From contig WOVA01000015.1 of the NCBI GenBank assembly GCA_009773155.1, forward strand, positions 1-52,116: 52,116 nt of DNA, in the 5' to 3' direction. The translations under genes were made by a program, and so were the position numbers. This DNA is from Elusimicrobiota bacterium. GTDB lineage: Bacteria; Elusimicrobiota; Elusimicrobia; Elusimicrobiales; UBA9959. Shown piece after piece: positions 1 through 52,116 of this stretch (the first letter of the stretch is position 1; every line of letters starts with the position of its first letter). Under the pieces are notes generated by a model. It worked only from the letters and a program-made list of their open reading frames with translations. It was not told the origin of the DNA and made no database searches.

Positions 1-1972
<1,972 letters not shown>

Positions 1973-2054
1973 TATTTTCTAATCCAATAATGCCTATAAT
2001 AATGCACTATATGCTTCTTCTTGGCTTTTAAGCCCTAACGGGCTGCGCTTAAAT

Positions 2055-2204
2055 CCCCGCGATCTATAAGACCGGTGGCTATTCCGGAGAGGTTACACCC
2101 GTTCCCATTCCGAACACGGCAGTTAAGGGCTCCAGGGCCGATGGTACTAACACCCAACTCGGTGTTGGGAGAGTAGGTCGCTGCCGGTCTTATAGATCGC
2201 GGGG
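2055..2204 (+). other. 5S rRNA precursor processing stem (21-bp perfect helix)
   Basis: Bases 2055-2075 and 2184-2204 are perfect reverse complements over 21 bp (left arm starts CCCCGCGATCTATAAG, right arm ends CTTATAGATCGCGGGG). They flank and include the terminal helix of 5S rRNA, extending it by about 14 bp on each side. Such an extended helix is the expected substrate for RNase III/M5-type maturation of the precursor. No U-run follows immediately, so I do not call it a terminator. The 23S-5S spacer (1973-2054) holds no tRNA. Confidence 0.75.
2069..2191 (+). rRNA. 5S ribosomal RNA
   Basis: The stretch has the typical 5S layout: GGTGGCTAT...GGAGAGGTTACACCCGTTCCC, the conserved CCGAACACGG, GTTAAGGGCTCC, GATGGTACT, and a 3' strand GTCTTAT pairing with the 5' strand ATAAGAC. 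About 120 nt lie between the paired ends, as expected. Ends are estimated from the terminal helix; the true mature ends may differ by a few bases. It follows the 23S gene by about 95 nt and precedes rplJ by only about 56 nt, which is an unusual arrangement. Confidence 0.93.
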
Positions 2205-2247
2205 GTAGTCAAAGAACGGAAAAGATTTTTTTGCGACGGTAAACGAC

Positions 2248-2781
2248 ATGAAATATTCCAAGAACGACAAGGTTGAGGCTTCAAAGAAGCTCGGCGCCGA
2301 TTTTAAGGCGGCCGACGTCTTCTTCACGTCCTTCCAGGGCCTGAAGTTCGAGAACCTCAACGTTCTCCGCGACAAGCTGCGCGCCTCCAGGTCCAAGTTC
2401 ACCGTCACCCGCAATACCATCATTTCGCACGCTATCGGCAACGCCGGTTTTAAGTCCTCCGACGCCGGCGCCCATAAGGGCCCGACCGCCGTCGTCACCA
2501 TCGGCGACCCGGACGAGCTGACCCGGGTAGCGAAGATCCTTGCCGATTTCGCCAAGGACAACCCGGCCCTTAAGGTCAAGGGCGGCTTTACTTCCGATAA
2601 GTGGCTCACGCCCGAGGACTGCAAGCGCCTCTCCGCGATCGGCTCCAAGCCCGAACTGATCTCGCAGCTGGCCAATGTCCTCTACTCGAACCTGGCCCAG
2701 ATCCGGTTCGTCCTTGAGGCCCCCGCGCGCGACCTCGCCTATGTGGTCGAAGCGCTCCGGGACAAGAAGTCCAAAGAATAG
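2248..2781 (+). CDS. rplJ: Large ribosomal subunit protein L10
   Basis: L10 forms the base of the ribosomal stalk and anchors dimers of L7/L12, which recruit translational GTPases. The 177-residue product matches the family length and pattern: an N-terminal domain with the [11 protein letters not shown] segment (about residues 53-63), the VKGGF motif (about 111), and a C-terminal helix that would bind L12. It is followed by rplL, its usual partner. The gene starts 56 bp after 5S rRNA. No strong Shine-Dalgarno sequence precedes the ATG, and the space is too short for the long L10-binding leader seen in many bacteria. rplK and rplA, the usual upstream neighbours, are absent. Confidence 0.95.
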
Positions 2782-2899
2782 AAGCAAGCAGTCCCCCGTT
2801 TTTTCGCTTTTTTGTAAAAATAATCCTGGCAGCCCCGAGGGGGGTAAGCCGTCCGCCATCGGAGCGAGCGGGCTGTTCAAGCATAAAAGGAGACATACC

Positions 2900-3292
2900 A
2901 TGTCAGAGAAACTCAACAAAGACCAGATAGTAGACGCCATTTCCACCCTTACGGTGATGGAACTGGCCGACCTCGTGAAGGGCATCGAGGACAAGTTCGG
3001 TGTCAAGGCCGCCCCCGCTATGGGGATGGCCATGGCCGCCGCTCCTGCCGCCGGCGCCGCCGCGGTCGAGGAGAAGACCGAGTTTACCGTCGTGCTCAAA
3101 GCCGTGACCGACGCCGCCAAGAAGATCGGCGTCATCAAGGTCGTGCGCGAGCTGACCGGCCTGGGGCTCAAGGAGTCCAAGGACCTGGTAGAGGGCGCGC
3201 CCAAGAACGTCAAAGAGAACGTCGACAAGAAGGCCGCTGACGAGATGAAGAAGAAGCTCGAAGAGGCCGGCGCCGCGGTCGAGCTGAAGTAA
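2900..3292 (+). CDS. rplL: Large ribosomal subunit protein L7/L12
   Basis: This 130-residue acidic protein is the multicopy stalk protein that contacts EF-Tu, EF-G and initiation factors. The N-terminal dimerisation domain (residues 1-35) is followed by an Ala/Met/Pro-rich hinge (about 38-58) and the C-terminal domain with [18 protein letters not shown] and [11 protein letters not shown], the factor-binding helices. The ATG has a good ribosome-binding site (AAAGGAGA, 2887-2894). A 118-bp gap separates it from rplJ; it has two T-runs (2800-2814) but no clear hairpin ahead of them. The large gap and own strong RBS fit the higher expression L12 needs (four or more copies per ribosome). Confidence 0.96.
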
Positions 3293-3599
3293 GCGGTCCC
3301 AGTCGGAAGCTAACGGACCCCGCCGTCCGCCCACAGGGGCCGGGCGGCGGAGTTCGCGTGCCGGAACCGGGCGGCATTGCCCGCAGTCGGTGCCCGGGCC
3401 GGGCGGCATAGCGCCCGGCACCTGCAGAGCCGGAGGCTCGTTGTTCCGAGTTCTGCGACGGGCCGGAAGCCGTAGTCTTGTCGTCTACAGGAACGCTGAC
3501 TCTGTACATCGCGAACAGGAAGATAGCAGGTTGAGCCGCAGCCCGGGGGCCTACAGGCCTTCCGGAGCGCTCTTTTTTCATCCGCGGAACGAGGTGACC
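3293..3599 (+). other. rplL-rpoB spacer, 307 bp
   Basis: No gene is supported here. It holds a GC-rich hairpin with arms around 3320-3329 and 3341-3350, then a full copy of repeat family A (3371-3466), then a stretch ending GAGCGCTCTTTTTT (3565-3578) that could act as a weak attenuator or pause. The frame of rpoB is open back to 3390, but the strong RBS GAGGTGA just before 3600 and family length point to 3600 as the start. I could not pick out a convincing promoter. Confidence 0.6.
3371..3466 (+). repeat. Repeat family A, copy A1 (intergenic, full length)
   Basis: This 96-bp segment aligns without gaps to 41590-41685 with 86 of 96 identical bases. It can fold into a branched structure: an outer stem CGCAG/CTGCG (3383-3387 with 3453-3457), an inner hairpin with right arm CCGGCACC, then GAGCC-GGA-GGCTC, which competes with GCTCG-loop-CGAG(C). 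It lies between rplL and rpoB in the same orientation as the copy in murI. No transposase or target duplication is visible. Confidence 0.85.
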
Positions 3600-6500
3600 A
3601 TGAAAACGAAAGACTTCTCCAAAATACCCCAGATCCTCAAGGCTCCCGACCTCCTCGACATGCAGAAGCATTCCTTCGACTGGTTCCTGCAGCTGGACAC
3701 CGACCCGGAGGAGCGTAATATCCAGGGCCTGCAGGCTTCTTTCATGGATGTCTTCCCCGTCGAGTCCGCCGACGGCTCGATGCAGCTCGATTTCGTAAAG
3801 TATGAGCTCGGCGATCCCAAGTATCACAGCCCCGAGGAGGCCCTGACCCGCGGCGGCACCTACGCCTCCCCTCTCCGCGTCTGGATGTCGCTGAGCGAGA
3901 AGCAGGCCAGCGGCAAGCTCAAGCAGGTCACCGAGCAGGACGTCACCCTCTGCGATCTGCCGCTTATGACCGACAACGGTTCCTTCATTTTTAACGGCGC
4001 CGAGCGCATAGTGGTCAGCCAGCTGCACCGCTCCCCGGGCGTCATTTTCGAGGATGACGAGGAGAAGAAGCAGTCGGTGCTCGGCAAGCCGCTGCACTTC
4101 GCCCGCATCATCCCCTACCGCGGCGCCTGGGTCGAGTTCGAGTTCGACCTGGACAACGTGCTCTGGGTCCGCCTGGACCGCAAGAAGAAGATCCTGGCCA
4201 CCACTTTCCTCAAGGCCTCGGGCCTCGAGACCAATTCCGAGATCCTGAACATTTTCTACGAAGCCGAGGAGGTCGCGGTCAGCCATGACAACGCCTCCGC
4301 CGTCATAGGCAAGTACGCGATAGAGGACATCGTGGACAAGGCGAACGGCGAGGTCGTGCTGAATCTGGAGGAGAAGGTCGCCCCTATAGACGACAAGACC
4401 TTCAAGCATCTGCTCGACCGCAAGATCAAGAGCGTCCGCCTCATCAAGGGCAACCCCAGGGACGACAATCCGGGTATCATCCTGGCCCTCGAGGCCAAGA
4501 ACCAGCCCAAGAGTTCCTCCGACGCCCGCCACGAGATCTACAAGAAGATGCGCGGCCAGGACTTCATAGTAAAGGAGCAGGCCGAGGACTATCTCAATAC
4601 CATCCTCTACAAGAGCCTGCGCCGCTACGACTTCTCCCTGGTCGGCCGCTACAAGGCGCAGCGCAAGCTCAAGCCGCTCTACGACCGCCTGAACAAGACC
4701 GACAGGAAGTTCAAGGTGCCGGGCGAGAAGGTCCGCAATCTTACCATCGAGGACGTCCTCGTCACCATCAAGTACCTGCTGGCGCTCAACACCGGCGTTC
4801 CCGGCTTCGACCACGAGGGCGAGAAGTTCCAGTACGAGGTGGACGATATCGACCACCTGGGCAACCGCCGCGTGCGCTCCATCGGCGAGCTCCTGGAGAA
4901 CCAGATCCGCGTGGCCCTCGTCCAGATCGGCCGCAACGTGCGCGACCGCATGAACAAAGAGGAGAAGAAGACCCCGCGCGAACTGATCAACGCCGCGCCG
5001 GTGGTGGCCATCATCCGCAAATTCTTCGGCACCAGCCAGCTCTCCCAGTTCATGGACCAGATCAACCCGCTGGCCGAGCTGACGCACAAGCGCCGCCTCT
5101 CGGCCCTCGGCCCGGGCGGTCTTAACCGTAAGCGCGCCGGCTTCGAAGTCCGCGACGTGCACTACACTCACTACGGCCGCGTCTGCCCCATCGAGACGCC
5201 TGAAGGCGCCAACATCGGCCTCATCGTCTCGCTGGCCGCCTACGCCAAGGTAAACCAGTACGGCCTCATCGAGACCCCGTACCGGAAAGTCGCGGGCAAG
5301 AAGCCCACCGCCGAGGTCGAATACCTGACCGCCAACAAGGAAGACGATATCTTCGTCGGCCAGGCCAACACCCCGGTGGATTCCGGCAGGTTCTCCACCG
5401 ACCAGATCTACGGCCGCATCAAGGACGACTACGTATTCGTGGATTCCGACAAGGTCCGCTACATGGACGTCTCGCCGATGCAGGTGGTGTCCATTTCGGC
5501 CGCCTGTATACCGTTCCTGGAGCACGACGACGCCAACCGCGCGCTGATGGGCTCCAACATGCAGCGCCAGGCCGTGCCGCTGCTGCTGAGCGAGGCGCCC
5601 CTGGTGGCGACCGGCATGGAGCCGGCCATCGCCCGCGACAGCCGCGCCTGCGTGACCGCGCGCACCTCCGGCAAGGTCATCTACACCGACGGCGATATGA
5701 TCGCGATAAAGCCGGACCATTCCAAGGACCCGGACATCTATCACCTCATCAAGTACCGCCGCTCCAACCAGGACACCTGCGTCAACCAGGTCCCGATAGT
5801 CAAGAGCGGCGACACGGTCAAGAAAGGCGACATCATCGCCGACGGCCCCGCCACCTCCAACGGCCAGCTGGCCCTGGGCAAGAACGCGCTGGTCGCGTTC
5901 ATGAGCTGGGAAGGCTATAACTACGAGGACGCCATCCTGGTCAGCGAACGCCTGGTGGAAGAGGACGCCTTCACCTCCATCTTCATAGAGGAGTTCGAGG
6001 TCGAGGCCCGCGACACCAAGCTCGGCCCCGAGGAGATCACCCGCGACATCCCCAACGTCGGCTCCGACGCGCTGGAGAACATAGACGCCGACGGCGTTGT
6101 GGTCCCGTCCACGATCGTGCGCCCCGGCGACATCCTGGTCTGCAAGGTCTCCCCGAAAGGCGAGCAGCAGCTCTCCCCCGAGGAGCGGCTGCTGAAGGTT
6201 ATCTTCGGCAAGAAAGCCGAGGACGTTACCGATACCTCGCTGCGCGTGCCCCCCGGCGTGAACGGCAAGATCATCGGTACCCGCGTTTTCGTGCGCCGCG
6301 AGAAGCTGACCAAGCCCGAGGAGCGCCAGCGCGTGGAGGAGATCAACGAGGAGATGCGCCAGCACCTCGAGGCCCTCAAGAACTTCCGCAAGGAGTCGCT
6401 GGAGAACAAGAAGGCGGCCGACATCGAGGAATTCTGCAGGCTGATGGAGAAGAAGATCCGCGACAAGTACGCGCGCGAAAAGGAACTCCTGAAGCAGACC

Positions 6501-7373
6501 GGCGAACTCTCGGTCACCGTCAACAAGGTGGTCAAGGTATACATCGCGCTCAAGCGCCGCCTGCAGGTGGGCGACAAGCTGTCCGGCCGCCACGGCAACA
6601 AGGGCGTGGTCGCCAGGATCCTGCCCAAGGAGGACATGCCCTATATGCCCGACGGCACCCCGATCGACGTGGTGCTCTCGCCGCTGGGCGTGCCTTCGCG
6701 TATGAATATCGGCCAGATCCTGGAGACGATGCTGGGCTGGGCCGGTCATCATCTCAATACCCAGATGGTCTGCCCCGTTTTCGACGGCGCCAGCGAGGAC
6801 GAGGTCATAGGGCAGATCCGCGAGGCCAAGAAGAAACTGATCGCGGACGGCGTGCCGGCGGAGTACCTGCCGGACGACTACTGCCGCATCCGCCTCTACG
6901 ACGGCCGCACCGGGGAGCCTTTCAAGGAAACGGTTACCATAGGCTATCTCTATGTGCTTAAGCTTATACATCTGGTAGAGGACAAGGTTCACGCCCGTTC
7001 CACGGGCCCTTACAGCCTCATCACCAGGCAGCCGCTGGGCGGCAAGGCCCTGTTCGGCGGCCAGCGCTTCGGCGAAATGGAAGTCTGGGCGCTCGAGGGC
7101 TACGGCGCGGCGTATATGCTGCAGGAGATGCTGACCGTCAAGTCGGACGACTTCGTCGGCCGCACCAAGATGTACGAGGCTATAATCAAGGGCGAATTCC
7201 CGCCCCAGCCCGGAGTGCCCGAGTCGTTCAAGGTGCTCGTCAAGGAACTGCAGGCCCTGGCGCTGGACGTGGACCTGATAAAGACCGGGGACGTCCCCGC
7301 CCCCGCGGCGGCACCGGCGGCAGAAGAGGCCGGCAAGGAAAAACCCAGGAAGAAGGCGGCCTCGAAGGCCTGA
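3600..7373 (+). CDS. rpoB: DNA-directed RNA polymerase subunit beta
   Basis: This 1257-residue protein is the beta subunit of RNA polymerase, forming with beta' the catalytic cleft. Family signatures include the rifampicin pocket FGTSQLSQFMDQINPL and THKRRLSALGPGG (about residues 475-505, with the usual D, H and S residues), RVCPIETPEGANIGL, GDKLSGRHGNKG (about 990) and the C-terminal GGQRFGEMEVWALE. Start at 3600 is chosen for its RBS and for the usual MxxKDFSKIP-like beginning. The C-terminus carries an extra Ala/Pro/Lys-rich tail (about 25 residues). It is followed 97 bp later by rpoC. Confidence 0.97.
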   Translation: MKTKDFSKIPQILKAPDLLDMQKHSFDWFLQLDTDPEERNIQGLQASFMDVFPVESADGSMQLDFVKYELGDPKYHSPEEALTRGGTYASPLRVWMSLSEKQASGKLKQVTEQDVTLCDLPLMTDNGSFIFNGAERIVVSQLHRSPGVIFEDDEEKKQSVLGKPLHFARIIPYRGAWVEFEFDLDNVLWVRLDRKKKILATTFLKASGLETNSEILNIFYEAEEVAVSHDNASAVIGKYAIEDIVDKANGEVVLNLEEKVAPIDDKTFKHLLDRKIKSVRLIKGNPRDDNPGIILALEAKNQPKSSSDARHEIYKKMRGQDFIVKEQAEDYLNTILYKSLRRYDFSLVGRYKAQRKLKPLYDRLNKTDRKFKVPGEKVRNLTIEDVLVTIKYLLALNTGVPGFDHEGEKFQYEVDDIDHLGNRRVRSIGELLENQIRVALVQIGRNVRDRMNKEEKKTPRELINAAPVVAIIRKFFGTSQLSQFMDQINPLAELTHKRRLSALGPGGLNRKRAGFEVRDVHYTHYGRVCPIETPEGANIGLIVSLAAYAKVNQYGLIETPYRKVAGKKPTAEVEYLTANKEDDIFVGQANTPVDSGRFSTDQIYGRIKDDYVFVDSDKVRYMDVSPMQVVSISAACIPFLEHDDANRALMGSNMQRQAVPLLLSEAPLVATGMEPAIARDSRACVTARTSGKVIYTDGDMIAIKPDHSKDPDIYHLIKYRRSNQDTCVNQVPIVKSGDTVKKGDIIADGPATSNGQLALGKNALVAFMSWEGYNYEDAILVSERLVEEDAFTSIFIEEFEVEARDTKLGPEEITRDIPNVGSDALENIDADGVVVPSTIVRPGDILVCKVSPKGEQQLSPEERLLKVIFGKKAEDVTDTSLRVPPGVNGKIIGTRVFVRREKLTKPEERQRVEEINEEMRQHLEALKNFRKESLENKKAADIEEFCRLMEKKIRDKYAREKELLKQTGELSVTVNKVVKVYIALKRRLQVGDKLSGRHGNKGVVARILPKEDMPYMPDGTPIDVVLSPLGVPSRMNIGQILETMLGWAGHHLNTQMVCPVFDGASEDEVIGQIREAKKKLIADGVPAEYLPDDYCRIRLYDGRTGEPFKETVTIGYLYVLKLIHLVEDKVHARSTGPYSLITRQPLGGKALFGGQRFGEMEVWALEGYGAAYMLQEMLTVKSDDFVGRTKMYEAIIKGEFPPQPGVPESFKVLVKELQALALDVDLIKTGDVPAPAAAPAAEEAGKEKPRKKAASKA

Positions 7374-7401
7374 GACAAGTCATAGCTAGTCGCCAGACAG
7401 C

Positions 7402-7439
7402 GCGGTACGGGGCCGGGAGCGGCCCGACCCCGGTACCGC
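7402..7439 (+). other. Strong hairpin between rpoB and rpoC
   Basis: Arms 7402-7417 (GCGGTACGGGGCCGGG) and 7423-7439 (CCCGACCCCGGTACCGC) pair over about 16 bp with one bulge and one G-U, closing a 5-nt loop AGCGG. No U-run follows, so it is not an intrinsic terminator. It could protect or process the rpoB-rpoC message. Its outer bases GCGGTAC resemble the edge of family B repeats, but the core palindrome differs, so I do not count it as a copy. Confidence 0.6.
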
Positions 7440-7470
7440 AGGCAGAGTTTAAAGGACCGGAGACCAGAAC

Positions 7471-11628
<4,158 letters not shown>

Positions 11629-11637
11629 GTTCGTTTT

Positions 11638-12027
11638 ATGGCTACAATAAACCAGCTTATAAGGCACGGCCGCGAAGCGCTGCCGCAGTTCAGCAAGGCT
11701 CCGGCGCTCATGTCGTGCCCCCAGCGGCGCGGCGTCTGCACCCGCGTCTACACCACCACCCCGAAGAAGCCGAACTCGGCCCTTCGCAAGGTGGCCCGCG
11801 TAAAACTCACCTCCAAGGTGGAGATTACCGCCTACATCCCCGGAGAGGGGCATAATCTGCAGGAGCACTCCATAGTGCTCGTGCGCGGCGGCCGCGTCAA
11901 GGACCTGCCGGGCGTGCGCTACCACATCATCCGCGGCGCCCTCGACGCCTCCGGCGTGGAGAACAGGCGGCAGGGCCGCTCGCTCTACGGCGCCAAGAGG
12001 CCCAAGCCGGGCGCGGCCAAGAAGTAA
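11638..12027 (+). CDS. rpsL: Small ribosomal subunit protein S12
   Basis: S12 lies at the decoding centre and controls accuracy of tRNA selection. The 129-residue product has the signature [28 protein letters not shown] (broken here only by my reading; about residues 28-56) and [18 protein letters not shown] (about 83-100). Both lysines where streptomycin-resistance changes arise (in TPKKPNS and RVKDLPG) are wild type. It starts 9 bp after rpoC and heads the str group; the promoter inside rpoC probably drives it. Confidence 0.96.
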
Positions 12028-12049
12028 TACAAACCAGGAGAACAAAGAT

Positions 12050-12532
12050 ATGCCAAGGAAAGGTTTAAGGCCGCGTGACAGAAGGCCCGCCCCGCCGGCC
12101 GACTTCAAGTTCAATTCAGTTCTGATCTCCCGTCTTGTCAACAGGATCAACTTCCAGGGCAAGAAGGTCGCGTCCGAAAAGGTGGTCTACGGCGCGATGG
12201 ATATCATCAAGGAGAAGACCAAGGAAGACCCCATGCTGGTCTTCACCAAGGCCGTGGATAACGTGCGGCCGCTCCTGGAGATACGGCCCCGCCGCGTAGG
12301 CGGCGCCAACTACCAGGTGCCGATAGAGGTCAGGACCGCCCGCGGCACCGCCCTGGCGATGCAGTGGATGCTCAAGGCCGCGCGCGAGCGCGCCGGCGCT
12401 CCCATGTCGGCCCGCCTGGCCGAAGAGATCCTGCTGGCCTATAAGAAGGAAGGGGCCGCTTTCAAGAAGCGCGAGGATACCCACAAGATGGCCGAGGCCA
12501 ACCGCGCCTTCGCCCATTTCCGCTGGTGGTGA
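12050..12532 (+). CDS. rpsG: Small ribosomal subunit protein S7
   Basis: S7 nucleates assembly of the 30S head and contacts the E site. The 160-residue protein shows MPRKG at the start, SVLISRLVNRINFQGKK, the family pattern RPRRVGGANYQVPIEV (about residues 81-96) and the C-terminal AFAHFRWW. It sits 22 bp after rpsL with RBS CAGGAG. In many bacteria S7 represses the str operon; I see no obvious binding leader in the short rpsL-rpsG gap. A family B repeat lies between it and fusA. Confidence 0.95.
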   Translation: MPRKGLRPRDRRPAPPADFKFNSVLISRLVNRINFQGKKVASEKVVYGAMDIIKEKTKEDPMLVFTKAVDNVRPLLEIRPRRVGGANYQVPIEVRTARGTALAMQWMLKAARERAGAPMSARLAEEILLAYKKEGAAFKKREDTHKMAEANRAFAHFRWW

Positions 12533-12540
12533 TTTTCCGG

Positions 12541-12588
12541 ACGGTACTGGGACACCATGCCGCATGGTGTCCCCCGCTGATGCGGGGG
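12541..12588 (+). repeat. Repeat family B, copy B1 (upstream of fusA)
   Basis: The core is a perfect 25-bp palindrome (12549-12573: GGGACACCATGC, C, GCATGGTGTCCC), preceded by CGGTACT and followed by CCCGCTGAT. In this copy the right flank makes a second perfect 7-bp hairpin, CCCCCGC-TGAT-GCGGGGG (12571-12588). No U-run follows, so a terminator is unlikely. The fusA ribosome-binding site begins about 14 nt later. Same orientation as B3. Confidence 0.85.
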
Positions 12589-12612
12589 GAGTAAAAAGCA
12601 AAAGGACTGTAC

Positions 12613-14709
12613 ATGGCGATAGATCTCAGGAAACTCAGGAACCTCGGTATCATAGCCCACATCGACGCGGGCAAGACCACCACCACGGAGCGCATTCTCT
12701 ATTACACGGGCAAGTCCCATAAGATAGGCGAAGTGCACGACGGCAACACGACGACCGACTGGATGCCGCAGGAGCGTGAGCGCGGCATCACCATCACCGC
12801 CGCCGCCATCACCACGCAGTGGAAGGATTACACGGTCAACATCATCGACACCCCCGGCCACGTGGACTTCACGGCCGAGGTCGAGCGTTCGCTGCGCGTG
12901 CTCGACGGGGCGGTCACCGTTTTTGACGGCGTGCAGGGCGTGGAGCCCCAATCCGAGACCGTCTGGCGCCAGGCGGACCGTTACAGCGTGCCGCGGGTTG
13001 CCTACATAAACAAGCTCGACCGCATAGGCGCCGATTTCTTCATGTCGGCCGAGTCCATCGTGGAGAAGCTGGGCGCCAACGCTTCCCCGATACAGCTGCC
13101 CATAGGCGTCACGGAGACTTATAGGGGCCTCGTGGACCTGGTCAGGATGAAGGCCCTCGTCTGGACCGGCGACGACCTGGGCGCCGCGTTCCACGAGGAG
13201 GGGATCCCCGCCGACATGGCCGAGCTGGCCAAAAAGTACCGCGACAAGCTCATAGAGAAGCTGGCCGATTTCGACGAGAAGATCATGGAGCGCTACCTGG
13301 CCGGCGAGACCAGTTTCACGGAAGCGGAGCTCAAGGCCGCCATACGCAAGGGGACGCTGCAGTGCAAGTTCTTCCCGGTACTCTGCGGTTCCTCCTATAA
13401 GAACAAGGGCGTGCAGCCGATGCTCGACGCCGTCATAGACTTCCTGCCGTCACCGCTGGACGTCCCCGCCATCAAGGGCACAGACGCCAACACCGGCGAG
13501 GAGGCCGAGCGCCACGCTGATGATAAGGAGCCTTTTTCGGCCCTGATGTTTAAGATCCAGACCGACCCCTATGTGGGAAAACTGACCTTCTTCCGCGTCT
13601 ATTCCGGCACGCTCAGGGCCGGGGACAGCGTTTATTTCGCGCGCAAGAAGGCGACCGAGCGCATAGGCCGCATCCTGCGCATGCACGCCGATAAGCGCGA
13701 GGAGATCAAGGAAGTCCACGCCGGCGACATCGCCGCGACCGTGGCGGTCAAGAATTCCTACGTCGGCGAGACGATCTGCTCCCCCGACAATCCGATAGTG
13801 CTCGAGGGCATGAACTTCCCCGAGCCGGTCATTTCCATAGCCATCGAGCCCAAGTCCAAGGAGGACGAGGAAAAGATGGGCGTCGCGATGGGCCGCCTGG
13901 CCGAAGAGGACCAGACCTTCCGGATAAAGACGGACGAGGAGACCTCCCAGACCATCATTTCCGGCATGGGAGAGCTGCACCTGGACATCATCGTGGACCG
14001 CCTCAAGCGCGAGTTCAACGTCCAGGCCAATATCGGCAAGCCCCAGGTCGCATTCCGCGAGACCGTCCGCAAGGCGGTCGAGATAGAAGGTAAGTTCATC
14101 CGGCAGTCCGGCGGCCGCGGACAGTACGGCCATGTCTGGCTCAAGATAGAGCCGCAGCCCATGAACAAGGGCTTCGAGTTCGTAGACGGCATCAAGCAGG
14201 GCCGCATCCCCAAGGAATTCATCCCCGCCGTGGAAAAGGGCTGCCGCGAGGCGCTCGACGGCGGCTGCCTGGCGGGCTTCCCGATAGTGGATATCAAGGC
14301 GACCCTGTTCGACGGGTCCTTCCACGAAGTGGATTCCTCCGAAATAGCGTTCAAGATCGCCGGCGCCATGGCGCTGCGGGCGGGCTGCAAGGCCGCCAGC
14401 CCGGTGCTGCTGGAGCCGATCATGAAGTTCGAGGTCGTCACCCCCGAGGTCAACATGGGCGACGTTATCGGCGACCTGAACTCCCGCCGCGCCAAGATAG
14501 CCGAGATGGGCAACCGCGGAAACGTCCGCTTTATACGCGGCACCGTGCCGCTCAGCGAGATGTTCGGCTACGCCACCATCGTGCGCTCGATCTCCCAGGG
14601 CCGGGCCTCCTTCAACCTGGAGCCCAGCCACTACGAGGACGTTCCCAGTAATATATCCAAGGCGGTCATAGAGAAGCGGACCCAGGCCGCCGAAGCGGTG
14701 GAGAAATAA
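12613..14709 (+). CDS. fusA: Elongation factor G
   Basis: EF-G is the GTPase that drives translocation and, with RRF, ribosome recycling. The 698-residue length is standard. GTP-binding motifs are AHIDAGKTT (G1, about residues 15-23), DTPGHVDF (G3) and NKLD (G4); switch [24 protein letters not shown] is well kept as two conserved halves. Domain IV has [12 protein letters not shown] and the C-terminal domain [22 protein letters not shown]. Start is supported by AAAAGGA about 8 nt upstream. It follows the family B repeat, and tuf follows 18 bp later. Confidence 0.96.
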
Positions 14710-14727
14710 ACAAGGAGAAAGGAACTT

Positions 14728-15924
<1,197 letters not shown>

Positions 15925-15935
15925 GGCTATATATT

Positions 15936-16283
15936 ATGTCCGAAACCACTAAAAAAGAAGATACCAAGTCCTCCGGCTCGCAGCACAAGATACGCATACG
16001 CCTGCTCTCTTATGATTACCGGCTGATCGACCAGTCGACCGCCAAGATCATAGAGACGGCCAAGCGCACCGGGGCCCTTATCGCGGGCCCGGTCCTGCTG
16101 CCCACCCGGATACGCAAATACACCGTGAACCGCTCGCCCCATGTGGACAAGAAATCCCGCGAGCAGTTCGAGATCCGCATCCACAAGCGGGTCATCGACC
16201 TGATCAGCCCCACGCCCAAGACCGTGGACGAACTGAACAAGGTCGCCCTGCCCAGCGGCGTGCACGTCGAGATCAAGCTCTGA
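15936..16283 (+). CDS. rpsJ: Small ribosomal subunit protein S10
   Basis: S10 is a 30S head protein and also the NusE partner of NusB in antitermination. The core from about residue 16 ([16 protein letters not shown]) through [29 protein letters not shown] matches the family. At 115 residues it is about 12 longer than usual because of a charged N-terminal tail. The gene is 11 bp after tuf and lacks a strong Shine-Dalgarno, suggesting coupling to tuf. It is followed by a hairpin and a 272-bp gap, so it seems to belong to the str transcript and not to the S10 operon it usually heads. Confidence 0.94.
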
Positions 16284-16284
16284 T

Positions 16285-16314
16285 CCCGCGTATTGCCTTT
16301 CGCGGGCCCGTTTT
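16285..16314 (+). terminator. Possible weak terminator after rpsJ
   Basis: CCCGCG (16285-16290) and CGCGGG (16301-16306) pair around a 10-nt loop, followed by CCCG and TTTT. The stem is short and the U-run only four bases, so termination would be partial. Its loop contains the -35 box of the promoter proposed below. Confidence 0.4.
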
Positions 16315-16322
16315 GCTAGAAT
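16293..16322 (+). promoter_or_regulatory. Candidate sigma-70 promoter for the S10-spc-alpha genes
   Basis: TTGCCT (16293-16298) and TAGAAT (16317-16322) are 18 bp apart: four of six and five of six consensus bases. It lies 12 bp after rpsJ and would give rplC a leader of about 225 nt, containing the hairpin at 16379-16411. The long AT-richer leader is otherwise without coding potential. Confidence 0.55.
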
Positions 16323-16378
16323 TACCCTAAGTGCTGATGCGCTTGTTCGGTTCTCTTTGAAAAAAGTTGTTTTTATAC

Positions 16379-16411
16379 GCCGCCGCGTTCTTTGAGAATA
16401 CGGGCGGCGGC
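16379..16411 (+). promoter_or_regulatory. Structured 5' leader of rplC (hairpin)
   Basis: GCCGCC (16379-16384) pairs with GGCGGC (16406-16411), continuing inward to TTCT/AGAA around a tight loop. It is in the 272-bp untranslated space 16284-16555. In E. coli, L4 regulates the S10 operon by binding such a leader upstream of rpsJ; here the leader lies upstream of rplC. A role in autogenous control is inference only. Confidence 0.4.
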
Positions 16412-16555
16412 CCTATAGACGGAGCGGCTTTCGATTCCCTCCGGCTGCGGGCTATATCGTAAAAACATAAAAGCAGGATACAAAGGAAACCGGGACCGGG
16501 AAGGTTCCGGAAGTGCCGTTCGCTTTTCGCGCGCGCGGCCGCCCAGGAGTTTATT

Positions 16556-17365
16556 ATGACCGACGAAAACAAGAAAGAAGACCAGACCCCGCAGGGAGAG
16601 GCTAAGGCCCCGGAGGCCGACGCCCAGCCTAAAGAAGTTGGCGAGCTGCCGGGCACTTTTAAATTTATTATCGGCGAGAAGATGGGCATGACCCAGCTTT
16701 TCGACGCCGAGGGCAACATCTACTCCGCCTCGGTCGTCAGAGCCGGCCCCTGCCGGGTCGTCTACACCCGCACCCCCGACCGCGACGGCTACAGCGCCGT
16801 CTGCCTGGGCTACGGCCACAAGAAAGAGAAGAATACCCCGGCCGGCATGAAGGGCGTGTTCAAGAAGATCGGCGCCAAGCCGATACGCCACCTCAAGGAG
16901 TTCCGCGTAGAGAAGGCAGAGGGCGCCGCGGACGGCCAGACCGCCGGTCTCGCCGGCCGCTTCCAGGACGGGGACTGGGTGGACATACAGGGCATCAGCA
17001 AGGGCAAGGGTTTCGCCGGCGGCATGAAGCGCCACAATTTCAGCGGCCAGCCCGCCTCCCACGGCGCCTCCGACCGCGAGCGCGCCCCGGGTTCGCTGGC
17101 CTCCCGCCGCTCCCTGGGCCGCGTGATGCCCGGTCAGCGCATGGCCGGCCACATGGGCCAGGACAAGCTCACGATACATAAGGTGAAGGTGGTCAAGGTC
17201 GTGCCGGAGGAGAACCTCATTTTCCTCAACGGCTCGGTACCCGGCGCCGCCGGCACCATGGTCTACATCACCAGGACCGTGAAGAAGACCCCCAAGCCCC
17301 AGACGCAGGCCAAGGGCAAGTCGGCCAGGAAAGAGGCGGTCAAGGCCGCCCCCAAGAAGACATAA
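16556..17365 (+). CDS. rplC: Large ribosomal subunit protein L3
   Basis: L3 is a primary 50S assembly protein reaching toward the peptidyl-transferase centre. The family core runs from about residue 36 (FIIGEKMGMTQLF) through KGKGFAGGMKRHNF (about 150-163) and PGQRMAGHMG (about 194). At 269 residues it is about 55 longer than usual: about 30 extra acidic, low-complexity residues at the N-terminus and a basic Lys/Ala/Pro tail of about 28. The start has RBS AGGAG 6 nt upstream, so the N-terminal tail is probably real. First gene after the S10 leader. Confidence 0.95.
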   Translation: MTDENKKEDQTPQGEAKAPEADAQPKEVGELPGTFKFIIGEKMGMTQLFDAEGNIYSASVVRAGPCRVVYTRTPDRDGYSAVCLGYGHKKEKNTPAGMKGVFKKIGAKPIRHLKEFRVEKAEGAADGQTAGLAGRFQDGDWVDIQGISKGKGFAGGMKRHNFSGQPASHGASDRERAPGSLASRRSLGRVMPGQRMAGHMGQDKLTIHKVKVVKVVPEENLIFLNGSVPGAAGTMVYITRTVKKTPKPQTQAKGKSARKEAVKAAPKKT

Positions 17366-17374
17366 GGAAGAGCC

Positions 17375-18001
17375 ATGGAAACTAAACTTCTCAATATAAA
17401 GGGCCAGGAAATCGGCAAGCAGGACCTGCCCGGTTCCATCTTCTCCGTGAAAGCGGACCCGCACTTCCTCCACGAGGCCGTGCGCTATTACCTCTCCAAC
17501 AAGCACCGCGGTACCGCCTGCACCAAGACCCGCGGCGAAGTGTCCGGCGGCGGTAAAAAACCCTGGAAGCAGAAGGGTACCGGCCGCGCCCGCGCCGGCA
17601 GCAACCGCTCCCCGGTGTGGCGCAAGGGCGGCATAGTGTTCGGCCCCCGCCCGCACTCCTACAGGCGGGACATGCCGGCCGCCAAGCGCCGCCAGTTCCT
17701 CATCGAGGCCCTGTCCGCCCGCTGCGCCGAGGGCGCCGTGGTCGTCATGGATAACTTCGACCTGCAGGACGCTAAGACCCGCTCGCTGCGCGAAGTCTGG
17801 AAGGCGCTGCAGGCCCCCAAGACTCTTTTCGTCATGGACAAGCCGGACCGCAACCTGATCGGCGCCGGCCGCAATATTTCGGGCTTCGGCTGGGCCGTGG
17901 CCTCCAATCTCAACGCCTACCAGGTCCTCAACGGCGGCAAGCTGATCTTTTCGGCCGCCGCGCTGAAAGCCCTGGAAGACAGCCTCGGGGAGGGCAAATG
18001 A
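17375..18001 (+). CDS. rplD: Large ribosomal subunit protein L4
   Basis: L4 lines the peptide exit tunnel; in enterobacteria it also represses its own operon. The 208-residue protein has the extended-loop signature CTKTRGEVSGGGKKPWKQKGTGRARAG spread over about residues 50-75 and GGIVFGPRPHSYR (about 87). RBS GGAAG is close to the ATG. It is 9 bp after rplC and overlaps rplW by 4 bp (ATGA), so the two are translationally coupled. Confidence 0.95.
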   Translation: METKLLNIKGQEIGKQDLPGSIFSVKADPHFLHEAVRYYLSNKHRGTACTKTRGEVSGGGKKPWKQKGTGRARAGSNRSPVWRKGGIVFGPRPHSYRRDMPAAKRRQFLIEALSARCAEGAVVVMDNFDLQDAKTRSLREVWKALQAPKTLFVMDKPDRNLIGAGRNISGFGWAVASNLNAYQVLNGGKLIFSAAALKALEDSLGEGK

Positions 18002-18294
18002 CCAGGTACATCTCCGGGATACTGATATCCCCGATCCTCAGCGAGAAAAGCGTCACGCAGAAGGACGATGAGAACCGCTATACCTTCCGCGTCGCCGTCA
18101 CCGCCAACAAGACCGAGATAAAAAAGGCGGTGGAGGAACTGTTCAAGGTGAAGGTCAGCGCCGTCAACACCGTCAAGGTCCACGGGAAATACCACAAGGT
18201 GGGCCGCCACGAGGGCCGCAGGTCGGACTGGAAGAAGGCGATAATCACCGTCAAGCAGGGTCAGAAGATAGACGTGACCGACCTGCCTAAATAA
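17998..18294 (+). CDS. rplW: Large ribosomal subunit protein L23
   Basis: L23 sits at the tunnel exit and docks trigger factor and SRP. The 98-residue product shows the family pattern [12 protein letters not shown] near the start, [26 protein letters not shown] and VNTVKVHGK. The start codon overlaps the rplD stop (ATGA). Gene order rplD-rplW-rplB is canonical. Confidence 0.94.
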
Positions 18295-18310
18295 GCCGAG
18301 GGGAAAAAAT

Positions 18311-19153
18311 ATGCCATTGAAGACATTCAGACCTTATACCCCGTCCCGCAGGACGATAACGATAAGCGACTACTCCGACATCACCAAGACCAGGCCGGAG
18401 AAGAATCTTACCGTCGGCATGCGCAAGAAGGGCGGCCGCAACAATACCGGCAGGATCATGGTCCGCCACCAGGGCGGCGGCCACAAACGGAGCTTCCGCA
18501 CCGTCGATTTCAAGCGCGAGAAGTTCGGCGTGCCCGCGCGCGTAGCGGCCATTGAGTACGATCCCAACCGCAACGCCCGCATAGCCCTGCTGTTCTACAA
18601 GGACGGCGAAAAGCGCTATATCCCGGCCCCCGTCGGAATGGGCGTCGGCGACGAGGTGGTGAGCGGGCCGCAGTCCCCGATCAAGTCCGGCAACGCGCTG
18701 CCCCTGACCAATATCCCGGACGGCACGTTCATACACGCCATCGAGATGGTGCCCGGCCGCGGCGCGCAGTTCGTGCGCTCCGCCGGCACGCAGGCCCAGC
18801 TGATGGCCAAGGAGGGCGACTACGCCCTCATCAAGATGCCCTCCGGCGAACTGCGCAAGGTGCTCCGGGGCTGCCTGGCCACCGTCGGCCAGGTCGGCAA
18901 TATCGAGCACAACGCGATCACTTTCGGCAATGCCGGCCGCAAGCGCCACCTGGGCATACGCCCGACCGTGCGCGGCGGCGCTATGAACGCGACGGACCAC
19001 CCGCTGGGCGGCGGCCGCGGCCGGTCCAAAGGCAATAACGTACCCCGCTCGCCGTGGAACCAGCCTTCCCGCGGTTTCAAGACCCGGACCAAGTCCAAGA
19101 TCTGGGGCTGGATGATAGTCCAGGACAGGCGCAAGTCCAAGAGCGAGATCTAA
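18311..19153 (+). CDS. rplB: Large ribosomal subunit protein L2
   Basis: L2 is needed for subunit association and peptidyl-transferase activity. The 280-residue protein has [11 protein letters not shown] at the start, [19 protein letters not shown] (about 42-60), [11 protein letters not shown] (about 81) and the family hallmark near the C-terminus, [19 protein letters not shown] (about 221-239), with the important histidine. RBS GAGGGG precedes the ATG. Confidence 0.96.
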
Positions 19154-19171
19154 AAGTAAGGAGAATCTTAA

Positions 19172-19459
19172 ATGAGCAGATCGTCAAAAAAAGGTCCTTA
19201 CGTGGACCAGAAGCTCCTGGAGAAAGTCCAGAAGATGGCCCAGTCGGGCGAGAAGAAGCCGATCAAGACCTGGGCCAGGGCCTGCACCATACCCCCGGAA
19301 TTCGTGGGTCACAATTTTATGGTGCACAACGGCAGGAAGTTCCTGCCCGTCTACGTGACGGAGCGCATGGTAGGCCACAAGCTGGGCGAATTCTCTTTCA
19401 CCCGGATCTTCAAGGGACACGGTTCGTCTCACACCAAGGAAGCGACGGCCCTCACCTGA
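19172..19459 (+). CDS. rpsS: Small ribosomal subunit protein S19
   Basis: S19 is in the 30S head beside S13. The 95-residue protein begins [12 protein letters not shown] and carries the family stretch [19 protein letters not shown] and [30 protein letters not shown]. After its stop, a degenerate family B repeat (19461-19493) separates it from rplV. Confidence 0.95.
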
Positions 19460-19460
19460 G

Positions 19461-19493
19461 GACTGTGGGGACACCATGCTGCATGGTGCCCCC
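19461..19493 (+). repeat. Repeat family B, copy B2 (between rpsS and rplV, degenerate)
   Basis: GACTGTGGGGACACCATGC-T-GCATGGTG-CCCCC retains the palindrome core with a lost T in the right arm and a changed left flank. It starts 2 bp after the rpsS stop, and the rplV ribosome-binding site (CGGAG) begins directly after it, so the hairpin may affect rplV translation or mRNA stability. Confidence 0.8.
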
Positions 19494-19506
19494 AACGGAG
19501 AAAAAT

Positions 19507-19866
19507 ATGGACGCAAAGTGCTACGTTAAATACCAGAGGTACGGCCGCCGCAAGGTGGGCCAGGTCATCGACCAGATAAGGGGCAAGTCCCTTTACGAGG
19601 CCGAGCAGATCCTCAACAACCTGCCGATGCGCTGCACTGAGGTGCTGCACAAGGCGGTCAAATCTGCCGGGGCCAATCTTTCCGTCAAACTAGGCCGCAA
19701 GGTGGATCTCAAGGCCGTCTGGGTCAAAGAGGCTTTCGCCAACCAGGGCCCGACGAAGTTCCTGCGCAGGATGCAGCCGGGCCCGCAGGGCCGCGCGATG
19801 CCGTTCAAACGCAAGATGTGCCACATAACGATGACCGTAAGCGACAGTAAGGAGGCGAGCAGGTAA
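19507..19866 (+). CDS. rplV: Large ribosomal subunit protein L22
   Basis: L22 lines the exit tunnel. The 119-residue protein starting at 19507 has the usual beginning (VKYQRYGRRKVGQVIDQIRGKS), KAVKSAGANL (about 53-63) and GPTKFLRRMQPGPQGRAMPFKRKMCHI as the tunnel-loop region. The frame stays open upstream, but 19507 is chosen because a good RBS (GGAG) precedes it and the length then matches the family. The upstream part of the open frame overlaps rplB and rpsS. Confidence 0.94.
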   Translation: MDAKCYVKYQRYGRRKVGQVIDQIRGKSLYEAEQILNNLPMRCTEVLHKAVKSAGANLSVKLGRKVDLKAVWVKEAFANQGPTKFLRRMQPGPQGRAMPFKRKMCHITMTVSDSKEASR

Positions 19867-19893
19867 GCGCCCGCGCTTAACCTGTCAAACATT

Positions 19894-20616
19894 ATGGGTC
19901 AAAAGATCAATCCAAGGGGTTTAAGGCTTGGCTATATCCAGGACTGGCAGTCCAGGTGGTTCGCGCCCAAGAACATGCCGGAACTTATCGGCGAGGACTT
20001 CGAGATCCGCAACCTCGTGCGCGGCCGCTTCCAGCTCGCCTCCGTGTCCTGGGTGGACATAGAGCGCGCCGGTTCGTACCTCAAACTTACGATACACACC
20101 GCCCGCCCCGGCATCGTCATCGGCCGCCGCGGCGCGGACATAGAGAATCTCAAGAACGACGTGGAGAAGATCACCGGCCGCAAGGTGTTCATCAATGTCG
20201 CCGAGATCAAGATCCCGGAGATGGACCCCAGGCTGGTCGGGCAGTCCATCGCCCAGCAGCTCGAGAAGCGCGTCTCCTACAAGAAGGCGATCAAGCGCTC
20301 CATGGAGCGCACGATGGCCTCCGGCGCCAAGGGCGTCAAGATCATGGTCGGCGGCCGCCTGGGCGGCTCCGAGATAGCGCGCCGCGAGTGGTTCCGCAAG
20401 GGCCGCGTGCCGCTGCAGACCCTTTCCGCCGACATAGACTACGGCCTCACCGAGGCCAACACCACGATGGGCAAGATCGGCATCAAGGTGTGGGTCTTCA
20501 AGAAACTTTTCTTCGCCAAGACCCCCAAGGACCTGATGGAGCAACTCAAGAAGCTGGAGGCCGATACGGTGGTCCAGCGCGATCCGCAGGCGCCTGAAGA
20601 GGCCAAAGGAGCTTAA
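19894..20616 (+). CDS. rpsC: Small ribosomal subunit protein S3
   Basis: S3 forms part of the mRNA entry channel. The 240-residue protein begins [18 protein letters not shown], has a KH domain with [15 protein letters not shown] (about 69-83), and the C-terminal domain pattern [20 protein letters not shown] and [12 protein letters not shown]. It is in the usual place after rplV and is followed 2 bp later by rplP. Confidence 0.95.
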
Positions 20617-20618
20617 TT

Positions 20619-21032
<414 letters not shown>

Positions 21033-21047
21033 TTCCGGAGAATAAAC

Positions 21048-21275
21048 ATGAAAAGCAAGGACAAGGAAAACCTCAGGAACATGGCCCCGGAAGAGCTGGC
21101 GACCCAGCTCCGGGACCTGGACAAGAAAATGTTTCAGATGAAGTTCAAGCGGACCACCGCCCCGCTCGAGAACCCGCTGGAGATCCGCAAGCTGCGCCGC
21201 AAGGCCGCGACGATACGGACCTTCCTCGGACAGAAAGCGGCGGCTAAAAAGCTTTCGGAGGCTGCGAAGAAATGA
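21048..21275 (+). CDS. rpmC: Large ribosomal subunit protein L29
   Basis: L29 sits at the tunnel exit next to L23. The 75-residue helical protein has MAPEELATQLRDLDKKMFQMKFKR and ENPLEIRKLRRKAATIRTFL, the family pattern. It is a few residues longer than typical because of an Ala/Lys C-terminus. The stop overlaps the rpsQ start (ATGA). Confidence 0.92.
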   Translation: MKSKDKENLRNMAPEELATQLRDLDKKMFQMKFKRTTAPLENPLEIRKLRRKAATIRTFLGQKAAAKKLSEAAKK

Positions 21276-21544
21276 CCGAAAATACCGATACCAGGAACAG
21301 AAGAAAAGCCATCCGCGGCGTGGTCGTCTCGGACAGGATGGAGAAGACCCGCGTGATAAGCGCCGAGCGCGTCTTCAGGCACGCCACCTACGGGAAGACG
21401 GTCCGCCGCTCTTCCAAGTTCTACGCCCACGACGAGGCCAACGAGTCGAAGGCGGGCGACCTGGTCGAGATAGTCAGCACCAGGCCGATGTCGCGCCTGA
21501 AGCGCTGGCGCGTGGCCCGCATCCTTCAGAAGGCCGCCAACTAA
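21272..21544 (+). CDS. rpsQ: Small ribosomal subunit protein S17
   Basis: S17 is a primary 16S-binding protein with an OB fold. The 90-residue product has [19 protein letters not shown], the family signature, and the later [21 protein letters not shown]. It overlaps rpmC by 4 bp, indicating translational coupling; rplN follows after 22 bp. Confidence 0.94.
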
Positions 21545-21566
21545 GCGGCACGGGAGAATAAAAGGC

Positions 21567-21935
21567 ATGATACAGCTAAGATCCATCCTTAACGTGGCCG
21601 ATAATTCCGGGGCCAGGAAGCTTCAGTGCTTCAAAGTCCTCGGCGGCAGCACCAGGCGCTACGCTTTCATCGGCGACATCGTGGTCTGCTCCGTCCGGGA
21701 CGCCATGCCGCACGGCGCGATAAAGAAAGGCGAGGTCGTAAAGGCCGTGGTGGTCAGGACGCGCAAGGAGTCCCGCCGCAAGGACGGCTCCTATATACGT
21801 TTCGACGAGAACGCCGTCTGCGTCATAGACGAGAACGGGGAGCCCAAGGGTACCCGCGTGTTCGGCCCGGTGGCCAGGGAACTGCGCGGGAAGAACTTCC
21901 TCAAGATAGTCTCCCTCGCCCCCGAAGTGATCTGA
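21567..21935 (+). CDS. rplN: Large ribosomal subunit protein L14
   Basis: L14 forms an intersubunit bridge and is the docking site of the silencing factor RsfS. The 122-residue protein is full length: [20 protein letters not shown], then [30 protein letters not shown] and the C-terminal [21 protein letters not shown] about 10 nt upstream. First gene of the spc block. Confidence 0.95.
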
Positions 21936-21950
21936 GGAGCGATTTAAACT

Positions 21951-22259
21951 ATGAAACTCAAAAAGAAAGACATGGTCGTGGTCCTGGCCGGCAGGGACAA
22001 GGGCAAGAAGGGCGAGATCAAGACGACCGACCCCGCCAAGGGCATGGTCACCGTGACCGGGATAAACATGGTCTCCAAGCACGCCAAGCCCTCCAAGAGC
22101 AAGCCGGGCGGCATCCACAAGAAGGAGGCCCCGATGCCTGCCTCCAAGGTGCAGCTGCTCTGCTCCAAGTGCGGCAAGCCGTCGAGGCCCAAGATCATTT
22201 TCGCCCAGAGTGGCGACAAGCTGCGCGCCTGCAGGAAATGCGGCGAAGCGATAATATAA
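21951..22259 (+). CDS. rplX: Large ribosomal subunit protein L24
   Basis: L24 initiates 50S assembly. The 102-residue protein carries a KOW motif near the N-terminus (DMVVVLAGRDKGKKGEI, about residues 6-22), GINMVSKHAKPSK, and two CxxC pairs at the C-terminal end (CSKCGKP and CRKCGEA), a possible zinc site seen in some L24 proteins. It is 15 bp after rplN. Confidence 0.94.
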   Translation: MKLKKKDMVVVLAGRDKGKKGEIKTTDPAKGMVTVTGINMVSKHAKPSKSKPGGIHKKEAPMPASKVQLLCSKCGKPSRPKIIFAQSGDKLRACRKCGEAII

Positions 22260-22272
22260 GGGGTACCGCGGT

Positions 22273-22884
22273 ATGAACAAGGAAAACAAGAACGAGAAGG
22301 GCGGCCAGGCCGCTCCCAAGGATTACAAGCCCAGGCTCCGGACCGCCTATGATGCCACGGTGGCCCCGGCCCTGGTCAAACAACTCGGCCTTCCCTCCAC
22401 GATGGCCGCGCCCAGGCTGACCAAGATCGTCATCAACATGGGCGTGACCGAGGCCAAGGAGAACGCGCAGGCCATAGACCAGGCCAAGGAAGACCTGGCC
22501 CTGATAGCCGGCCAGGCCCCGCAGGTCCGCAAGGCCAAGAAGTCGATCTCGAACTTCAAGCTGCGCGAAGGCATGCCGATAGGCGTGCGCGTCACGCTGC
22601 GCGGCGCCCGCATGTACGAGTTCCTCGACCGCTTCGTCTCGATAGCGGTGCCGCGTATCCGCGACTTCCAGGGCTTCGACCCCAGGATCTTCGACGGCCG
22701 CGGCAACATGAACATCGGCCTGAAGGAACATCATATCTTCCCCGAGATCAGCATGGAGAAGTCCCCTAAGGCCTGGGGGATGAACATCACTTTCGTGACC
22801 ACCGCCGGCGAGGATTCGCGCGGCAAGGCGCTGCTCGAGAACATGGGCATGCCTTTCAAGAAGCCCAAAGAGCAGAAGGCTTAA
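22273..22884 (+). CDS. rplE: Large ribosomal subunit protein L5
   Basis: L5 binds 5S rRNA and contacts P-site tRNA. The core begins around residue 20 and includes [36 protein letters not shown] and [10 protein letters not shown]-like [24 protein letters not shown]. The 203-residue length exceeds the usual 180 by a charged N-terminal tail of about 18. Weak RBS (AAGGGG) upstream. Confidence 0.94.
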
Positions 22885-22907
22885 GGCTTAAGGAGAATAA
22901 GGACTTT

Positions 22908-23093
22908 ATGGCTACATACGCTTGGATGGCTAAAATGCGCAAGCCGCAGAAGTTTTCCACCCGGTTCCGCAACCGCTGCCAGGTCTGCGGCAGGCCGCGC
23001 GCCTACTACCGCGACTTCGGCCTCTGCCGCATCTGCCTGCGCAAGATGGCCCACGAGGGACTTATCCCGGGTTTGAGAAAGTCCAGCTGGTAA
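22908..23093 (+). CDS. rpsN: Small ribosomal subunit protein S14, zinc-binding (type Z)
   Basis: This short 61-residue S14 is the zinc-ribbon form: CQVCGRPR and [12 protein letters not shown] give the CxxC...CxxC ligand set (about residues 24-43), ending [10 protein letters not shown]. The longer zinc-independent form is not in the window. It is in its usual place between rplE and rpsH and has RBS AAGGAGAA. Confidence 0.95.
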
Positions 23094-23123
23094 GCGGACG
23101 GAATAATTTATAAGAGGTGAAAT

Positions 23124-23531
23124 ATGGATCCCATATCCGACATGCTCAGCACTATGCGCAACGCGGTCGCCAAGAAGAAGGAGCGCGTGGACGTGCCCTT
23201 CTCCGGCGTTAAGATGAATATAGCCAAGGTCCTCAAGGACGAGGGCTTCGTTTCAGGCTACAAGATGATGAAGAACGAGTCCGCGAAGACCCCCGACAAG
23301 CGGGGCTTCCTCCGGATAACGCTGAAGTACACGCAGGACAAGCGCCCCGTCATCACCGGCCTCAAGCGCGTTTCCAGGCCCGGTCTGCGCGTCTACCGGC
23401 CTTACGACGAGATACCGCGCGTACGCGCCGCTTTCGGCGTGACGATACTTTCGACCTCCCGGGGCCTGCTTACCGACTCCGAGGCCCGCAAGCAGAAGGT
23501 CGGCGGCGAAGTGCTGTGCCAGGTCTGGTGA
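23124..23531 (+). CDS. rpsH: Small ribosomal subunit protein S8
   Basis: S8 binds the 16S central domain; in E. coli it also represses the spc operon. The 135-residue protein opens MDPISDMLSTMRNAVAKKKERVDVP and ends with the family signature GVTILSTSRGLLTDSEARKQKVGGEVLCQVW. RBS AGAGGTGA about 7 nt before ATG. Confidence 0.95.
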   Translation: MDPISDMLSTMRNAVAKKKERVDVPFSGVKMNIAKVLKDEGFVSGYKMMKNESAKTPDKRGFLRITLKYTQDKRPVITGLKRVSRPGLRVYRPYDEIPRVRAAFGVTILSTSRGLLTDSEARKQKVGGEVLCQVW

Positions 23532-23569
23532 CCGGGCCGGCGAGCAACCTGATTTAAAAGGGGAAAGAT

Positions 23570-24136
23570 ATGAGCAGAATTGGAAAAAAACCGATAGCCC
23601 TGCCGGACAAGGTCAAAGCAAAGCTGGACAACAGGACCGTCCTGGTCGAAGGACCCCTCGGCAAGCTGTCGTACTCGCTGCCCGAGGGCATCAATGTCGA
23701 GATCAAGGATTCCATTCTCACCGTGAGCATCGCCCAGGGAGCCTCCGGCAAGTCCGCCCTCTTCGGGACCGCCAGGGCCAGGCTCAACAGCATGGTCTCG
23801 GGCGTAGCCACAGCCTTCAGCAAGGTGCTCGAGATAAACGGCGTAGGCTTCAAAGGCGCCGTAGAGGGCAACCGCGTCACGCTGCAGCTGGGCTTTTCCC
23901 ACCCCGTGATTTTCGACATCCCCCAGGGTGTCAAGATGAGCTTCGACCCCAAGCAGACCACACTGACCATCTCCGGTTTCGACAAGGAAAGGGTGGGCAA
24001 TATCGCCTCCCAGATCAGGCGCGTAAAGCGGACCGAACCCTATAAGGGTACCGGCATCAAGTACCAGGGCGAGCACGTCATCCGCAAGGCCGGCAAGACC
24101 GCGGCCGGCGCCGCCAGCGGCGGAGCCAAGAAATAA
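23570..24136 (+). CDS. rplF: Large ribosomal subunit protein L6
   Basis: L6 lies near the factor-binding site by the sarcin-ricin loop. The 188-residue protein starts MSRIGKKPIALPDKVK, has VEGPLGKLSYSLP, and the conserved C-terminal KRTEPYKGTGIKYQGEHVIRKAGK. RBS AAAAGGGGAAAG. The last dozen residues form an Ala/Gly/Lys tail. Confidence 0.95.
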   Translation: MSRIGKKPIALPDKVKAKLDNRTVLVEGPLGKLSYSLPEGINVEIKDSILTVSIAQGASGKSALFGTARARLNSMVSGVATAFSKVLEINGVGFKGAVEGNRVTLQLGFSHPVIFDIPQGVKMSFDPKQTTLTISGFDKERVGNIASQIRRVKRTEPYKGTGIKYQGEHVIRKAGKTAAGAASGGAKK

Positions 24137-24156
24137 GCTTCTAGGGAGTTGACACT

Positions 24157-24510
24157 ATGCTAAGCAAACAGGAAAAATACCAGATACGCAGCGTGAGGAC
24201 CCGGCGCAAGCTCTTAGAGCGCGACGTGATCAAGCCGCGCCTGAGCGTCTTCCGCAGCACGCGCTATATCTACGCCCAGGTCATAGACGACGCGCAGGGC
24301 AGGACGGTGGCCGCCGCCTCCAGCGTGGAGAAAGAGGTTAAGACGAAGGGCAAGAACCTCGAGACGGCCAGGGCCGTCGGAGCACTGGTCGCCAAGCGCG
24401 CCCTGGACAAGGGCGTCAAGGAAGTCTGCTTCGACAGGGGCGGCCGCATATACCACGGGCGCATCAAGGCCCTCGCCGACGCCGCCCGCGAAGCCGGGCT
24501 GAAATTCTGA
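24157..24510 (+). CDS. rplR: Large ribosomal subunit protein L18
   Basis: L18 binds 5S rRNA with L5. The 117-residue protein has [32 protein letters not shown] and the C-terminal [26 protein letters not shown], both diagnostic. RBS AGGGAG. A TTGACA lies just upstream but has no matching -10. Confidence 0.95.
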
Positions 24511-24524
24511 TAGCTGGAGATAAC

Positions 24525-25088
24525 ATGATCCTCAAGAACGCCAAGAAGATGAAAGAAGACAAGGAGATAACCGCCGACTCCAAGCTCAATAAGACCGAAG
24601 TGGAGAGCATGGAGCTGGAGGTCCCAAAGTTCGAGGAGCGGACGGCCGTCGTCACCATCAACCGCGTCACCAAGGTCGTAAAGGGCGGCAAGCGCTTCTC
24701 CTTCAACGCGCTCGTTGTGGTCGGCGACAACAACGGCGGCGTCGGCGCCTCCGTGGGCAAGTCCAACGAGGTGCAGGGCGCCATACAGAAGGCCACCGCC
24801 GGCGCCCGCAAGGAAATAATCCATTTCCCTATCAAGGACATGAGCATTCCGCACGAGATCGAGGGCCGCTTCGGCGCCGGCCACGTCTGGATGAAGCCCG
24901 CCGTCAAGGGAACCGGCCTCATCGCGGGCGGCGGCGTGCGCGCCGTGCTCGAGGTCTGCGGTATCAAGAACATACTTACCAAGAACCTGGGCTCGCGCAA
25001 CGCCTTCAACACCGTGTACGCGACCCTCGACGCCCTCTCCAGGCTCAGGAGCCGGGAAGAGGTCGCCAGGCTCAGGGGGGAGAAATAA
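24525..25088 (+). CDS. rpsE: Small ribosomal subunit protein S5
   Basis: S5 shapes the mRNA entry channel and affects fidelity. The dsRBD-like domain has [19 protein letters not shown] (about residues 43-61) and [18 protein letters not shown]; the C-terminal domain has [29 protein letters not shown]. At 187 residues it is about 20 longer than usual, from a charged N-terminal tail. rpmD, which normally follows, is missing: rplO begins one base after the stop. Confidence 0.95.
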
Positions 25089-25089
25089 C

Positions 25090-25545
25090 ATGGCTCTGCA
25101 CAATCTGAAACCCAAGCCGGGCTCGACCCACAAGAAGAAGCGACTCGGCACCGGCCAGGGTTCCGGCCACGGCCAGACCTCCACGAAGGGCCAGAAAGGC
25201 CAGAATGCCACCGCCGGCGGCTCCAAGCCCCACGGGTTCGAGGGCGGCCAGACGCCGCTGCTGAGGCGCATCCCCAAGATGGGCTTCAATAACGCCAGGT
25301 TCCGCACCGAGTACGCCTGGGTCAACATCTCCTCGCTGGAGAAGTTCTTCGAGACCGGCGCCGAGGTGAATCCCGAGTCCCTCAGGAAGACCGGCCTGGT
25401 CAGGACCTCTCTCCCCATCAAGGTGCTCGGCGACGGCGAGCTGAAGAAGAATCTCAGCGTCACCGCCCACGCTTTCTCCAAATCCGCGAAAGAGAAGATA
25501 GAGAAGGCGGGCGGCAAGGCCGTTCTGATAGAAGCCAAGGCCTGA
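25090..25545 (+). CDS. rplO: Large ribosomal subunit protein L15
   Basis: L15 is a late 50S assembly protein. The 151-residue product shows the N-terminal family pattern LKPKPGSTHKKKRLGTGQGSGHG with GQKGQNA, GFEGGQTPLLRRIPKMGF (about 50-67), and a C-terminal globular domain ending KAGGKAVLI-like KAVLIEAKA. The RBS GGGGAG is inside the end of rpsE. It abuts rpsE directly because rpmD is absent. Confidence 0.95.
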   Translation: MALHNLKPKPGSTHKKKRLGTGQGSGHGQTSTKGQKGQNATAGGSKPHGFEGGQTPLLRRIPKMGFNNARFRTEYAWVNISSLEKFFETGAEVNPESLRKTGLVRTSLPIKVLGDGELKKNLSVTAHAFSKSAKEKIEKAGGKAVLIEAKA

Positions 25546-25557
25546 GACCGTCCTTTC

Positions 25558-25600
25558 CCCGTCGCCCGGCCCTCAGGGTGCGGGCGGCGGGAGGTTTTTT
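25558..25600 (+). terminator. Terminator or attenuator before secY
   Basis: CCCGTCGCCCG (25558-25568) pairs with CGGGCGGCGGG (25581-25591) over 11 bp with one G-U pair; GAGG and six T residues (25595-25600) follow. This has the form of an intrinsic terminator, but secY-adk-map follow in the same direction, so partial termination reducing secY relative to ribosomal proteins is likely. No separate promoter is obvious between it and secY. Confidence 0.6.
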
Positions 25601-25656
25601 GAAAGAGGATATCCCCGCGGACGGGCCCGACCGCCCCCGCGCTACGGAGATGACGA

Positions 25657-26985
25657 ATGCAGCAGATCACAGACATATTCAAGATCGAAGACCTTAAGCG
25701 CCGCATTATTTTCGTCGTCCTGGCCCTGGCCGCCTACCGGCTGGGCGCCGTCATCCCGATACCCGGCATCAACACCGCCGCCCTGCAGGCTCTCTTCGAA
25801 GCCAACCGCGGCACGCTGTTGGGCTTCCTCGACATCTTCTCCGGCGGCGCGCTCGGCCGTTTCTCGATCTTCTCCATGGGCGTCATGCCCTACATCAACG
25901 CCTCCATCATCATGAGCCTGGTGCAGGGCGCGCACGTGTTCCCGCTGCTCGACCGCCTCCAGAAGGAAGGCGAGAGCGGCCGCAAGAAGATCACCCAGAT
26001 CACCCGCGTCTTCACGCTGTTCCTGGCCGCCTTCCAGTCGCTGGGCCTCACCCTCGCCCTCAACAACATACAGACCCCCGGTAATATCCCGGTCATACAG
26101 GATCCCTCCGCCTGGTTCTACTTCGTGACCGTGCTGACGCTGACCACCGGCACCATCTTCGTCATGTGGCTCGGCGAGCAGATCACCGAGCGCGGCATCG
26201 GCAACGGCATCTCGCTGATCATCTTCGCCGGCATAGTCTGCGAACTCCCTTCCGCCCTGAAGAACATGGTCTCCCTGGTCCAGGCCGAGGAAATGAACCT
26301 CCTGACCGCGCTGCTGATACTCTCCCTGGTCGCCGTCATCACCGCCCTGGTCGTCTGGGTGCAGACCGCCCAGCGCAAGATCCCGATACAGTACGCGCAG
26401 CGCCAGGTCGGCCGCAAGATGTACGGCGGCAGCACCGCCTTCCTGCCGCTGAAGGTGGACCAGAGCGGCGTCATAGCGGTGATATTCGCGGTCTCGCTGC
26501 TGAGCGTGCCCTACACCATAGTCAGCTTCACCCCGCAGGCTCCCTGGGCCTCCAAGGTCCTGGAGCTCATGAGTCACACCAACCCTCTCTACCAGCTGGC
26601 CTACGTAACGCTGATCGTCTTCTTCTGTTACTTCTATAATTCCGTCACCATCAACCCTAAGGACCTGGCGGAGAACATGAAGAAATGGGGCGGCTTCATC
26701 CCGGGCATACGCCCCGGCGAGCCTACGGCGCAGCACATCGAGTGGGTCCTCAACCGCATAACGCTGGGCGGCGCGCTGTTCGTGGCGGCCATAGCCGTGC
26801 TGCCGGACTACATGAGGGCCAAGTTCAACGTGCCGTTCTATTTCGGCGGCACCTCGCTGCTGATCGTAGTCGGCGTGGCGCTGGACACCGTGGCGCAGAC
26901 GGAGGCCCACCTGCTGATGCGCAACTACGAGGGCTTCTACAAGAATTCCAAGATAAAGGGCCGCTGGTTCAACGTAGGGGGCTAA
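25657..26985 (+). CDS. secY: Preprotein translocase subunit SecY
   Basis: SecY is the channel of the Sec translocon in the inner membrane. The 442-residue protein has ten predicted membrane segments, with the plug and lateral gate region GRFSIFSMGVMPYINASIIMSL (read in two parts, about residues 67-88), GEQITERGIGNGISLIIFAGI (about 173-193) and GGFIPGIRPGEPT (about 346). It lies in its usual place after rplO. RBS GGAG about 9 nt before ATG. Confidence 0.96.
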   Translation: MQQITDIFKIEDLKRRIIFVVLALAAYRLGAVIPIPGINTAALQALFEANRGTLLGFLDIFSGGALGRFSIFSMGVMPYINASIIMSLVQGAHVFPLLDRLQKEGESGRKKITQITRVFTLFLAAFQSLGLTLALNNIQTPGNIPVIQDPSAWFYFVTVLTLTTGTIFVMWLGEQITERGIGNGISLIIFAGIVCELPSALKNMVSLVQAEEMNLLTALLILSLVAVITALVVWVQTAQRKIPIQYAQRQVGRKMYGGSTAFLPLKVDQSGVIAVIFAVSLLSVPYTIVSFTPQAPWASKVLELMSHTNPLYQLAYVTLIVFFCYFYNSVTINPKDLAENMKKWGGFIPGIRPGEPTAQHIEWVLNRITLGGALFVAAIAVLPDYMRAKFNVPFYFGGTSLLIVVGVALDTVAQTEAHLLMRNYEGFYKNSKIKGRWFNVGG

Positions 26986-26986
26986 G

Positions 26987-27634
26987 ATGAACGTTATACT
27001 CCTTGGTTTCCCGGGCTCCGGGAAAGGCACGCAGGCCAAGGCCGTGGCGGAAAAGCTGGGCATGCTCCATTTTTCCACCGGGGACATTTTCCGCGAGGAG
27101 ATAGCCAGGAAGACCCCGCTGGGCGGGAAGGTCCAGTCCTACCTCGCTTCCGGCCGCCTGGTCCCCGACGAAGTCGTCATAGAGGTCATCAAGTCCCGCG
27201 TGACCGGAGCGAACAAAGGGCTGATGTTCGACGGTTTTCCGCGGACGGTGGAACAGGCCCAGGCCTTGGACGAGTTTTTCGAGGCCCGCGGCGAGAAGGT
27301 GGACGCCGTAGTCTTCCTGGCCGTTCCCGAGCAGGAAGTGGTCAACCGGCTGGCCTCGCGGCGCACCTGCTCCAAGTGCGGCAGGATCTACAATCTCAAC
27401 AGCAATCCGCCCGCGGCCGAGGGCAAGTGCGACGACTGCGGCGCCCCTCTGACCGAACGCGACGACGACAAGCCGGAAGTGGTCGCAAAGAGGCTGATGG
27501 TTTACAAGGACCTGACCGAGCCGCTCATCGCTTATTACCGCGGCAACGGGGTATTCCTGGAAGTGCCGGGCGCCCTGGAGCCCCCGGCGGTCACCGAAGG
27601 ACTGCTGGCCGCCCTCTCCGGAAAGACCGCCTGA
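26987..27634 (+). CDS. adk: Adenylate kinase
   Basis: It interconverts ATP and AMP with two ADP. The 215-residue protein has the P-loop GFPGSGKGTQA (about residues 7-17), STGDIFREE, and GFPRTVEQA. The LID domain carries a zinc site, CSKCGRIYN and CDDCGAPL, so it is the long, zinc-containing form. It starts one base after the secY stop; map follows in 4 bp. The secY-adk-map-infA order is common in bacteria. Confidence 0.96.
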   Translation: MNVILLGFPGSGKGTQAKAVAEKLGMLHFSTGDIFREEIARKTPLGGKVQSYLASGRLVPDEVVIEVIKSRVTGANKGLMFDGFPRTVEQAQALDEFFEARGEKVDAVVFLAVPEQEVVNRLASRRTCSKCGRIYNLNSNPPAAEGKCDDCGAPLTERDDDKPEVVAKRLMVYKDLTEPLIAYYRGNGVFLEVPGALEPPAVTEGLLAALSGKTA

Positions 27635-27638
27635 TCCG

Positions 27639-28415
27639 ATGGTCGAGATCAAGTCGGCCGCCGAGCTGGAAAAAATGCGGAAGGCGTCGGCCATAGTGGC
27701 CGGAGTCCTCGTTCTTTTAAAAGACATGGTGAAGCCCGGGGCGGCGACCTTCGAGCTGAACGCTTTCGCCGAGAGAGAGATACGCGCGAGGGGCGGCGAG
27801 CCGGCCTTCCTGGGCTACCGCGGCTACCCGGCCACTCTCTGCGTCTCCATCAACGAAGAGGTGGTGCACGGGATCCCTTCGCCGTCGAGAAAGATAGCGG
27901 AAGGGGATATCGTGAGCCTGGACCTGGGCTGCGTCTGGGAAAATTATTACGGCGACGCCGCGCTGACCGTGGCGGCCGGAAAGATCTCTAAAGAGGCGGC
28001 CAGGCTGATGGCCGTGACCGAGCAGTGCCTCGCCGAGGCCCTTGCTCAGGTCCGGGACGGCGCCAGGCTGGGCGACGTCTGCCACGCCGTGGAACGGTGC
28101 GCCGGCGCGGCCGGCTTCGCGGTGGTCCGGGAGTTCACCGGGCACGGCATAGGCCGCAGGCTGCACGAGGATCCGTCCATCCCCAATTACGGGAGGCCGG
28201 GTTCCGGGATCGTTCTCAGGGAAGGGATGACCCTGGCCATAGAACCGATGATCTGCGCGGGCGGGCCCGGGGTGGAAGTGAAGGGCGACGGTTGGACCGC
28301 CGTGACCCGGGACGGGTCGCTGTCGGCCCATTTCGAACATACGGTATGCGTAAAACAGGGAGGATGCGAGGTTCTCAGCGCGGGACCGGGCGGGACGGCC
28401 TGGGCCCATATTTAG
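27639..28415 (+). CDS. map: Methionine aminopeptidase, type I
   Basis: MetAP removes the initiator methionine. The 258-residue protein has the pita-bread fold residues: metal-ligand aspartates in SLDLGCVWENYYGDAALT, histidine in EFTGHGIGRRLHEDP, and glutamates in GMTLAIEPM and FEHTVCV. No N-terminal zinc-finger extension is present. Its 3' end contains the AT-rich promoter-like element ahead of infA. Confidence 0.95.
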   Translation: MVEIKSAAELEKMRKASAIVAGVLVLLKDMVKPGAATFELNAFAEREIRARGGEPAFLGYRGYPATLCVSINEEVVHGIPSPSRKIAEGDIVSLDLGCVWENYYGDAALTVAAGKISKEAARLMAVTEQCLAEALAQVRDGARLGDVCHAVERCAGAAGFAVVREFTGHGIGRRLHEDPSIPNYGRPGSGIVLREGMTLAIEPMICAGGPGVEVKGDGWTAVTRDGSLSAHFEHTVCVKQGGCEVLSAGPGGTAWAHI

Positions 28416-28423
28416 TATAATAT
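28416..28423 (+). promoter_or_regulatory. -10 element just upstream of infA (possible leaderless start)
   Basis: The sequence TTTAGTATAATATAAAAGAT precedes the infA ATG at 28431. It contains TATAAT (28416-28421) and an overlapping TAATAT (28418-28423) lying 9 and 7 nt before ATG. No Shine-Dalgarno is present. A transcript begun here would have little or no 5' leader. The AT-rich island stands out in GC-rich surroundings. Confidence 0.55.
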
Positions 28424-28430
28424 AAAAGAT

Positions 28431-28649
28431 ATGCCGGATAACCAGAAAATAGAATTGGAAGGCGTCGTAAAAGAGTCGCTTCCGAACGCCACTTTCAGGG
28501 TGGAGATAGCGCCGGGGAAAGTGATACTGGGATTCATCTCGGGAAAGATGCGCATCCACCATATCAAGATCCTGCCCGGGGACAAGGTCAAGCTGGAGCT
28601 CTCGCCCTACGACCTGACCAAGGGCCGCATAGTTTACAGGGAAAAATAA
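28431..28649 (+). CDS. infA: Translation initiation factor IF-1
   Basis: IF-1 blocks the A site during initiation. The 72-residue OB-fold protein matches the family from [20 protein letters not shown] through [36 protein letters not shown] (read in parts). It lacks a Shine-Dalgarno; the ATG follows a TATAAT-like box closely, so it may be translated from a leaderless mRNA as well as from the operon message. Confidence 0.95.
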
Positions 28650-28672
28650 CGGTTTTTTTAGAGAGGTGCACG

Positions 28673-28786
28673 ATGAAGGTAAGAGCGAGCGTAAAACCGA
28701 TCTGCATCAAATGCAAGGTCATCAAGCGCAGGGGCGTGGTGCGCGTAATCTGCACCGACCCCCGCCACAAGCAGAGGCAGGGCTGA
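28673..28786 (+). CDS. rpmJ: Large ribosomal subunit protein L36 (zinc form)
   Basis: This 37-residue protein is the small zinc-ribbon protein of the 50S. It begins [20 protein letters not shown] and continues with [13 protein letters not shown]. The four zinc ligands are C11, C14, C27 and H32. RBS GAGAGGTG is 5-12 nt upstream. Position between infA and rpsM is canonical. Confidence 0.95.
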
Positions 28787-28853
28787 TCGAGCGCGTGGCG
28801 CAAGCCCGACGGCCCGCGTTAAGCGGTTTAAGCACAGAACCCAAGGAGAAGTT

Positions 28854-29252
28854 ATGGCACGAATAGCTGGAATAGATCTGCCGAGGGAGAAGAGGGTCGA
28901 CATCGCCCTCGCCTATGTCTACGGAATAGGGCGCCCCATGGCGAAGAAAATACTGGAGGCCCTTAAGGGCCAGATAGACCCGGCCACCCGCGTGAAGAAC
29001 CTCACTGAGGACCAGGTCGGTCTGCTGAACTCCTGCATTTCCAAGGAATACAAGGTCGAGGGCGAGCTGCGCCGCGAAGTCAACGCCAACATCAAGCGCT
29101 TCGTGGAGATCAACAGCTACAAGGGCTACCGCCACCGCCGCAACCTTCCCGTGCGCGGTCAGCGCACCAAGACCAACGCCAGGACCCGCCGCGGCCGCCG
29201 CAAGACCGTCGGCTCGGCAGCCAAGGCACCGGCCGCTCCGGCCGCCAAGTAA
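28854..29252 (+). CDS. rpsM: Small ribosomal subunit protein S13
   Basis: S13 is a head protein that contacts the P-site tRNA and bridges to the 50S. The 132-residue protein begins [19 protein letters not shown], has TYVYGIG-like [15 protein letters not shown], and the C-terminal [22 protein letters not shown]. It ends in a short Ala/Pro/Lys tail. RBS AAGGAGAAG. First gene of the alpha group. Confidence 0.95.
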
Positions 29253-29270
29253 GCAGGAGGACTTTGAACC

Positions 29271-29828
29271 ATGAACGATAATCCCAACCGCAAGGAAGAA
29301 GAGAGCCCCGCGCCGGCGGCCGGCGCCCCCAAGCCGGCCCCGGCCGGTCGCAGTGCTTCCGGCACCGACAGCGGACAAAGCCGCCCTGTTCCGGCCGGTC
29401 GCAGTGCTTCCGGCACCGACAGCGGACAAAGCCGCCCTGTTCCGGCCGGCAAACCCCAGGCCAGGCGCCGCACCGGCGGCCCGGTTACCTTCGGCAGGGT
29501 CTACATAACCTGCTCCTTCAATAACACGATCATCACGATCACCGACGAGAAAGGCGGGGCCATTTCCTGGTCCACCGCCGGCTCGAACGGCTTCCGCGGC
29601 ACCAAGAAGGGTACTCCCTTCGCCGCCCAGATAACCGCCTCAAAGGCCGCCGCCAAGGCGGTCGAGTACGGCATGCGCCAGGCGATGGTCTTCGTCAGCG
29701 GCCCCGGCCCCGGGCGCGAGACCGCGGTGCGCGCCGTCGCGGCTTCCGGCATCCACGTCGTCTCCATCAAGGACGTCACGCCGATACCGCACAACGGCTG
29801 CAGGCCCCCGAAGGCCCGCCGCGTCTAG
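29271..29828 (+). CDS. rpsK: Small ribosomal subunit protein S11 with in-frame repeat insertion
   Basis: S11 forms the 30S platform near the Shine-Dalgarno duplex. The conserved core starts around residue 69 ([19 protein letters not shown]) and includes [18 protein letters not shown] and the C-terminal [18 protein letters not shown]. The protein is 185 residues, about 55 more than usual. The N-terminal extension has two perfect copies of a 17-residue unit (residues 24-40 and 41-57), encoded by an exact 51-bp tandem repeat derived from family A. RBS AGGAGG lies near 29256-29261. The start looks sound, so the tail is likely translated unless removed later. Confidence 0.93.
29340..29441 (-). repeat. 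Two tandem 51-bp copies of a shortened family A element inside rpsK
   Basis: Units 29340-29390 and 29391-29441 are identical (51/51); a partial third start (CCGGCCGG) follows. Read on the minus strand, each unit carries TTGTCCGCTGTCGGTGCCGG joined directly to AGCACTGCGACCGGCC, which are the two ends of the family A copy in murI (20/21 and 16/16 matches), with the internal hairpins (about 53 bp) deleted. The length is a multiple of three, so rpsK stays in frame. Confidence 0.85.
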
Positions 29829-29904
29829 GCTATGCCTGTGCCGTAACGGACGCTATGCGTCTCAGACGGCCTAAGCAGAACGGAAAATAAAGGAGAAATT
29901 TGAA

Positions 29905-30546
29905 ATGTCACGTTATACTGGTCCCAGCTGCAAAAGGTGCCGCAAAAAGGACACCAAGATGTTCCTCAAGGGCTCCAAGTGTCTAACCAATTGCGTAGTC
30001 GACCGCGAAAAGGCGGCCGAGAAGGGCCGCAAGTTCGGCGGAGGCGGTAAGTTCAAGCCCAAGATGTCCGACTACGGCAAGCACCTCAAGGAGAAGCAGA
30101 TAGCGCGCTTCTCCGCCCAGGTCAGCGAGGCACAGTTCCGCCGCTTCTTCGCCAAGGCCTCCAAGGAAAAGGGGCAGACCGGCACCGTACTGCTGAGGAT
30201 GCTGGAGACCCGCCTGGACAATATCGTCCGCAGGCTGGGCTTCGCCGCCTCGCTCAAGGCCTCCCGCCAGCTGGTCAACCACGGGCACGTCAAGGTAAAC
30301 CACAGGACACTTACGATCCCGTCCGCCCTGGTCAAGCCCGGCGACAGCGTCTCTCTCTCCCCCAAGACGGCGGAGACCCTGCTTGTGAAGCAGGGCCTCG
30401 AGAGCGCCGACAAGTCCAACTCCAGGCCCAGCTTCCTCGCCTACGACGCAGCGTCGCTGACGGGCAAATTGCTGCGCTGGCCCGACAGGGCCGAGATGTC
30501 CATAAACGTGGACGACCAGCTCATCGTCGAATTCTACTCCAAGTAA
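29905..30546 (+). CDS. rpsD: Small ribosomal subunit protein S4 (zinc form)
   Basis: S4 initiates 30S assembly; with S5 it controls fidelity, and in E. coli it represses the alpha operon. The 213-residue protein has a Cys4 zinc motif at the N-terminus (C9, C12, C26 and C30 in SCKRCRKK and SKCLTNC) and an S4 domain with RLDNIVRRLGFAAS and ASRQLVNHGHVKVN. A 76-bp gap precedes it, with RBS AAAGGAGAA and a small GACGC/GCGTC hairpin. Confidence 0.95.
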   Translation: MSRYTGPSCKRCRKKDTKMFLKGSKCLTNCVVDREKAAEKGRKFGGGGKFKPKMSDYGKHLKEKQIARFSAQVSEAQFRRFFAKASKEKGQTGTVLLRMLETRLDNIVRRLGFAASLKASRQLVNHGHVKVNHRTLTIPSALVKPGDSVSLSPKTAETLLVKQGLESADKSNSRPSFLAYDAASLTGKLLRWPDRAEMSINVDDQLIVEFYSK

Positions 30547-30567
30547 GGAACCCGGAGGCTTTTACAA

Positions 30568-31545
30568 ATGACCCAGACTTTCGCTAAAACACTGATAATA
30601 CCGGAGACACTCAAGACCGAGGGAGAGGCCGGCGCCTACTCCAAGTTCATAGCCGAGCCCTACGAGCGCGGTTACGGGCATACGATAGGCAACTCGCTGC
30701 GCAGGATCCTGCTCTCGAGCCTGGAGGGAGCGGCCGTGGTGGCCGTCCGCATCCGCGGCGCCCGTCACGAGTACTCCACCATCACCGGCGTGCACGAGGA
30801 TGTGATGAACATCCTCCTTAATCTCAAAAAACTGCGCGTCCGCCTGACCTCTGAGACCCCGGAGACGGTGCTGATCAGCGTCTCCGGCAAGCGCCAGGTC
30901 AAGGCCTCCGACATCAAGACCAGCGCCAACGTCGAGATCGTCAACAAGGATCTCGTGATCTGCAGCCTCGAGGCCGGCACGGCCTTCGAGGCCGAGCTCG
31001 AGATCGCCAGGGGCTCCGGCTACCTGACCGCCGAGGAGGTCCGCGAGAAGATGAACCTGCCCGCGGACTTCATCCCGATGGACGCGCTCTTCTCCCCCGT
31101 TCAGAAGGTGCACTACACCGTGGAGCACGCCCGCGTGGGGCAGCGCACCGACTACGACAAGCTCGTGCTCGAGGTCTGGACCGACGGCACGCTGTCCCCG
31201 GCCGACGCCGTGAACAGGGCGACCTCGCTGCTGCGCCGCTCGATCACGCCGTTCCTGCCCGCCGAAGAGGCGCAGGCCGGCCGCGCCGAGCCCAACCCGC
31301 AGGAAGCCGGCGCCGAGGGACAGCCCGGCGACAAACTGGACCAGGGAGTGGAGATGATAGAGCTCTCCTCCCGCGCGTCCAACTGTCTCAAGGTCGCGGG
31401 CATCCGCACCATCCGCGAGCTCGTGGAGAAGACCCCCGAGGACCTGCTCGCCGTCAAGAACTTCGGCCAGAAGTCCCTGGACGAGATACAGGAGAAGCTG
31501 GTGGGCATGGGCCTCTCGCTGGGCTCAAAAAAATCCGAGGAGTAA
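30568..31545 (+). CDS. rpoA: DNA-directed RNA polymerase subunit alpha
   Basis: Alpha dimerises to start polymerase assembly; its C-terminal domain binds UP elements and activators. The 325-residue protein has the N-terminal EPYERGYGHTIGNSLRRILLSSLEG and GVHEDVMNILLNLK, and an alpha-CTD with LSSRASNCLKVAGIRTIRELVEKTPEDLLAVKNFGQKSLDEI (read in parts). The linker is long and Gln/Gly/Pro-rich. RBS GGAGG. Confidence 0.96.
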   Translation: MTQTFAKTLIIPETLKTEGEAGAYSKFIAEPYERGYGHTIGNSLRRILLSSLEGAAVVAVRIRGARHEYSTITGVHEDVMNILLNLKKLRVRLTSETPETVLISVSGKRQVKASDIKTSANVEIVNKDLVICSLEAGTAFEAELEIARGSGYLTAEEVREKMNLPADFIPMDALFSPVQKVHYTVEHARVGQRTDYDKLVLEVWTDGTLSPADAVNRATSLLRRSITPFLPAEEAQAGRAEPNPQEAGAEGQPGDKLDQGVEMIELSSRASNCLKVAGIRTIRELVEKTPEDLLAVKNFGQKSLDEIQEKLVGMGLSLGSKKSEE

Positions 31546-31548
31546 GCT

Positions 31549-31896
31549 ATGATAAAGAACCTGGGAGCAAGGAAACTTTCCAAGACCGGCTCGCACCGGC
31601 GCGCGATGTTCTCCAATATGATCTCGAGCCTCCTGATGCACGAGAAGGTCACCACCACCGTGCCCAAGGCCAAGGAGCTTAAGCGCTTCGCCGAGAAGGT
31701 CATCACCGCCGCCAAGAAGGGCAACCGGACCTCCGTCCGCAGCTCGCTGCGCGGCAACCGCCAGGCCTGCGAGAAGGTCCTGGAGACCATCGCCCCGCGC
31801 TACAAGGAGCGCAACGGCGGCTATACCAGGATACTCAAACTGGGACCGCGGCGCGGCGACGCGACCGGGATGGCGCTGGTGAAGCTGGTGCAATAA
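31549..31896 (+). CDS. rplQ: Large ribosomal subunit protein L17
   Basis: L17 lies at the exit-tunnel rim. The 115-residue protein has the family start ([20 protein letters not shown]), [24 protein letters not shown], and the ending [25 protein letters not shown]. It is 3 bp after rpoA and one base before mreB, linking the ribosome cluster to the cell-shape genes. Confidence 0.95.
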
Positions 31897-31897
31897 A

Positions 31898-32941
31898 ATG
31901 TTCGACTACATCTTCAGCCTGTTCTCAAACGACATCGGGATAGACCTCGGCACGGCCAACACGCTCGTCTACGTGAAGGGCAAGGGCATCGTGCTGCGGG
32001 AGCCTTCCGTGGTCGCCAGCGACAAGAACAAGCGGAGGGTGCTCGCCGTCGGCAGCGAGGCCAAGCTGATGCTGGGCCGCACGCCGTCCAATATCGTGGC
32101 CGTGCGCCCCCTGCGCAACGGCGTCATAGCGGATTTCGAGTCCACGCAGGAGATGATCAAGTATTTCATCAGGAAGGTCCACAACCGGCGCAGCCTCCTG
32201 CATCCCCGCATAGTCATAGGCATCCCTTCGGGCATCACCGAGGTGGAGAAGCGCGCCGTGCAGGAGTCGGCCGAGCAGGCCGGCGCCAGGGAAGTTCACC
32301 TGATAGAGGAGCCGATGGCGGCCGCGATCGGGTCCGACCTCCCGGTCTCCGAGCCCCACGCCAGCATGATCTGCGATATCGGCGGCGGCACCACAGAGGT
32401 GGCGGTCATCTCGCTGGGCGGTATGGTGGTGGCCAAGTCCCTGGACGTGGCCGGCGACGAGATGGACGACTGCATCGTGCAGTACTTCAGGCGCAAGCAC
32501 AATCTCATAATCGGCGAGACCACCGCCGAGGACGTAAAGATTCAAATAGGATCGGTTTTTCCCTTAAAAGAAGAGAAGACTATCGAAGTAAAGGGCCGGG
32601 ACCAGGCGAAAGGCCTGCCGAAGACGATACTCGTCACCTCGGAGGAGATACGCCAGGCCCTGATGGAACCCGTTCAGCTGATAGTTGACGTCATCAAGCA
32701 GGTGCTCGAAGAGACCCCGCCGGAGCTTTCCTCGGACCTCGTGGACCGGGGCATGGTGCTCGCGGGCGGCGGCTCTCTTCTCAGGGGCTTTCCTGAGCTC
32801 ATACGCCAGGAAACCGAGCTCCCTGTTCACAGGGCGGCCGATCCGTTAAGTTGCGTTGCTTTGGGATGCGGTAAGTATCTCGAAGAACTCGACAGGATTC
32901 AGCAGCGGCCCGAATTCCTGAAATCATACCGGCAGGACTGA
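31898..32941 (+). CDS. mreB: Rod shape-determining protein MreB (bacterial actin)
   Basis: MreB polymerises under the inner membrane and guides lateral wall synthesis. The 347-residue protein has the actin-family phosphate and nucleotide motifs: [20 protein letters not shown] (about residues 14-33), [16 protein letters not shown] (about 163-178) and [16 protein letters not shown] (about 287). An amphipathic N-terminus ([10 protein letters not shown]) fits membrane binding. Unlike many genomes, the gene follows rplQ directly, so it may share the ribosomal transcript. The stop codon touches family B copy B3. Confidence 0.96.
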
Positions 32942-33013
32942 AGCGGTACTGGGACACCATGCCGCATGGTGTCCCCCGCTGATACACCGTGCCGCATAGT
33001 GTCCCCCGCTGAT
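32942..33013 (+). repeat. Repeat family B, copy B3 with partial tandem copy
   Basis: The first unit (32942-32983) is nearly identical to B1: AGCGGTACT, then the perfect 25-bp palindrome (32951-32975), then CCGCTGAT. A second, 5'-truncated unit (32984-33013) repeats ACACC-TGCCGCAT-GTGTCCCCCGCTGAT with two changes. The frame through both is open into mreC, giving in-frame ATG at 32966, but mreC has its own strong RBS later. Confidence 0.85.
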
Positions 33014-33046
33014 TTCAGGCTTCGGGCCCTCAAAGGAGGAGCCCGG

Positions 33047-33901
33047 ATGAACAGGGAAAAAGACCCGTCCAATTATGCGCTGGCTTTTTTCGCCGTCGTT
33101 TCCTTCCTTCTCCTGGTTTTCCCTTCCACTCCCCTGGTCCATTCCGCCCGGCTTCTTTTCGGTTACTCCCTTTACCCGGTACTGCAGGGGGCACGGCTGG
33201 ATTACAGGCTGCGCAATGTCCCCGATAATGTGGCAAGGCTGGTCCGCACCGATCAGGAGAACCTCCGTCTCGGGGCCCGGCTGAAGGAGGCCGATCTCGC
33301 GGCCGGCCGCGCGGCTCACCTGGAGGCCGAGAACGCCCGGCTGGCGGCCATGATCTCCCTCTCGCGTGACGGCCACTGGCGCGGCGCCTGGGCCCGAGTC
33401 ATCTCCAAATCCCCGCGCGACTGGTTCGGCACCGTGTTCATCGACAAAGGTTCGGATCACGGCGTGCGCGCGCACGCCACGGTGCTGGCGCTCTCCGGCG
33501 GCCGCCCCGTGCTGGCCGGCCGCGTCTTCGAGGTCTATCCGGGTTTCTCCAAGGTGATGCTGGTGACCAGCGAACTTTCCTCCGTCATATGCCGCCTCAA
33601 GGGGTCCGGTCACGAGGGGATGCTGGAGGGCCGCGGGTCCCGGCGTCTGCGCCTCGGCTACCTGCAGGAGAAAGCCGTGCCCCAGGATGGGGAGGAGATA
33701 GTCACCTCCGCCGGAGGGCTGCTGTTCCCGCCGGGCATCCCGGTCGCGACCGTCTCCGGGCCGGGCGAGCGGGACGCATCGATGAACCTGTTTAACGCCG
33801 CGGCCGAACCCGCCGTGGAACCGGATTCGCTCCAGGAGGTCTACGTGGTCAACAGGGACTTCCCGGCCGAGATCCGCCGGTATTCCGAGGAGACCCCGTG
33901 A
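33047..33901 (+). CDS. mreC: Rod shape-determining protein MreC
   Basis: MreC is a bitopic periplasmic scaffold linking MreB to PBP2 and RodA. The 284-residue protein has one N-terminal membrane segment (about residues 12-32), a coiled-coil-like stretch (DQENLRLGARLKEADLA through AENARLAAMISL) and the beta domain with VISKSPRDWFGTVFIDKGSDHGV (split at the family motif) and GLLFPPGIPVATV. The ATG at 33047 follows an ideal RBS AAAGGAGGA; the longer open frame upstream runs through the repeat and is not chosen. It overlaps mreD by 4 bp. Confidence 0.93.
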   Translation: MNREKDPSNYALAFFAVVSFLLLVFPSTPLVHSARLLFGYSLYPVLQGARLDYRLRNVPDNVARLVRTDQENLRLGARLKEADLAAGRAAHLEAENARLAAMISLSRDGHWRGAWARVISKSPRDWFGTVFIDKGSDHGVRAHATVLALSGGRPVLAGRVFEVYPGFSKVMLVTSELSSVICRLKGSGHEGMLEGRGSRRLRLGYLQEKAVPQDGEEIVTSAGGLLFPPGIPVATVSGPGERDASMNLFNAAAEPAVEPDSLQEVYVVNRDFPAEIRRYSEETP

Positions 33902-34374
33902 CCTTCCTCAGGGACGCCGCTTTCTTCCTCCTCCTTTCGGCAGCCCATTGGTGGCTGCACTGGGCCTTTCCGATGGGGGGGCTGGCGCCGAATCTCCTTT
34001 TCGCCGCCGCCCTGTCCTGTGCCGTGCTGGGCGGACCGGTGCGCGGGATAGCCATGCCTTTCCTGTTCGGGCTTTACGCCGACATTCTCGGCGCGGGGCT
34101 TGCCGGTTCCTGGGCCCTGATCTACACGCTGATCGGCTACGCGATACAAGTGATGAAGAGGCATTTCGACCTCAGCAGCCCCTTCTCGCAGGCCGCGGCC
34201 GGGGTGATCCTTTCCCTGCTGTCACTGGCCGCCTACCAGTCCGCTTACATGATCATCGGAGGCGTCTCTCCCCTGCCTCTCAGGGCCATGCTCCTTGAAC
34301 CTCTCATAAGCGCGCTGACGGTGCCGGCGGTCTACGCCGCAGCCCGCCGCGTCTGCGGAAGGCCCAGCCGGTGA
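33898..34374 (+). CDS. mreD: Rod shape-determining protein MreD
   Basis: MreD is a small inner-membrane partner of MreC. The 158-residue hydrophobic protein has about five membrane segments and the pattern GLYADILGAGLAGSWALIY, typical of the family, which is otherwise poorly conserved. It starts with GTG in the overlap with mreC (GTGA) and overlaps mrdA by 4 bp, so all three are translationally coupled. Confidence 0.9.
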   Translation: MTFLRDAAFFLLLSAAHWWLHWAFPMGGLAPNLLFAAALSCAVLGGPVRGIAMPFLFGLYADILGAGLAGSWALIYTLIGYAIQVMKRHFDLSSPFSQAAAGVILSLLSLAAYQSAYMIIGGVSPLPLRAMLLEPLISALTVPAVYAAARRVCGRPSR

Positions 34375-36326
34375 GGGCCACTATTCCCGCCCCGGAGAGG
34401 CTCGAAATACTCTGGACTCTGGCCTGGGCCGCGGGCCTGCTCTTCCTTCTCAGGTTCGTGAGCATACAGGTGCTGCAGCACGCCCATTACAGGGAGCTGG
34501 CGGAGAAGAACCGCACTCAGGTCATAGCCCAGAGCGCCCCCCGGGGCAGGATCATCTCCAGCGACGGTGAGCTTATAGCTTCCAGCAAACCCTCCTTCAG
34601 CCTGGTCTATTTCCCCGGCGCCTCCGTCCCGCCGTCCTACGCGGAGAGGCTGGCCGCGGCGCTGGCCGGCCCGCTGGGAATGAAAGAGGAGGTGCTGAAG
34701 TCGTCCCTGCGGCGCGCCGTCACTCGCGAGACCCCGGCCCGCATCGCCGAGAACCTCTCGGTCTCGGCCATGTTCGCCATCTCCGAGCTCAAGAACATTT
34801 ACAGCGGCATCGACGTGATCACCGAAGCCCGCCGCCATTATCCTTTCGGCAGCTACCTCAGTCACCTGGTCGGCTACATGGGAAAGATGGACGCGAGGGA
34901 GTGGGCGAGGTACGGCGCGCTCGGCGGCTACGGCTTCGATTCAAAGGTCGGCAAGACGGGACTTGAAAAGATGTACGAGAAAGAACTGCGCGGCAAGTCC
35001 GGCGGCATATTCATGGAAGTGGATTCCAGGGGGCGCCTGTCCCGGATACTGGAGAGCCGGAAATGGGTGCCGGGGGCGGACATACGCCTGACCGTGGACT
35101 CGGTGGTGCAGTCGGCCGCCGAAGAGGGACTAAGAAAATCTCTTAGCGGGCGCGGCGCCGTAGTGGCGCTGGATCCGCGCAACGGGGCCATCCTGGCCTT
35201 CGCCTCCGCTCCGGGCTACGATCCCAACTCCTTCGTCTCGTACAGCGACGAGGAATTCCCCAGGCAGGCGGAGAAGATACCGGAGTTCAACATGGCCGTG
35301 CAGGGCACTTATCCGCCGGCCTCCATATTCAAGATAATCAGCGCGGCCGCTTTCCTCGAGTCGGGCCGGATAGACCCGTCGGAGAAGGTCTTCTGCCCCG
35401 GCTATTACGACGCAGGGTCCCGGGTCTTCAAATGCTGGGAGAAAAAAGGCCACGGGCGCATGGATTTCCTCGACGGCCTCGCCAACTCCTGCGACGTTTA
35501 TTATTATGTCTCCGGCCTGCGCGCCGGTCCCCTCTCCATCGAAAAACAGGCCCGGGCCTTCGGCGTGGGCCGCCCCACCGGGATAAGGCTGTCCGACGAG
35601 AGGGCGGGGAACCTCTTCGGTCCCACCCGCCGCGCCACCCGGAAGAGCTACTGGTTCGTCGGCGATACGCTCAACCTCGTCATAGGCCAGGGCGAGACGC
35701 TGGCGACTCCCGCCCAGATGGCGGTCATGATCGCGGCGGTCGCCTCCCGCGGCTCCCTGTGGAAACCTTTTTACGTGGACAGGGTCGTTTCCCCCGAGGG
35801 TAAGACCATCCTGTCCCGCTCGCCGGAGAAAACCGGAGAGGTCCGGCTGCGCCCGGAGACCTGGGACCTTATCTGGCGGGCCCTTAAGAAGACCGTGGAC
35901 GAAGGCACGGGCCGTCCGGCCATCATAAAAGGCGTCGAGGTCTACGGCAAGACCGGAACGGCTCAGAACCCGCACGGGGAAGATCACGCCTGGTTCGCGT
36001 CCTTCGCGAGGATCGGGGACGGGGAGCCGCGGGTGGCCGTGGCCGTCCTGGTCGAGCACGGCAAGAGCGGCTCCGGGTCCGCCGGCCCCATCGCCAAACG
36101 GGTGATGGAAGCCGCCCTGCGCGATGTTCTGACGCCTCCGCCGCCCCCGCCCGCCCCGGCCGTCGAGGTTTCGACCATTCCGGCCGCCGCGGAGATCCGG
36201 GCGTCCAGCGGGACGGTCCGTCCGCGGGTGCGCGTGTCGACCTCGCCGGCGGCCATGCCGCCGGTACCTCCTGAAAACCCTGCCCCGGCCGCGGACGAAG
36301 AAGGCGATGAGGGGAGGGGAGACTGA
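34371..36326 (+). CDS. mrdA: Penicillin-binding protein 2 (peptidoglycan transpeptidase)
   Basis: PBP2 crosslinks lateral wall peptidoglycan in the Rod complex with RodA. The 651-residue protein has an N-terminal membrane anchor (about residues 13-32), the dimerisation/pedestal domain, and the transpeptidase motifs: SIFK with catalytic S318 and K321, SCD (in LANSCDVYYY), and KTG at 527 (YGKTGTAQN). A Pro/Ala/Ser-rich C-terminal tail of about 60 residues is unusual. GTG start overlaps mreD; the stop overlaps the rodA start (TGATG). Confidence 0.95.
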   Translation: MRATIPAPERLEILWTLAWAAGLLFLLRFVSIQVLQHAHYRELAEKNRTQVIAQSAPRGRIISSDGELIASSKPSFSLVYFPGASVPPSYAERLAAALAGPLGMKEEVLKSSLRRAVTRETPARIAENLSVSAMFAISELKNIYSGIDVITEARRHYPFGSYLSHLVGYMGKMDAREWARYGALGGYGFDSKVGKTGLEKMYEKELRGKSGGIFMEVDSRGRLSRILESRKWVPGADIRLTVDSVVQSAAEEGLRKSLSGRGAVVALDPRNGAILAFASAPGYDPNSFVSYSDEEFPRQAEKIPEFNMAVQGTYPPASIFKIISAAAFLESGRIDPSEKVFCPGYYDAGSRVFKCWEKKGHGRMDFLDGLANSCDVYYYVSGLRAGPLSIEKQARAFGVGRPTGIRLSDERAGNLFGPTRRATRKSYWFVGDTLNLVIGQGETLATPAQMAVMIAAVASRGSLWKPFYVDRVVSPEGKTILSRSPEKTGEVRLRPETWDLIWRALKKTVDEGTGRPAIIKGVEVYGKTGTAQNPHGEDHAWFASFARIGDGEPRVAVAVLVEHGKSGSGSAGPIAKRVMEAALRDVLTPPPPPPAPAVEVSTIPAAAEIRASSGTVRPRVRVSTSPAAMPPVPPENPAPAADEEGDEGRGD

Positions 36327-37660
36327 TGCTAAGCCGCGTGGGTCTCAAGAAGGGGCGCATGGACTGGGTCATCCTGGCCGCGGCCGCCGGCCTGCTTTTC
36401 ATAGGCACGCTGGCCGTGTTCTCTTCGGTGGGAGTGCTGGCCAGCTACGAGAGGATAGTGCGCACCCACCTGATCGCCATACCTGTCGCGCTGCTTTTTT
36501 TCTCGGTGGCCTGGAGCCTCAATTACCAGGTCTACCAGGACCAGTGGAAGTTCGTCTACGGCCTTTCTCTCCTCTTCCTGGCCGGAGTGCTGTTCTTCGG
36601 CGTGATGGACAAGGGCTCGCGCTCCTGGTACCGCCTGCCGTTCTTCTCCGTGCAGCCGTCGGAACTGGCCCGCATCGGCCTCATAGTCGCGCTCGCCAAC
36701 TATCTCGACCGCCGCGGGGGCAAGATGCGCGAGTTCGGCAGTTCCCTGGGGGCCCTCCTGCTCTCCATCCCCTTCCTCCTGCTGCTGATGAAGCAGCCGG
36801 ACTTTTCCGCCATCCTCACGACCTTTCCGGTGGTGCTGGCCATGATCTTCTGCGCCGGCGGCGGCGTGGCGCATATCGCCATCATAGTTGGATACGCCGC
36901 GGTCTCGGCCCTGTTTCCCATCCTCTGGACTCTGCTCGCGATGAGCCCGGAACTGGCGCAGAACCCGCTGCTGGGATTCTTCGCCGGCCTCTCCAGTTTC
37001 GGCTGGGACACGCTGCTCTTCGTCGCCGCCGTCGGGGCGCTGGCCTGGTTCGGCTGGTTCCTTTCCGTTAAACTTTATTCCAACCTCTCGGGGGTCTTCT
37101 TCACCGGCGCGGCGCTGGTCGTCATATTCGGTTTCTTCTCCGGCATGCTGGTCAGGAACCAGATGAAGGAGTACCAGCAGAAGCGGCTGGAGGTGTTCCT
37201 CTCGCCGGAAAGCGACCCGCGCGGGGCCGGCTACAACCTGATACAGGCCAGGATCGGCATGGGCTCGGGCGGCGTCTTCGGCAAGGGCGTGTTCTCCGGC
37301 ACGCAGTCCAGGCTGGGCTTCGTCCCGGAAAGGCACACGGATTTCATACTCGCCGTAGTGGGCGAGGAGATGGGCTTCATGGGCACCGGCCTGGTGATGA
37401 CCCTCTACCTTACGCTGCTCTACCGGCTCAAGGGCGCCGCGCAGCTGGCGAGGGACAGGTTCGGCTACCTGCTGTGCTGCGGCATATTCTCTCTCTACAT
37501 GGTGTACTTCCTGATAAATTTCGGGATGCTGCTGGGTTTCGCTCCGGTCGCGGGTGTCCCGCTGCCGCTGGTCTCCTACGGGGGCTCCAACCTGGTGGCC
37601 ACTTTCTTCGCGCTGGGCCTGGCCGAATCCGTCTATTCCCGGAGGTACGCGCTGGTATGA
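36326..37660 (+). CDS. rodA: Peptidoglycan glycosyltransferase RodA (SEDS family)
   Basis: RodA polymerises glycan strands from lipid II. The 444-residue membrane protein has the SEDS signatures SRSWYRLPFFSVQPSELARIG (about residues 93-113), GSGGVFGKGVFSGTQSRLGFVPERHTDFILAVVGEEMG (read in parts, about 310-350) and the C-terminal GVPLPLVSYGGSNL (about 411). It is about 70 residues longer than E. coli RodA because of a larger central loop and helix region. Starts within the mrdA stop. Confidence 0.95.
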   Translation: MLSRVGLKKGRMDWVILAAAAGLLFIGTLAVFSSVGVLASYERIVRTHLIAIPVALLFFSVAWSLNYQVYQDQWKFVYGLSLLFLAGVLFFGVMDKGSRSWYRLPFFSVQPSELARIGLIVALANYLDRRGGKMREFGSSLGALLLSIPFLLLLMKQPDFSAILTTFPVVLAMIFCAGGGVAHIAIIVGYAAVSALFPILWTLLAMSPELAQNPLLGFFAGLSSFGWDTLLFVAAVGALAWFGWFLSVKLYSNLSGVFFTGAALVVIFGFFSGMLVRNQMKEYQQKRLEVFLSPESDPRGAGYNLIQARIGMGSGGVFGKGVFSGTQSRLGFVPERHTDFILAVVGEEMGFMGTGLVMTLYLTLLYRLKGAAQLARDRFGYLLCCGIFSLYMVYFLINFGMLLGFAPVAGVPLPLVSYGGSNLVATFFALGLAESVYSRRYALV

Positions 37661-38340
37661 CTGCCGAAGAGAACAGGCCCGCCCCCGTCATGCGCTGCCG
37701 CATGCGCTTCGAGCGCCGCGGCGGGGCGGCCGGCCCGAGCCACCTCGAGCAGATAAAAGAGCTCCGGGCGCTGGTCTCCGGCTCGGGCCTGGAATATTAC
37801 GGCTCCAGGGGCGCCGGGGACGGCGCGCCGAGGATGGCCTTCGGTCCCGCGGCCGGGGCGGGTCACGAGAGCCTGTGCGAGTACGCCGACGCCTGGTTCG
37901 CGCGGCTTTACCCGGAGGAGGCGCTGCGCTCGGCTTTTTCCGCCGGCGCCCGTGGGCTGGCGCTCGCCGCCCTGCGGCGCGTGCCGCTGCTCTTTCCCTC
38001 CATCGAGGCCAGCGCCTCGGTCGCGCGGTTCGAGCTGACTTTTTCATCGGCCCCTCCGGAGGCGGAGCGCAGGCTGGCTGAATTCATGGCCGCGGCCGAG
38101 TTCATCGCGGAGCGGGAAAAGAAAGGGGAGAAGGTCCGCTATGACCTGAGGCCCGCGGTCGTTTCGCTGGCCTGGGACACGCCGGCAGTCAGGCTGAGCG
38201 CGGCGCTCAGGCTGCGCGCCGGCGGGAGGGCCGAGGTCCTGGCCGCGGCCCTCTTCGGCCCGGAGGCGCCGGCTTTCACGGTGCTCAGGACCGGGCTTTA
38301 CTGGGAAGATTCGTCGGGAGAGTTGAGGGAAATTTTGTAA
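37657..38340 (+). CDS. DUF2344 (TIGR03936) family protein
   Basis: The 227-residue protein resembles the DUF2344 'radical SAM-linked' family: an N-terminal RCRMRFERRGGAAGPSHLEQI, then RMAFGPAAGAGHESLCEYADAW, and a beta-rich region ending ASVARFELTF (about residues 120-130). Family members are usually encoded next to, or fused with, a TIGR03960 radical SAM protein and just before rng. Here rng follows, but no radical SAM gene precedes; rodA does, overlapping by 4 bp. Biochemical function is unknown; a link to RNA or translation is inferred from the neighbour only. Confidence 0.75.
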   Translation: MTAEENRPAPVMRCRMRFERRGGAAGPSHLEQIKELRALVSGSGLEYYGSRGAGDGAPRMAFGPAAGAGHESLCEYADAWFARLYPEEALRSAFSAGARGLALAALRRVPLLFPSIEASASVARFELTFSSAPPEAERRLAEFMAAAEFIAEREKKGEKVRYDLRPAVVSLAWDTPAVRLSAALRLRAGGRAEVLAAALFGPEAPAFTVLRTGLYWEDSSGELREIL

Positions 38341-38346
38341 GGCGCC

Positions 38347-38384
38347 ATCGGCGGGGGACACCATGCGGCATGGCGTCCCGGTAC
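38347..38384 (-). repeat. Repeat family B, copy B4 (upstream of rng, reverse orientation)
   Basis: On the minus strand it reads GTACC-GGGACGCCATGCC, then GCATGGTGTCCC, then CCGCCGAT, with one arm mismatch (GCG for GTG). The palindrome is 38355-38379. It begins 6 bp after the DUF2344 stop and ends 34 bp before the rng start. Confidence 0.85.
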
Positions 38385-38418
38385 AATCCCGCCGTGGGCA
38401 GGAGGATATTTAAGGATC

Positions 38419-39870
38419 ATGGCAAACGAGAAAAAGATCAGGAAAGAAATCTTCGCGAACACCTCTTTCGAGGAGACGCGTATAGCGATAGTCGAGGACG
38501 GCCGTATGGCCGAGCTGTTCTGGAAGCGCCAGTCGAGCAGCAATATAGTCGGCAATATCTACAAGGGAGTGGTGGAGAACGTGCTGCCCGGCATCTCGAG
38601 CGCGTTCATAAACATAGGCCTGGACAAGAACGCCTACATCTACATTTCCGACGTGCTGGGCAGCCAGCGCGACCCGATAGAGAAACTGCTCAAGAAGGAC
38701 CAGGAAGTGCTGCTGCAGGTCACCAAGGACGCGATAAGTACCAAGGGCATGAAGGTGACCATGGACGTGTCGCTGCCCGGGCGCTACCTGGTCTTCACTC
38801 CGTTCCAGGAATTCATCGGGGTCTCCAAGAACATCGAGGAAGCCGACGAGCGCAAGCGCCTCTCCGACATCATCAAGAAGATCACGACCGACGCCGATAT
38901 GGGCAAGAAGGGCTGTATCGTGCGCACCGAGGCCGAGGGCGCGTCCGAGGAGGAACTCGAGCGTGAACTTAAATTCCTCATACGGCTCTGGGAGTCCATA
39001 ATCGGAAGCTTCGAGACGGCGCGTCCGCCCGCGCTGCTGCACAGGGACATGGACCTGCCGATGCAGGTGGCGCGGGACATACTTTCCGAGGACACCGCCA
39101 TCTACATGCTCGACAATAAGGACGATTTCAGCAGCGTGCAGGATTTCGTGGCCAAGATGTCCCCGGACCTGAAGGACCGGGTGAAGCTCTACGAGGGCAA
39201 GACCCCTCTCTTCAAGGCCTTCAATCTGGAGAAAGGCCTGGAGGAACTGCGCAAGATAAAGGTTGAGCTGCCCAACGGGGGCAGTATCATCATACAGGAG
39301 GCCGAGTCGCTCTGCGCCATCGACGTCAACACCGGCCGCTTCACCGGCAGCCGCTCGCAGGAGGAGACGGTCACCCTCAACAACGTAGAGGCCGCGCAGG
39401 AGATAGCCAGGCAGCTGCGGCTGCGAAATATCGGCGGCATCATCGTCATCGACTTCATAGACATGAAGAAGGCCTCCAACAGGCAGAAGGTGGTCACCGC
39501 TCTCGAGAGCGCCGTGAAGAACGACCGCGCCAAGATACGCATACTGCCAATCACGCGGCTCGGCCTGGTCGAGATGACCCGCGAGCGCAAGCGGGAGAGC
39601 ACGCTCAGCCTGCTGACCGAGGAATGCCCCGAATGTCATGGCTCCGGCCGGGTGCTCTCCAGCGAGACCATCAGGATAAAGATACAGCGCGAGATACGCG
39701 ACCTGACACTGGGCCGCCCCGGCGGCGCCCTGCGCGTGATACTCAATCCGATGCTGGCGGACCTGATACGCCGCAAGCACGAGCTCATGGAGAAGAACGT
39801 GCAGCGCTCGTTCAAGATAGCCTCCGACCCCCAGCTTACCTGGGAAGATTACAGGATAGTGCTGGAGTGA
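38419..39870 (+). CDS. rng: Ribonuclease G (RNase E/G family)
   Basis: This endonuclease cleaves single-stranded AU-rich RNA, with roles in 16S 5' maturation and mRNA decay. The 483-residue protein has an S1 domain (about residues 38-120, with GNIYKGVVENVLPGISSAFINIG), the catalytic Mg2+ aspartates in AIDVNTGRFTG (about 302) and VIDFIDMK (about 345), and the zinc-link motif CPECHGSGRV (about 404). It lacks the long C-terminal scaffold of RNase E. RBS AGGAGGATATTTAAGG is rather far from ATG. Confidence 0.94.
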   Translation: MANEKKIRKEIFANTSFEETRIAIVEDGRMAELFWKRQSSSNIVGNIYKGVVENVLPGISSAFINIGLDKNAYIYISDVLGSQRDPIEKLLKKDQEVLLQVTKDAISTKGMKVTMDVSLPGRYLVFTPFQEFIGVSKNIEEADERKRLSDIIKKITTDADMGKKGCIVRTEAEGASEEELERELKFLIRLWESIIGSFETARPPALLHRDMDLPMQVARDILSEDTAIYMLDNKDDFSSVQDFVAKMSPDLKDRVKLYEGKTPLFKAFNLEKGLEELRKIKVELPNGGSIIIQEAESLCAIDVNTGRFTGSRSQEETVTLNNVEAAQEIARQLRLRNIGGIIVIDFIDMKKASNRQKVVTALESAVKNDRAKIRILPITRLGLVEMTRERKRESTLSLLTEECPECHGSGRVLSSETIRIKIQREIRDLTLGRPGGALRVILNPMLADLIRRKHELMEKNVQRSFKIASDPQLTWEDYRIVLE

Positions 39871-39899
39871 GCGGCTTCCCGCGAAATGAAGGAGAAAGC

Positions 39900-41549
39900 A
39901 TGCTGAGGAAAATTCTGATATCCCTGGTCTTCGCCGCGGCCGCGGCGGCGCCGGTCTCCGGCGCCGTGGACGAGGCCTCGTTCAGTAAAAACGGTAAATA
40001 CGTAGGCAAAGTCGAGACCTATTCCTATGGCGGCGCCGTCTATTTCGACGCGGCCCGCCTTACTCGCTACCTGGGCGGGAAGATCTACTGGTACCCGGTA
40101 TCGGGCAAGATGGTCTTTCAGCTCAAGGGGAAGAAGGTGCAGGCTTCGGTCAAGAGCGACGAGGTCCTTTTCGACAGGGAATCCGTCATGATCAGGGCCC
40201 CGGTGATAGTCCGGGGAGGGAAATCCTTTCTTTCCAGGGATTTCTTCGCCTCGCCGAATTTCTATTCCTGCTTCGGCTTCAGCCTCCGCTACGACGAGGC
40301 GGCCGGGTCCCTGGAGGCGACGGAGAAAATGAGCGTGGCTTCTTACAGCTATTTCTCCCACAAGGACAAGACCCGCCTGGTGCTGTATCTGAACGGGCCG
40401 CTCGAATACCAGACGTACCAGAGGGCCAACAACCTCCTTCTGCTGGTCGTGAGCGGCGGCAGCGTGGCCGACCCGGAGAGGATCGCCGTAGACGACGGAG
40501 TGGTCAAGGCCATCGACATGACGCAGGATAACAAGGCGCTGCGCATCGGCGTGGCGATGGGGGAGAACGCCGCCGGCTTCAACGCTTTCAAACTGTCCGG
40601 GCCGGACAGGATAGTACTCGACGTGCTGGCCAGGATGCCCTCGCAGGGCGGAGCGCCGGCCCCGGCCTCCGCCGAGCCCGCGGCGGCGCCCGAAGTAATA
40701 CCGCCGTCCGCTCCCGCGGCCGCGGACAAAACCGTTTTCCCCGCTCTTTCTCCCTCCTCGATGCCGTCACCGTCGGTGCTGGCCCCGGCGGCCGATAGTC
40801 CGTCCGCGCCGCCCGCGCCGGCGCCGGTGACGTCAGGCCTGCCCGACAAGGCGGTCGTCGATCCCAAGGCCAGGAAGAGCGTCATAATCGACGCCGGTCA
40901 CGGCGGCAGGGACCCGGGCGGCCGCAGGATCTCGGGCATGAAGGAAAAGGACATCAACCTGGCGGTAGCCAGAGAGCTGCAGGCGCTGCTGAAGAAAGAG
41001 GGTTTTTTCGAGGTGCTCATGGTGCGCACTTCCGACGTCTTCGTCCCGCTGGCGGCGCGGTCCGAGTTCGCCAACAGGCACAATGCCGATATCTTCATCT
41101 CGCTGCACGCCAATGCCACGCGCCGCTCCACCGAACACGGGTTCGAGATATACTTCATGTCGGAGAACGCGTCGGACCCGATGGCGGCCGAGGTCGCCGA
41201 CTACGAGAACTCCGTCCTGGACCTGGAGGAGGAACCCTCCCGCCCCGACCCGGCGGCCATGCTGCTGCATTCCCTGGCCCGCAATGAATACCTCAACGAG
41301 GGCAGCCAGCTCGCGGCTTTCGTCGCCCGCGAGTTCGAGAAGCACACCCCGTTCAAGAGCCGCGGCGTCAAGCAGGCCGCTTTTTATGTCCTGCGCGGGA
41401 CCTACGCCCCGGGAATACTGGTGGAGATGGGGTTCATGACCAATCCCCGCGATCAGAAGAACCTGAGCAGCAGCAGCGTCCAGGCCAAGATGGCCCGGGC
41501 CATACACAACGGGCTCGGAAAGTACGCCGAGCTCAAGGGCTGGAAATAG
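39900..41549 (+). CDS. N-acetylmuramoyl-L-alanine amidase (Amidase_3), secreted
   Basis: The enzyme cuts the amide bond between MurNAc and the stem peptide, acting in the periplasm. The 549-residue protein has a Sec signal peptide (residues 1-22), an N-terminal region with copper-amine-oxidase-like and AMIN-like segments (about 30-245), a long Ala/Pro/Ser linker (about 245-320), then the zinc-dependent catalytic domain: SVIIDAGHGGRDPGG (zinc His), FISLHANA (zinc His) and GILVEMGFMTN (catalytic Glu). RBS AAGGAG fixes the start at 39900; the open frame extends back into rng but is not used. AmiC-like. Confidence 0.92.
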   Translation: MLRKILISLVFAAAAAAPVSGAVDEASFSKNGKYVGKVETYSYGGAVYFDAARLTRYLGGKIYWYPVSGKMVFQLKGKKVQASVKSDEVLFDRESVMIRAPVIVRGGKSFLSRDFFASPNFYSCFGFSLRYDEAAGSLEATEKMSVASYSYFSHKDKTRLVLYLNGPLEYQTYQRANNLLLLVVSGGSVADPERIAVDDGVVKAIDMTQDNKALRIGVAMGENAAGFNAFKLSGPDRIVLDVLARMPSQGGAPAPASAEPAAAPEVIPPSAPAAADKTVFPALSPSSMPSPSVLAPAADSPSAPPAPAPVTSGLPDKAVVDPKARKSVIIDAGHGGRDPGGRRISGMKEKDINLAVARELQALLKKEGFFEVLMVRTSDVFVPLAARSEFANRHNADIFISLHANATRRSTEHGFEIYFMSENASDPMAAEVADYENSVLDLEEEPSRPDPAAMLLHSLARNEYLNEGSQLAAFVAREFEKHTPFKSRGVKQAAFYVLRGTYAPGILVEMGFMTNPRDQKNLSSSSVQAKMARAIHNGLGKYAELKGWK

Positions 41550-41561
41550 GGCGGCGGAGAT

Positions 41562-42485
41562 ATGAAGAGGAACGAGCGTCCGGAAAAAGGCGACATTGTC
41601 CGCAGTCGGTGCCGGGGCCGGGCGACACAGCGCCCGGCACCTGCGGAGCCGGAGGCTCGTTGTTCCGAGCACTGCGACCGGCCGATAGGCGTGTTCGACT
41701 CGGGGCTGGGCGGCCTGACCGTGCTGGCCGCCATGCGCCGCGCGCTGCCCCGCGAGAATTTCATATATTTCGGCGACACGGCCAGGGTCCCCTACGGCAC
41801 CAAGTCGCCCGAGGCTGTGACCAGGTTCTCGTCGGAAATAACGGCCTGGCTCGTCGCCAAAGGGATAAAGACCCTGGTCGTCGCCTGCAATACCGCCTCG
41901 TCGGTCGCTCTCGACGCGGTGCGGGCGGCGGCGGCCGGCGTGCCCGTTACCGGAGTGATAGAGCCCGGCGCCGCCGCTTTCGCCGCCTCCGGCGGCAGGA
42001 AAGTCCTCGTTATCGGCACCGCCGCGACGGTCGCCAGCCGCGCTTACGGCCGGGCGCTGCGCCGCGCCGCGCCGGGGGCGCTGGTCACCGAGCAGGCCTG
42101 TCCGCTCTTCGTCCCCCTGGTGGAAGAGGGCTGGAGCGACCCCGCGCGCGGCCGCAGGGCCGCCGCGCTGACCAGGCTGGCCGCCGAAGAATACCTGTCG
42201 CCTTACCGCGGTAAGGGCTACGATTCGCTGATACTCGGCTGTACCCACTACCCGCTCCTAAGGAACGTAATCGCGCGGGTCATGGGCCGCAAAATTAATA
42301 TAATTGACTCTGCGGAAGCTGCCGCTCTCTCGGTACGGGAGACGCTGGCCCGGGAGGGCCTGCTGCGCCGCACCGGCCGGGGATCGGTGAGTTTCTTCGT
42401 CAGCGACGCCCCGGAGCGGTTTTCGGCTCTCGCGGCCGCCCTGCTCGGAATAAAACCCGGCAAGGTCGGCGTGAAGAGGCTCTAG
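41562..42485 (+). CDS. murI: Glutamate racemase with in-frame N-terminal repeat
   Basis: MurI makes D-glutamate for peptidoglycan. The family normally begins within a few residues of RPIGVFDSGLGGLTVL; here that motif starts at residue 40. Residues 10-41 are encoded by a 96-bp family A repeat, giving a 307-residue protein. Catalytic cysteines are C109 (ACNTASS) and C227 (LGCTHYPLL), both intact. The ATG at 41562 has a GGCGGAGA RBS, and there is no in-frame ATG or TTG between it and the motif; a GTG at 41692 would remove RPIG, so translation through the repeat is likely. Confidence 0.92.
   Translation: MKRNERPEKGDIVRSRCRGRATQRPAPAEPEARCSEHCDRPIGVFDSGLGGLTVLAAMRRALPRENFIYFGDTARVPYGTKSPEAVTRFSSEITAWLVAKGIKTLVVACNTASSVALDAVRAAAAGVPVTGVIEPGAAAFAASGGRKVLVIGTAATVASRAYGRALRRAAPGALVTEQACPLFVPLVEEGWSDPARGRRAAALTRLAAEEYLSPYRGKGYDSLILGCTHYPLLRNVIARVMGRKINIIDSAEAAALSVRETLAREGLLRRTGRGSVSFFVSDAPERFSALAAALLGIKPGKVGVKRL
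41590..41685 (+). repeat. Repeat family A, copy A2 (in frame inside murI)
   Basis: Gapless match to 3371-3466 (86/96). Predicted pairing: outer stem CGCAGT/ACTGCG (41601-41606 with 41671-41676), inner GGTGCCGG/CCGGCACC (41608-41615 with 41634-41641), then GAGCC-GGA-GGCTC (41646-41658), which can alternate with GCTCG-loop-CGAGC (41655-41670). Ninety-six bp is divisible by three, so the racemase frame is kept. It encodes residues 10-41 of MurI. Confidence 0.88.
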
Positions 42486-42498
42486 GAGATCCCTCATT

Positions 42499-42888
42499 AT
42501 GAAAAAAGTCCTATTCCCGTTACTGCTGGCGCTCCTTCCGCTTTCTCTTTATTCCCAGCAGAAACCGCCGGCCGCCGCCAGGACGGACGCCGCCGCCCAG
42601 CCGGCCAAAACGGAGGACGAGGACGGGGCTGTCATGATAGACGGTTCCGAATCGTCCGCGCCCGCCCACCAGGCCTCCACGGAAGAAGCGGCCGAGGCCG
42701 CGCAGTCCCGGGACCCCAACGCCCTGCCCGCCTCGCTGGGCGACGTGAAAGGGGTTTTCAGCGACGCCGGACGCAATATACTGGTGCTCCAGGCGGACGA
42801 CGGGAGCGTGAACTTCGTGCAGGTCGTTTTTAGCAGGACCGGGGTGTCCTGGAAGCCCGCCGGGTTCCTTTACAGGAGCAGGGAATAA
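42499..42888 (+). CDS. Small secreted protein of unknown function
   Basis: I do not recognise this 129-residue protein. It has a clear Sec signal peptide (KKVLFPLLLALLPLSLYSQ, residues 2-20), a disordered Ala/Glu/Asp-rich middle (about 21-72) and a compact C-terminal part with a repeated beta-like pattern (DVKGVFSDAGRNILVLQADDG, then VNFVQVVFSRTGVSWKPAGF in the second half). RBS AGGAGAT. A TATAAT-containing AT-rich island in the end of murI (42291-42305) might add a promoter. Confidence 0.7.
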   Translation: MKKVLFPLLLALLPLSLYSQQKPPAAARTDAAAQPAKTEDEDGAVMIDGSESSAPAHQASTEEAAEAAQSRDPNALPASLGDVKGVFSDAGRNILVLQADDGSVNFVQVVFSRTGVSWKPAGFLYRSRE

Positions 42889-42909
42889 ATCTTTTTCGGA
42901 GGTGTTTAT

Positions 42910-43098
42910 ATGAAACGCAAAGAACTGGTCCGTTATCTAACACAGGAGGGCTGCGTGCTCTCGCGCGAAGGAGGGAAATACTCCATTTTCACCAACCCGG
43001 CCACGGCCAAGGAAGTGCCGGTCACGCGCCATACGGAAATAGCCGATTTTACGGTCCGCAAGATCTGCCGCGACCTCGGCCTGGAGCCGCCCAGGTGA
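42910..43098 (+). CDS. hicA: HicA-like protein, solitary and lacking the catalytic histidine
   Basis: HicA toxins are small double-stranded-RBD-like mRNA interferases inhibited by HicB. This 62-residue protein fits the family: KRKELVRYLTQEGC at the N-terminus, REGGKYSIFTNP, then PVTRHTEIADFTVRKICRDLGL. The usual catalytic histidine (family pattern EGGKH or EGSNH) is replaced by tyrosine at position 24. No HicB antitoxin lies on either side. It may be a domesticated RNA-binding protein or a dead toxin. RBS CGGAGGTG is strong; the stop overlaps the next gene. Confidence 0.85.
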   Translation: MKRKELVRYLTQEGCVLSREGGKYSIFTNPATAKEVPVTRHTEIADFTVRKICRDLGLEPPR

Positions 43099-43502
43099 GA
43101 CGGCTGCTGCCGGCCTGCGTCCTGTTGTCCTCTCTGGCCGCCTGCGCTTCTCCGCGGGTCGACGTTATACAGGTCGGGCCCTGGTTCCAGCCCAGGCACT
43201 GGAAGCAGGTAGAGGTGTTCGCTTCCAAGAACGAGACCCGCAAGCCCTGGGGCGCTATCGCGGTGATGCACGGGGAGAGGATACGCGGCCGGGACGAGAG
43301 GGCCTTCGAGCGGTACAAGAAGAAAGCGAGGCGGCTCGCCGCCGATATCGGAGCCGACGCGATAATAGTTTCCCCCGAGCCGGTGAACGACACCGCCTCC
43401 CCGGGCTCCCACAGAGAGGGAGCCACCGGCCTGGTGGTCCTCACCGGCGTCGCCTTTAAATATGCAGAGAACGTTTCCACGGGAACGCGGCGCGGTCCCT
43501 GA
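43095..43502 (+). CDS. Putative lipoprotein of unknown function
   Basis: The 135-residue protein starts with GTG overlapping the hicA stop (GTGA). It has a lipoprotein signal, RRLLPACVLLSSLAACASP, with lipobox LAAC and lipidated Cys17. The mature part contains EVFASKNETRKPWGAIAVMHGERI and an Ala/Asp region ending ADAIIVSPEPV, reminiscent of small periplasmic lipoproteins that follow an AhpC- or YceB-like fold, but I cannot name a family. The 3' end overlaps the next start by 41 bp. Confidence 0.7.
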   Translation: MRRLLPACVLLSSLAACASPRVDVIQVGPWFQPRHWKQVEVFASKNETRKPWGAIAVMHGERIRGRDERAFERYKKKARRLAADIGADAIIVSPEPVNDTASPGSHREGATGLVVLTGVAFKYAENVSTGTRRGP

Positions 43503-44166
43503 ACGAAAGGTCGCCTATGAGCCCGGCGAGGCCCGGGCCTGGCGGGGCCGTGCCGTTGTCATCGACCTCTTCCGTTTTTCGAACACGGTCTGCGCTCTTC
43601 TCGAGAGCGGGCGCCGCGATGTGAGGGTCTACGCCGACCCGTCGCTGGCCGTGGCCGCCGCGCGCGCCTCGAAGGCCGACCTCTTCTCGGAGATGGACCT
43701 TCCCGGCGTGGAGAAATACGACAATTCGCCCGTGACCGCACTCTCCGGCTCCGACCCTGCGAAGGCGGCCGTGATAGTGACCAATTCCGGTTCCAAGGCC
43801 GTCATGGCCTGCCCGTCGGCGGCGGAGATACTCATCGGCTGCTTCGCCAACGCCGCCGCCCTGAGCGCTCACTGCGCGGCTTCGCCCATGAGCACCCTTT
43901 TCGTTCCCGCGTGCCTGTATTACGACAGGGCCCACGCGGAGGATTTTTCCTGCGCCCGTTTCCTGGCCGGCGAGATGTCGTACGGCGACGCAGTCGCCGA
44001 GATACATTCCAGCGGCCGCCCGCTGGACTTCCTGGCGGGCCGGCCGGGCGGAAGGCGGGACCTGGAAATGTCTCTTTCAAAGGACCTTTTCACGGGAGTG
44101 CCGTCCGCCAGCCATCGCGGGATATTCGCGCCGGTATTTCCCGCCGCGGCCGGGGGGGAGAAGTGA
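43462..44166 (+). CDS. ComB-like 2-phosphosulfolactate phosphatase family protein
   Basis: The 234-residue protein matches the ComB fold: GRAVVIDLFRFSNTVCALLESG near the start, YDNSPVTAL (family GNSP), VIVTNSGSKAVMAC (family TTTNGT) and EILIGCFANAAAL. ComB acts in coenzyme M synthesis in methanogens, but many bacteria without coenzyme M encode homologues of unknown substrate. The start at 43462 overlaps the lipoprotein gene by 41 bp and has no good RBS; other starts are not evident. It overlaps queC by 4 bp, suggesting a shared unit with queC-queE. Confidence 0.75.
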   Translation: MQRTFPRERGAVPERKVAYEPGEARAWRGRAVVIDLFRFSNTVCALLESGRRDVRVYADPSLAVAAARASKADLFSEMDLPGVEKYDNSPVTALSGSDPAKAAVIVTNSGSKAVMACPSAAEILIGCFANAAALSAHCAASPMSTLFVPACLYYDRAHAEDFSCARFLAGEMSYGDAVAEIHSSGRPLDFLAGRPGGRRDLEMSLSKDLFTGVPSASHRGIFAPVFPAAAGGEK

Positions 44167-44843
44167 AGCGCCCGGAGGCCGTGGTCCTTTTTTCAGGCGG
44201 GCTCGATTCGACCGTCGCGTTATGCTGGGCTCTTTCGGAAGGCTATGTCTGCAGCGCCGTTTCTTTCGCCTACGGACAGCGCCACGCCCGCGAGAACCGC
44301 AGCGCCAGGGTCATAGCCCGCCGCCTCGGCGTCAGACTTTACGACATAAAGCTGGACTTCCCGTGGTTCGGCACCAGTTCACTGGTCGGCGGGCGCGGCC
44401 GGCTGCCGGAGCAGAAGTCGTCGGCGATAGGACGCCCCGGCGACATTCCGTCCACCTATGTGCCGGGCCGCAACCTCGTTTTCACTTCCGCCGGCATCTC
44501 GCTCGCCGACGCCAGAGGCGCGCGCGCCGTCGTGCTGGGCCCCAACGCGGTGGACTATTCCGGCTATCCGGACTGCCGGCCCGCCTTCTACCGCGCGCTT
44601 GAGAGGGCCGCCGCTTTCGGCACCCGGCAGGGCGACAGGGGGGAGAGGATAAAGCTGCTTACTCCTCTCATAAAGCTCAGCAAGGCCGGCATAGTCCGGC
44701 TGGGGAGAAAGCTGAAGGCCCCGCTGGAACTGACCTGGTCCTGCTACGCCGGAGGCCGGCGTCCCTGCGGCCGCTGCGATTCCTGCAAGCTGCGCGCCAG
44801 GGGCTTTGCCGCCGCCGGCGTCGCCGACCCCGCGCTGAAATGA
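44163..44843 (+). CDS. queC: 7-cyano-7-deazaguanine synthase
   Basis: QueC converts 7-carboxy-7-deazaguanine to preQ0 with ATP and ammonia, in queuosine synthesis. The 226-residue protein starts with GTG inside the comB stop, after RBS GGGGGAG. It has the PP-loop SGGLDST (residues 11-17), PGRNLVFTSAGISLAD, GPNAVDYSGYPDCRPAFY and the C-terminal zinc site CYAGGRRPCGRCDSC. queE follows with a 4-bp overlap. Confidence 0.94.
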   Translation: MKRPEAVVLFSGGLDSTVALCWALSEGYVCSAVSFAYGQRHARENRSARVIARRLGVRLYDIKLDFPWFGTSSLVGGRGRLPEQKSSAIGRPGDIPSTYVPGRNLVFTSAGISLADARGARAVVLGPNAVDYSGYPDCRPAFYRALERAAAFGTRQGDRGERIKLLTPLIKLSKAGIVRLGRKLKAPLELTWSCYAGGRRPCGRCDSCKLRARGFAAAGVADPALK

Positions 44844-45559
44844 AAACCGCGGCCGCTCCCGTACACGAGATCTTCTGTTCCCGGCAGGGCGAGGGCCTGT
44901 ACTGCGGCCGGCGTCAGGTTTTCCTCCGTTTCGCCGGCTGCAACCTGGACTGCTCGTACTGCGACGAGCCCGCGGCCCGCTCTCTCCCGTCTTTCATGAT
45001 GACGCCGGCCGAAGCCGCCGCCGAGGTCATAAGGCAGGCGCGCCGCGGCCGCGCCAGGATGGTCTCTCTGACCGGCGGCGAGCCGCTGCTGCGCTGGCGG
45101 TTCATAAAGGCGCTGGCTCCGGCGCTGCGGAGGGCCGGCCTGGCCCTGCACCTGGAGACCAACGGCACGCTGTACCGCGAGCTTGGCGAAGTCATCGGAC
45201 TGGTGGACGCGGTGGCGATGGACGTAAAGATCCCTTCCTCCGGCGGACACCGGCCGCTCTGGTCCGCCCACCGCCGGTTCCTGTCCGTCGCGCCGGGCAA
45301 GACTTTCATAAAAGCCGTCCTGACCTCCTCGTCGTCCATGTCAGACCTGCGGCGCGCCGCGGACCTGGCCGCAGCCGCGGGACGCGATATCCCTTTCTTC
45401 ATACAGCCGGCATCGGCGGGGGACACCATGCGGCATGGTGTCCCAGTACCGCTTCCGCCGTCGGCCCGACAGGTCCGCGAGGCGGAGTCCTACGCGAAGA
45501 GCCGGCTTGAAAGAGTGAAGGTCCTCCCGCAACAGCACCCGCTGTGGGGAGTGAAGTAG
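44840..45559 (+). CDS. queE: 7-carboxy-7-deazaguanine synthase with in-frame repeat
   Basis: QueE is a radical SAM enzyme making 7-carboxy-7-deazaguanine. The 239-residue protein has the cluster motif CNLDCSYC (C34, C38 and C41), SRQGEGLYCGRRQVFLRFAG before it, SLTGGEPLLR (about 76-85) and the C-terminal VKVLPQQHPLWGVK. Residues 191-205 ([15 protein letters not shown]) come from a family B repeat placed between FFIQP and PPSARQVREAE, a surface segment near the C-terminus. The frame is intact. queD, queF and folE are not in the window. Confidence 0.93.
   Translation: MKTAAAPVHEIFCSRQGEGLYCGRRQVFLRFAGCNLDCSYCDEPAARSLPSFMMTPAEAAAEVIRQARRGRARMVSLTGGEPLLRWRFIKALAPALRRAGLALHLETNGTLYRELGEVIGLVDAVAMDVKIPSSGGHRPLWSAHRRFLSVAPGKTFIKAVLTSSSSMSDLRRAADLAAAAGRDIPFFIQPASAGDTMRHGVPVPLPPSARQVREAESYAKSRLERVKVLPQQHPLWGVK
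45412..45452 (-). repeat. Repeat family B, copy B5 (in frame inside queE)
   Basis: On the minus strand it reads GCGGTACT, then the perfect palindrome GGGACACCATGC-C-GCATGGTGTCCC (45420-45444), then CCGCCGAT, nearly identical to B1 and B3. It lies wholly within queE codons 191-205 and adds about 14-15 residues without breaking the frame. Confidence 0.88.
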
Positions 45560-45567
45560 GAGGAACC

Positions 45568-45873
45568 ATGTCCGAAGGCTCTTTTCTTATAGACTGCCCC
45601 TGCTGCAAGGCCCGCATAGAGGTGGACCGCAAGACCGGCAAGGTCCTGCGCCACTGGGACAAGCCCAGGCTTAAGGACGGCGCCGATCCCATGCAGGAGG
45701 CGATGAAGAAGATGCAGGAGGACAAGGCCAGGCTCGACGGCTATTTCTCCGGGGCCAGGGACGAGATGGACAAAAAGAAGCGGGACCTCCTGGACAAGTT
45801 CGAGAAGGAGAAGAAGCGCATAGAAGAGTCCGGCGAGGACATAAAGCCGATCAATCCCATGGACCTGGACTGA
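45568..45873 (+). CDS. Small CPCC-motif coiled-coil protein, unknown function
   Basis: I do not recognise this 101-residue protein. It begins MSEGSFLIDCPCCKARIEVD, a possible half zinc ribbon, followed by a helical, strongly charged region (about residues 38-90: EAMKKMQEDKARLDGYF, KKKRDLLDKFEKEKKRIEES) likely to form a coiled coil. Start 45568 is chosen for the strong RBS AGGAGGA; the upstream part of the frame overlaps queE. A strong terminator follows, so it ends the transcription unit. Confidence 0.75.
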   Translation: MSEGSFLIDCPCCKARIEVDRKTGKVLRHWDKPRLKDGADPMQEAMKKMQEDKARLDGYFSGARDEMDKKKRDLLDKFEKEKKRIEESGEDIKPINPMDLD

Positions 45874-45900
45874 CCCCTCTTCAGATAAACCCAGGCCATC

Positions 45901-45929
45901 GGGCCCACCCGCGGGTGGGCCCTTTTTTT
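45901..45929 (+). terminator. Intrinsic terminator after the queE unit
   Basis: A perfect 22-bp palindrome GGGCCCACCCG/CGGGTGGGCCC (45901-45922) is followed directly by seven T residues (45923-45929). It ends the unit before the first PLD gene. Confidence 0.93.
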
Positions 45930-45975
45930 ATCCGGAAGAGCCTTTTTGGCCCTGTCGCCGCTCCAGCGGCGGGGC

Positions 45976-45981
45976 TAGACT
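45976..45981 (+). promoter_or_regulatory. -10 box, leaderless-type promoter of the first PLD gene
   Basis: TAGACT (TANNNT) ends 6 nt before the ATG at 45988, and no Shine-Dalgarno is present. The flanking GCTAGACTATAGGCATG is nearly the same as the sequence in front of the second PLD gene. A transcript would start at or next to the A of ATG. Confidence 0.6.
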
Positions 45982-45987
45982 ATAGGC

Positions 45988-47643
45988 ATGGTAAAAAACA
46001 CCTCACTCCTTTTCAAGGCTTTCGTCATGGCCATCTTCCCCGCAGCCGTTTTCGCCCAGGGCGATTATGATTCCCGCCTTGGCGAACTCCAGTCCGGGAT
46101 GGAGCGCACCGCCGAGGCCCTCGGCGTGCCTCTGCACGAGGACTGGGCCGCGGATCTCTCCGGGCGCTTCGACGGCTCACTTTCGGGAGATCAGTCGGCC
46201 GCTCTTCAGCTGACCCCTCTGCGCGCCCCGGCTTCCTTGCCCCGGGTGCCTTCGCTGCCGGTCATACCACCGCTCCCCGCCGATTACCCGCTTCCCGAAC
46301 CCGTCTCCTATACCGGCACCGCCGTCATCGTCTGGCACGCACTGGGCGCCCAGCTCTCCGACAACGGCTGGATACCGTGGGCCGATTCGGCTCCGACCTT
46401 CGACGAGATCTCCAAGCGGGTCCTCGATGTTTCCGTTTCCAGGGCCTATCCCGCCCGCCGCGCCGGCCAGCAGTCCCTTTTCAGGGACGCCGGCTTCCTG
46501 GCCGAGTACGAGCGCGCCACGAAAGCGCCCTTCCGCGACGGCAACAGCGCCCGCTACCTGGTCGACGGCCCCGCCTCTTTCGCGGTGCGCGACCGCCTGA
46601 TGCGCGAGGCCAAAAAGAGCCTGCTGGTATCGAGCTGGGCCTTCTACGACGATATAACCGGCTGGGAGGCCGCCCAGTACCTCATCCTGAAAAAGCGCGA
46701 GGGCCTGGAAGTGAAGGTCATCGTGGACAAGAAGGTGGCGGTCGGCCACGGCCGGCGCGTGCTTAAGTTGATGGAGCAGGCCGGCATAGAGGTCCTGCGC
46801 TACGAAGAGAAGGACCGCGGCAACGATATCTGGCACGTCAAGATGATGATAGTCGACGACGCCTACGCCATAGTCGGCGGCCTTAATTTCGGCGACGTCT
46901 ACTCCCACAAGGACCCCAATAACGTCAAATGGCGCGACACCGACGTGCTCTACTCCGGTCCCGCCGTGGCCGAGAGCCGCCGCCTCTTCGCCCGCCTCTG
47001 GAATTCCAAGGTCCGCGAATTGAAGCTCAAGTTCTCTCCCGTAGCCGAGACCGCGCCGGCCGGCGCCTACGAGGGCGGCTCCGCTAAAGTGAGCGTGATA
47101 CTGCAGGACCCCCCGACCGATTCCAATGTTCTGGTCAGCATAGTAAAGGCCATGTACGGCGCCACCGGGCGCATCAATATAGAGAACGCCTATTTCGTCG
47201 CCCTGCCGGTGGTCACTAAGGCCGTCCTGGACGCGGTCTCCCGCGGGGTGGAGGTCAATATCATCACCAACTCCAAGGAGAGCATCGACCCCGAGGGCAA
47301 GGTCATAGTGGAGGCCATGTACGAGTGCCTGATGCCGCTGGCCGCGGCCGGCGCCAACATCTATCTTTACCAGGGTTCGGCCACGCTGCATTCCAAGTTC
47401 ATGACCGTGGACGGGGTGTTCGCCAATATCGGCTCCTATAACCTGCACCCGCGCGGCGAGCGCTACGACACGGAGGTCAATGTGAGCATAATCGACCCCG
47501 TCTCCACCGCCGAACTGGACGCGGCTTTCGCCGCCGACGTGGCCATGTCCCGCAGGGTCACCTCCCCCGACCAGTTGGGGGAGCGGCCGGGCTGGCTTTC
47601 GAGCTTCGTTTCCGAGTACTTCTACGCGCAGTTGAAGAAATAA
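45988..47643 (+). CDS. Secreted phospholipase D-like protein 1
   Basis: The 551-residue protein has a Sec signal peptide (about residues 1-23, ending VFAQ) and two HKD catalytic motifs: HVKMMIVD from H283 and HSKFMTVD from H468, each followed by the GGLNFGD or GSYNLHP stretch typical of the cardiolipin-synthase-like PLD branch. It should act in the periplasm or outside, on phospholipids or another phosphodiester. The second PLD gene downstream is a paralogue sharing both motifs and much of the sequence. Its own leaderless-type promoter follows the terminator. Confidence 0.88.
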   Translation: MVKNTSLLFKAFVMAIFPAAVFAQGDYDSRLGELQSGMERTAEALGVPLHEDWAADLSGRFDGSLSGDQSAALQLTPLRAPASLPRVPSLPVIPPLPADYPLPEPVSYTGTAVIVWHALGAQLSDNGWIPWADSAPTFDEISKRVLDVSVSRAYPARRAGQQSLFRDAGFLAEYERATKAPFRDGNSARYLVDGPASFAVRDRLMREAKKSLLVSSWAFYDDITGWEAAQYLILKKREGLEVKVIVDKKVAVGHGRRVLKLMEQAGIEVLRYEEKDRGNDIWHVKMMIVDDAYAIVGGLNFGDVYSHKDPNNVKWRDTDVLYSGPAVAESRRLFARLWNSKVRELKLKFSPVAETAPAGAYEGGSAKVSVILQDPPTDSNVLVSIVKAMYGATGRINIENAYFVALPVVTKAVLDAVSRGVEVNIITNSKESIDPEGKVIVEAMYECLMPLAAAGANIYLYQGSATLHSKFMTVDGVFANIGSYNLHPRGERYDTEVNVSIIDPVSTAELDAAFAADVAMSRRVTSPDQLGERPGWLSSFVSEYFYAQLKK

Positions 47644-47647
47644 GTCC

Positions 47648-47706
47648 GGGGACATTGTTTAGTTGTTTAGTTTTTCAGCAAAACTAAACAACTAAACAAC
47701 GTCCCC
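47648..47706 (+). repeat. AT-rich 59-bp inverted repeat between the PLD genes
   Basis: Arms 47648-47674 and 47680-47706 are 27 bp each with one mismatch and a 5-nt loop (TCAGC). The outer ends are GGGGAC/GTCCCC and the interior repeats TTGTTTAG twice. Composition is sharply AT-rich against the surroundings. It starts 4 bp after the PLD stop. No U-run follows, so it is not a simple terminator. It resembles the REP-like hairpins moved by Y1 (RAYT) transposases, but no transposase is here. Confidence 0.85.
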
Positions 47707-47784
47707 ACAAGACCCCCGGGGGCCTGGGCCCTATTCCGGCCCGTATTTTCCCTTTGGACCCCTGAAAAACAGCGGCCCTGCCGC

Positions 47785-47790
47785 TAAACT
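47785..47790 (+). promoter_or_regulatory. -10 box, leaderless-type promoter of the second PLD gene
   Basis: TAAACT (TANNNT) lies 6 nt before ATG at 47797. CTGAAA at 47762-47767, 17 bp upstream, is a possible -35. The segment GCTAAACTATAGGCATG matches the first PLD promoter at 16 of 17 bases. No Shine-Dalgarno is seen. Confidence 0.6.
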
Positions 47791-47796
47791 ATAGGC

Positions 47797-49335
47797 ATGA
47801 TCAAAAAGACCATCGCCCTTGCCTTGGCCTCCGTTATAATCCCTTCCATATCGAGCGCCGGCTCCGCCGACCTCGACTCCTTGATGGCCCAGATCGAGGC
47901 CTCCGGCCTGGCGGCCGGCCAGCAGATAGATATGCCCTCCGATATGCCGCAGGCCAAGGCCGGCCTGGGCGGCGGCACTATAGGCGAGCAGGCCGGCGTG
48001 GTCTGGGGTTACGGCGTGACCATCTACCACGCTATAGCCGGACAGATAACCGACAGCGGCGTCCTGCCCTGGACCGCGGCGGCCCCCGATTTCGAAGAGA
48101 TCTCCCGGAGCGTCCTGCTCAAAGCCGCCGAGACCCGGTATATGCCCCGCAAGGGCGGCGCCCCTTCCCTGCTGGAAGACGAGGGCTTCATCCGCGAGCT
48201 GGAGCAGGCCTCCGGCGCCCGCTTCACCTCCGGCAACGACACCGATTACCTGATAGACGGCCCCGAGGCGTTCGCGGCCAAGGACGCGCTCATCATGGGA
48301 GCGCGCGAGAACCTTTTCGTGGCCAGCTGGGCCTTCTACGACGACGAGACCGGCTACGCGGCTGCCGACCTGCTGATCGCGGCCAAACGCCGCGGCGTGG
48401 ACGTGCGCGTCATGGTGGACGGCAAGGTCGCCCGCAGTCACGGCCCCCGCGCGCTCAAGCGGATGGAGCGCGCCGGCGTGGAGGTCCTGCACTACCAGGA
48501 GATCGGCCGCCGGCACGATATCTGGCATGTCAAGACCAGCATAGCCGACTGGACCACCGCCATCACCGGCGGCATGAACTTCGGCGACGTCTATTCGCAC
48601 CGCGGCGACGGTGCCAAGTGGCGCGACACCGACGTGCGCTACTCCGGCCCCGCGGCCTACGATACGGCGCTTATCTTCCGCAGCGAGTGGAACTCGCAGG
48701 TCTCCGCCCGCCCCAGCTCCGGCCTGACCCGCATCCCCGCGCCGACGGCGCGCCCGGGTTCCTACGGCTCCGCCCGCATAGCGCCGGTGCTGCAGAACCC
48801 CCCGACCGACTCCAAGATACTGCTGAGCATGATAAAGGCGATGTACGGCGCCTCCCGCGAGATCAACGTGGAGAACGCCTACTTCGTCGCCCTGCCGGCC
48901 GTGACCCGGGCCCTGATCGACGCCCTGCACCGCGGCGTGAAAGTGAACGTGCTGACCAACTCGCCCGACAGCCTCAACGGCCAGTGCAAATCGATGGGCG
49001 TGCCGCTGCTCAAGAGTCTGGTGGCCCTCAAGGCCGAGGGCGCCGGCGTTTATCTCAAGCAGGGCGACACGCTGCACTCCAAGTTCATGACCGCGGACGG
49101 GGTGTTCGCCAATATCGGCTCCTATAACCTGCACCCGCGCGGCGAGCGCTACGATACCGAGCTTAATGTCAACGTGCTGGGCCGCGAGGGCGTGGCCGAG
49201 CTGGACCGCGCCTTCCTGGACGACATAGCCGCCGCCAAACGCATCGACCGCGTCGAGGACCTCAATATCCAGGAGACCTGGCTGTCCAGGTTCATCGAGG
49301 AATATTTCATGGCGCAGCTCGCGCGGAAGAAATAA
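47797..49335 (+). CDS. Secreted phospholipase D-like protein 2
   Basis: This 512-residue paralogue of the preceding PLD protein has a Sec signal peptide (about residues 1-23) and HKD motifs HVKTSIAD from H244 and HSKFMTAD from H427, with GGMNFGD and GSYNLHPRGERYDTE following. A segment ENAYFVALPAVTRALIDAL and the preceding LQNPPTDSKILLS are shared with its neighbour almost word for word. The two genes probably arose by tandem duplication including the promoter. Substrate unknown. A terminator follows. Confidence 0.88.
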   Translation: MIKKTIALALASVIIPSISSAGSADLDSLMAQIEASGLAAGQQIDMPSDMPQAKAGLGGGTIGEQAGVVWGYGVTIYHAIAGQITDSGVLPWTAAAPDFEEISRSVLLKAAETRYMPRKGGAPSLLEDEGFIRELEQASGARFTSGNDTDYLIDGPEAFAAKDALIMGARENLFVASWAFYDDETGYAAADLLIAAKRRGVDVRVMVDGKVARSHGPRALKRMERAGVEVLHYQEIGRRHDIWHVKTSIADWTTAITGGMNFGDVYSHRGDGAKWRDTDVRYSGPAAYDTALIFRSEWNSQVSARPSSGLTRIPAPTARPGSYGSARIAPVLQNPPTDSKILLSMIKAMYGASREINVENAYFVALPAVTRALIDALHRGVKVNVLTNSPDSLNGQCKSMGVPLLKSLVALKAEGAGVYLKQGDTLHSKFMTADGVFANIGSYNLHPRGERYDTELNVNVLGREGVAELDRAFLDDIAAAKRIDRVEDLNIQETWLSRFIEEYFMAQLARKK

Positions 49336-49349
49336 GGCCGGGCCCGGCG

Positions 49350-49387
49350 AAGGCCCCCGCCCCGGACCTCTCCGCGGCGGGGGCCTT
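49350..49387 (+). terminator. Terminator-like hairpin after the second PLD gene
   Basis: AAGGCCCCCGCC (49350-49361) pairs perfectly with GGCGGGGGCCTT (49376-49387) over 12 bp around a 14-nt loop, followed by GTCGTTT. The U-run is poor, but the stem is strong and lies between separate transcription units. Confidence 0.65.
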
Positions 49388-49439
49388 GTCGTTTCCCGGA
49401 GGAAGTAGAAAAAAGCCGGGATAAAGCGGAAAAAGACAA

Positions 49440-49469
49440 TTGTTTTTACCGGAACTTAAGGAGTATACT
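49440..49469 (+). promoter_or_regulatory. Promoter of wrbA
   Basis: TTGTTT (49440-49445) and TATACT (49464-49469) are 18 bp apart in an AT-rich stretch following the terminator. The -10 has five of six consensus bases, the -35 three or four. A start near 49476 gives a leader of about 45 nt containing the RBS GGAGGAGG. Confidence 0.6.
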
Positions 49470-49521
49470 TTCCGCTGAACCGGGCGCCGGTCGGGTAAGG
49501 CTGACCCCGGAGGAGGATACC

Positions 49522-50133
49522 ATGAAAATATTGCTGGTTTATTATTCGATGTACGGCCACATGTATGAGATGATAAAGGCTGCCGCCGAGGGCGCGAAGT
49601 CGGCCGGCGCCGAGGTGGAGATAAAGCGCGTGCCCGAAACGCTTTCGGAAGAGGTGATCGGCAAGATGGGCGCGCTGGAAGCTCAGAAAGCCCAGGCCGC
49701 GGTTCCGGTCTGTTCTCCGGACGACCTGGCGAAAGCCGACGGCATAATGTTTGGCACTCCCACGCGCTTCGGCAATATGTGCGGCCAGATGCGGCAGTTC
49801 CTGGACGCCACCGGCGGCCTCTGGGCGAGCGGCGCCCTGGTCGGCAAGGTCGGGAGCGTGATGTCGAGCTCGGGCACGCAGCACGGCGGGCAGGAGTCCA
49901 CGATACTTTCCTTTCATATAACGCTGCTCCATCACGGCATGGTGGTTGCCGGTCTGCCCTACGCCTTCCAGGGCCAGATGGGCGTGGAGGAAGTAAAAGG
50001 CAGCTCGCCTTACGGCGCCTCCACTATAGCCGGCGGGCAGGGCGAGCGCATGCCCAGCAAAGTAGAGCTGGAGGCCGCCCGCTACCAGGGCAAATACGTG
50101 GCGGAGCTGGCGAAGAAGCTGTCGGCTAAGTAA
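49522..50133 (+). CDS. wrbA: NAD(P)H:quinone oxidoreductase, WrbA family
   Basis: WrbA is an FMN-binding flavodoxin-like enzyme that reduces quinones by two electrons, limiting oxidative stress. The 203-residue protein begins [19 protein letters not shown] (FMN phosphate loop) and has [24 protein letters not shown] (family pattern, about residues 74-97), [10 protein letters not shown] and [21 protein letters not shown] is near-ideal. It forms its own unit between a promoter and a terminator. Confidence 0.95.
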
Positions 50134-50159
50134 AGCGGCCCCTGCCTCAAGAGTAAAAC

Positions 50160-50184
50160 GCCCCGGCGCGAGCCGGGGCTTTTT
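50160..50184 (+). terminator. Intrinsic terminator after wrbA
   Basis: GCCCCGGC (50160-50167) and GCCGGGGC (50172-50179) form a perfect 8-bp stem with tetraloop GCGA, followed by five T residues (50180-50184). Confidence 0.92.
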
Positions 50185-50211
50185 CATTCCCGGCCGAGCG
50201 GGCCTAAATTG

Positions 50212-50217
50212 TATAAT
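50212..50217 (+). promoter_or_regulatory. -10 box, leaderless-type promoter of glnS
   Basis: A consensus TATAAT lies 6 nt before the ATG at 50224, so a transcript would begin at or next to the start codon. No Shine-Dalgarno is present. The spacing is the same as in both PLD genes. Confidence 0.68.
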
Positions 50218-50223
50218 TCACCT

Positions 50224-51921
50224 ATGGAAAACAACACGGATCTCCCGGCGGTCAGGACGAATTTCATACACGAGCTGATAGACGAGGACAACAGGACCGG
50301 CAGGTTCCAGGGCCGCGTCCACACGCGTTTCCCGCCGGAGCCCAACGGCTACCTGCACATAGGCCACGCCACCTCCATCATCCTTAACTCCGGCATAGCG
50401 AAGCATTACGGCGGCAAGTTCAACCTGCGCTTCGACGACACCAACCCGGCCAAGGAGGAGCAGGAATACGTGGACTCTATAATCGAGGACGTGCGGTGGC
50501 TGGGCGGCGAGTTCGGGGACAGGCTGTTCTTCGCCTCCGACTATTTCCAGCAGATGTACGACCGGGCGGTCGAGCTGATAAAGAAGGGCAAGGCCTATGT
50601 CTGCGACCTGACCCCGGACGAGGTGCGCGCGCACCGCGGCGCCCCCGGCGAGCCGGGCAGGGACAGCCCCCACCGTGACCGCTCCGTCGAAGAGAATCTG
50701 GACCTTTTCGAAAGAATGAGGAAGGGAGAGTTTCCCGACGGCAGCCGCACGCTGCGCGCGAAGATAGACATGGCCCATCCGAACCTCAACATGCGCGACC
50801 CGGTGATGTACCGCATACTCCACGCCGGGCATCACCGCCAGGGCAAAAAGTGGTGCGTCTACCCGATGTACGACTGGGCGCACGGCCTCGAGGATTCCAT
50901 CGAAGGCGTCACCCACTCCATCTGCACGCTTGAGTTCGAGGACCACAGGCCGCTCTACGACTGGTACCTGGACCAGCTCGGCGTCTACCACCCGCAGCAG
51001 ATAGAGTTCGCCCGACGCACGCTGGGCAATACCATCACCAGCAAGCGCAAGCTCCTCGAGCTCGTCAGGGACGGCCACGTGGAAGGCTGGGACGACCCGC
51101 GAATGCCGACGGTATCCGGCCTGCGCCGCCGCGGCTACACCTCCTCCTCGCTGCGCGCCTTCTGCGACGAGGTGGGTATTTCCAGGGTTCCGGGCGTCTC
51201 GGATATCTGGGTGCTGGAGAACGCGCTGCGAGGAGAGCTCAACAGGACGGCGCCCCGCGCCATGGCGGTGCTGCGGCCGCTCAAGGTCGTTCTGACCAAT
51301 TACCCGGAGGACAAGACCGAGGAGATGGAGGCGGTCAATAATCCCGAGGATGCCTCGGCGGGTACGCGCAAAGTCCCCTTCTGCCGCGAGCTCTTCATCG
51401 AGCGCGACGACTTCATGGAGGTGCCGGCCAAGAAGTTCTTCCGCATGACGCCCGGCCAGGAAGTGCGCCTGCGCGCCGCCTATATCGTCAGATGCGAGAC
51501 GGTCGTAAAGGACGCCTCCGGCGTCGTGACCGAGGTGCACTGCGCCTACGACCCGGCCACCCGCGGCGGCGACACGCCCGACGGCCGCAAGATAAAGGGC
51601 ACCATACACTGGGTCTCTGCCAGGCACGCCCTGCCGGCGAAGGTGCGGCTCTACGACGCGCTGTTCAGTGTCCGCGACCCCGAGGCCGTGCCGGAGGGGC
51701 ATGACTACAAGGAGAACCTGAACCCTTCTTCGCTGGAGACGCTGGAGCGCGCGATGCTGGAGCCCTCCCTGAAGGACGCCGCTCCCGGCTCGCGCTTCCA
51801 GTTCGAGCGGCTGGGGTATTTTTTCGCGGACCCGAAAGACTCCGGGCCCGGCGCGCCGGTGTTCAACCGCACCGTCACGCTCAGGGACAGCTGGGCTAAA
51901 GAGGCGGTAAAGAATAAATAA
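50224..51921 (+). CDS. glnS: Glutaminyl-tRNA synthetase
   Basis: GlnRS charges tRNA-Gln directly, so this organism need not rely only on the GatCAB route. The 565-residue class I enzyme has [14 protein letters not shown] (HIGH at 45-48), [11 protein letters not shown] (about 67), [27 protein letters not shown] (read in parts) and the KMSKS-type [11 protein letters not shown] (about 277). The C-terminal beta-barrel domains end [20 protein letters not shown] at 50209 could extend it, but the -10 box would then lie in the gene; ATG 50224 is preferred. A +1 frame stays open past the stop. Confidence 0.94.
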
Positions 51922-52062
51922 GGCGCCTAACGTAATTCGGCCAGGCCCCGCTGTTCCGGAGACGGCGATAAAAGGCCTGGCGGCTCAGCTAACCCGCTAC
52001 AGGGAACTGCTGGAAGGCGTGAAAGCCGCCGTTTAAGCCGCGGCCGACAGCGATAGTCCGGC
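51922..52062 (+). other. Region after glnS with a startless open frame
   Basis: A reading frame +1 to glnS runs from just before its stop to a TAA at 52034-52036, encoding a segment like [19 protein letters not shown] then LAAQLTRYRELLEGVKAAV. It has no ATG, GTG or TTG near its beginning. The helical, charged look suggests former or alternative coding (a C-terminal tail reached by +1 shift at AAA-TAA-G), or chance. No other gene is seen. Confidence 0.3.
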
Positions 52063-52094
52063 GGGCCGGGGAGAGCGCCTCCCCGGCCCTTTTT
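52063..52094 (+). terminator. Intrinsic terminator after glnS
   Basis: GGGCCGGGGAG (52063-52073) pairs with CTCCCCGGCCC (52079-52089) around the loop AGCGC, followed by five T residues (52090-52094). A further short palindrome of GTGCGCG/CGCGCAC type follows to the window edge (52096-52116). Confidence 0.93.
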
Positions 52095-52116
52095 GGTGCG
52101 CGCGGCATGCGCGCAC

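What the first reader, a model, noticed from the sequence alone, without database searches (positions are those of the whole stretch)
42910..43098. Solitary HicA-like protein with catalytic His replaced by Tyr
The family motif REGGKH appears as REGGKY, and no HicB is adjacent. The rest of the fold is well kept and the RBS is strong. It is cotranscribed with a lipoprotein gene, so it may have been adapted to RNA binding or regulation and not killing.
Basis: partly seen in the sequence, partly recalled or inferred. Interest (0 to 1): 0.55.

Follow-up and report, generated by a model that had tools for sequence, protein, structure and literature searches.

The report
Toxin-fold protein turned core gene
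A small protein built like a bacterial RNA-cutting toxin has, in a whole class of bacteria, a tyrosine where the toxins need a histidine and no antidote gene beside it, which suggests that an old toxin was tamed into an ordinary cell function.

Summary
The 62-aa ORF at 42910-43098 is real: a PF07927 (HicA) protein with Tyr24 where studied HicA toxins have the histidine needed for toxicity.

It is not a one-off decayed copy. Orthologues occur in 91 of 340 phylum genomes searched, all in the window's class; I read 82 of the 91 and all 82 have Tyr24. In an alignment of 70, all also have Thr39, where 18 of 18 comparison HicAs have His24 and Pro39. A HicB-like ORF overlaps or abuts all 16 His-form genes, but none was found in 69 Tyr-form loci or the window. 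In the window's family the gene is in 57 of 59 genomes, single copy; HicB-like genes occur in 8 of 59, exactly the 8 with additional HicAs. It is under purifying selection (median omega about 0.10) and, in the family, sits in a conserved murI/queC block. The AlphaFold model has the HicA fold (Z 9.9 to 6g26).

Best reading: an ancient HicA that lost antitoxin and catalytic His and was kept as a non-toxic, probably RNA-binding core protein. Domestication is well supported; RNA binding and loss of RNase activity are inferred, untested. A Tyr-based RNase is not excluded. New variant of a known kind.

The parts
42910..43098 (+). Solitary HicA-fold protein, 62 aa, Tyr24/Thr39 form (called HicAL here)
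   Evidence: PF07927 38.9 bits; AlphaFold HicA fold; Tyr24 in 82 of 82 orthologues read
42898..42902 (+). Shine-Dalgarno-like GGAGG, 7 nt before the ATG
   Evidence: sequence
42979..42981 (+). TAC codon for Tyr24 at the site of the HicA catalytic His
   Evidence: site function from PMC3969222 passages
43024..43026 (+). ACG codon for Thr39, second fixed change (Pro in 18 of 18 His forms)
43095..43502 (+). lp2, lipoprotein-like protein; GTG start overlaps the hicA-like stop by 4 bases
   Evidence: downstream neighbour in 33 of 35 other f1 loci and in 3 of 3 f2 loci; no Pfam family over cut-off
42499..42888 (+). lp1, secreted-protein-like ORF 21 bp upstream
   Evidence: no Pfam family; 35.2% mean identity in f1 outside the genus, n 25
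41562..42485 (+). murI, glutamate racemase, conserved neighbour
   Evidence: TIGR00067 over cut-off; upstream in 32 of 35 other f1 loci
38419..39870 (+). RNase E/G family ribonuclease in the same block
   Evidence: TIGR00757 over cut-off; PF10150; synteny
43462..44166 (+). 2-phosphosulfolactate phosphatase family protein in the same block
   Evidence: PF04029 over cut-off
44163..44843 (+). queC in the same block
   Evidence: TIGR00364 over cut-off; downstream in 29 of 35 other f1 loci
44840..45559 (+). QueE-like radical SAM protein in the same block
   Evidence: best NCBIfam models are QueE but below cut-off; PF04055

Best explanation
The gene encodes a domesticated HicA. In an ancestor within the Elusimicrobia class, a HicA of a HicBA-type module lost its antitoxin gene, and its active-site pair His24/Pro39 became Tyr24/Thr39; the order of these events is not known. 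Since then the protein has been kept as a single-copy gene, mainly by vertical descent. Shown here: fixed Tyr24 and Thr39, no HicB-like neighbour, single copy, purifying selection, a conserved gene block in family f1, a predicted HicA fold. Inferred: it does not arrest growth and does not cut RNA by the canonical His mechanism. The former active-site end (loops 19-25 and 37-43) is its most conserved part, so that face probably still binds a ligand, most likely an RNA, and the protein acts as a small RNA-binding factor in regulation or RNA maturation.
For: Tyr24 in 82 of the 91 orthologues, the 82 that were read; Thr39 in 70 of 70. HicB-like ORF at 16 of 16 His-form loci, none in 69 Tyr-form loci or the window. 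HicB-like genes in 8 of 59 f1 genomes, the same 8 that have more than one PF07927 match. Single copy in 57 of 59 f1 genomes, the two misses being 68% and 79% complete. Median omega 0.104. Mean identity in f1 76.4%, as high as the RNase E/G protein at 75.7%. HicA fold, Z 9.9 to 6g26_E. 9 of 14 active-loop residues invariant against 6 of 48 elsewhere. H24A or G22C abolishes toxicity of B. pseudomallei HicA (passages of PMC3969222).
Against: No biochemical data: neither non-toxicity nor RNA binding is shown. Tyr, a possible catalytic residue in other RNases (recalled), and invariant His41 remain in the pocket. Net charge is slightly lower than in His forms (median +5 against +6). No constant partner gene over the class, so no pathway is pointed to. 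With columns 24 and 37-39 left out, the best tree does not hold the Tyr forms as one group, although one group is not rejected. The gene is missing from many genomes of the class, so it is not essential to all.
Confidence: 0.6

Rival explanations
1. It is still an RNase: Tyr24, perhaps with invariant His41, replaces His24, and the protein is a mild housekeeping ribonuclease that needs no antitoxin.
For: The active loops are the most conserved part and keep Gly22 (69 of 70), Lys23, Ser25, Arg40, His41. RNase E/G lies in the same block. RelE-type toxins can use Tyr in catalysis (recalled).
Against: In studied HicAs a His at this site is needed (passages); a broad RNase without antitoxin would be costly; Pro39 is changed too.
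Confidence: 0.2
2. The old active face now binds a protein, not RNA: an adaptor or regulator subunit.
For: HicB masks this face in HicAB complexes (review passage), so the face can bind protein; the face is conserved.
Against: No constant neighbour over the class; the dsRBD-like fold and positive charge fit RNA better.
Confidence: 0.12
3. It is a toxin after all, held by an unrecognised antitoxin (another small gene, an RNA, or a distant HicB).
For: It passes the Pfam HicA cut-off. A short profile could miss distant HicBs: PF15919 missed both HicB-like genes of this genome.
Against: No constant neighbour; catalytic His absent; single-copy inheritance unlike a mobile module; no Rfam RNA match at 36000-50000.
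Confidence: 0.05
4. It is a HicB decoy: an inactive HicA copy that binds HicB of invading or resident modules.
For: It keeps the HicA fold; G184, G190 and G212 hold both forms, and the window's genome holds two canonical pairs.
Against: 49 of the 57 f1 genomes with the gene have no other PF07927 match and no detected HicB, yet it is conserved there.
Confidence: 0.03

Closest known systems
HicA toxins of HicAB/HicBA modules (PF07927; B. pseudomallei 6g26 and 4c26, E. coli 6hpb, S. pneumoniae 5yrz; T. thermophilus TTHA1913, 1whz)
   Same: Profile match, predicted fold with Z 8.4 to 9.9 to five HicA-type entries, conserved Gly22, Arg40 and His41
   Different: Tyr24 for the needed His, Thr39 for Pro, no HicB gene beside it, single copy, conserved locus in family f1
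HicBA pairs of the same phylum with REG(G/K)(R/K)H-type HicA (L189-L197)
   Same: Closest relatives by profile score, 70 to 84 bits; same length and C-terminal KICRDL-like end
   Different: HicB-like ORF overlaps or abuts each of them; His24, Pro39
Solitary toxins: Myxococcus MazF (named in a passage of PMC2701414) and E. coli OrtT (title and abstract start of PMC4344625)
   Same: A toxin-family protein without an antitoxin neighbour
   Different: Both are described there as acting on cell growth or death; other folds; here the catalytic residue is replaced across a class
The 14 HicA contexts of Gerdes 2024 (PMC10865869; abstract, outline, sections 5 and 15 and one passage seen)
   Same: HicA domains in varied gene contexts
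   Different: All 14 listed contexts pair HicA with HicB, with a viperin gene, or in a fusion; none is a stand-alone HicA in a core gene block

Membership tests
HicA domain family (PF07927) | Profile score over the curated cut-off | tested here: met
   38.9 bits against 27
HicA domain family (PF07927) | dsRBD-like alpha-beta-beta-beta-alpha fold | tested here: met
   AlphaFold model, pLDDT 90.9; HicA chains rank first. A prediction, not a solved structure
HicAB toxin | Catalytic His at position 24 | tested here: not met
   Tyr in the window and in 82 of 82 orthologues read
HicAB toxin | HicB antitoxin gene adjacent | tested here: not met
   None in the window or 69 Tyr-form loci; 16 of 16 His-form loci positive. 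In one of the 69 (G179) only 104 bases upstream are held
HicAB toxin | Mobile, patchy distribution | tested here: not met
   Single copy in 57 of 59 f1 genomes, conserved block. Over the whole class presence is patchy, as losses or transfers could make it
HicAB toxin | Growth arrest on expression | not testable with these tools
   Needs expression in a laboratory host
HicAB toxin | Endoribonuclease activity | not testable with these tools
   Needs an RNase assay

The most novel reading that the evidence does not exclude
A core protein family of one bacterial class born from a HicA toxin: an antitoxin-free tyrosine-form HicA that uses the old active-site face to bind, or to cut by a new Tyr24/His41 chemistry, a specific cellular RNA. 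It would be a case of toxin-to-core-gene exaptation visible in many genera.
Probability: 0.55. Interest if true: 0.75.

Novelty: new variant of a known kind. Interest (0 to 1): 0.6.

Why it matters
Toxin-antitoxin genes are usually seen as mobile and short-lived in a lineage. Here a HicA appears to have lost both its antitoxin and its catalytic residue and to have become a conserved chromosomal gene over a bacterial class. That is a natural, testable case of toxin domestication, with both forms present side by side in some genomes. It also warns that annotation by profile would call this protein a toxin although two defining features fail.

Tried and rejected
Decayed pseudogene, sequencing or assembly error: rejected, since Tyr is fixed with both Tyr codons in use (TAT 23, TAC 13 of 36), omega is low, and orthologues lie in many separate assemblies.

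HicB elsewhere in the genome: PF15919 and PF05534 found none. For HicB this was a false negative: an alignment of seven HicB-like proteins, two of them from this genome, finds those two, each beside its own HicA.

Constant partner: ORF clustering around the 34 non-f1 loci (crude ORF calling) gave none beyond HicAL itself. An rlmN gene (for G124) lies directly upstream in G124 and G125 and 2 to 2.5 kb away in G137, G184 and G189.

Elsewhere: viral contigs, no relative confirmed. Plasmids, one distant copy with His (read). Phages, two weak matches not read. Named genomes: 32 loci, 28 of the Tyr group, 4 distant; of these 4, two reach the site and have His, two are partial matches. PADLOC: nothing. 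Rfam, 36000-50000: nothing. NCBIfam for the protein: one sub-threshold match only. PDB by sequence: only 5yrz, E 0.036. Foldseek E-values were all above 0.001; I rely on rank, TM-score and Z. The promoter scan found one weak site inside lp1; no weight given.

Literature searches: no Tyr-form or Elusimicrobia HicA in their listings. One open-access library cannot show absence from print. Not done: a survey of position 24 over all of PF07927; the one scan of named genomes used short peptides of this protein, so Tyr forms with other surroundings would be missed.

Full report
Observation. The ORF at 42910-43098 is present as described. It encodes 62 residues and matches PF07927 at 38.9 bits, cut-off 27. 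Its numbering agrees with B. pseudomallei HicA at residues named by Butt et al. (Leu10, Gly22, Phe27, Val36, Val38; passages), so Tyr24 stands at the site of His24. In that paper H24A and G22C abolish toxicity, while G14C, S23A and P41A do not. Review PMC11594946 (passages) gives a histidine at the equivalent site for the other studied HicAs.

Orthologues. In 61 genomes (the window's own and 60 relatives) 36 had one match each; none of the 24 genomes of family f2 in that set did. A profile of 23 copies over 340 genomes of the phylum matched 102 genomes at 107 places. The places fall into two groups. Ninety-one, in 91 genomes, score 96.8 bits or more: family f1 57 of 59 genomes, f2 3, and 31 in f9, f10, f12, f13, f14 and f15, all in the window's class. 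Sixteen score 83.5 bits or less. The other 238 genomes had no match at E 1e-6, many of them in the same class and in f2; their list was cut, so I give no rate outside f1. I read 36 f1 copies, 12 more f1 copies and all 34 non-f1 copies: 82 of 91, all with Tyr24. The 9 unread are f1. All 16 low-scoring places have His24. In an alignment of 70 Tyr forms (the 36 and the 34) and 18 His forms (the 16 plus an Acidiferrobacterales and a Gemmatirosa copy), column 24 is Tyr 70 of 70 against His 18 of 18, and column 39 Thr 70 of 70 against Pro 18 of 18; column 35 is Glu in 69 of 70 and differs in the His forms. Named records with the Tyr group are titled Elusimicrobia, Elusimicrobiales or Elusimicrobiota, four of 28 only 'bacterium'.

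HicB. At 16 of 16 His-form loci an ORF of 67 to 129 aa ends within 4 bases of the HicA start. The ORFs were taken by position alone and are homologous to each other: a profile from them and one HicB-like protein of the window's genome finds the 16 again, as it must, finds that genome's second HicB-like protein, which was not in the model, and finds nothing at E up to 1 in 69 Tyr-form loci or the window; its only further hits are weaker ones at His-form loci. One of the 69 loci has just 104 bases upstream. Seven of these proteins were scanned with Pfam together with HicAs; the HicB-like ones match UPF0150, PHD_like or HicB_lk_antitox, one of five over a cut-off. In f1, HicB-like genes occur in 8 of 59 genomes. 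These are exactly the 8 that have more than one PF07927 match among the 57 f1 genomes with a match (set comparison and Fisher p 6e-10, nominal since genomes are related). The remaining 49 have the Tyr form as their only PF07927 match and no detected HicB. The profile is short and could miss distant HicBs.

Inheritance and constraint. Among 35 other f1 loci, murI lies upstream in 32, lp2 downstream in 33 and queC downstream in 29; several contigs end inside the block. In G009 and G019 only the following zf ORF is kept. Outside f1, lp2 follows in 3 of 3 f2 loci, murI and queC flank in 2 of 2 f9 loci, and the remaining 29 loci show none of the block apart from an inverted comB-like match in G178. 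Mean identity to the window protein, f1 outside the genus, hits covering 60% or more: HicAL 76.4% (n 32), RNase E/G 75.7% (25), QueC 69.4% (26), zf 64.1% (28), RodA 63.2% (24), MurI 55.3% (28), lp2 41.2% (28), lp1 35.2% (25). NG86 omega: median 0.104, maximum 0.318 over 66 of 595 pairs with dS 0.1 to 1.2; 334 pairs have undefined and 195 larger dS, and pairs are not independent. The two f1 misses are 68% and 79% complete.

Tree. With all columns the 70 Tyr forms are one side of a branch (98/96). Leaving out columns 24 and 37-39, they need two changes; one clade is not rejected (AU p 0.41). Leaving out also the seven long-branched His rows, they are again one side (98/87). One origin is likely, on 58 columns only.

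Structure. AlphaFold2: helix 3-12, strands 16-20, 24-29, 34-39, helix 46-55, mean pLDDT 90.9. Foldseek's first seven targets are six HicA chains and 1whz, a Thermus protein that Butt et al. use as a HicA model. VIA-align: 6g26_E 9.9, 6hpb_A 9.6, 1whz 9.4, 5yrz_B 8.8, 4p78_C 8.4, the NMR model 4c26 6.3; the next row, the PI-PfuI intein, 5.3. In the two active-site loops (19-25, 37-43; bounds chosen by me after seeing the alignment) 9 of 14 residues are invariant over 70 Tyr forms against 6 of 48 elsewhere; in the 18 His forms it is 4 of 14 and 3 of 48 (counted). The former active face is still the working face.

Interpretation. A toxic HicA without antitoxin could hardly be kept in single copy over a class. 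Missing HicB, fixed replacement of His24 and Pro39, and strong constraint on the same face fit domestication with retained ligand binding. RNA is the likeliest ligand from fold and family (inference). RNase E/G and QueC (over cut-off) and a QueE-like protein in the f1 block, and RlmN beside the gene in two f2 genomes, concern RNA processing or modification; this is a weak lead, since the block also holds cell-wall genes and is not kept in f10 and f12-f15.

Known systems. Gerdes 2024 (abstract, outline, sections 5 and 15, one passage) lists 14 HicA contexts, none a stand-alone HicA in a core block. The family is known; the antitoxin-free Tyr24/Thr39 form did not appear in my searches of one open library. 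Interest 0.6; new variant of a known kind.

Noticed in passing
L072 (own genome, contig C85) 4507-7294: A toxin-antitoxin cluster: two canonical hicBA pairs, a PIN/PhdYefM pair and a HEPN/nucleotidyltransferase pair.
   Followed up: partly
45988-49335: Two tandem PLD-like domain proteins (PF13091); in several f1 genomes one or both follow the same block.
   Followed up: no
L155 3930-4967 and L156: An rlmN gene lies 33 and 19 bases upstream of the hicA-like gene in two f2 genomes (L155 copy identified).
   Followed up: partly
Family f2 genomes: 24 of 24 f2 genomes (1.3-1.7 Mb) lack the gene, while three other f2 genomes (2.3, 2.2 and 1.2 Mb) keep it; loss in small genomes is a guess that the 1.2-Mb case does not fit.
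   Followed up: no
43095-43502: lp2, a lipoprotein-like protein without a Pfam family over cut-off, is conserved beside the gene in f1 and f2.
   Followed up: partly

Follow-up and report, generated by a model that had tools for sequence, protein, structure and literature searches.

The window, the whole 52,116-nt stretch of an Elusimicrobiota genome that was analysed, carries queE on its plus strand, directly downstream of a queC-like ORF (44163-44843). The identity of queE follows from a radical SAM domain and from the top PDB match, 5tgs, a 7-carboxy-7-deazaguanine synthase. Inside queE lies one copy of a hairpin repeat, family B, which recurs between other genes of the window:

12542-12581, plus strand: long intergenic copy upstream of fusA, without counterpart in congener G002
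19467-19493, plus strand: core-type copy between two ribosomal protein genes
32944-33013, plus strand: two units in tandem (the second of 30 nt), intergenic, upstream of mreC, missing in G001, G002 and G003
38345-38384, minus strand: long intergenic copy before the ORF at 38419
44840-45559, plus strand: queE (7-carboxy-7-deazaguanine synthase), the host ORF, with PF04055 and a PDB match
45410-45449, minus strand: hairpin repeat copy in queE, conserved unit of ~40 bp
45420-45444, no strand assigned: palindromic core of the queE copy, 12-bp arms and one central base
47648-47706, no strand assigned: a different hairpin with ends GGGGACATTGTTTAG...CTAAACAACGTCCCC and 20-bp inner arms

The queE copy is built around the palindrome GGGACACCATGC-G-GCATGGTGTCCC, in which two perfect 12-bp arms enclose one unpaired central base. 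The perfect 25-bp palindrome described in the initial annotation is thus confirmed at 45420-45444, where it is read in frame. The 41-bp element placed at 45412-45452 is also real, but its boundaries shift: column conservation among 71 long copies defines the conserved unit inside queE as 45410-45449. The copy is assigned to the minus strand, which denotes the orientation GTACN-hairpin-CCGCTGATGC, and the plus strand translates in frame with queE as (A)SAGDTMRHGVPVP. All six frames of 45412-45452 are open in this copy; the earlier count of five stop-free frames is correct for the family consensus, CGCTGATG, which has a stop in one frame.

In QueE, the element encodes a segment of 14 residues, located after the invariant QP (189-190) and before the next helix. 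Congeners have seven residues at the same place (TRNKKTR and similar), so that a 7-residue linker has been replaced by 14 and the net gain is seven (232 to 239 aa). An addition of 14-15 residues had been proposed; this describes the length of the segment, not the gain. The segment is missing from all 17-21 QueE orthologues compared (same genus, family and in part order); as it is not common to orthologues, its interpretation as an inserted element stands. In an AlphaFold model of QueE (mean pLDDT 88) the segment is predicted, at lower confidence, to form a loop that leads from strand 186-190 to helix 209-222.

The near-identical intergenic copies reported upstream of fusA (12549) and mreC (32951) were recovered, both in the orientation opposite to that of the queE copy, and three further copies are present at 19468, 32981 and 38355. 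The copy at 38345-38384 is matched in G002 by a perfect one (L232) whose flanks are very similar, and the site is probably the same. At 19467-19493 a related, decayed palindrome is found in G001; the ORF start predicted there, 19483, probably lies too far upstream. The hairpin at 47648-47706 is probably a member of a wider group of GGGGACA hairpins; it separates paralogous ORFs (45988-47643 and 47797-49335) that look phospholipase D-like by eye and share stretches of 71-92% identity. The window also contains a 113-nt repeat, 87% identical between 3361-3473 and 41580-41692 and intergenic or at a gene start, whose second copy adjoins the start of the ORF at 41691 and which is possibly family A of the initial annotation. 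A perfect 51-nt tandem duplication (17 codons) occupies 29340-29441 inside the ORF 29271-29828. The only known RNA families in the window are rRNA.

Across the genome of the window (G000; 2.76 Mb, 93 contigs) the core occurs 130 times with at most two mismatches, ample for a family, and a reversed-pattern control gave no matches, excluding chance. Three congeners hold 9, 11 and 13 copies, and the core is absent from most other Elusimicrobiota genomes searched; the genomes analysed are MAGs. The symmetric form of the element is a 27-bp core, GGGGACACCATGC-N-GCATGGTGTCCCC, and the long form, ~40 bp, adds one-sided flanks, reading GCATCAGCGG-core-NGTAC in the coding orientation. Tandem 30-nt units are found at several loci. 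Variant cores of the type GGGACACCTTGC-N-GCAAGGTGTCCC, with both arms changed, occur in 1-5 copies in genomes G174, G201, G011 and G016, of which G174 and G201 belong to the same class and another family. A phage origin was rejected (no exact core match in IMG/VR contigs and no match to phage records), as was a plasmid origin, for which matches were short and at chance level only.

We located copies with a covariance model and analysed 77 stretches around its matches, which are centred on copies by design. The resulting 129 copies include 118 of the 130 close copies, the other 12 lying outside the fetched stretches. ORFs were called by a simple, purpose-written codon-usage scorer, which gave plausible calls for the window's ribosomal operon. 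Eighty-nine copies are contained entirely within ORFs, another 9 are at ORF ends and the remaining 31 fall between ORFs, bearing out the earlier claim that the family enters coding sequence in frame.

Whether the frames used are biased had been left as a question, and the answer is clear: one frame accounts for 71 of the 89 genic copies. The peptides GDTM(R/P)HGVP, GTPCRMVSP and GHHAAWCP are used in a ratio of 71:12:6 (p ~3e-19); when each gene is counted once, the dominant frame is found in 54 of 69 (p ~3e-14), and it is also used by five of six genic copies in congeners. Long copies are mostly antisense because the dominant frame meets a TGA in the sense orientation. Antisense copies have no stop in any of the three frames, and still these are used 44:2:3. 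The one-frame bias is explained neither by stops nor by flank composition. Absence of stops, proposed initially to ease tolerance within genes, explains the pattern only in part, as the other stop-free frames are seldom used; the nature of the peptide, which has no Trp or Cys, probably matters more.

Alternatively, the bias could be made at insertion and not by selection on the peptide, if a target motif or a translation-coupled mechanism led the insertion machinery to favour one codon phase. The conserved unit does begin exactly on a codon boundary in the dominant frame, and genic copies often have GCC as their left flank. We nevertheless consider a phase preference improbable: projected onto coding sequence, the flank triplets of non-genic copies predict a share of 0.31-0.33 for the dominant phase against 0.80 observed, in a small sample (17 and 21 copies) that leaves room for a longer or structural motif.

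The sense copy L088 (G000 C18:22483) provides the stop of its host ORF, and the protein ends in GDTMPHGVPR. Copies at L065 (C15:19954), L097 (C74:11578), L122 (C16:1029) and L093 (C27:51111) directly follow hydrophobic N-termini; in these, the element-coded ASA before GDTM resembles a signal peptidase site.

To find orthologous regions in congeners, we used concatenated chunks of the host proteins, omitting the element. For all 15 informative genic copies, queE included, at least one congener is empty with both sides aligned. The net gain is mostly 5-11 codons, the element usually replacing a few variable linker codons. Intergenic empty sites were found as well (C27:68155, a clean +36 bp; C41:27848, +37 bp). 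No target duplication was seen at the filled and empty sites compared, and the junctions resemble replacement of 6-21 nt of host DNA, not precise insertion.

In copies read in the dominant frame, 8 synonymous and 34 non-synonymous differences from the consensus were counted. About 20% of the possible single changes in the six codons concerned are synonymous, and the observed share lies close to this value, giving no sign of a conserved peptide. Stem changes are nearly all one-sided (97, against three two-sided), indicating that pairing is not under repair, and G000 shows no compensatory changes in the stem that would signal selection. Later change in the copies thus looks neutral, and the copies drift. 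If change after insertion is neutral, the frame bias is most likely set at the stage where insertions are retained or lost, not afterwards. Some copies are shared with one congener, and their core is changed at 7 of 108 positions, compared with 29% at flanking fourfold sites; these little-changed cores may reflect constraint, conversion or re-insertion.

These data also bear on a reading at the protein level, in which a functional linker or tag spread by recombination between genes and the palindrome is incidental. SAGDTMxHGVPVP recurs in dozens of unrelated proteins, as such a motif would. Most of its changes in the dominant frame are non-synonymous, at a near-neutral share, 18 genic copies are read in other frames, and the same core is intergenic in Poribacteria (see below); the 31 copies between genes largely refute this reading by themselves, and we give it hardly any weight.

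The identical core is abundant in the Candidatus Poribacteria MAG JACRIR01, with 230 copies at up to two mismatches. Among 95 copies in fetched loci, a sample picked by exact core match, 91 are intergenic, three lie at gene ends and one is genic, in sequence that is 81% coding; the genic fraction differs from that in G000 with p = 2e-29. In the Poribacteria hairpins (L201-L271) the outer arms are longer, and the two sides vary in step (CTTATTCG/CGAATAAG, GAAAATCG/CGATTTTC); inner variants with both arms changed also occur (CGATG/CATCG, CTTGC/GCAAG). A composite element with a transposase between close copies was considered for this genome and rejected, as the intervening ORFs look ordinary chromosomal by eye.

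Presence of the same core in another phylum could point to a functional DNA or RNA site, such as a protein-binding palindrome, a chromosome-organising site or an mRNA hairpin, that is kept by selection and tolerated in genes. Perfect palindromes are common among the copies, and the near-unchanged orthologous cores described above are in line with this idea. However, a needed site would not be expected to drop about tenfold in copy number between congeners or to leave empty sites in close relatives, the prevalence of one-sided stem changes argues that pairing is not maintained, and a DNA function predicts no single reading frame. We therefore regard a functional site as unlikely. The opposite placement of the palindrome in the two phyla raises a further possibility, which we put forward tentatively: the hairpin lineage in G000 may have been made protein-compatible, its sequence or landing phase being adapted to yield one benign linker peptide, hence its mainly genic distribution compared with the position outside genes in the other phylum.

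A candidate for the mobilising enzyme is suggested by the ends of the repeat, GGGGACAC in the core consensus, which fit the GGGGWSAS motif of the repeats associated with TIRYT genes. These genes and their motif were named by Di Nocera et al., 2013 (PMC3733652), and most TIRYT are TnpA Y1 of subclass 2.1 (PMC6006769). In G000, three genes score above the PF01797 cut-off. One of them, L031, has inverted GGGGACAGGCTACTTTT on either side. A further one, L033, sits between GGGGACACAATACCTATTTC hairpins, as do its counterparts in G002 and G003, an arrangement seen in three species of the genus. The GGGGACACAATACCTATTTC hairpins make up a small second family, with roughly 15-20 copies. Contigs of G000 with members of this family are C45, C28, C48, C66, C68, C84 and C88; six listed copies are on C45, where the hairpins of L033 occupy 729-779 and 1948-1992. 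No solved relatives of the L033 transposase were found by phmmer. Long inverted repeats that start with GGGGWSA surround the gene at 13 of 40 Y1_Tnp loci (Elusimicrobiota, Acidobacteriota and Poribacteria) and at none of 89 control loci. In G000, its congeners and the Poribacteria genome, no transposase gene with the exact family B stem on its flanks was found; the Y1_Tnp loci there carry other stems (GGGGACAGGCTAC, GGGGACACAATACC, GGGGACATAATACC). The transposase link consequently rests on the shared ends, and we did not file the repeat as a TIRYT-associated member. Judged by its ends, family B probably works like a TIRYT-mobilised repeat.

Together, we favor as fairly likely a model in which family B is a non-autonomous, REP/MITE-like hairpin, probably mobilised by TIRYT, whose surviving genic copies have been filtered to one benign frame. 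A ~40-bp mobile hairpin, made of a 27-bp palindrome with one-sided flanks, would have multiplied recently in this Elusimicrobiota lineage. It would most likely move in the folded state, with an IS200-like HUH/Y1 tyrosine transposase of the TIRYT type acting on it in trans; the inverted repeats of such transposases share the end motif GGGGACA(C) with the element. It would land both between and inside genes, and a genic copy would survive only where the length stays a multiple of three. Survivors would mainly read (AA)SAGDTM(R/P)HGVPVP, a small, flexible peptide free of Trp and Cys that can be accommodated in loops and linkers, and we infer that the other frames are purged by selection on the peptide. 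Two observations sit less easily with this model. Replacement junctions of 6-21 nt are not obviously produced by IS200-type movement, and the small change in shared cores could hint at constraint or conversion.

Among the closest described systems is that of TIRYT/TIRtrons (PMC3733652). It shares with family B the fit of the ends to GGGGWSAS and TIR families that are in some cases self-complementary and repeated in the genome; GGGGACA inverted repeats also accompany Y1_Tnp genes in G000 and in related genomes. In contrast, the described TIR families have not been reported to be mostly intragenic or to use a single frame, and no TIRYT gene flanked by the exact stem was found in the genomes examined here. 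The Rickettsia palindromic elements (RPE; 105-146 bp, Ogata et al., 2000, as reviewed in PMC2229807) are likewise palindromic mobile repeats that occupy many conserved protein genes in frame and occur between genes too (PMC2229807). The element described here is ~40 bp, resides in Elusimicrobiota and strongly prefers one frame, and its sequence is unrelated as far as compared. GTAG/CGTC REPs with RAYT transposases (PMC3733652) resemble it as palindromes of 20-40 bp that reach high copy number, single or in tandem, with some in ORFs; intragenic REPs are known in Opitutus terrae and R. conorii (PMC3733652). Family B has no GTAG or CGTC tag, carrying GTAC beside the hairpin, and is mostly genic in G000 and mainly extragenic only in Poribacteria, whereas these REPs are mostly intergenic. 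PARCELs are also palindromic coding repeats of scattered taxonomic distribution; however, they are tandem 25-residue amphipathic repeats in special ORFs, unlike the dispersed single insertions in housekeeping genes seen here. In-frame palindromes (RPE, PMC2229807) and intragenic REPs (PMC3733652) are thus already known. New, as far as the literature shows, are the host phylum, a majority-genic hairpin of ~40 bp, strong use of a single frame with neutral later change, and the opposite behaviour in another phylum.

In-frame palindromic insertions are best known in Rickettsia, where neutral spread is hard to tell from genome decay. The present family is a large example from a 2.8-Mb genome, in which the frame bias is clear and empty orthologous sites are available; the Poribacteria genome, with the same core in extragenic position, serves as a natural control. 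A route from mobile DNA to protein sequence thereby becomes testable. The findings also suggest that TIRYT-type hairpins are able to spread across phyla. For annotation they carry a warning: where proteins of this genus contain SAGDTMxHGVPVP, the peptide represents mobile DNA, not a conserved motif.
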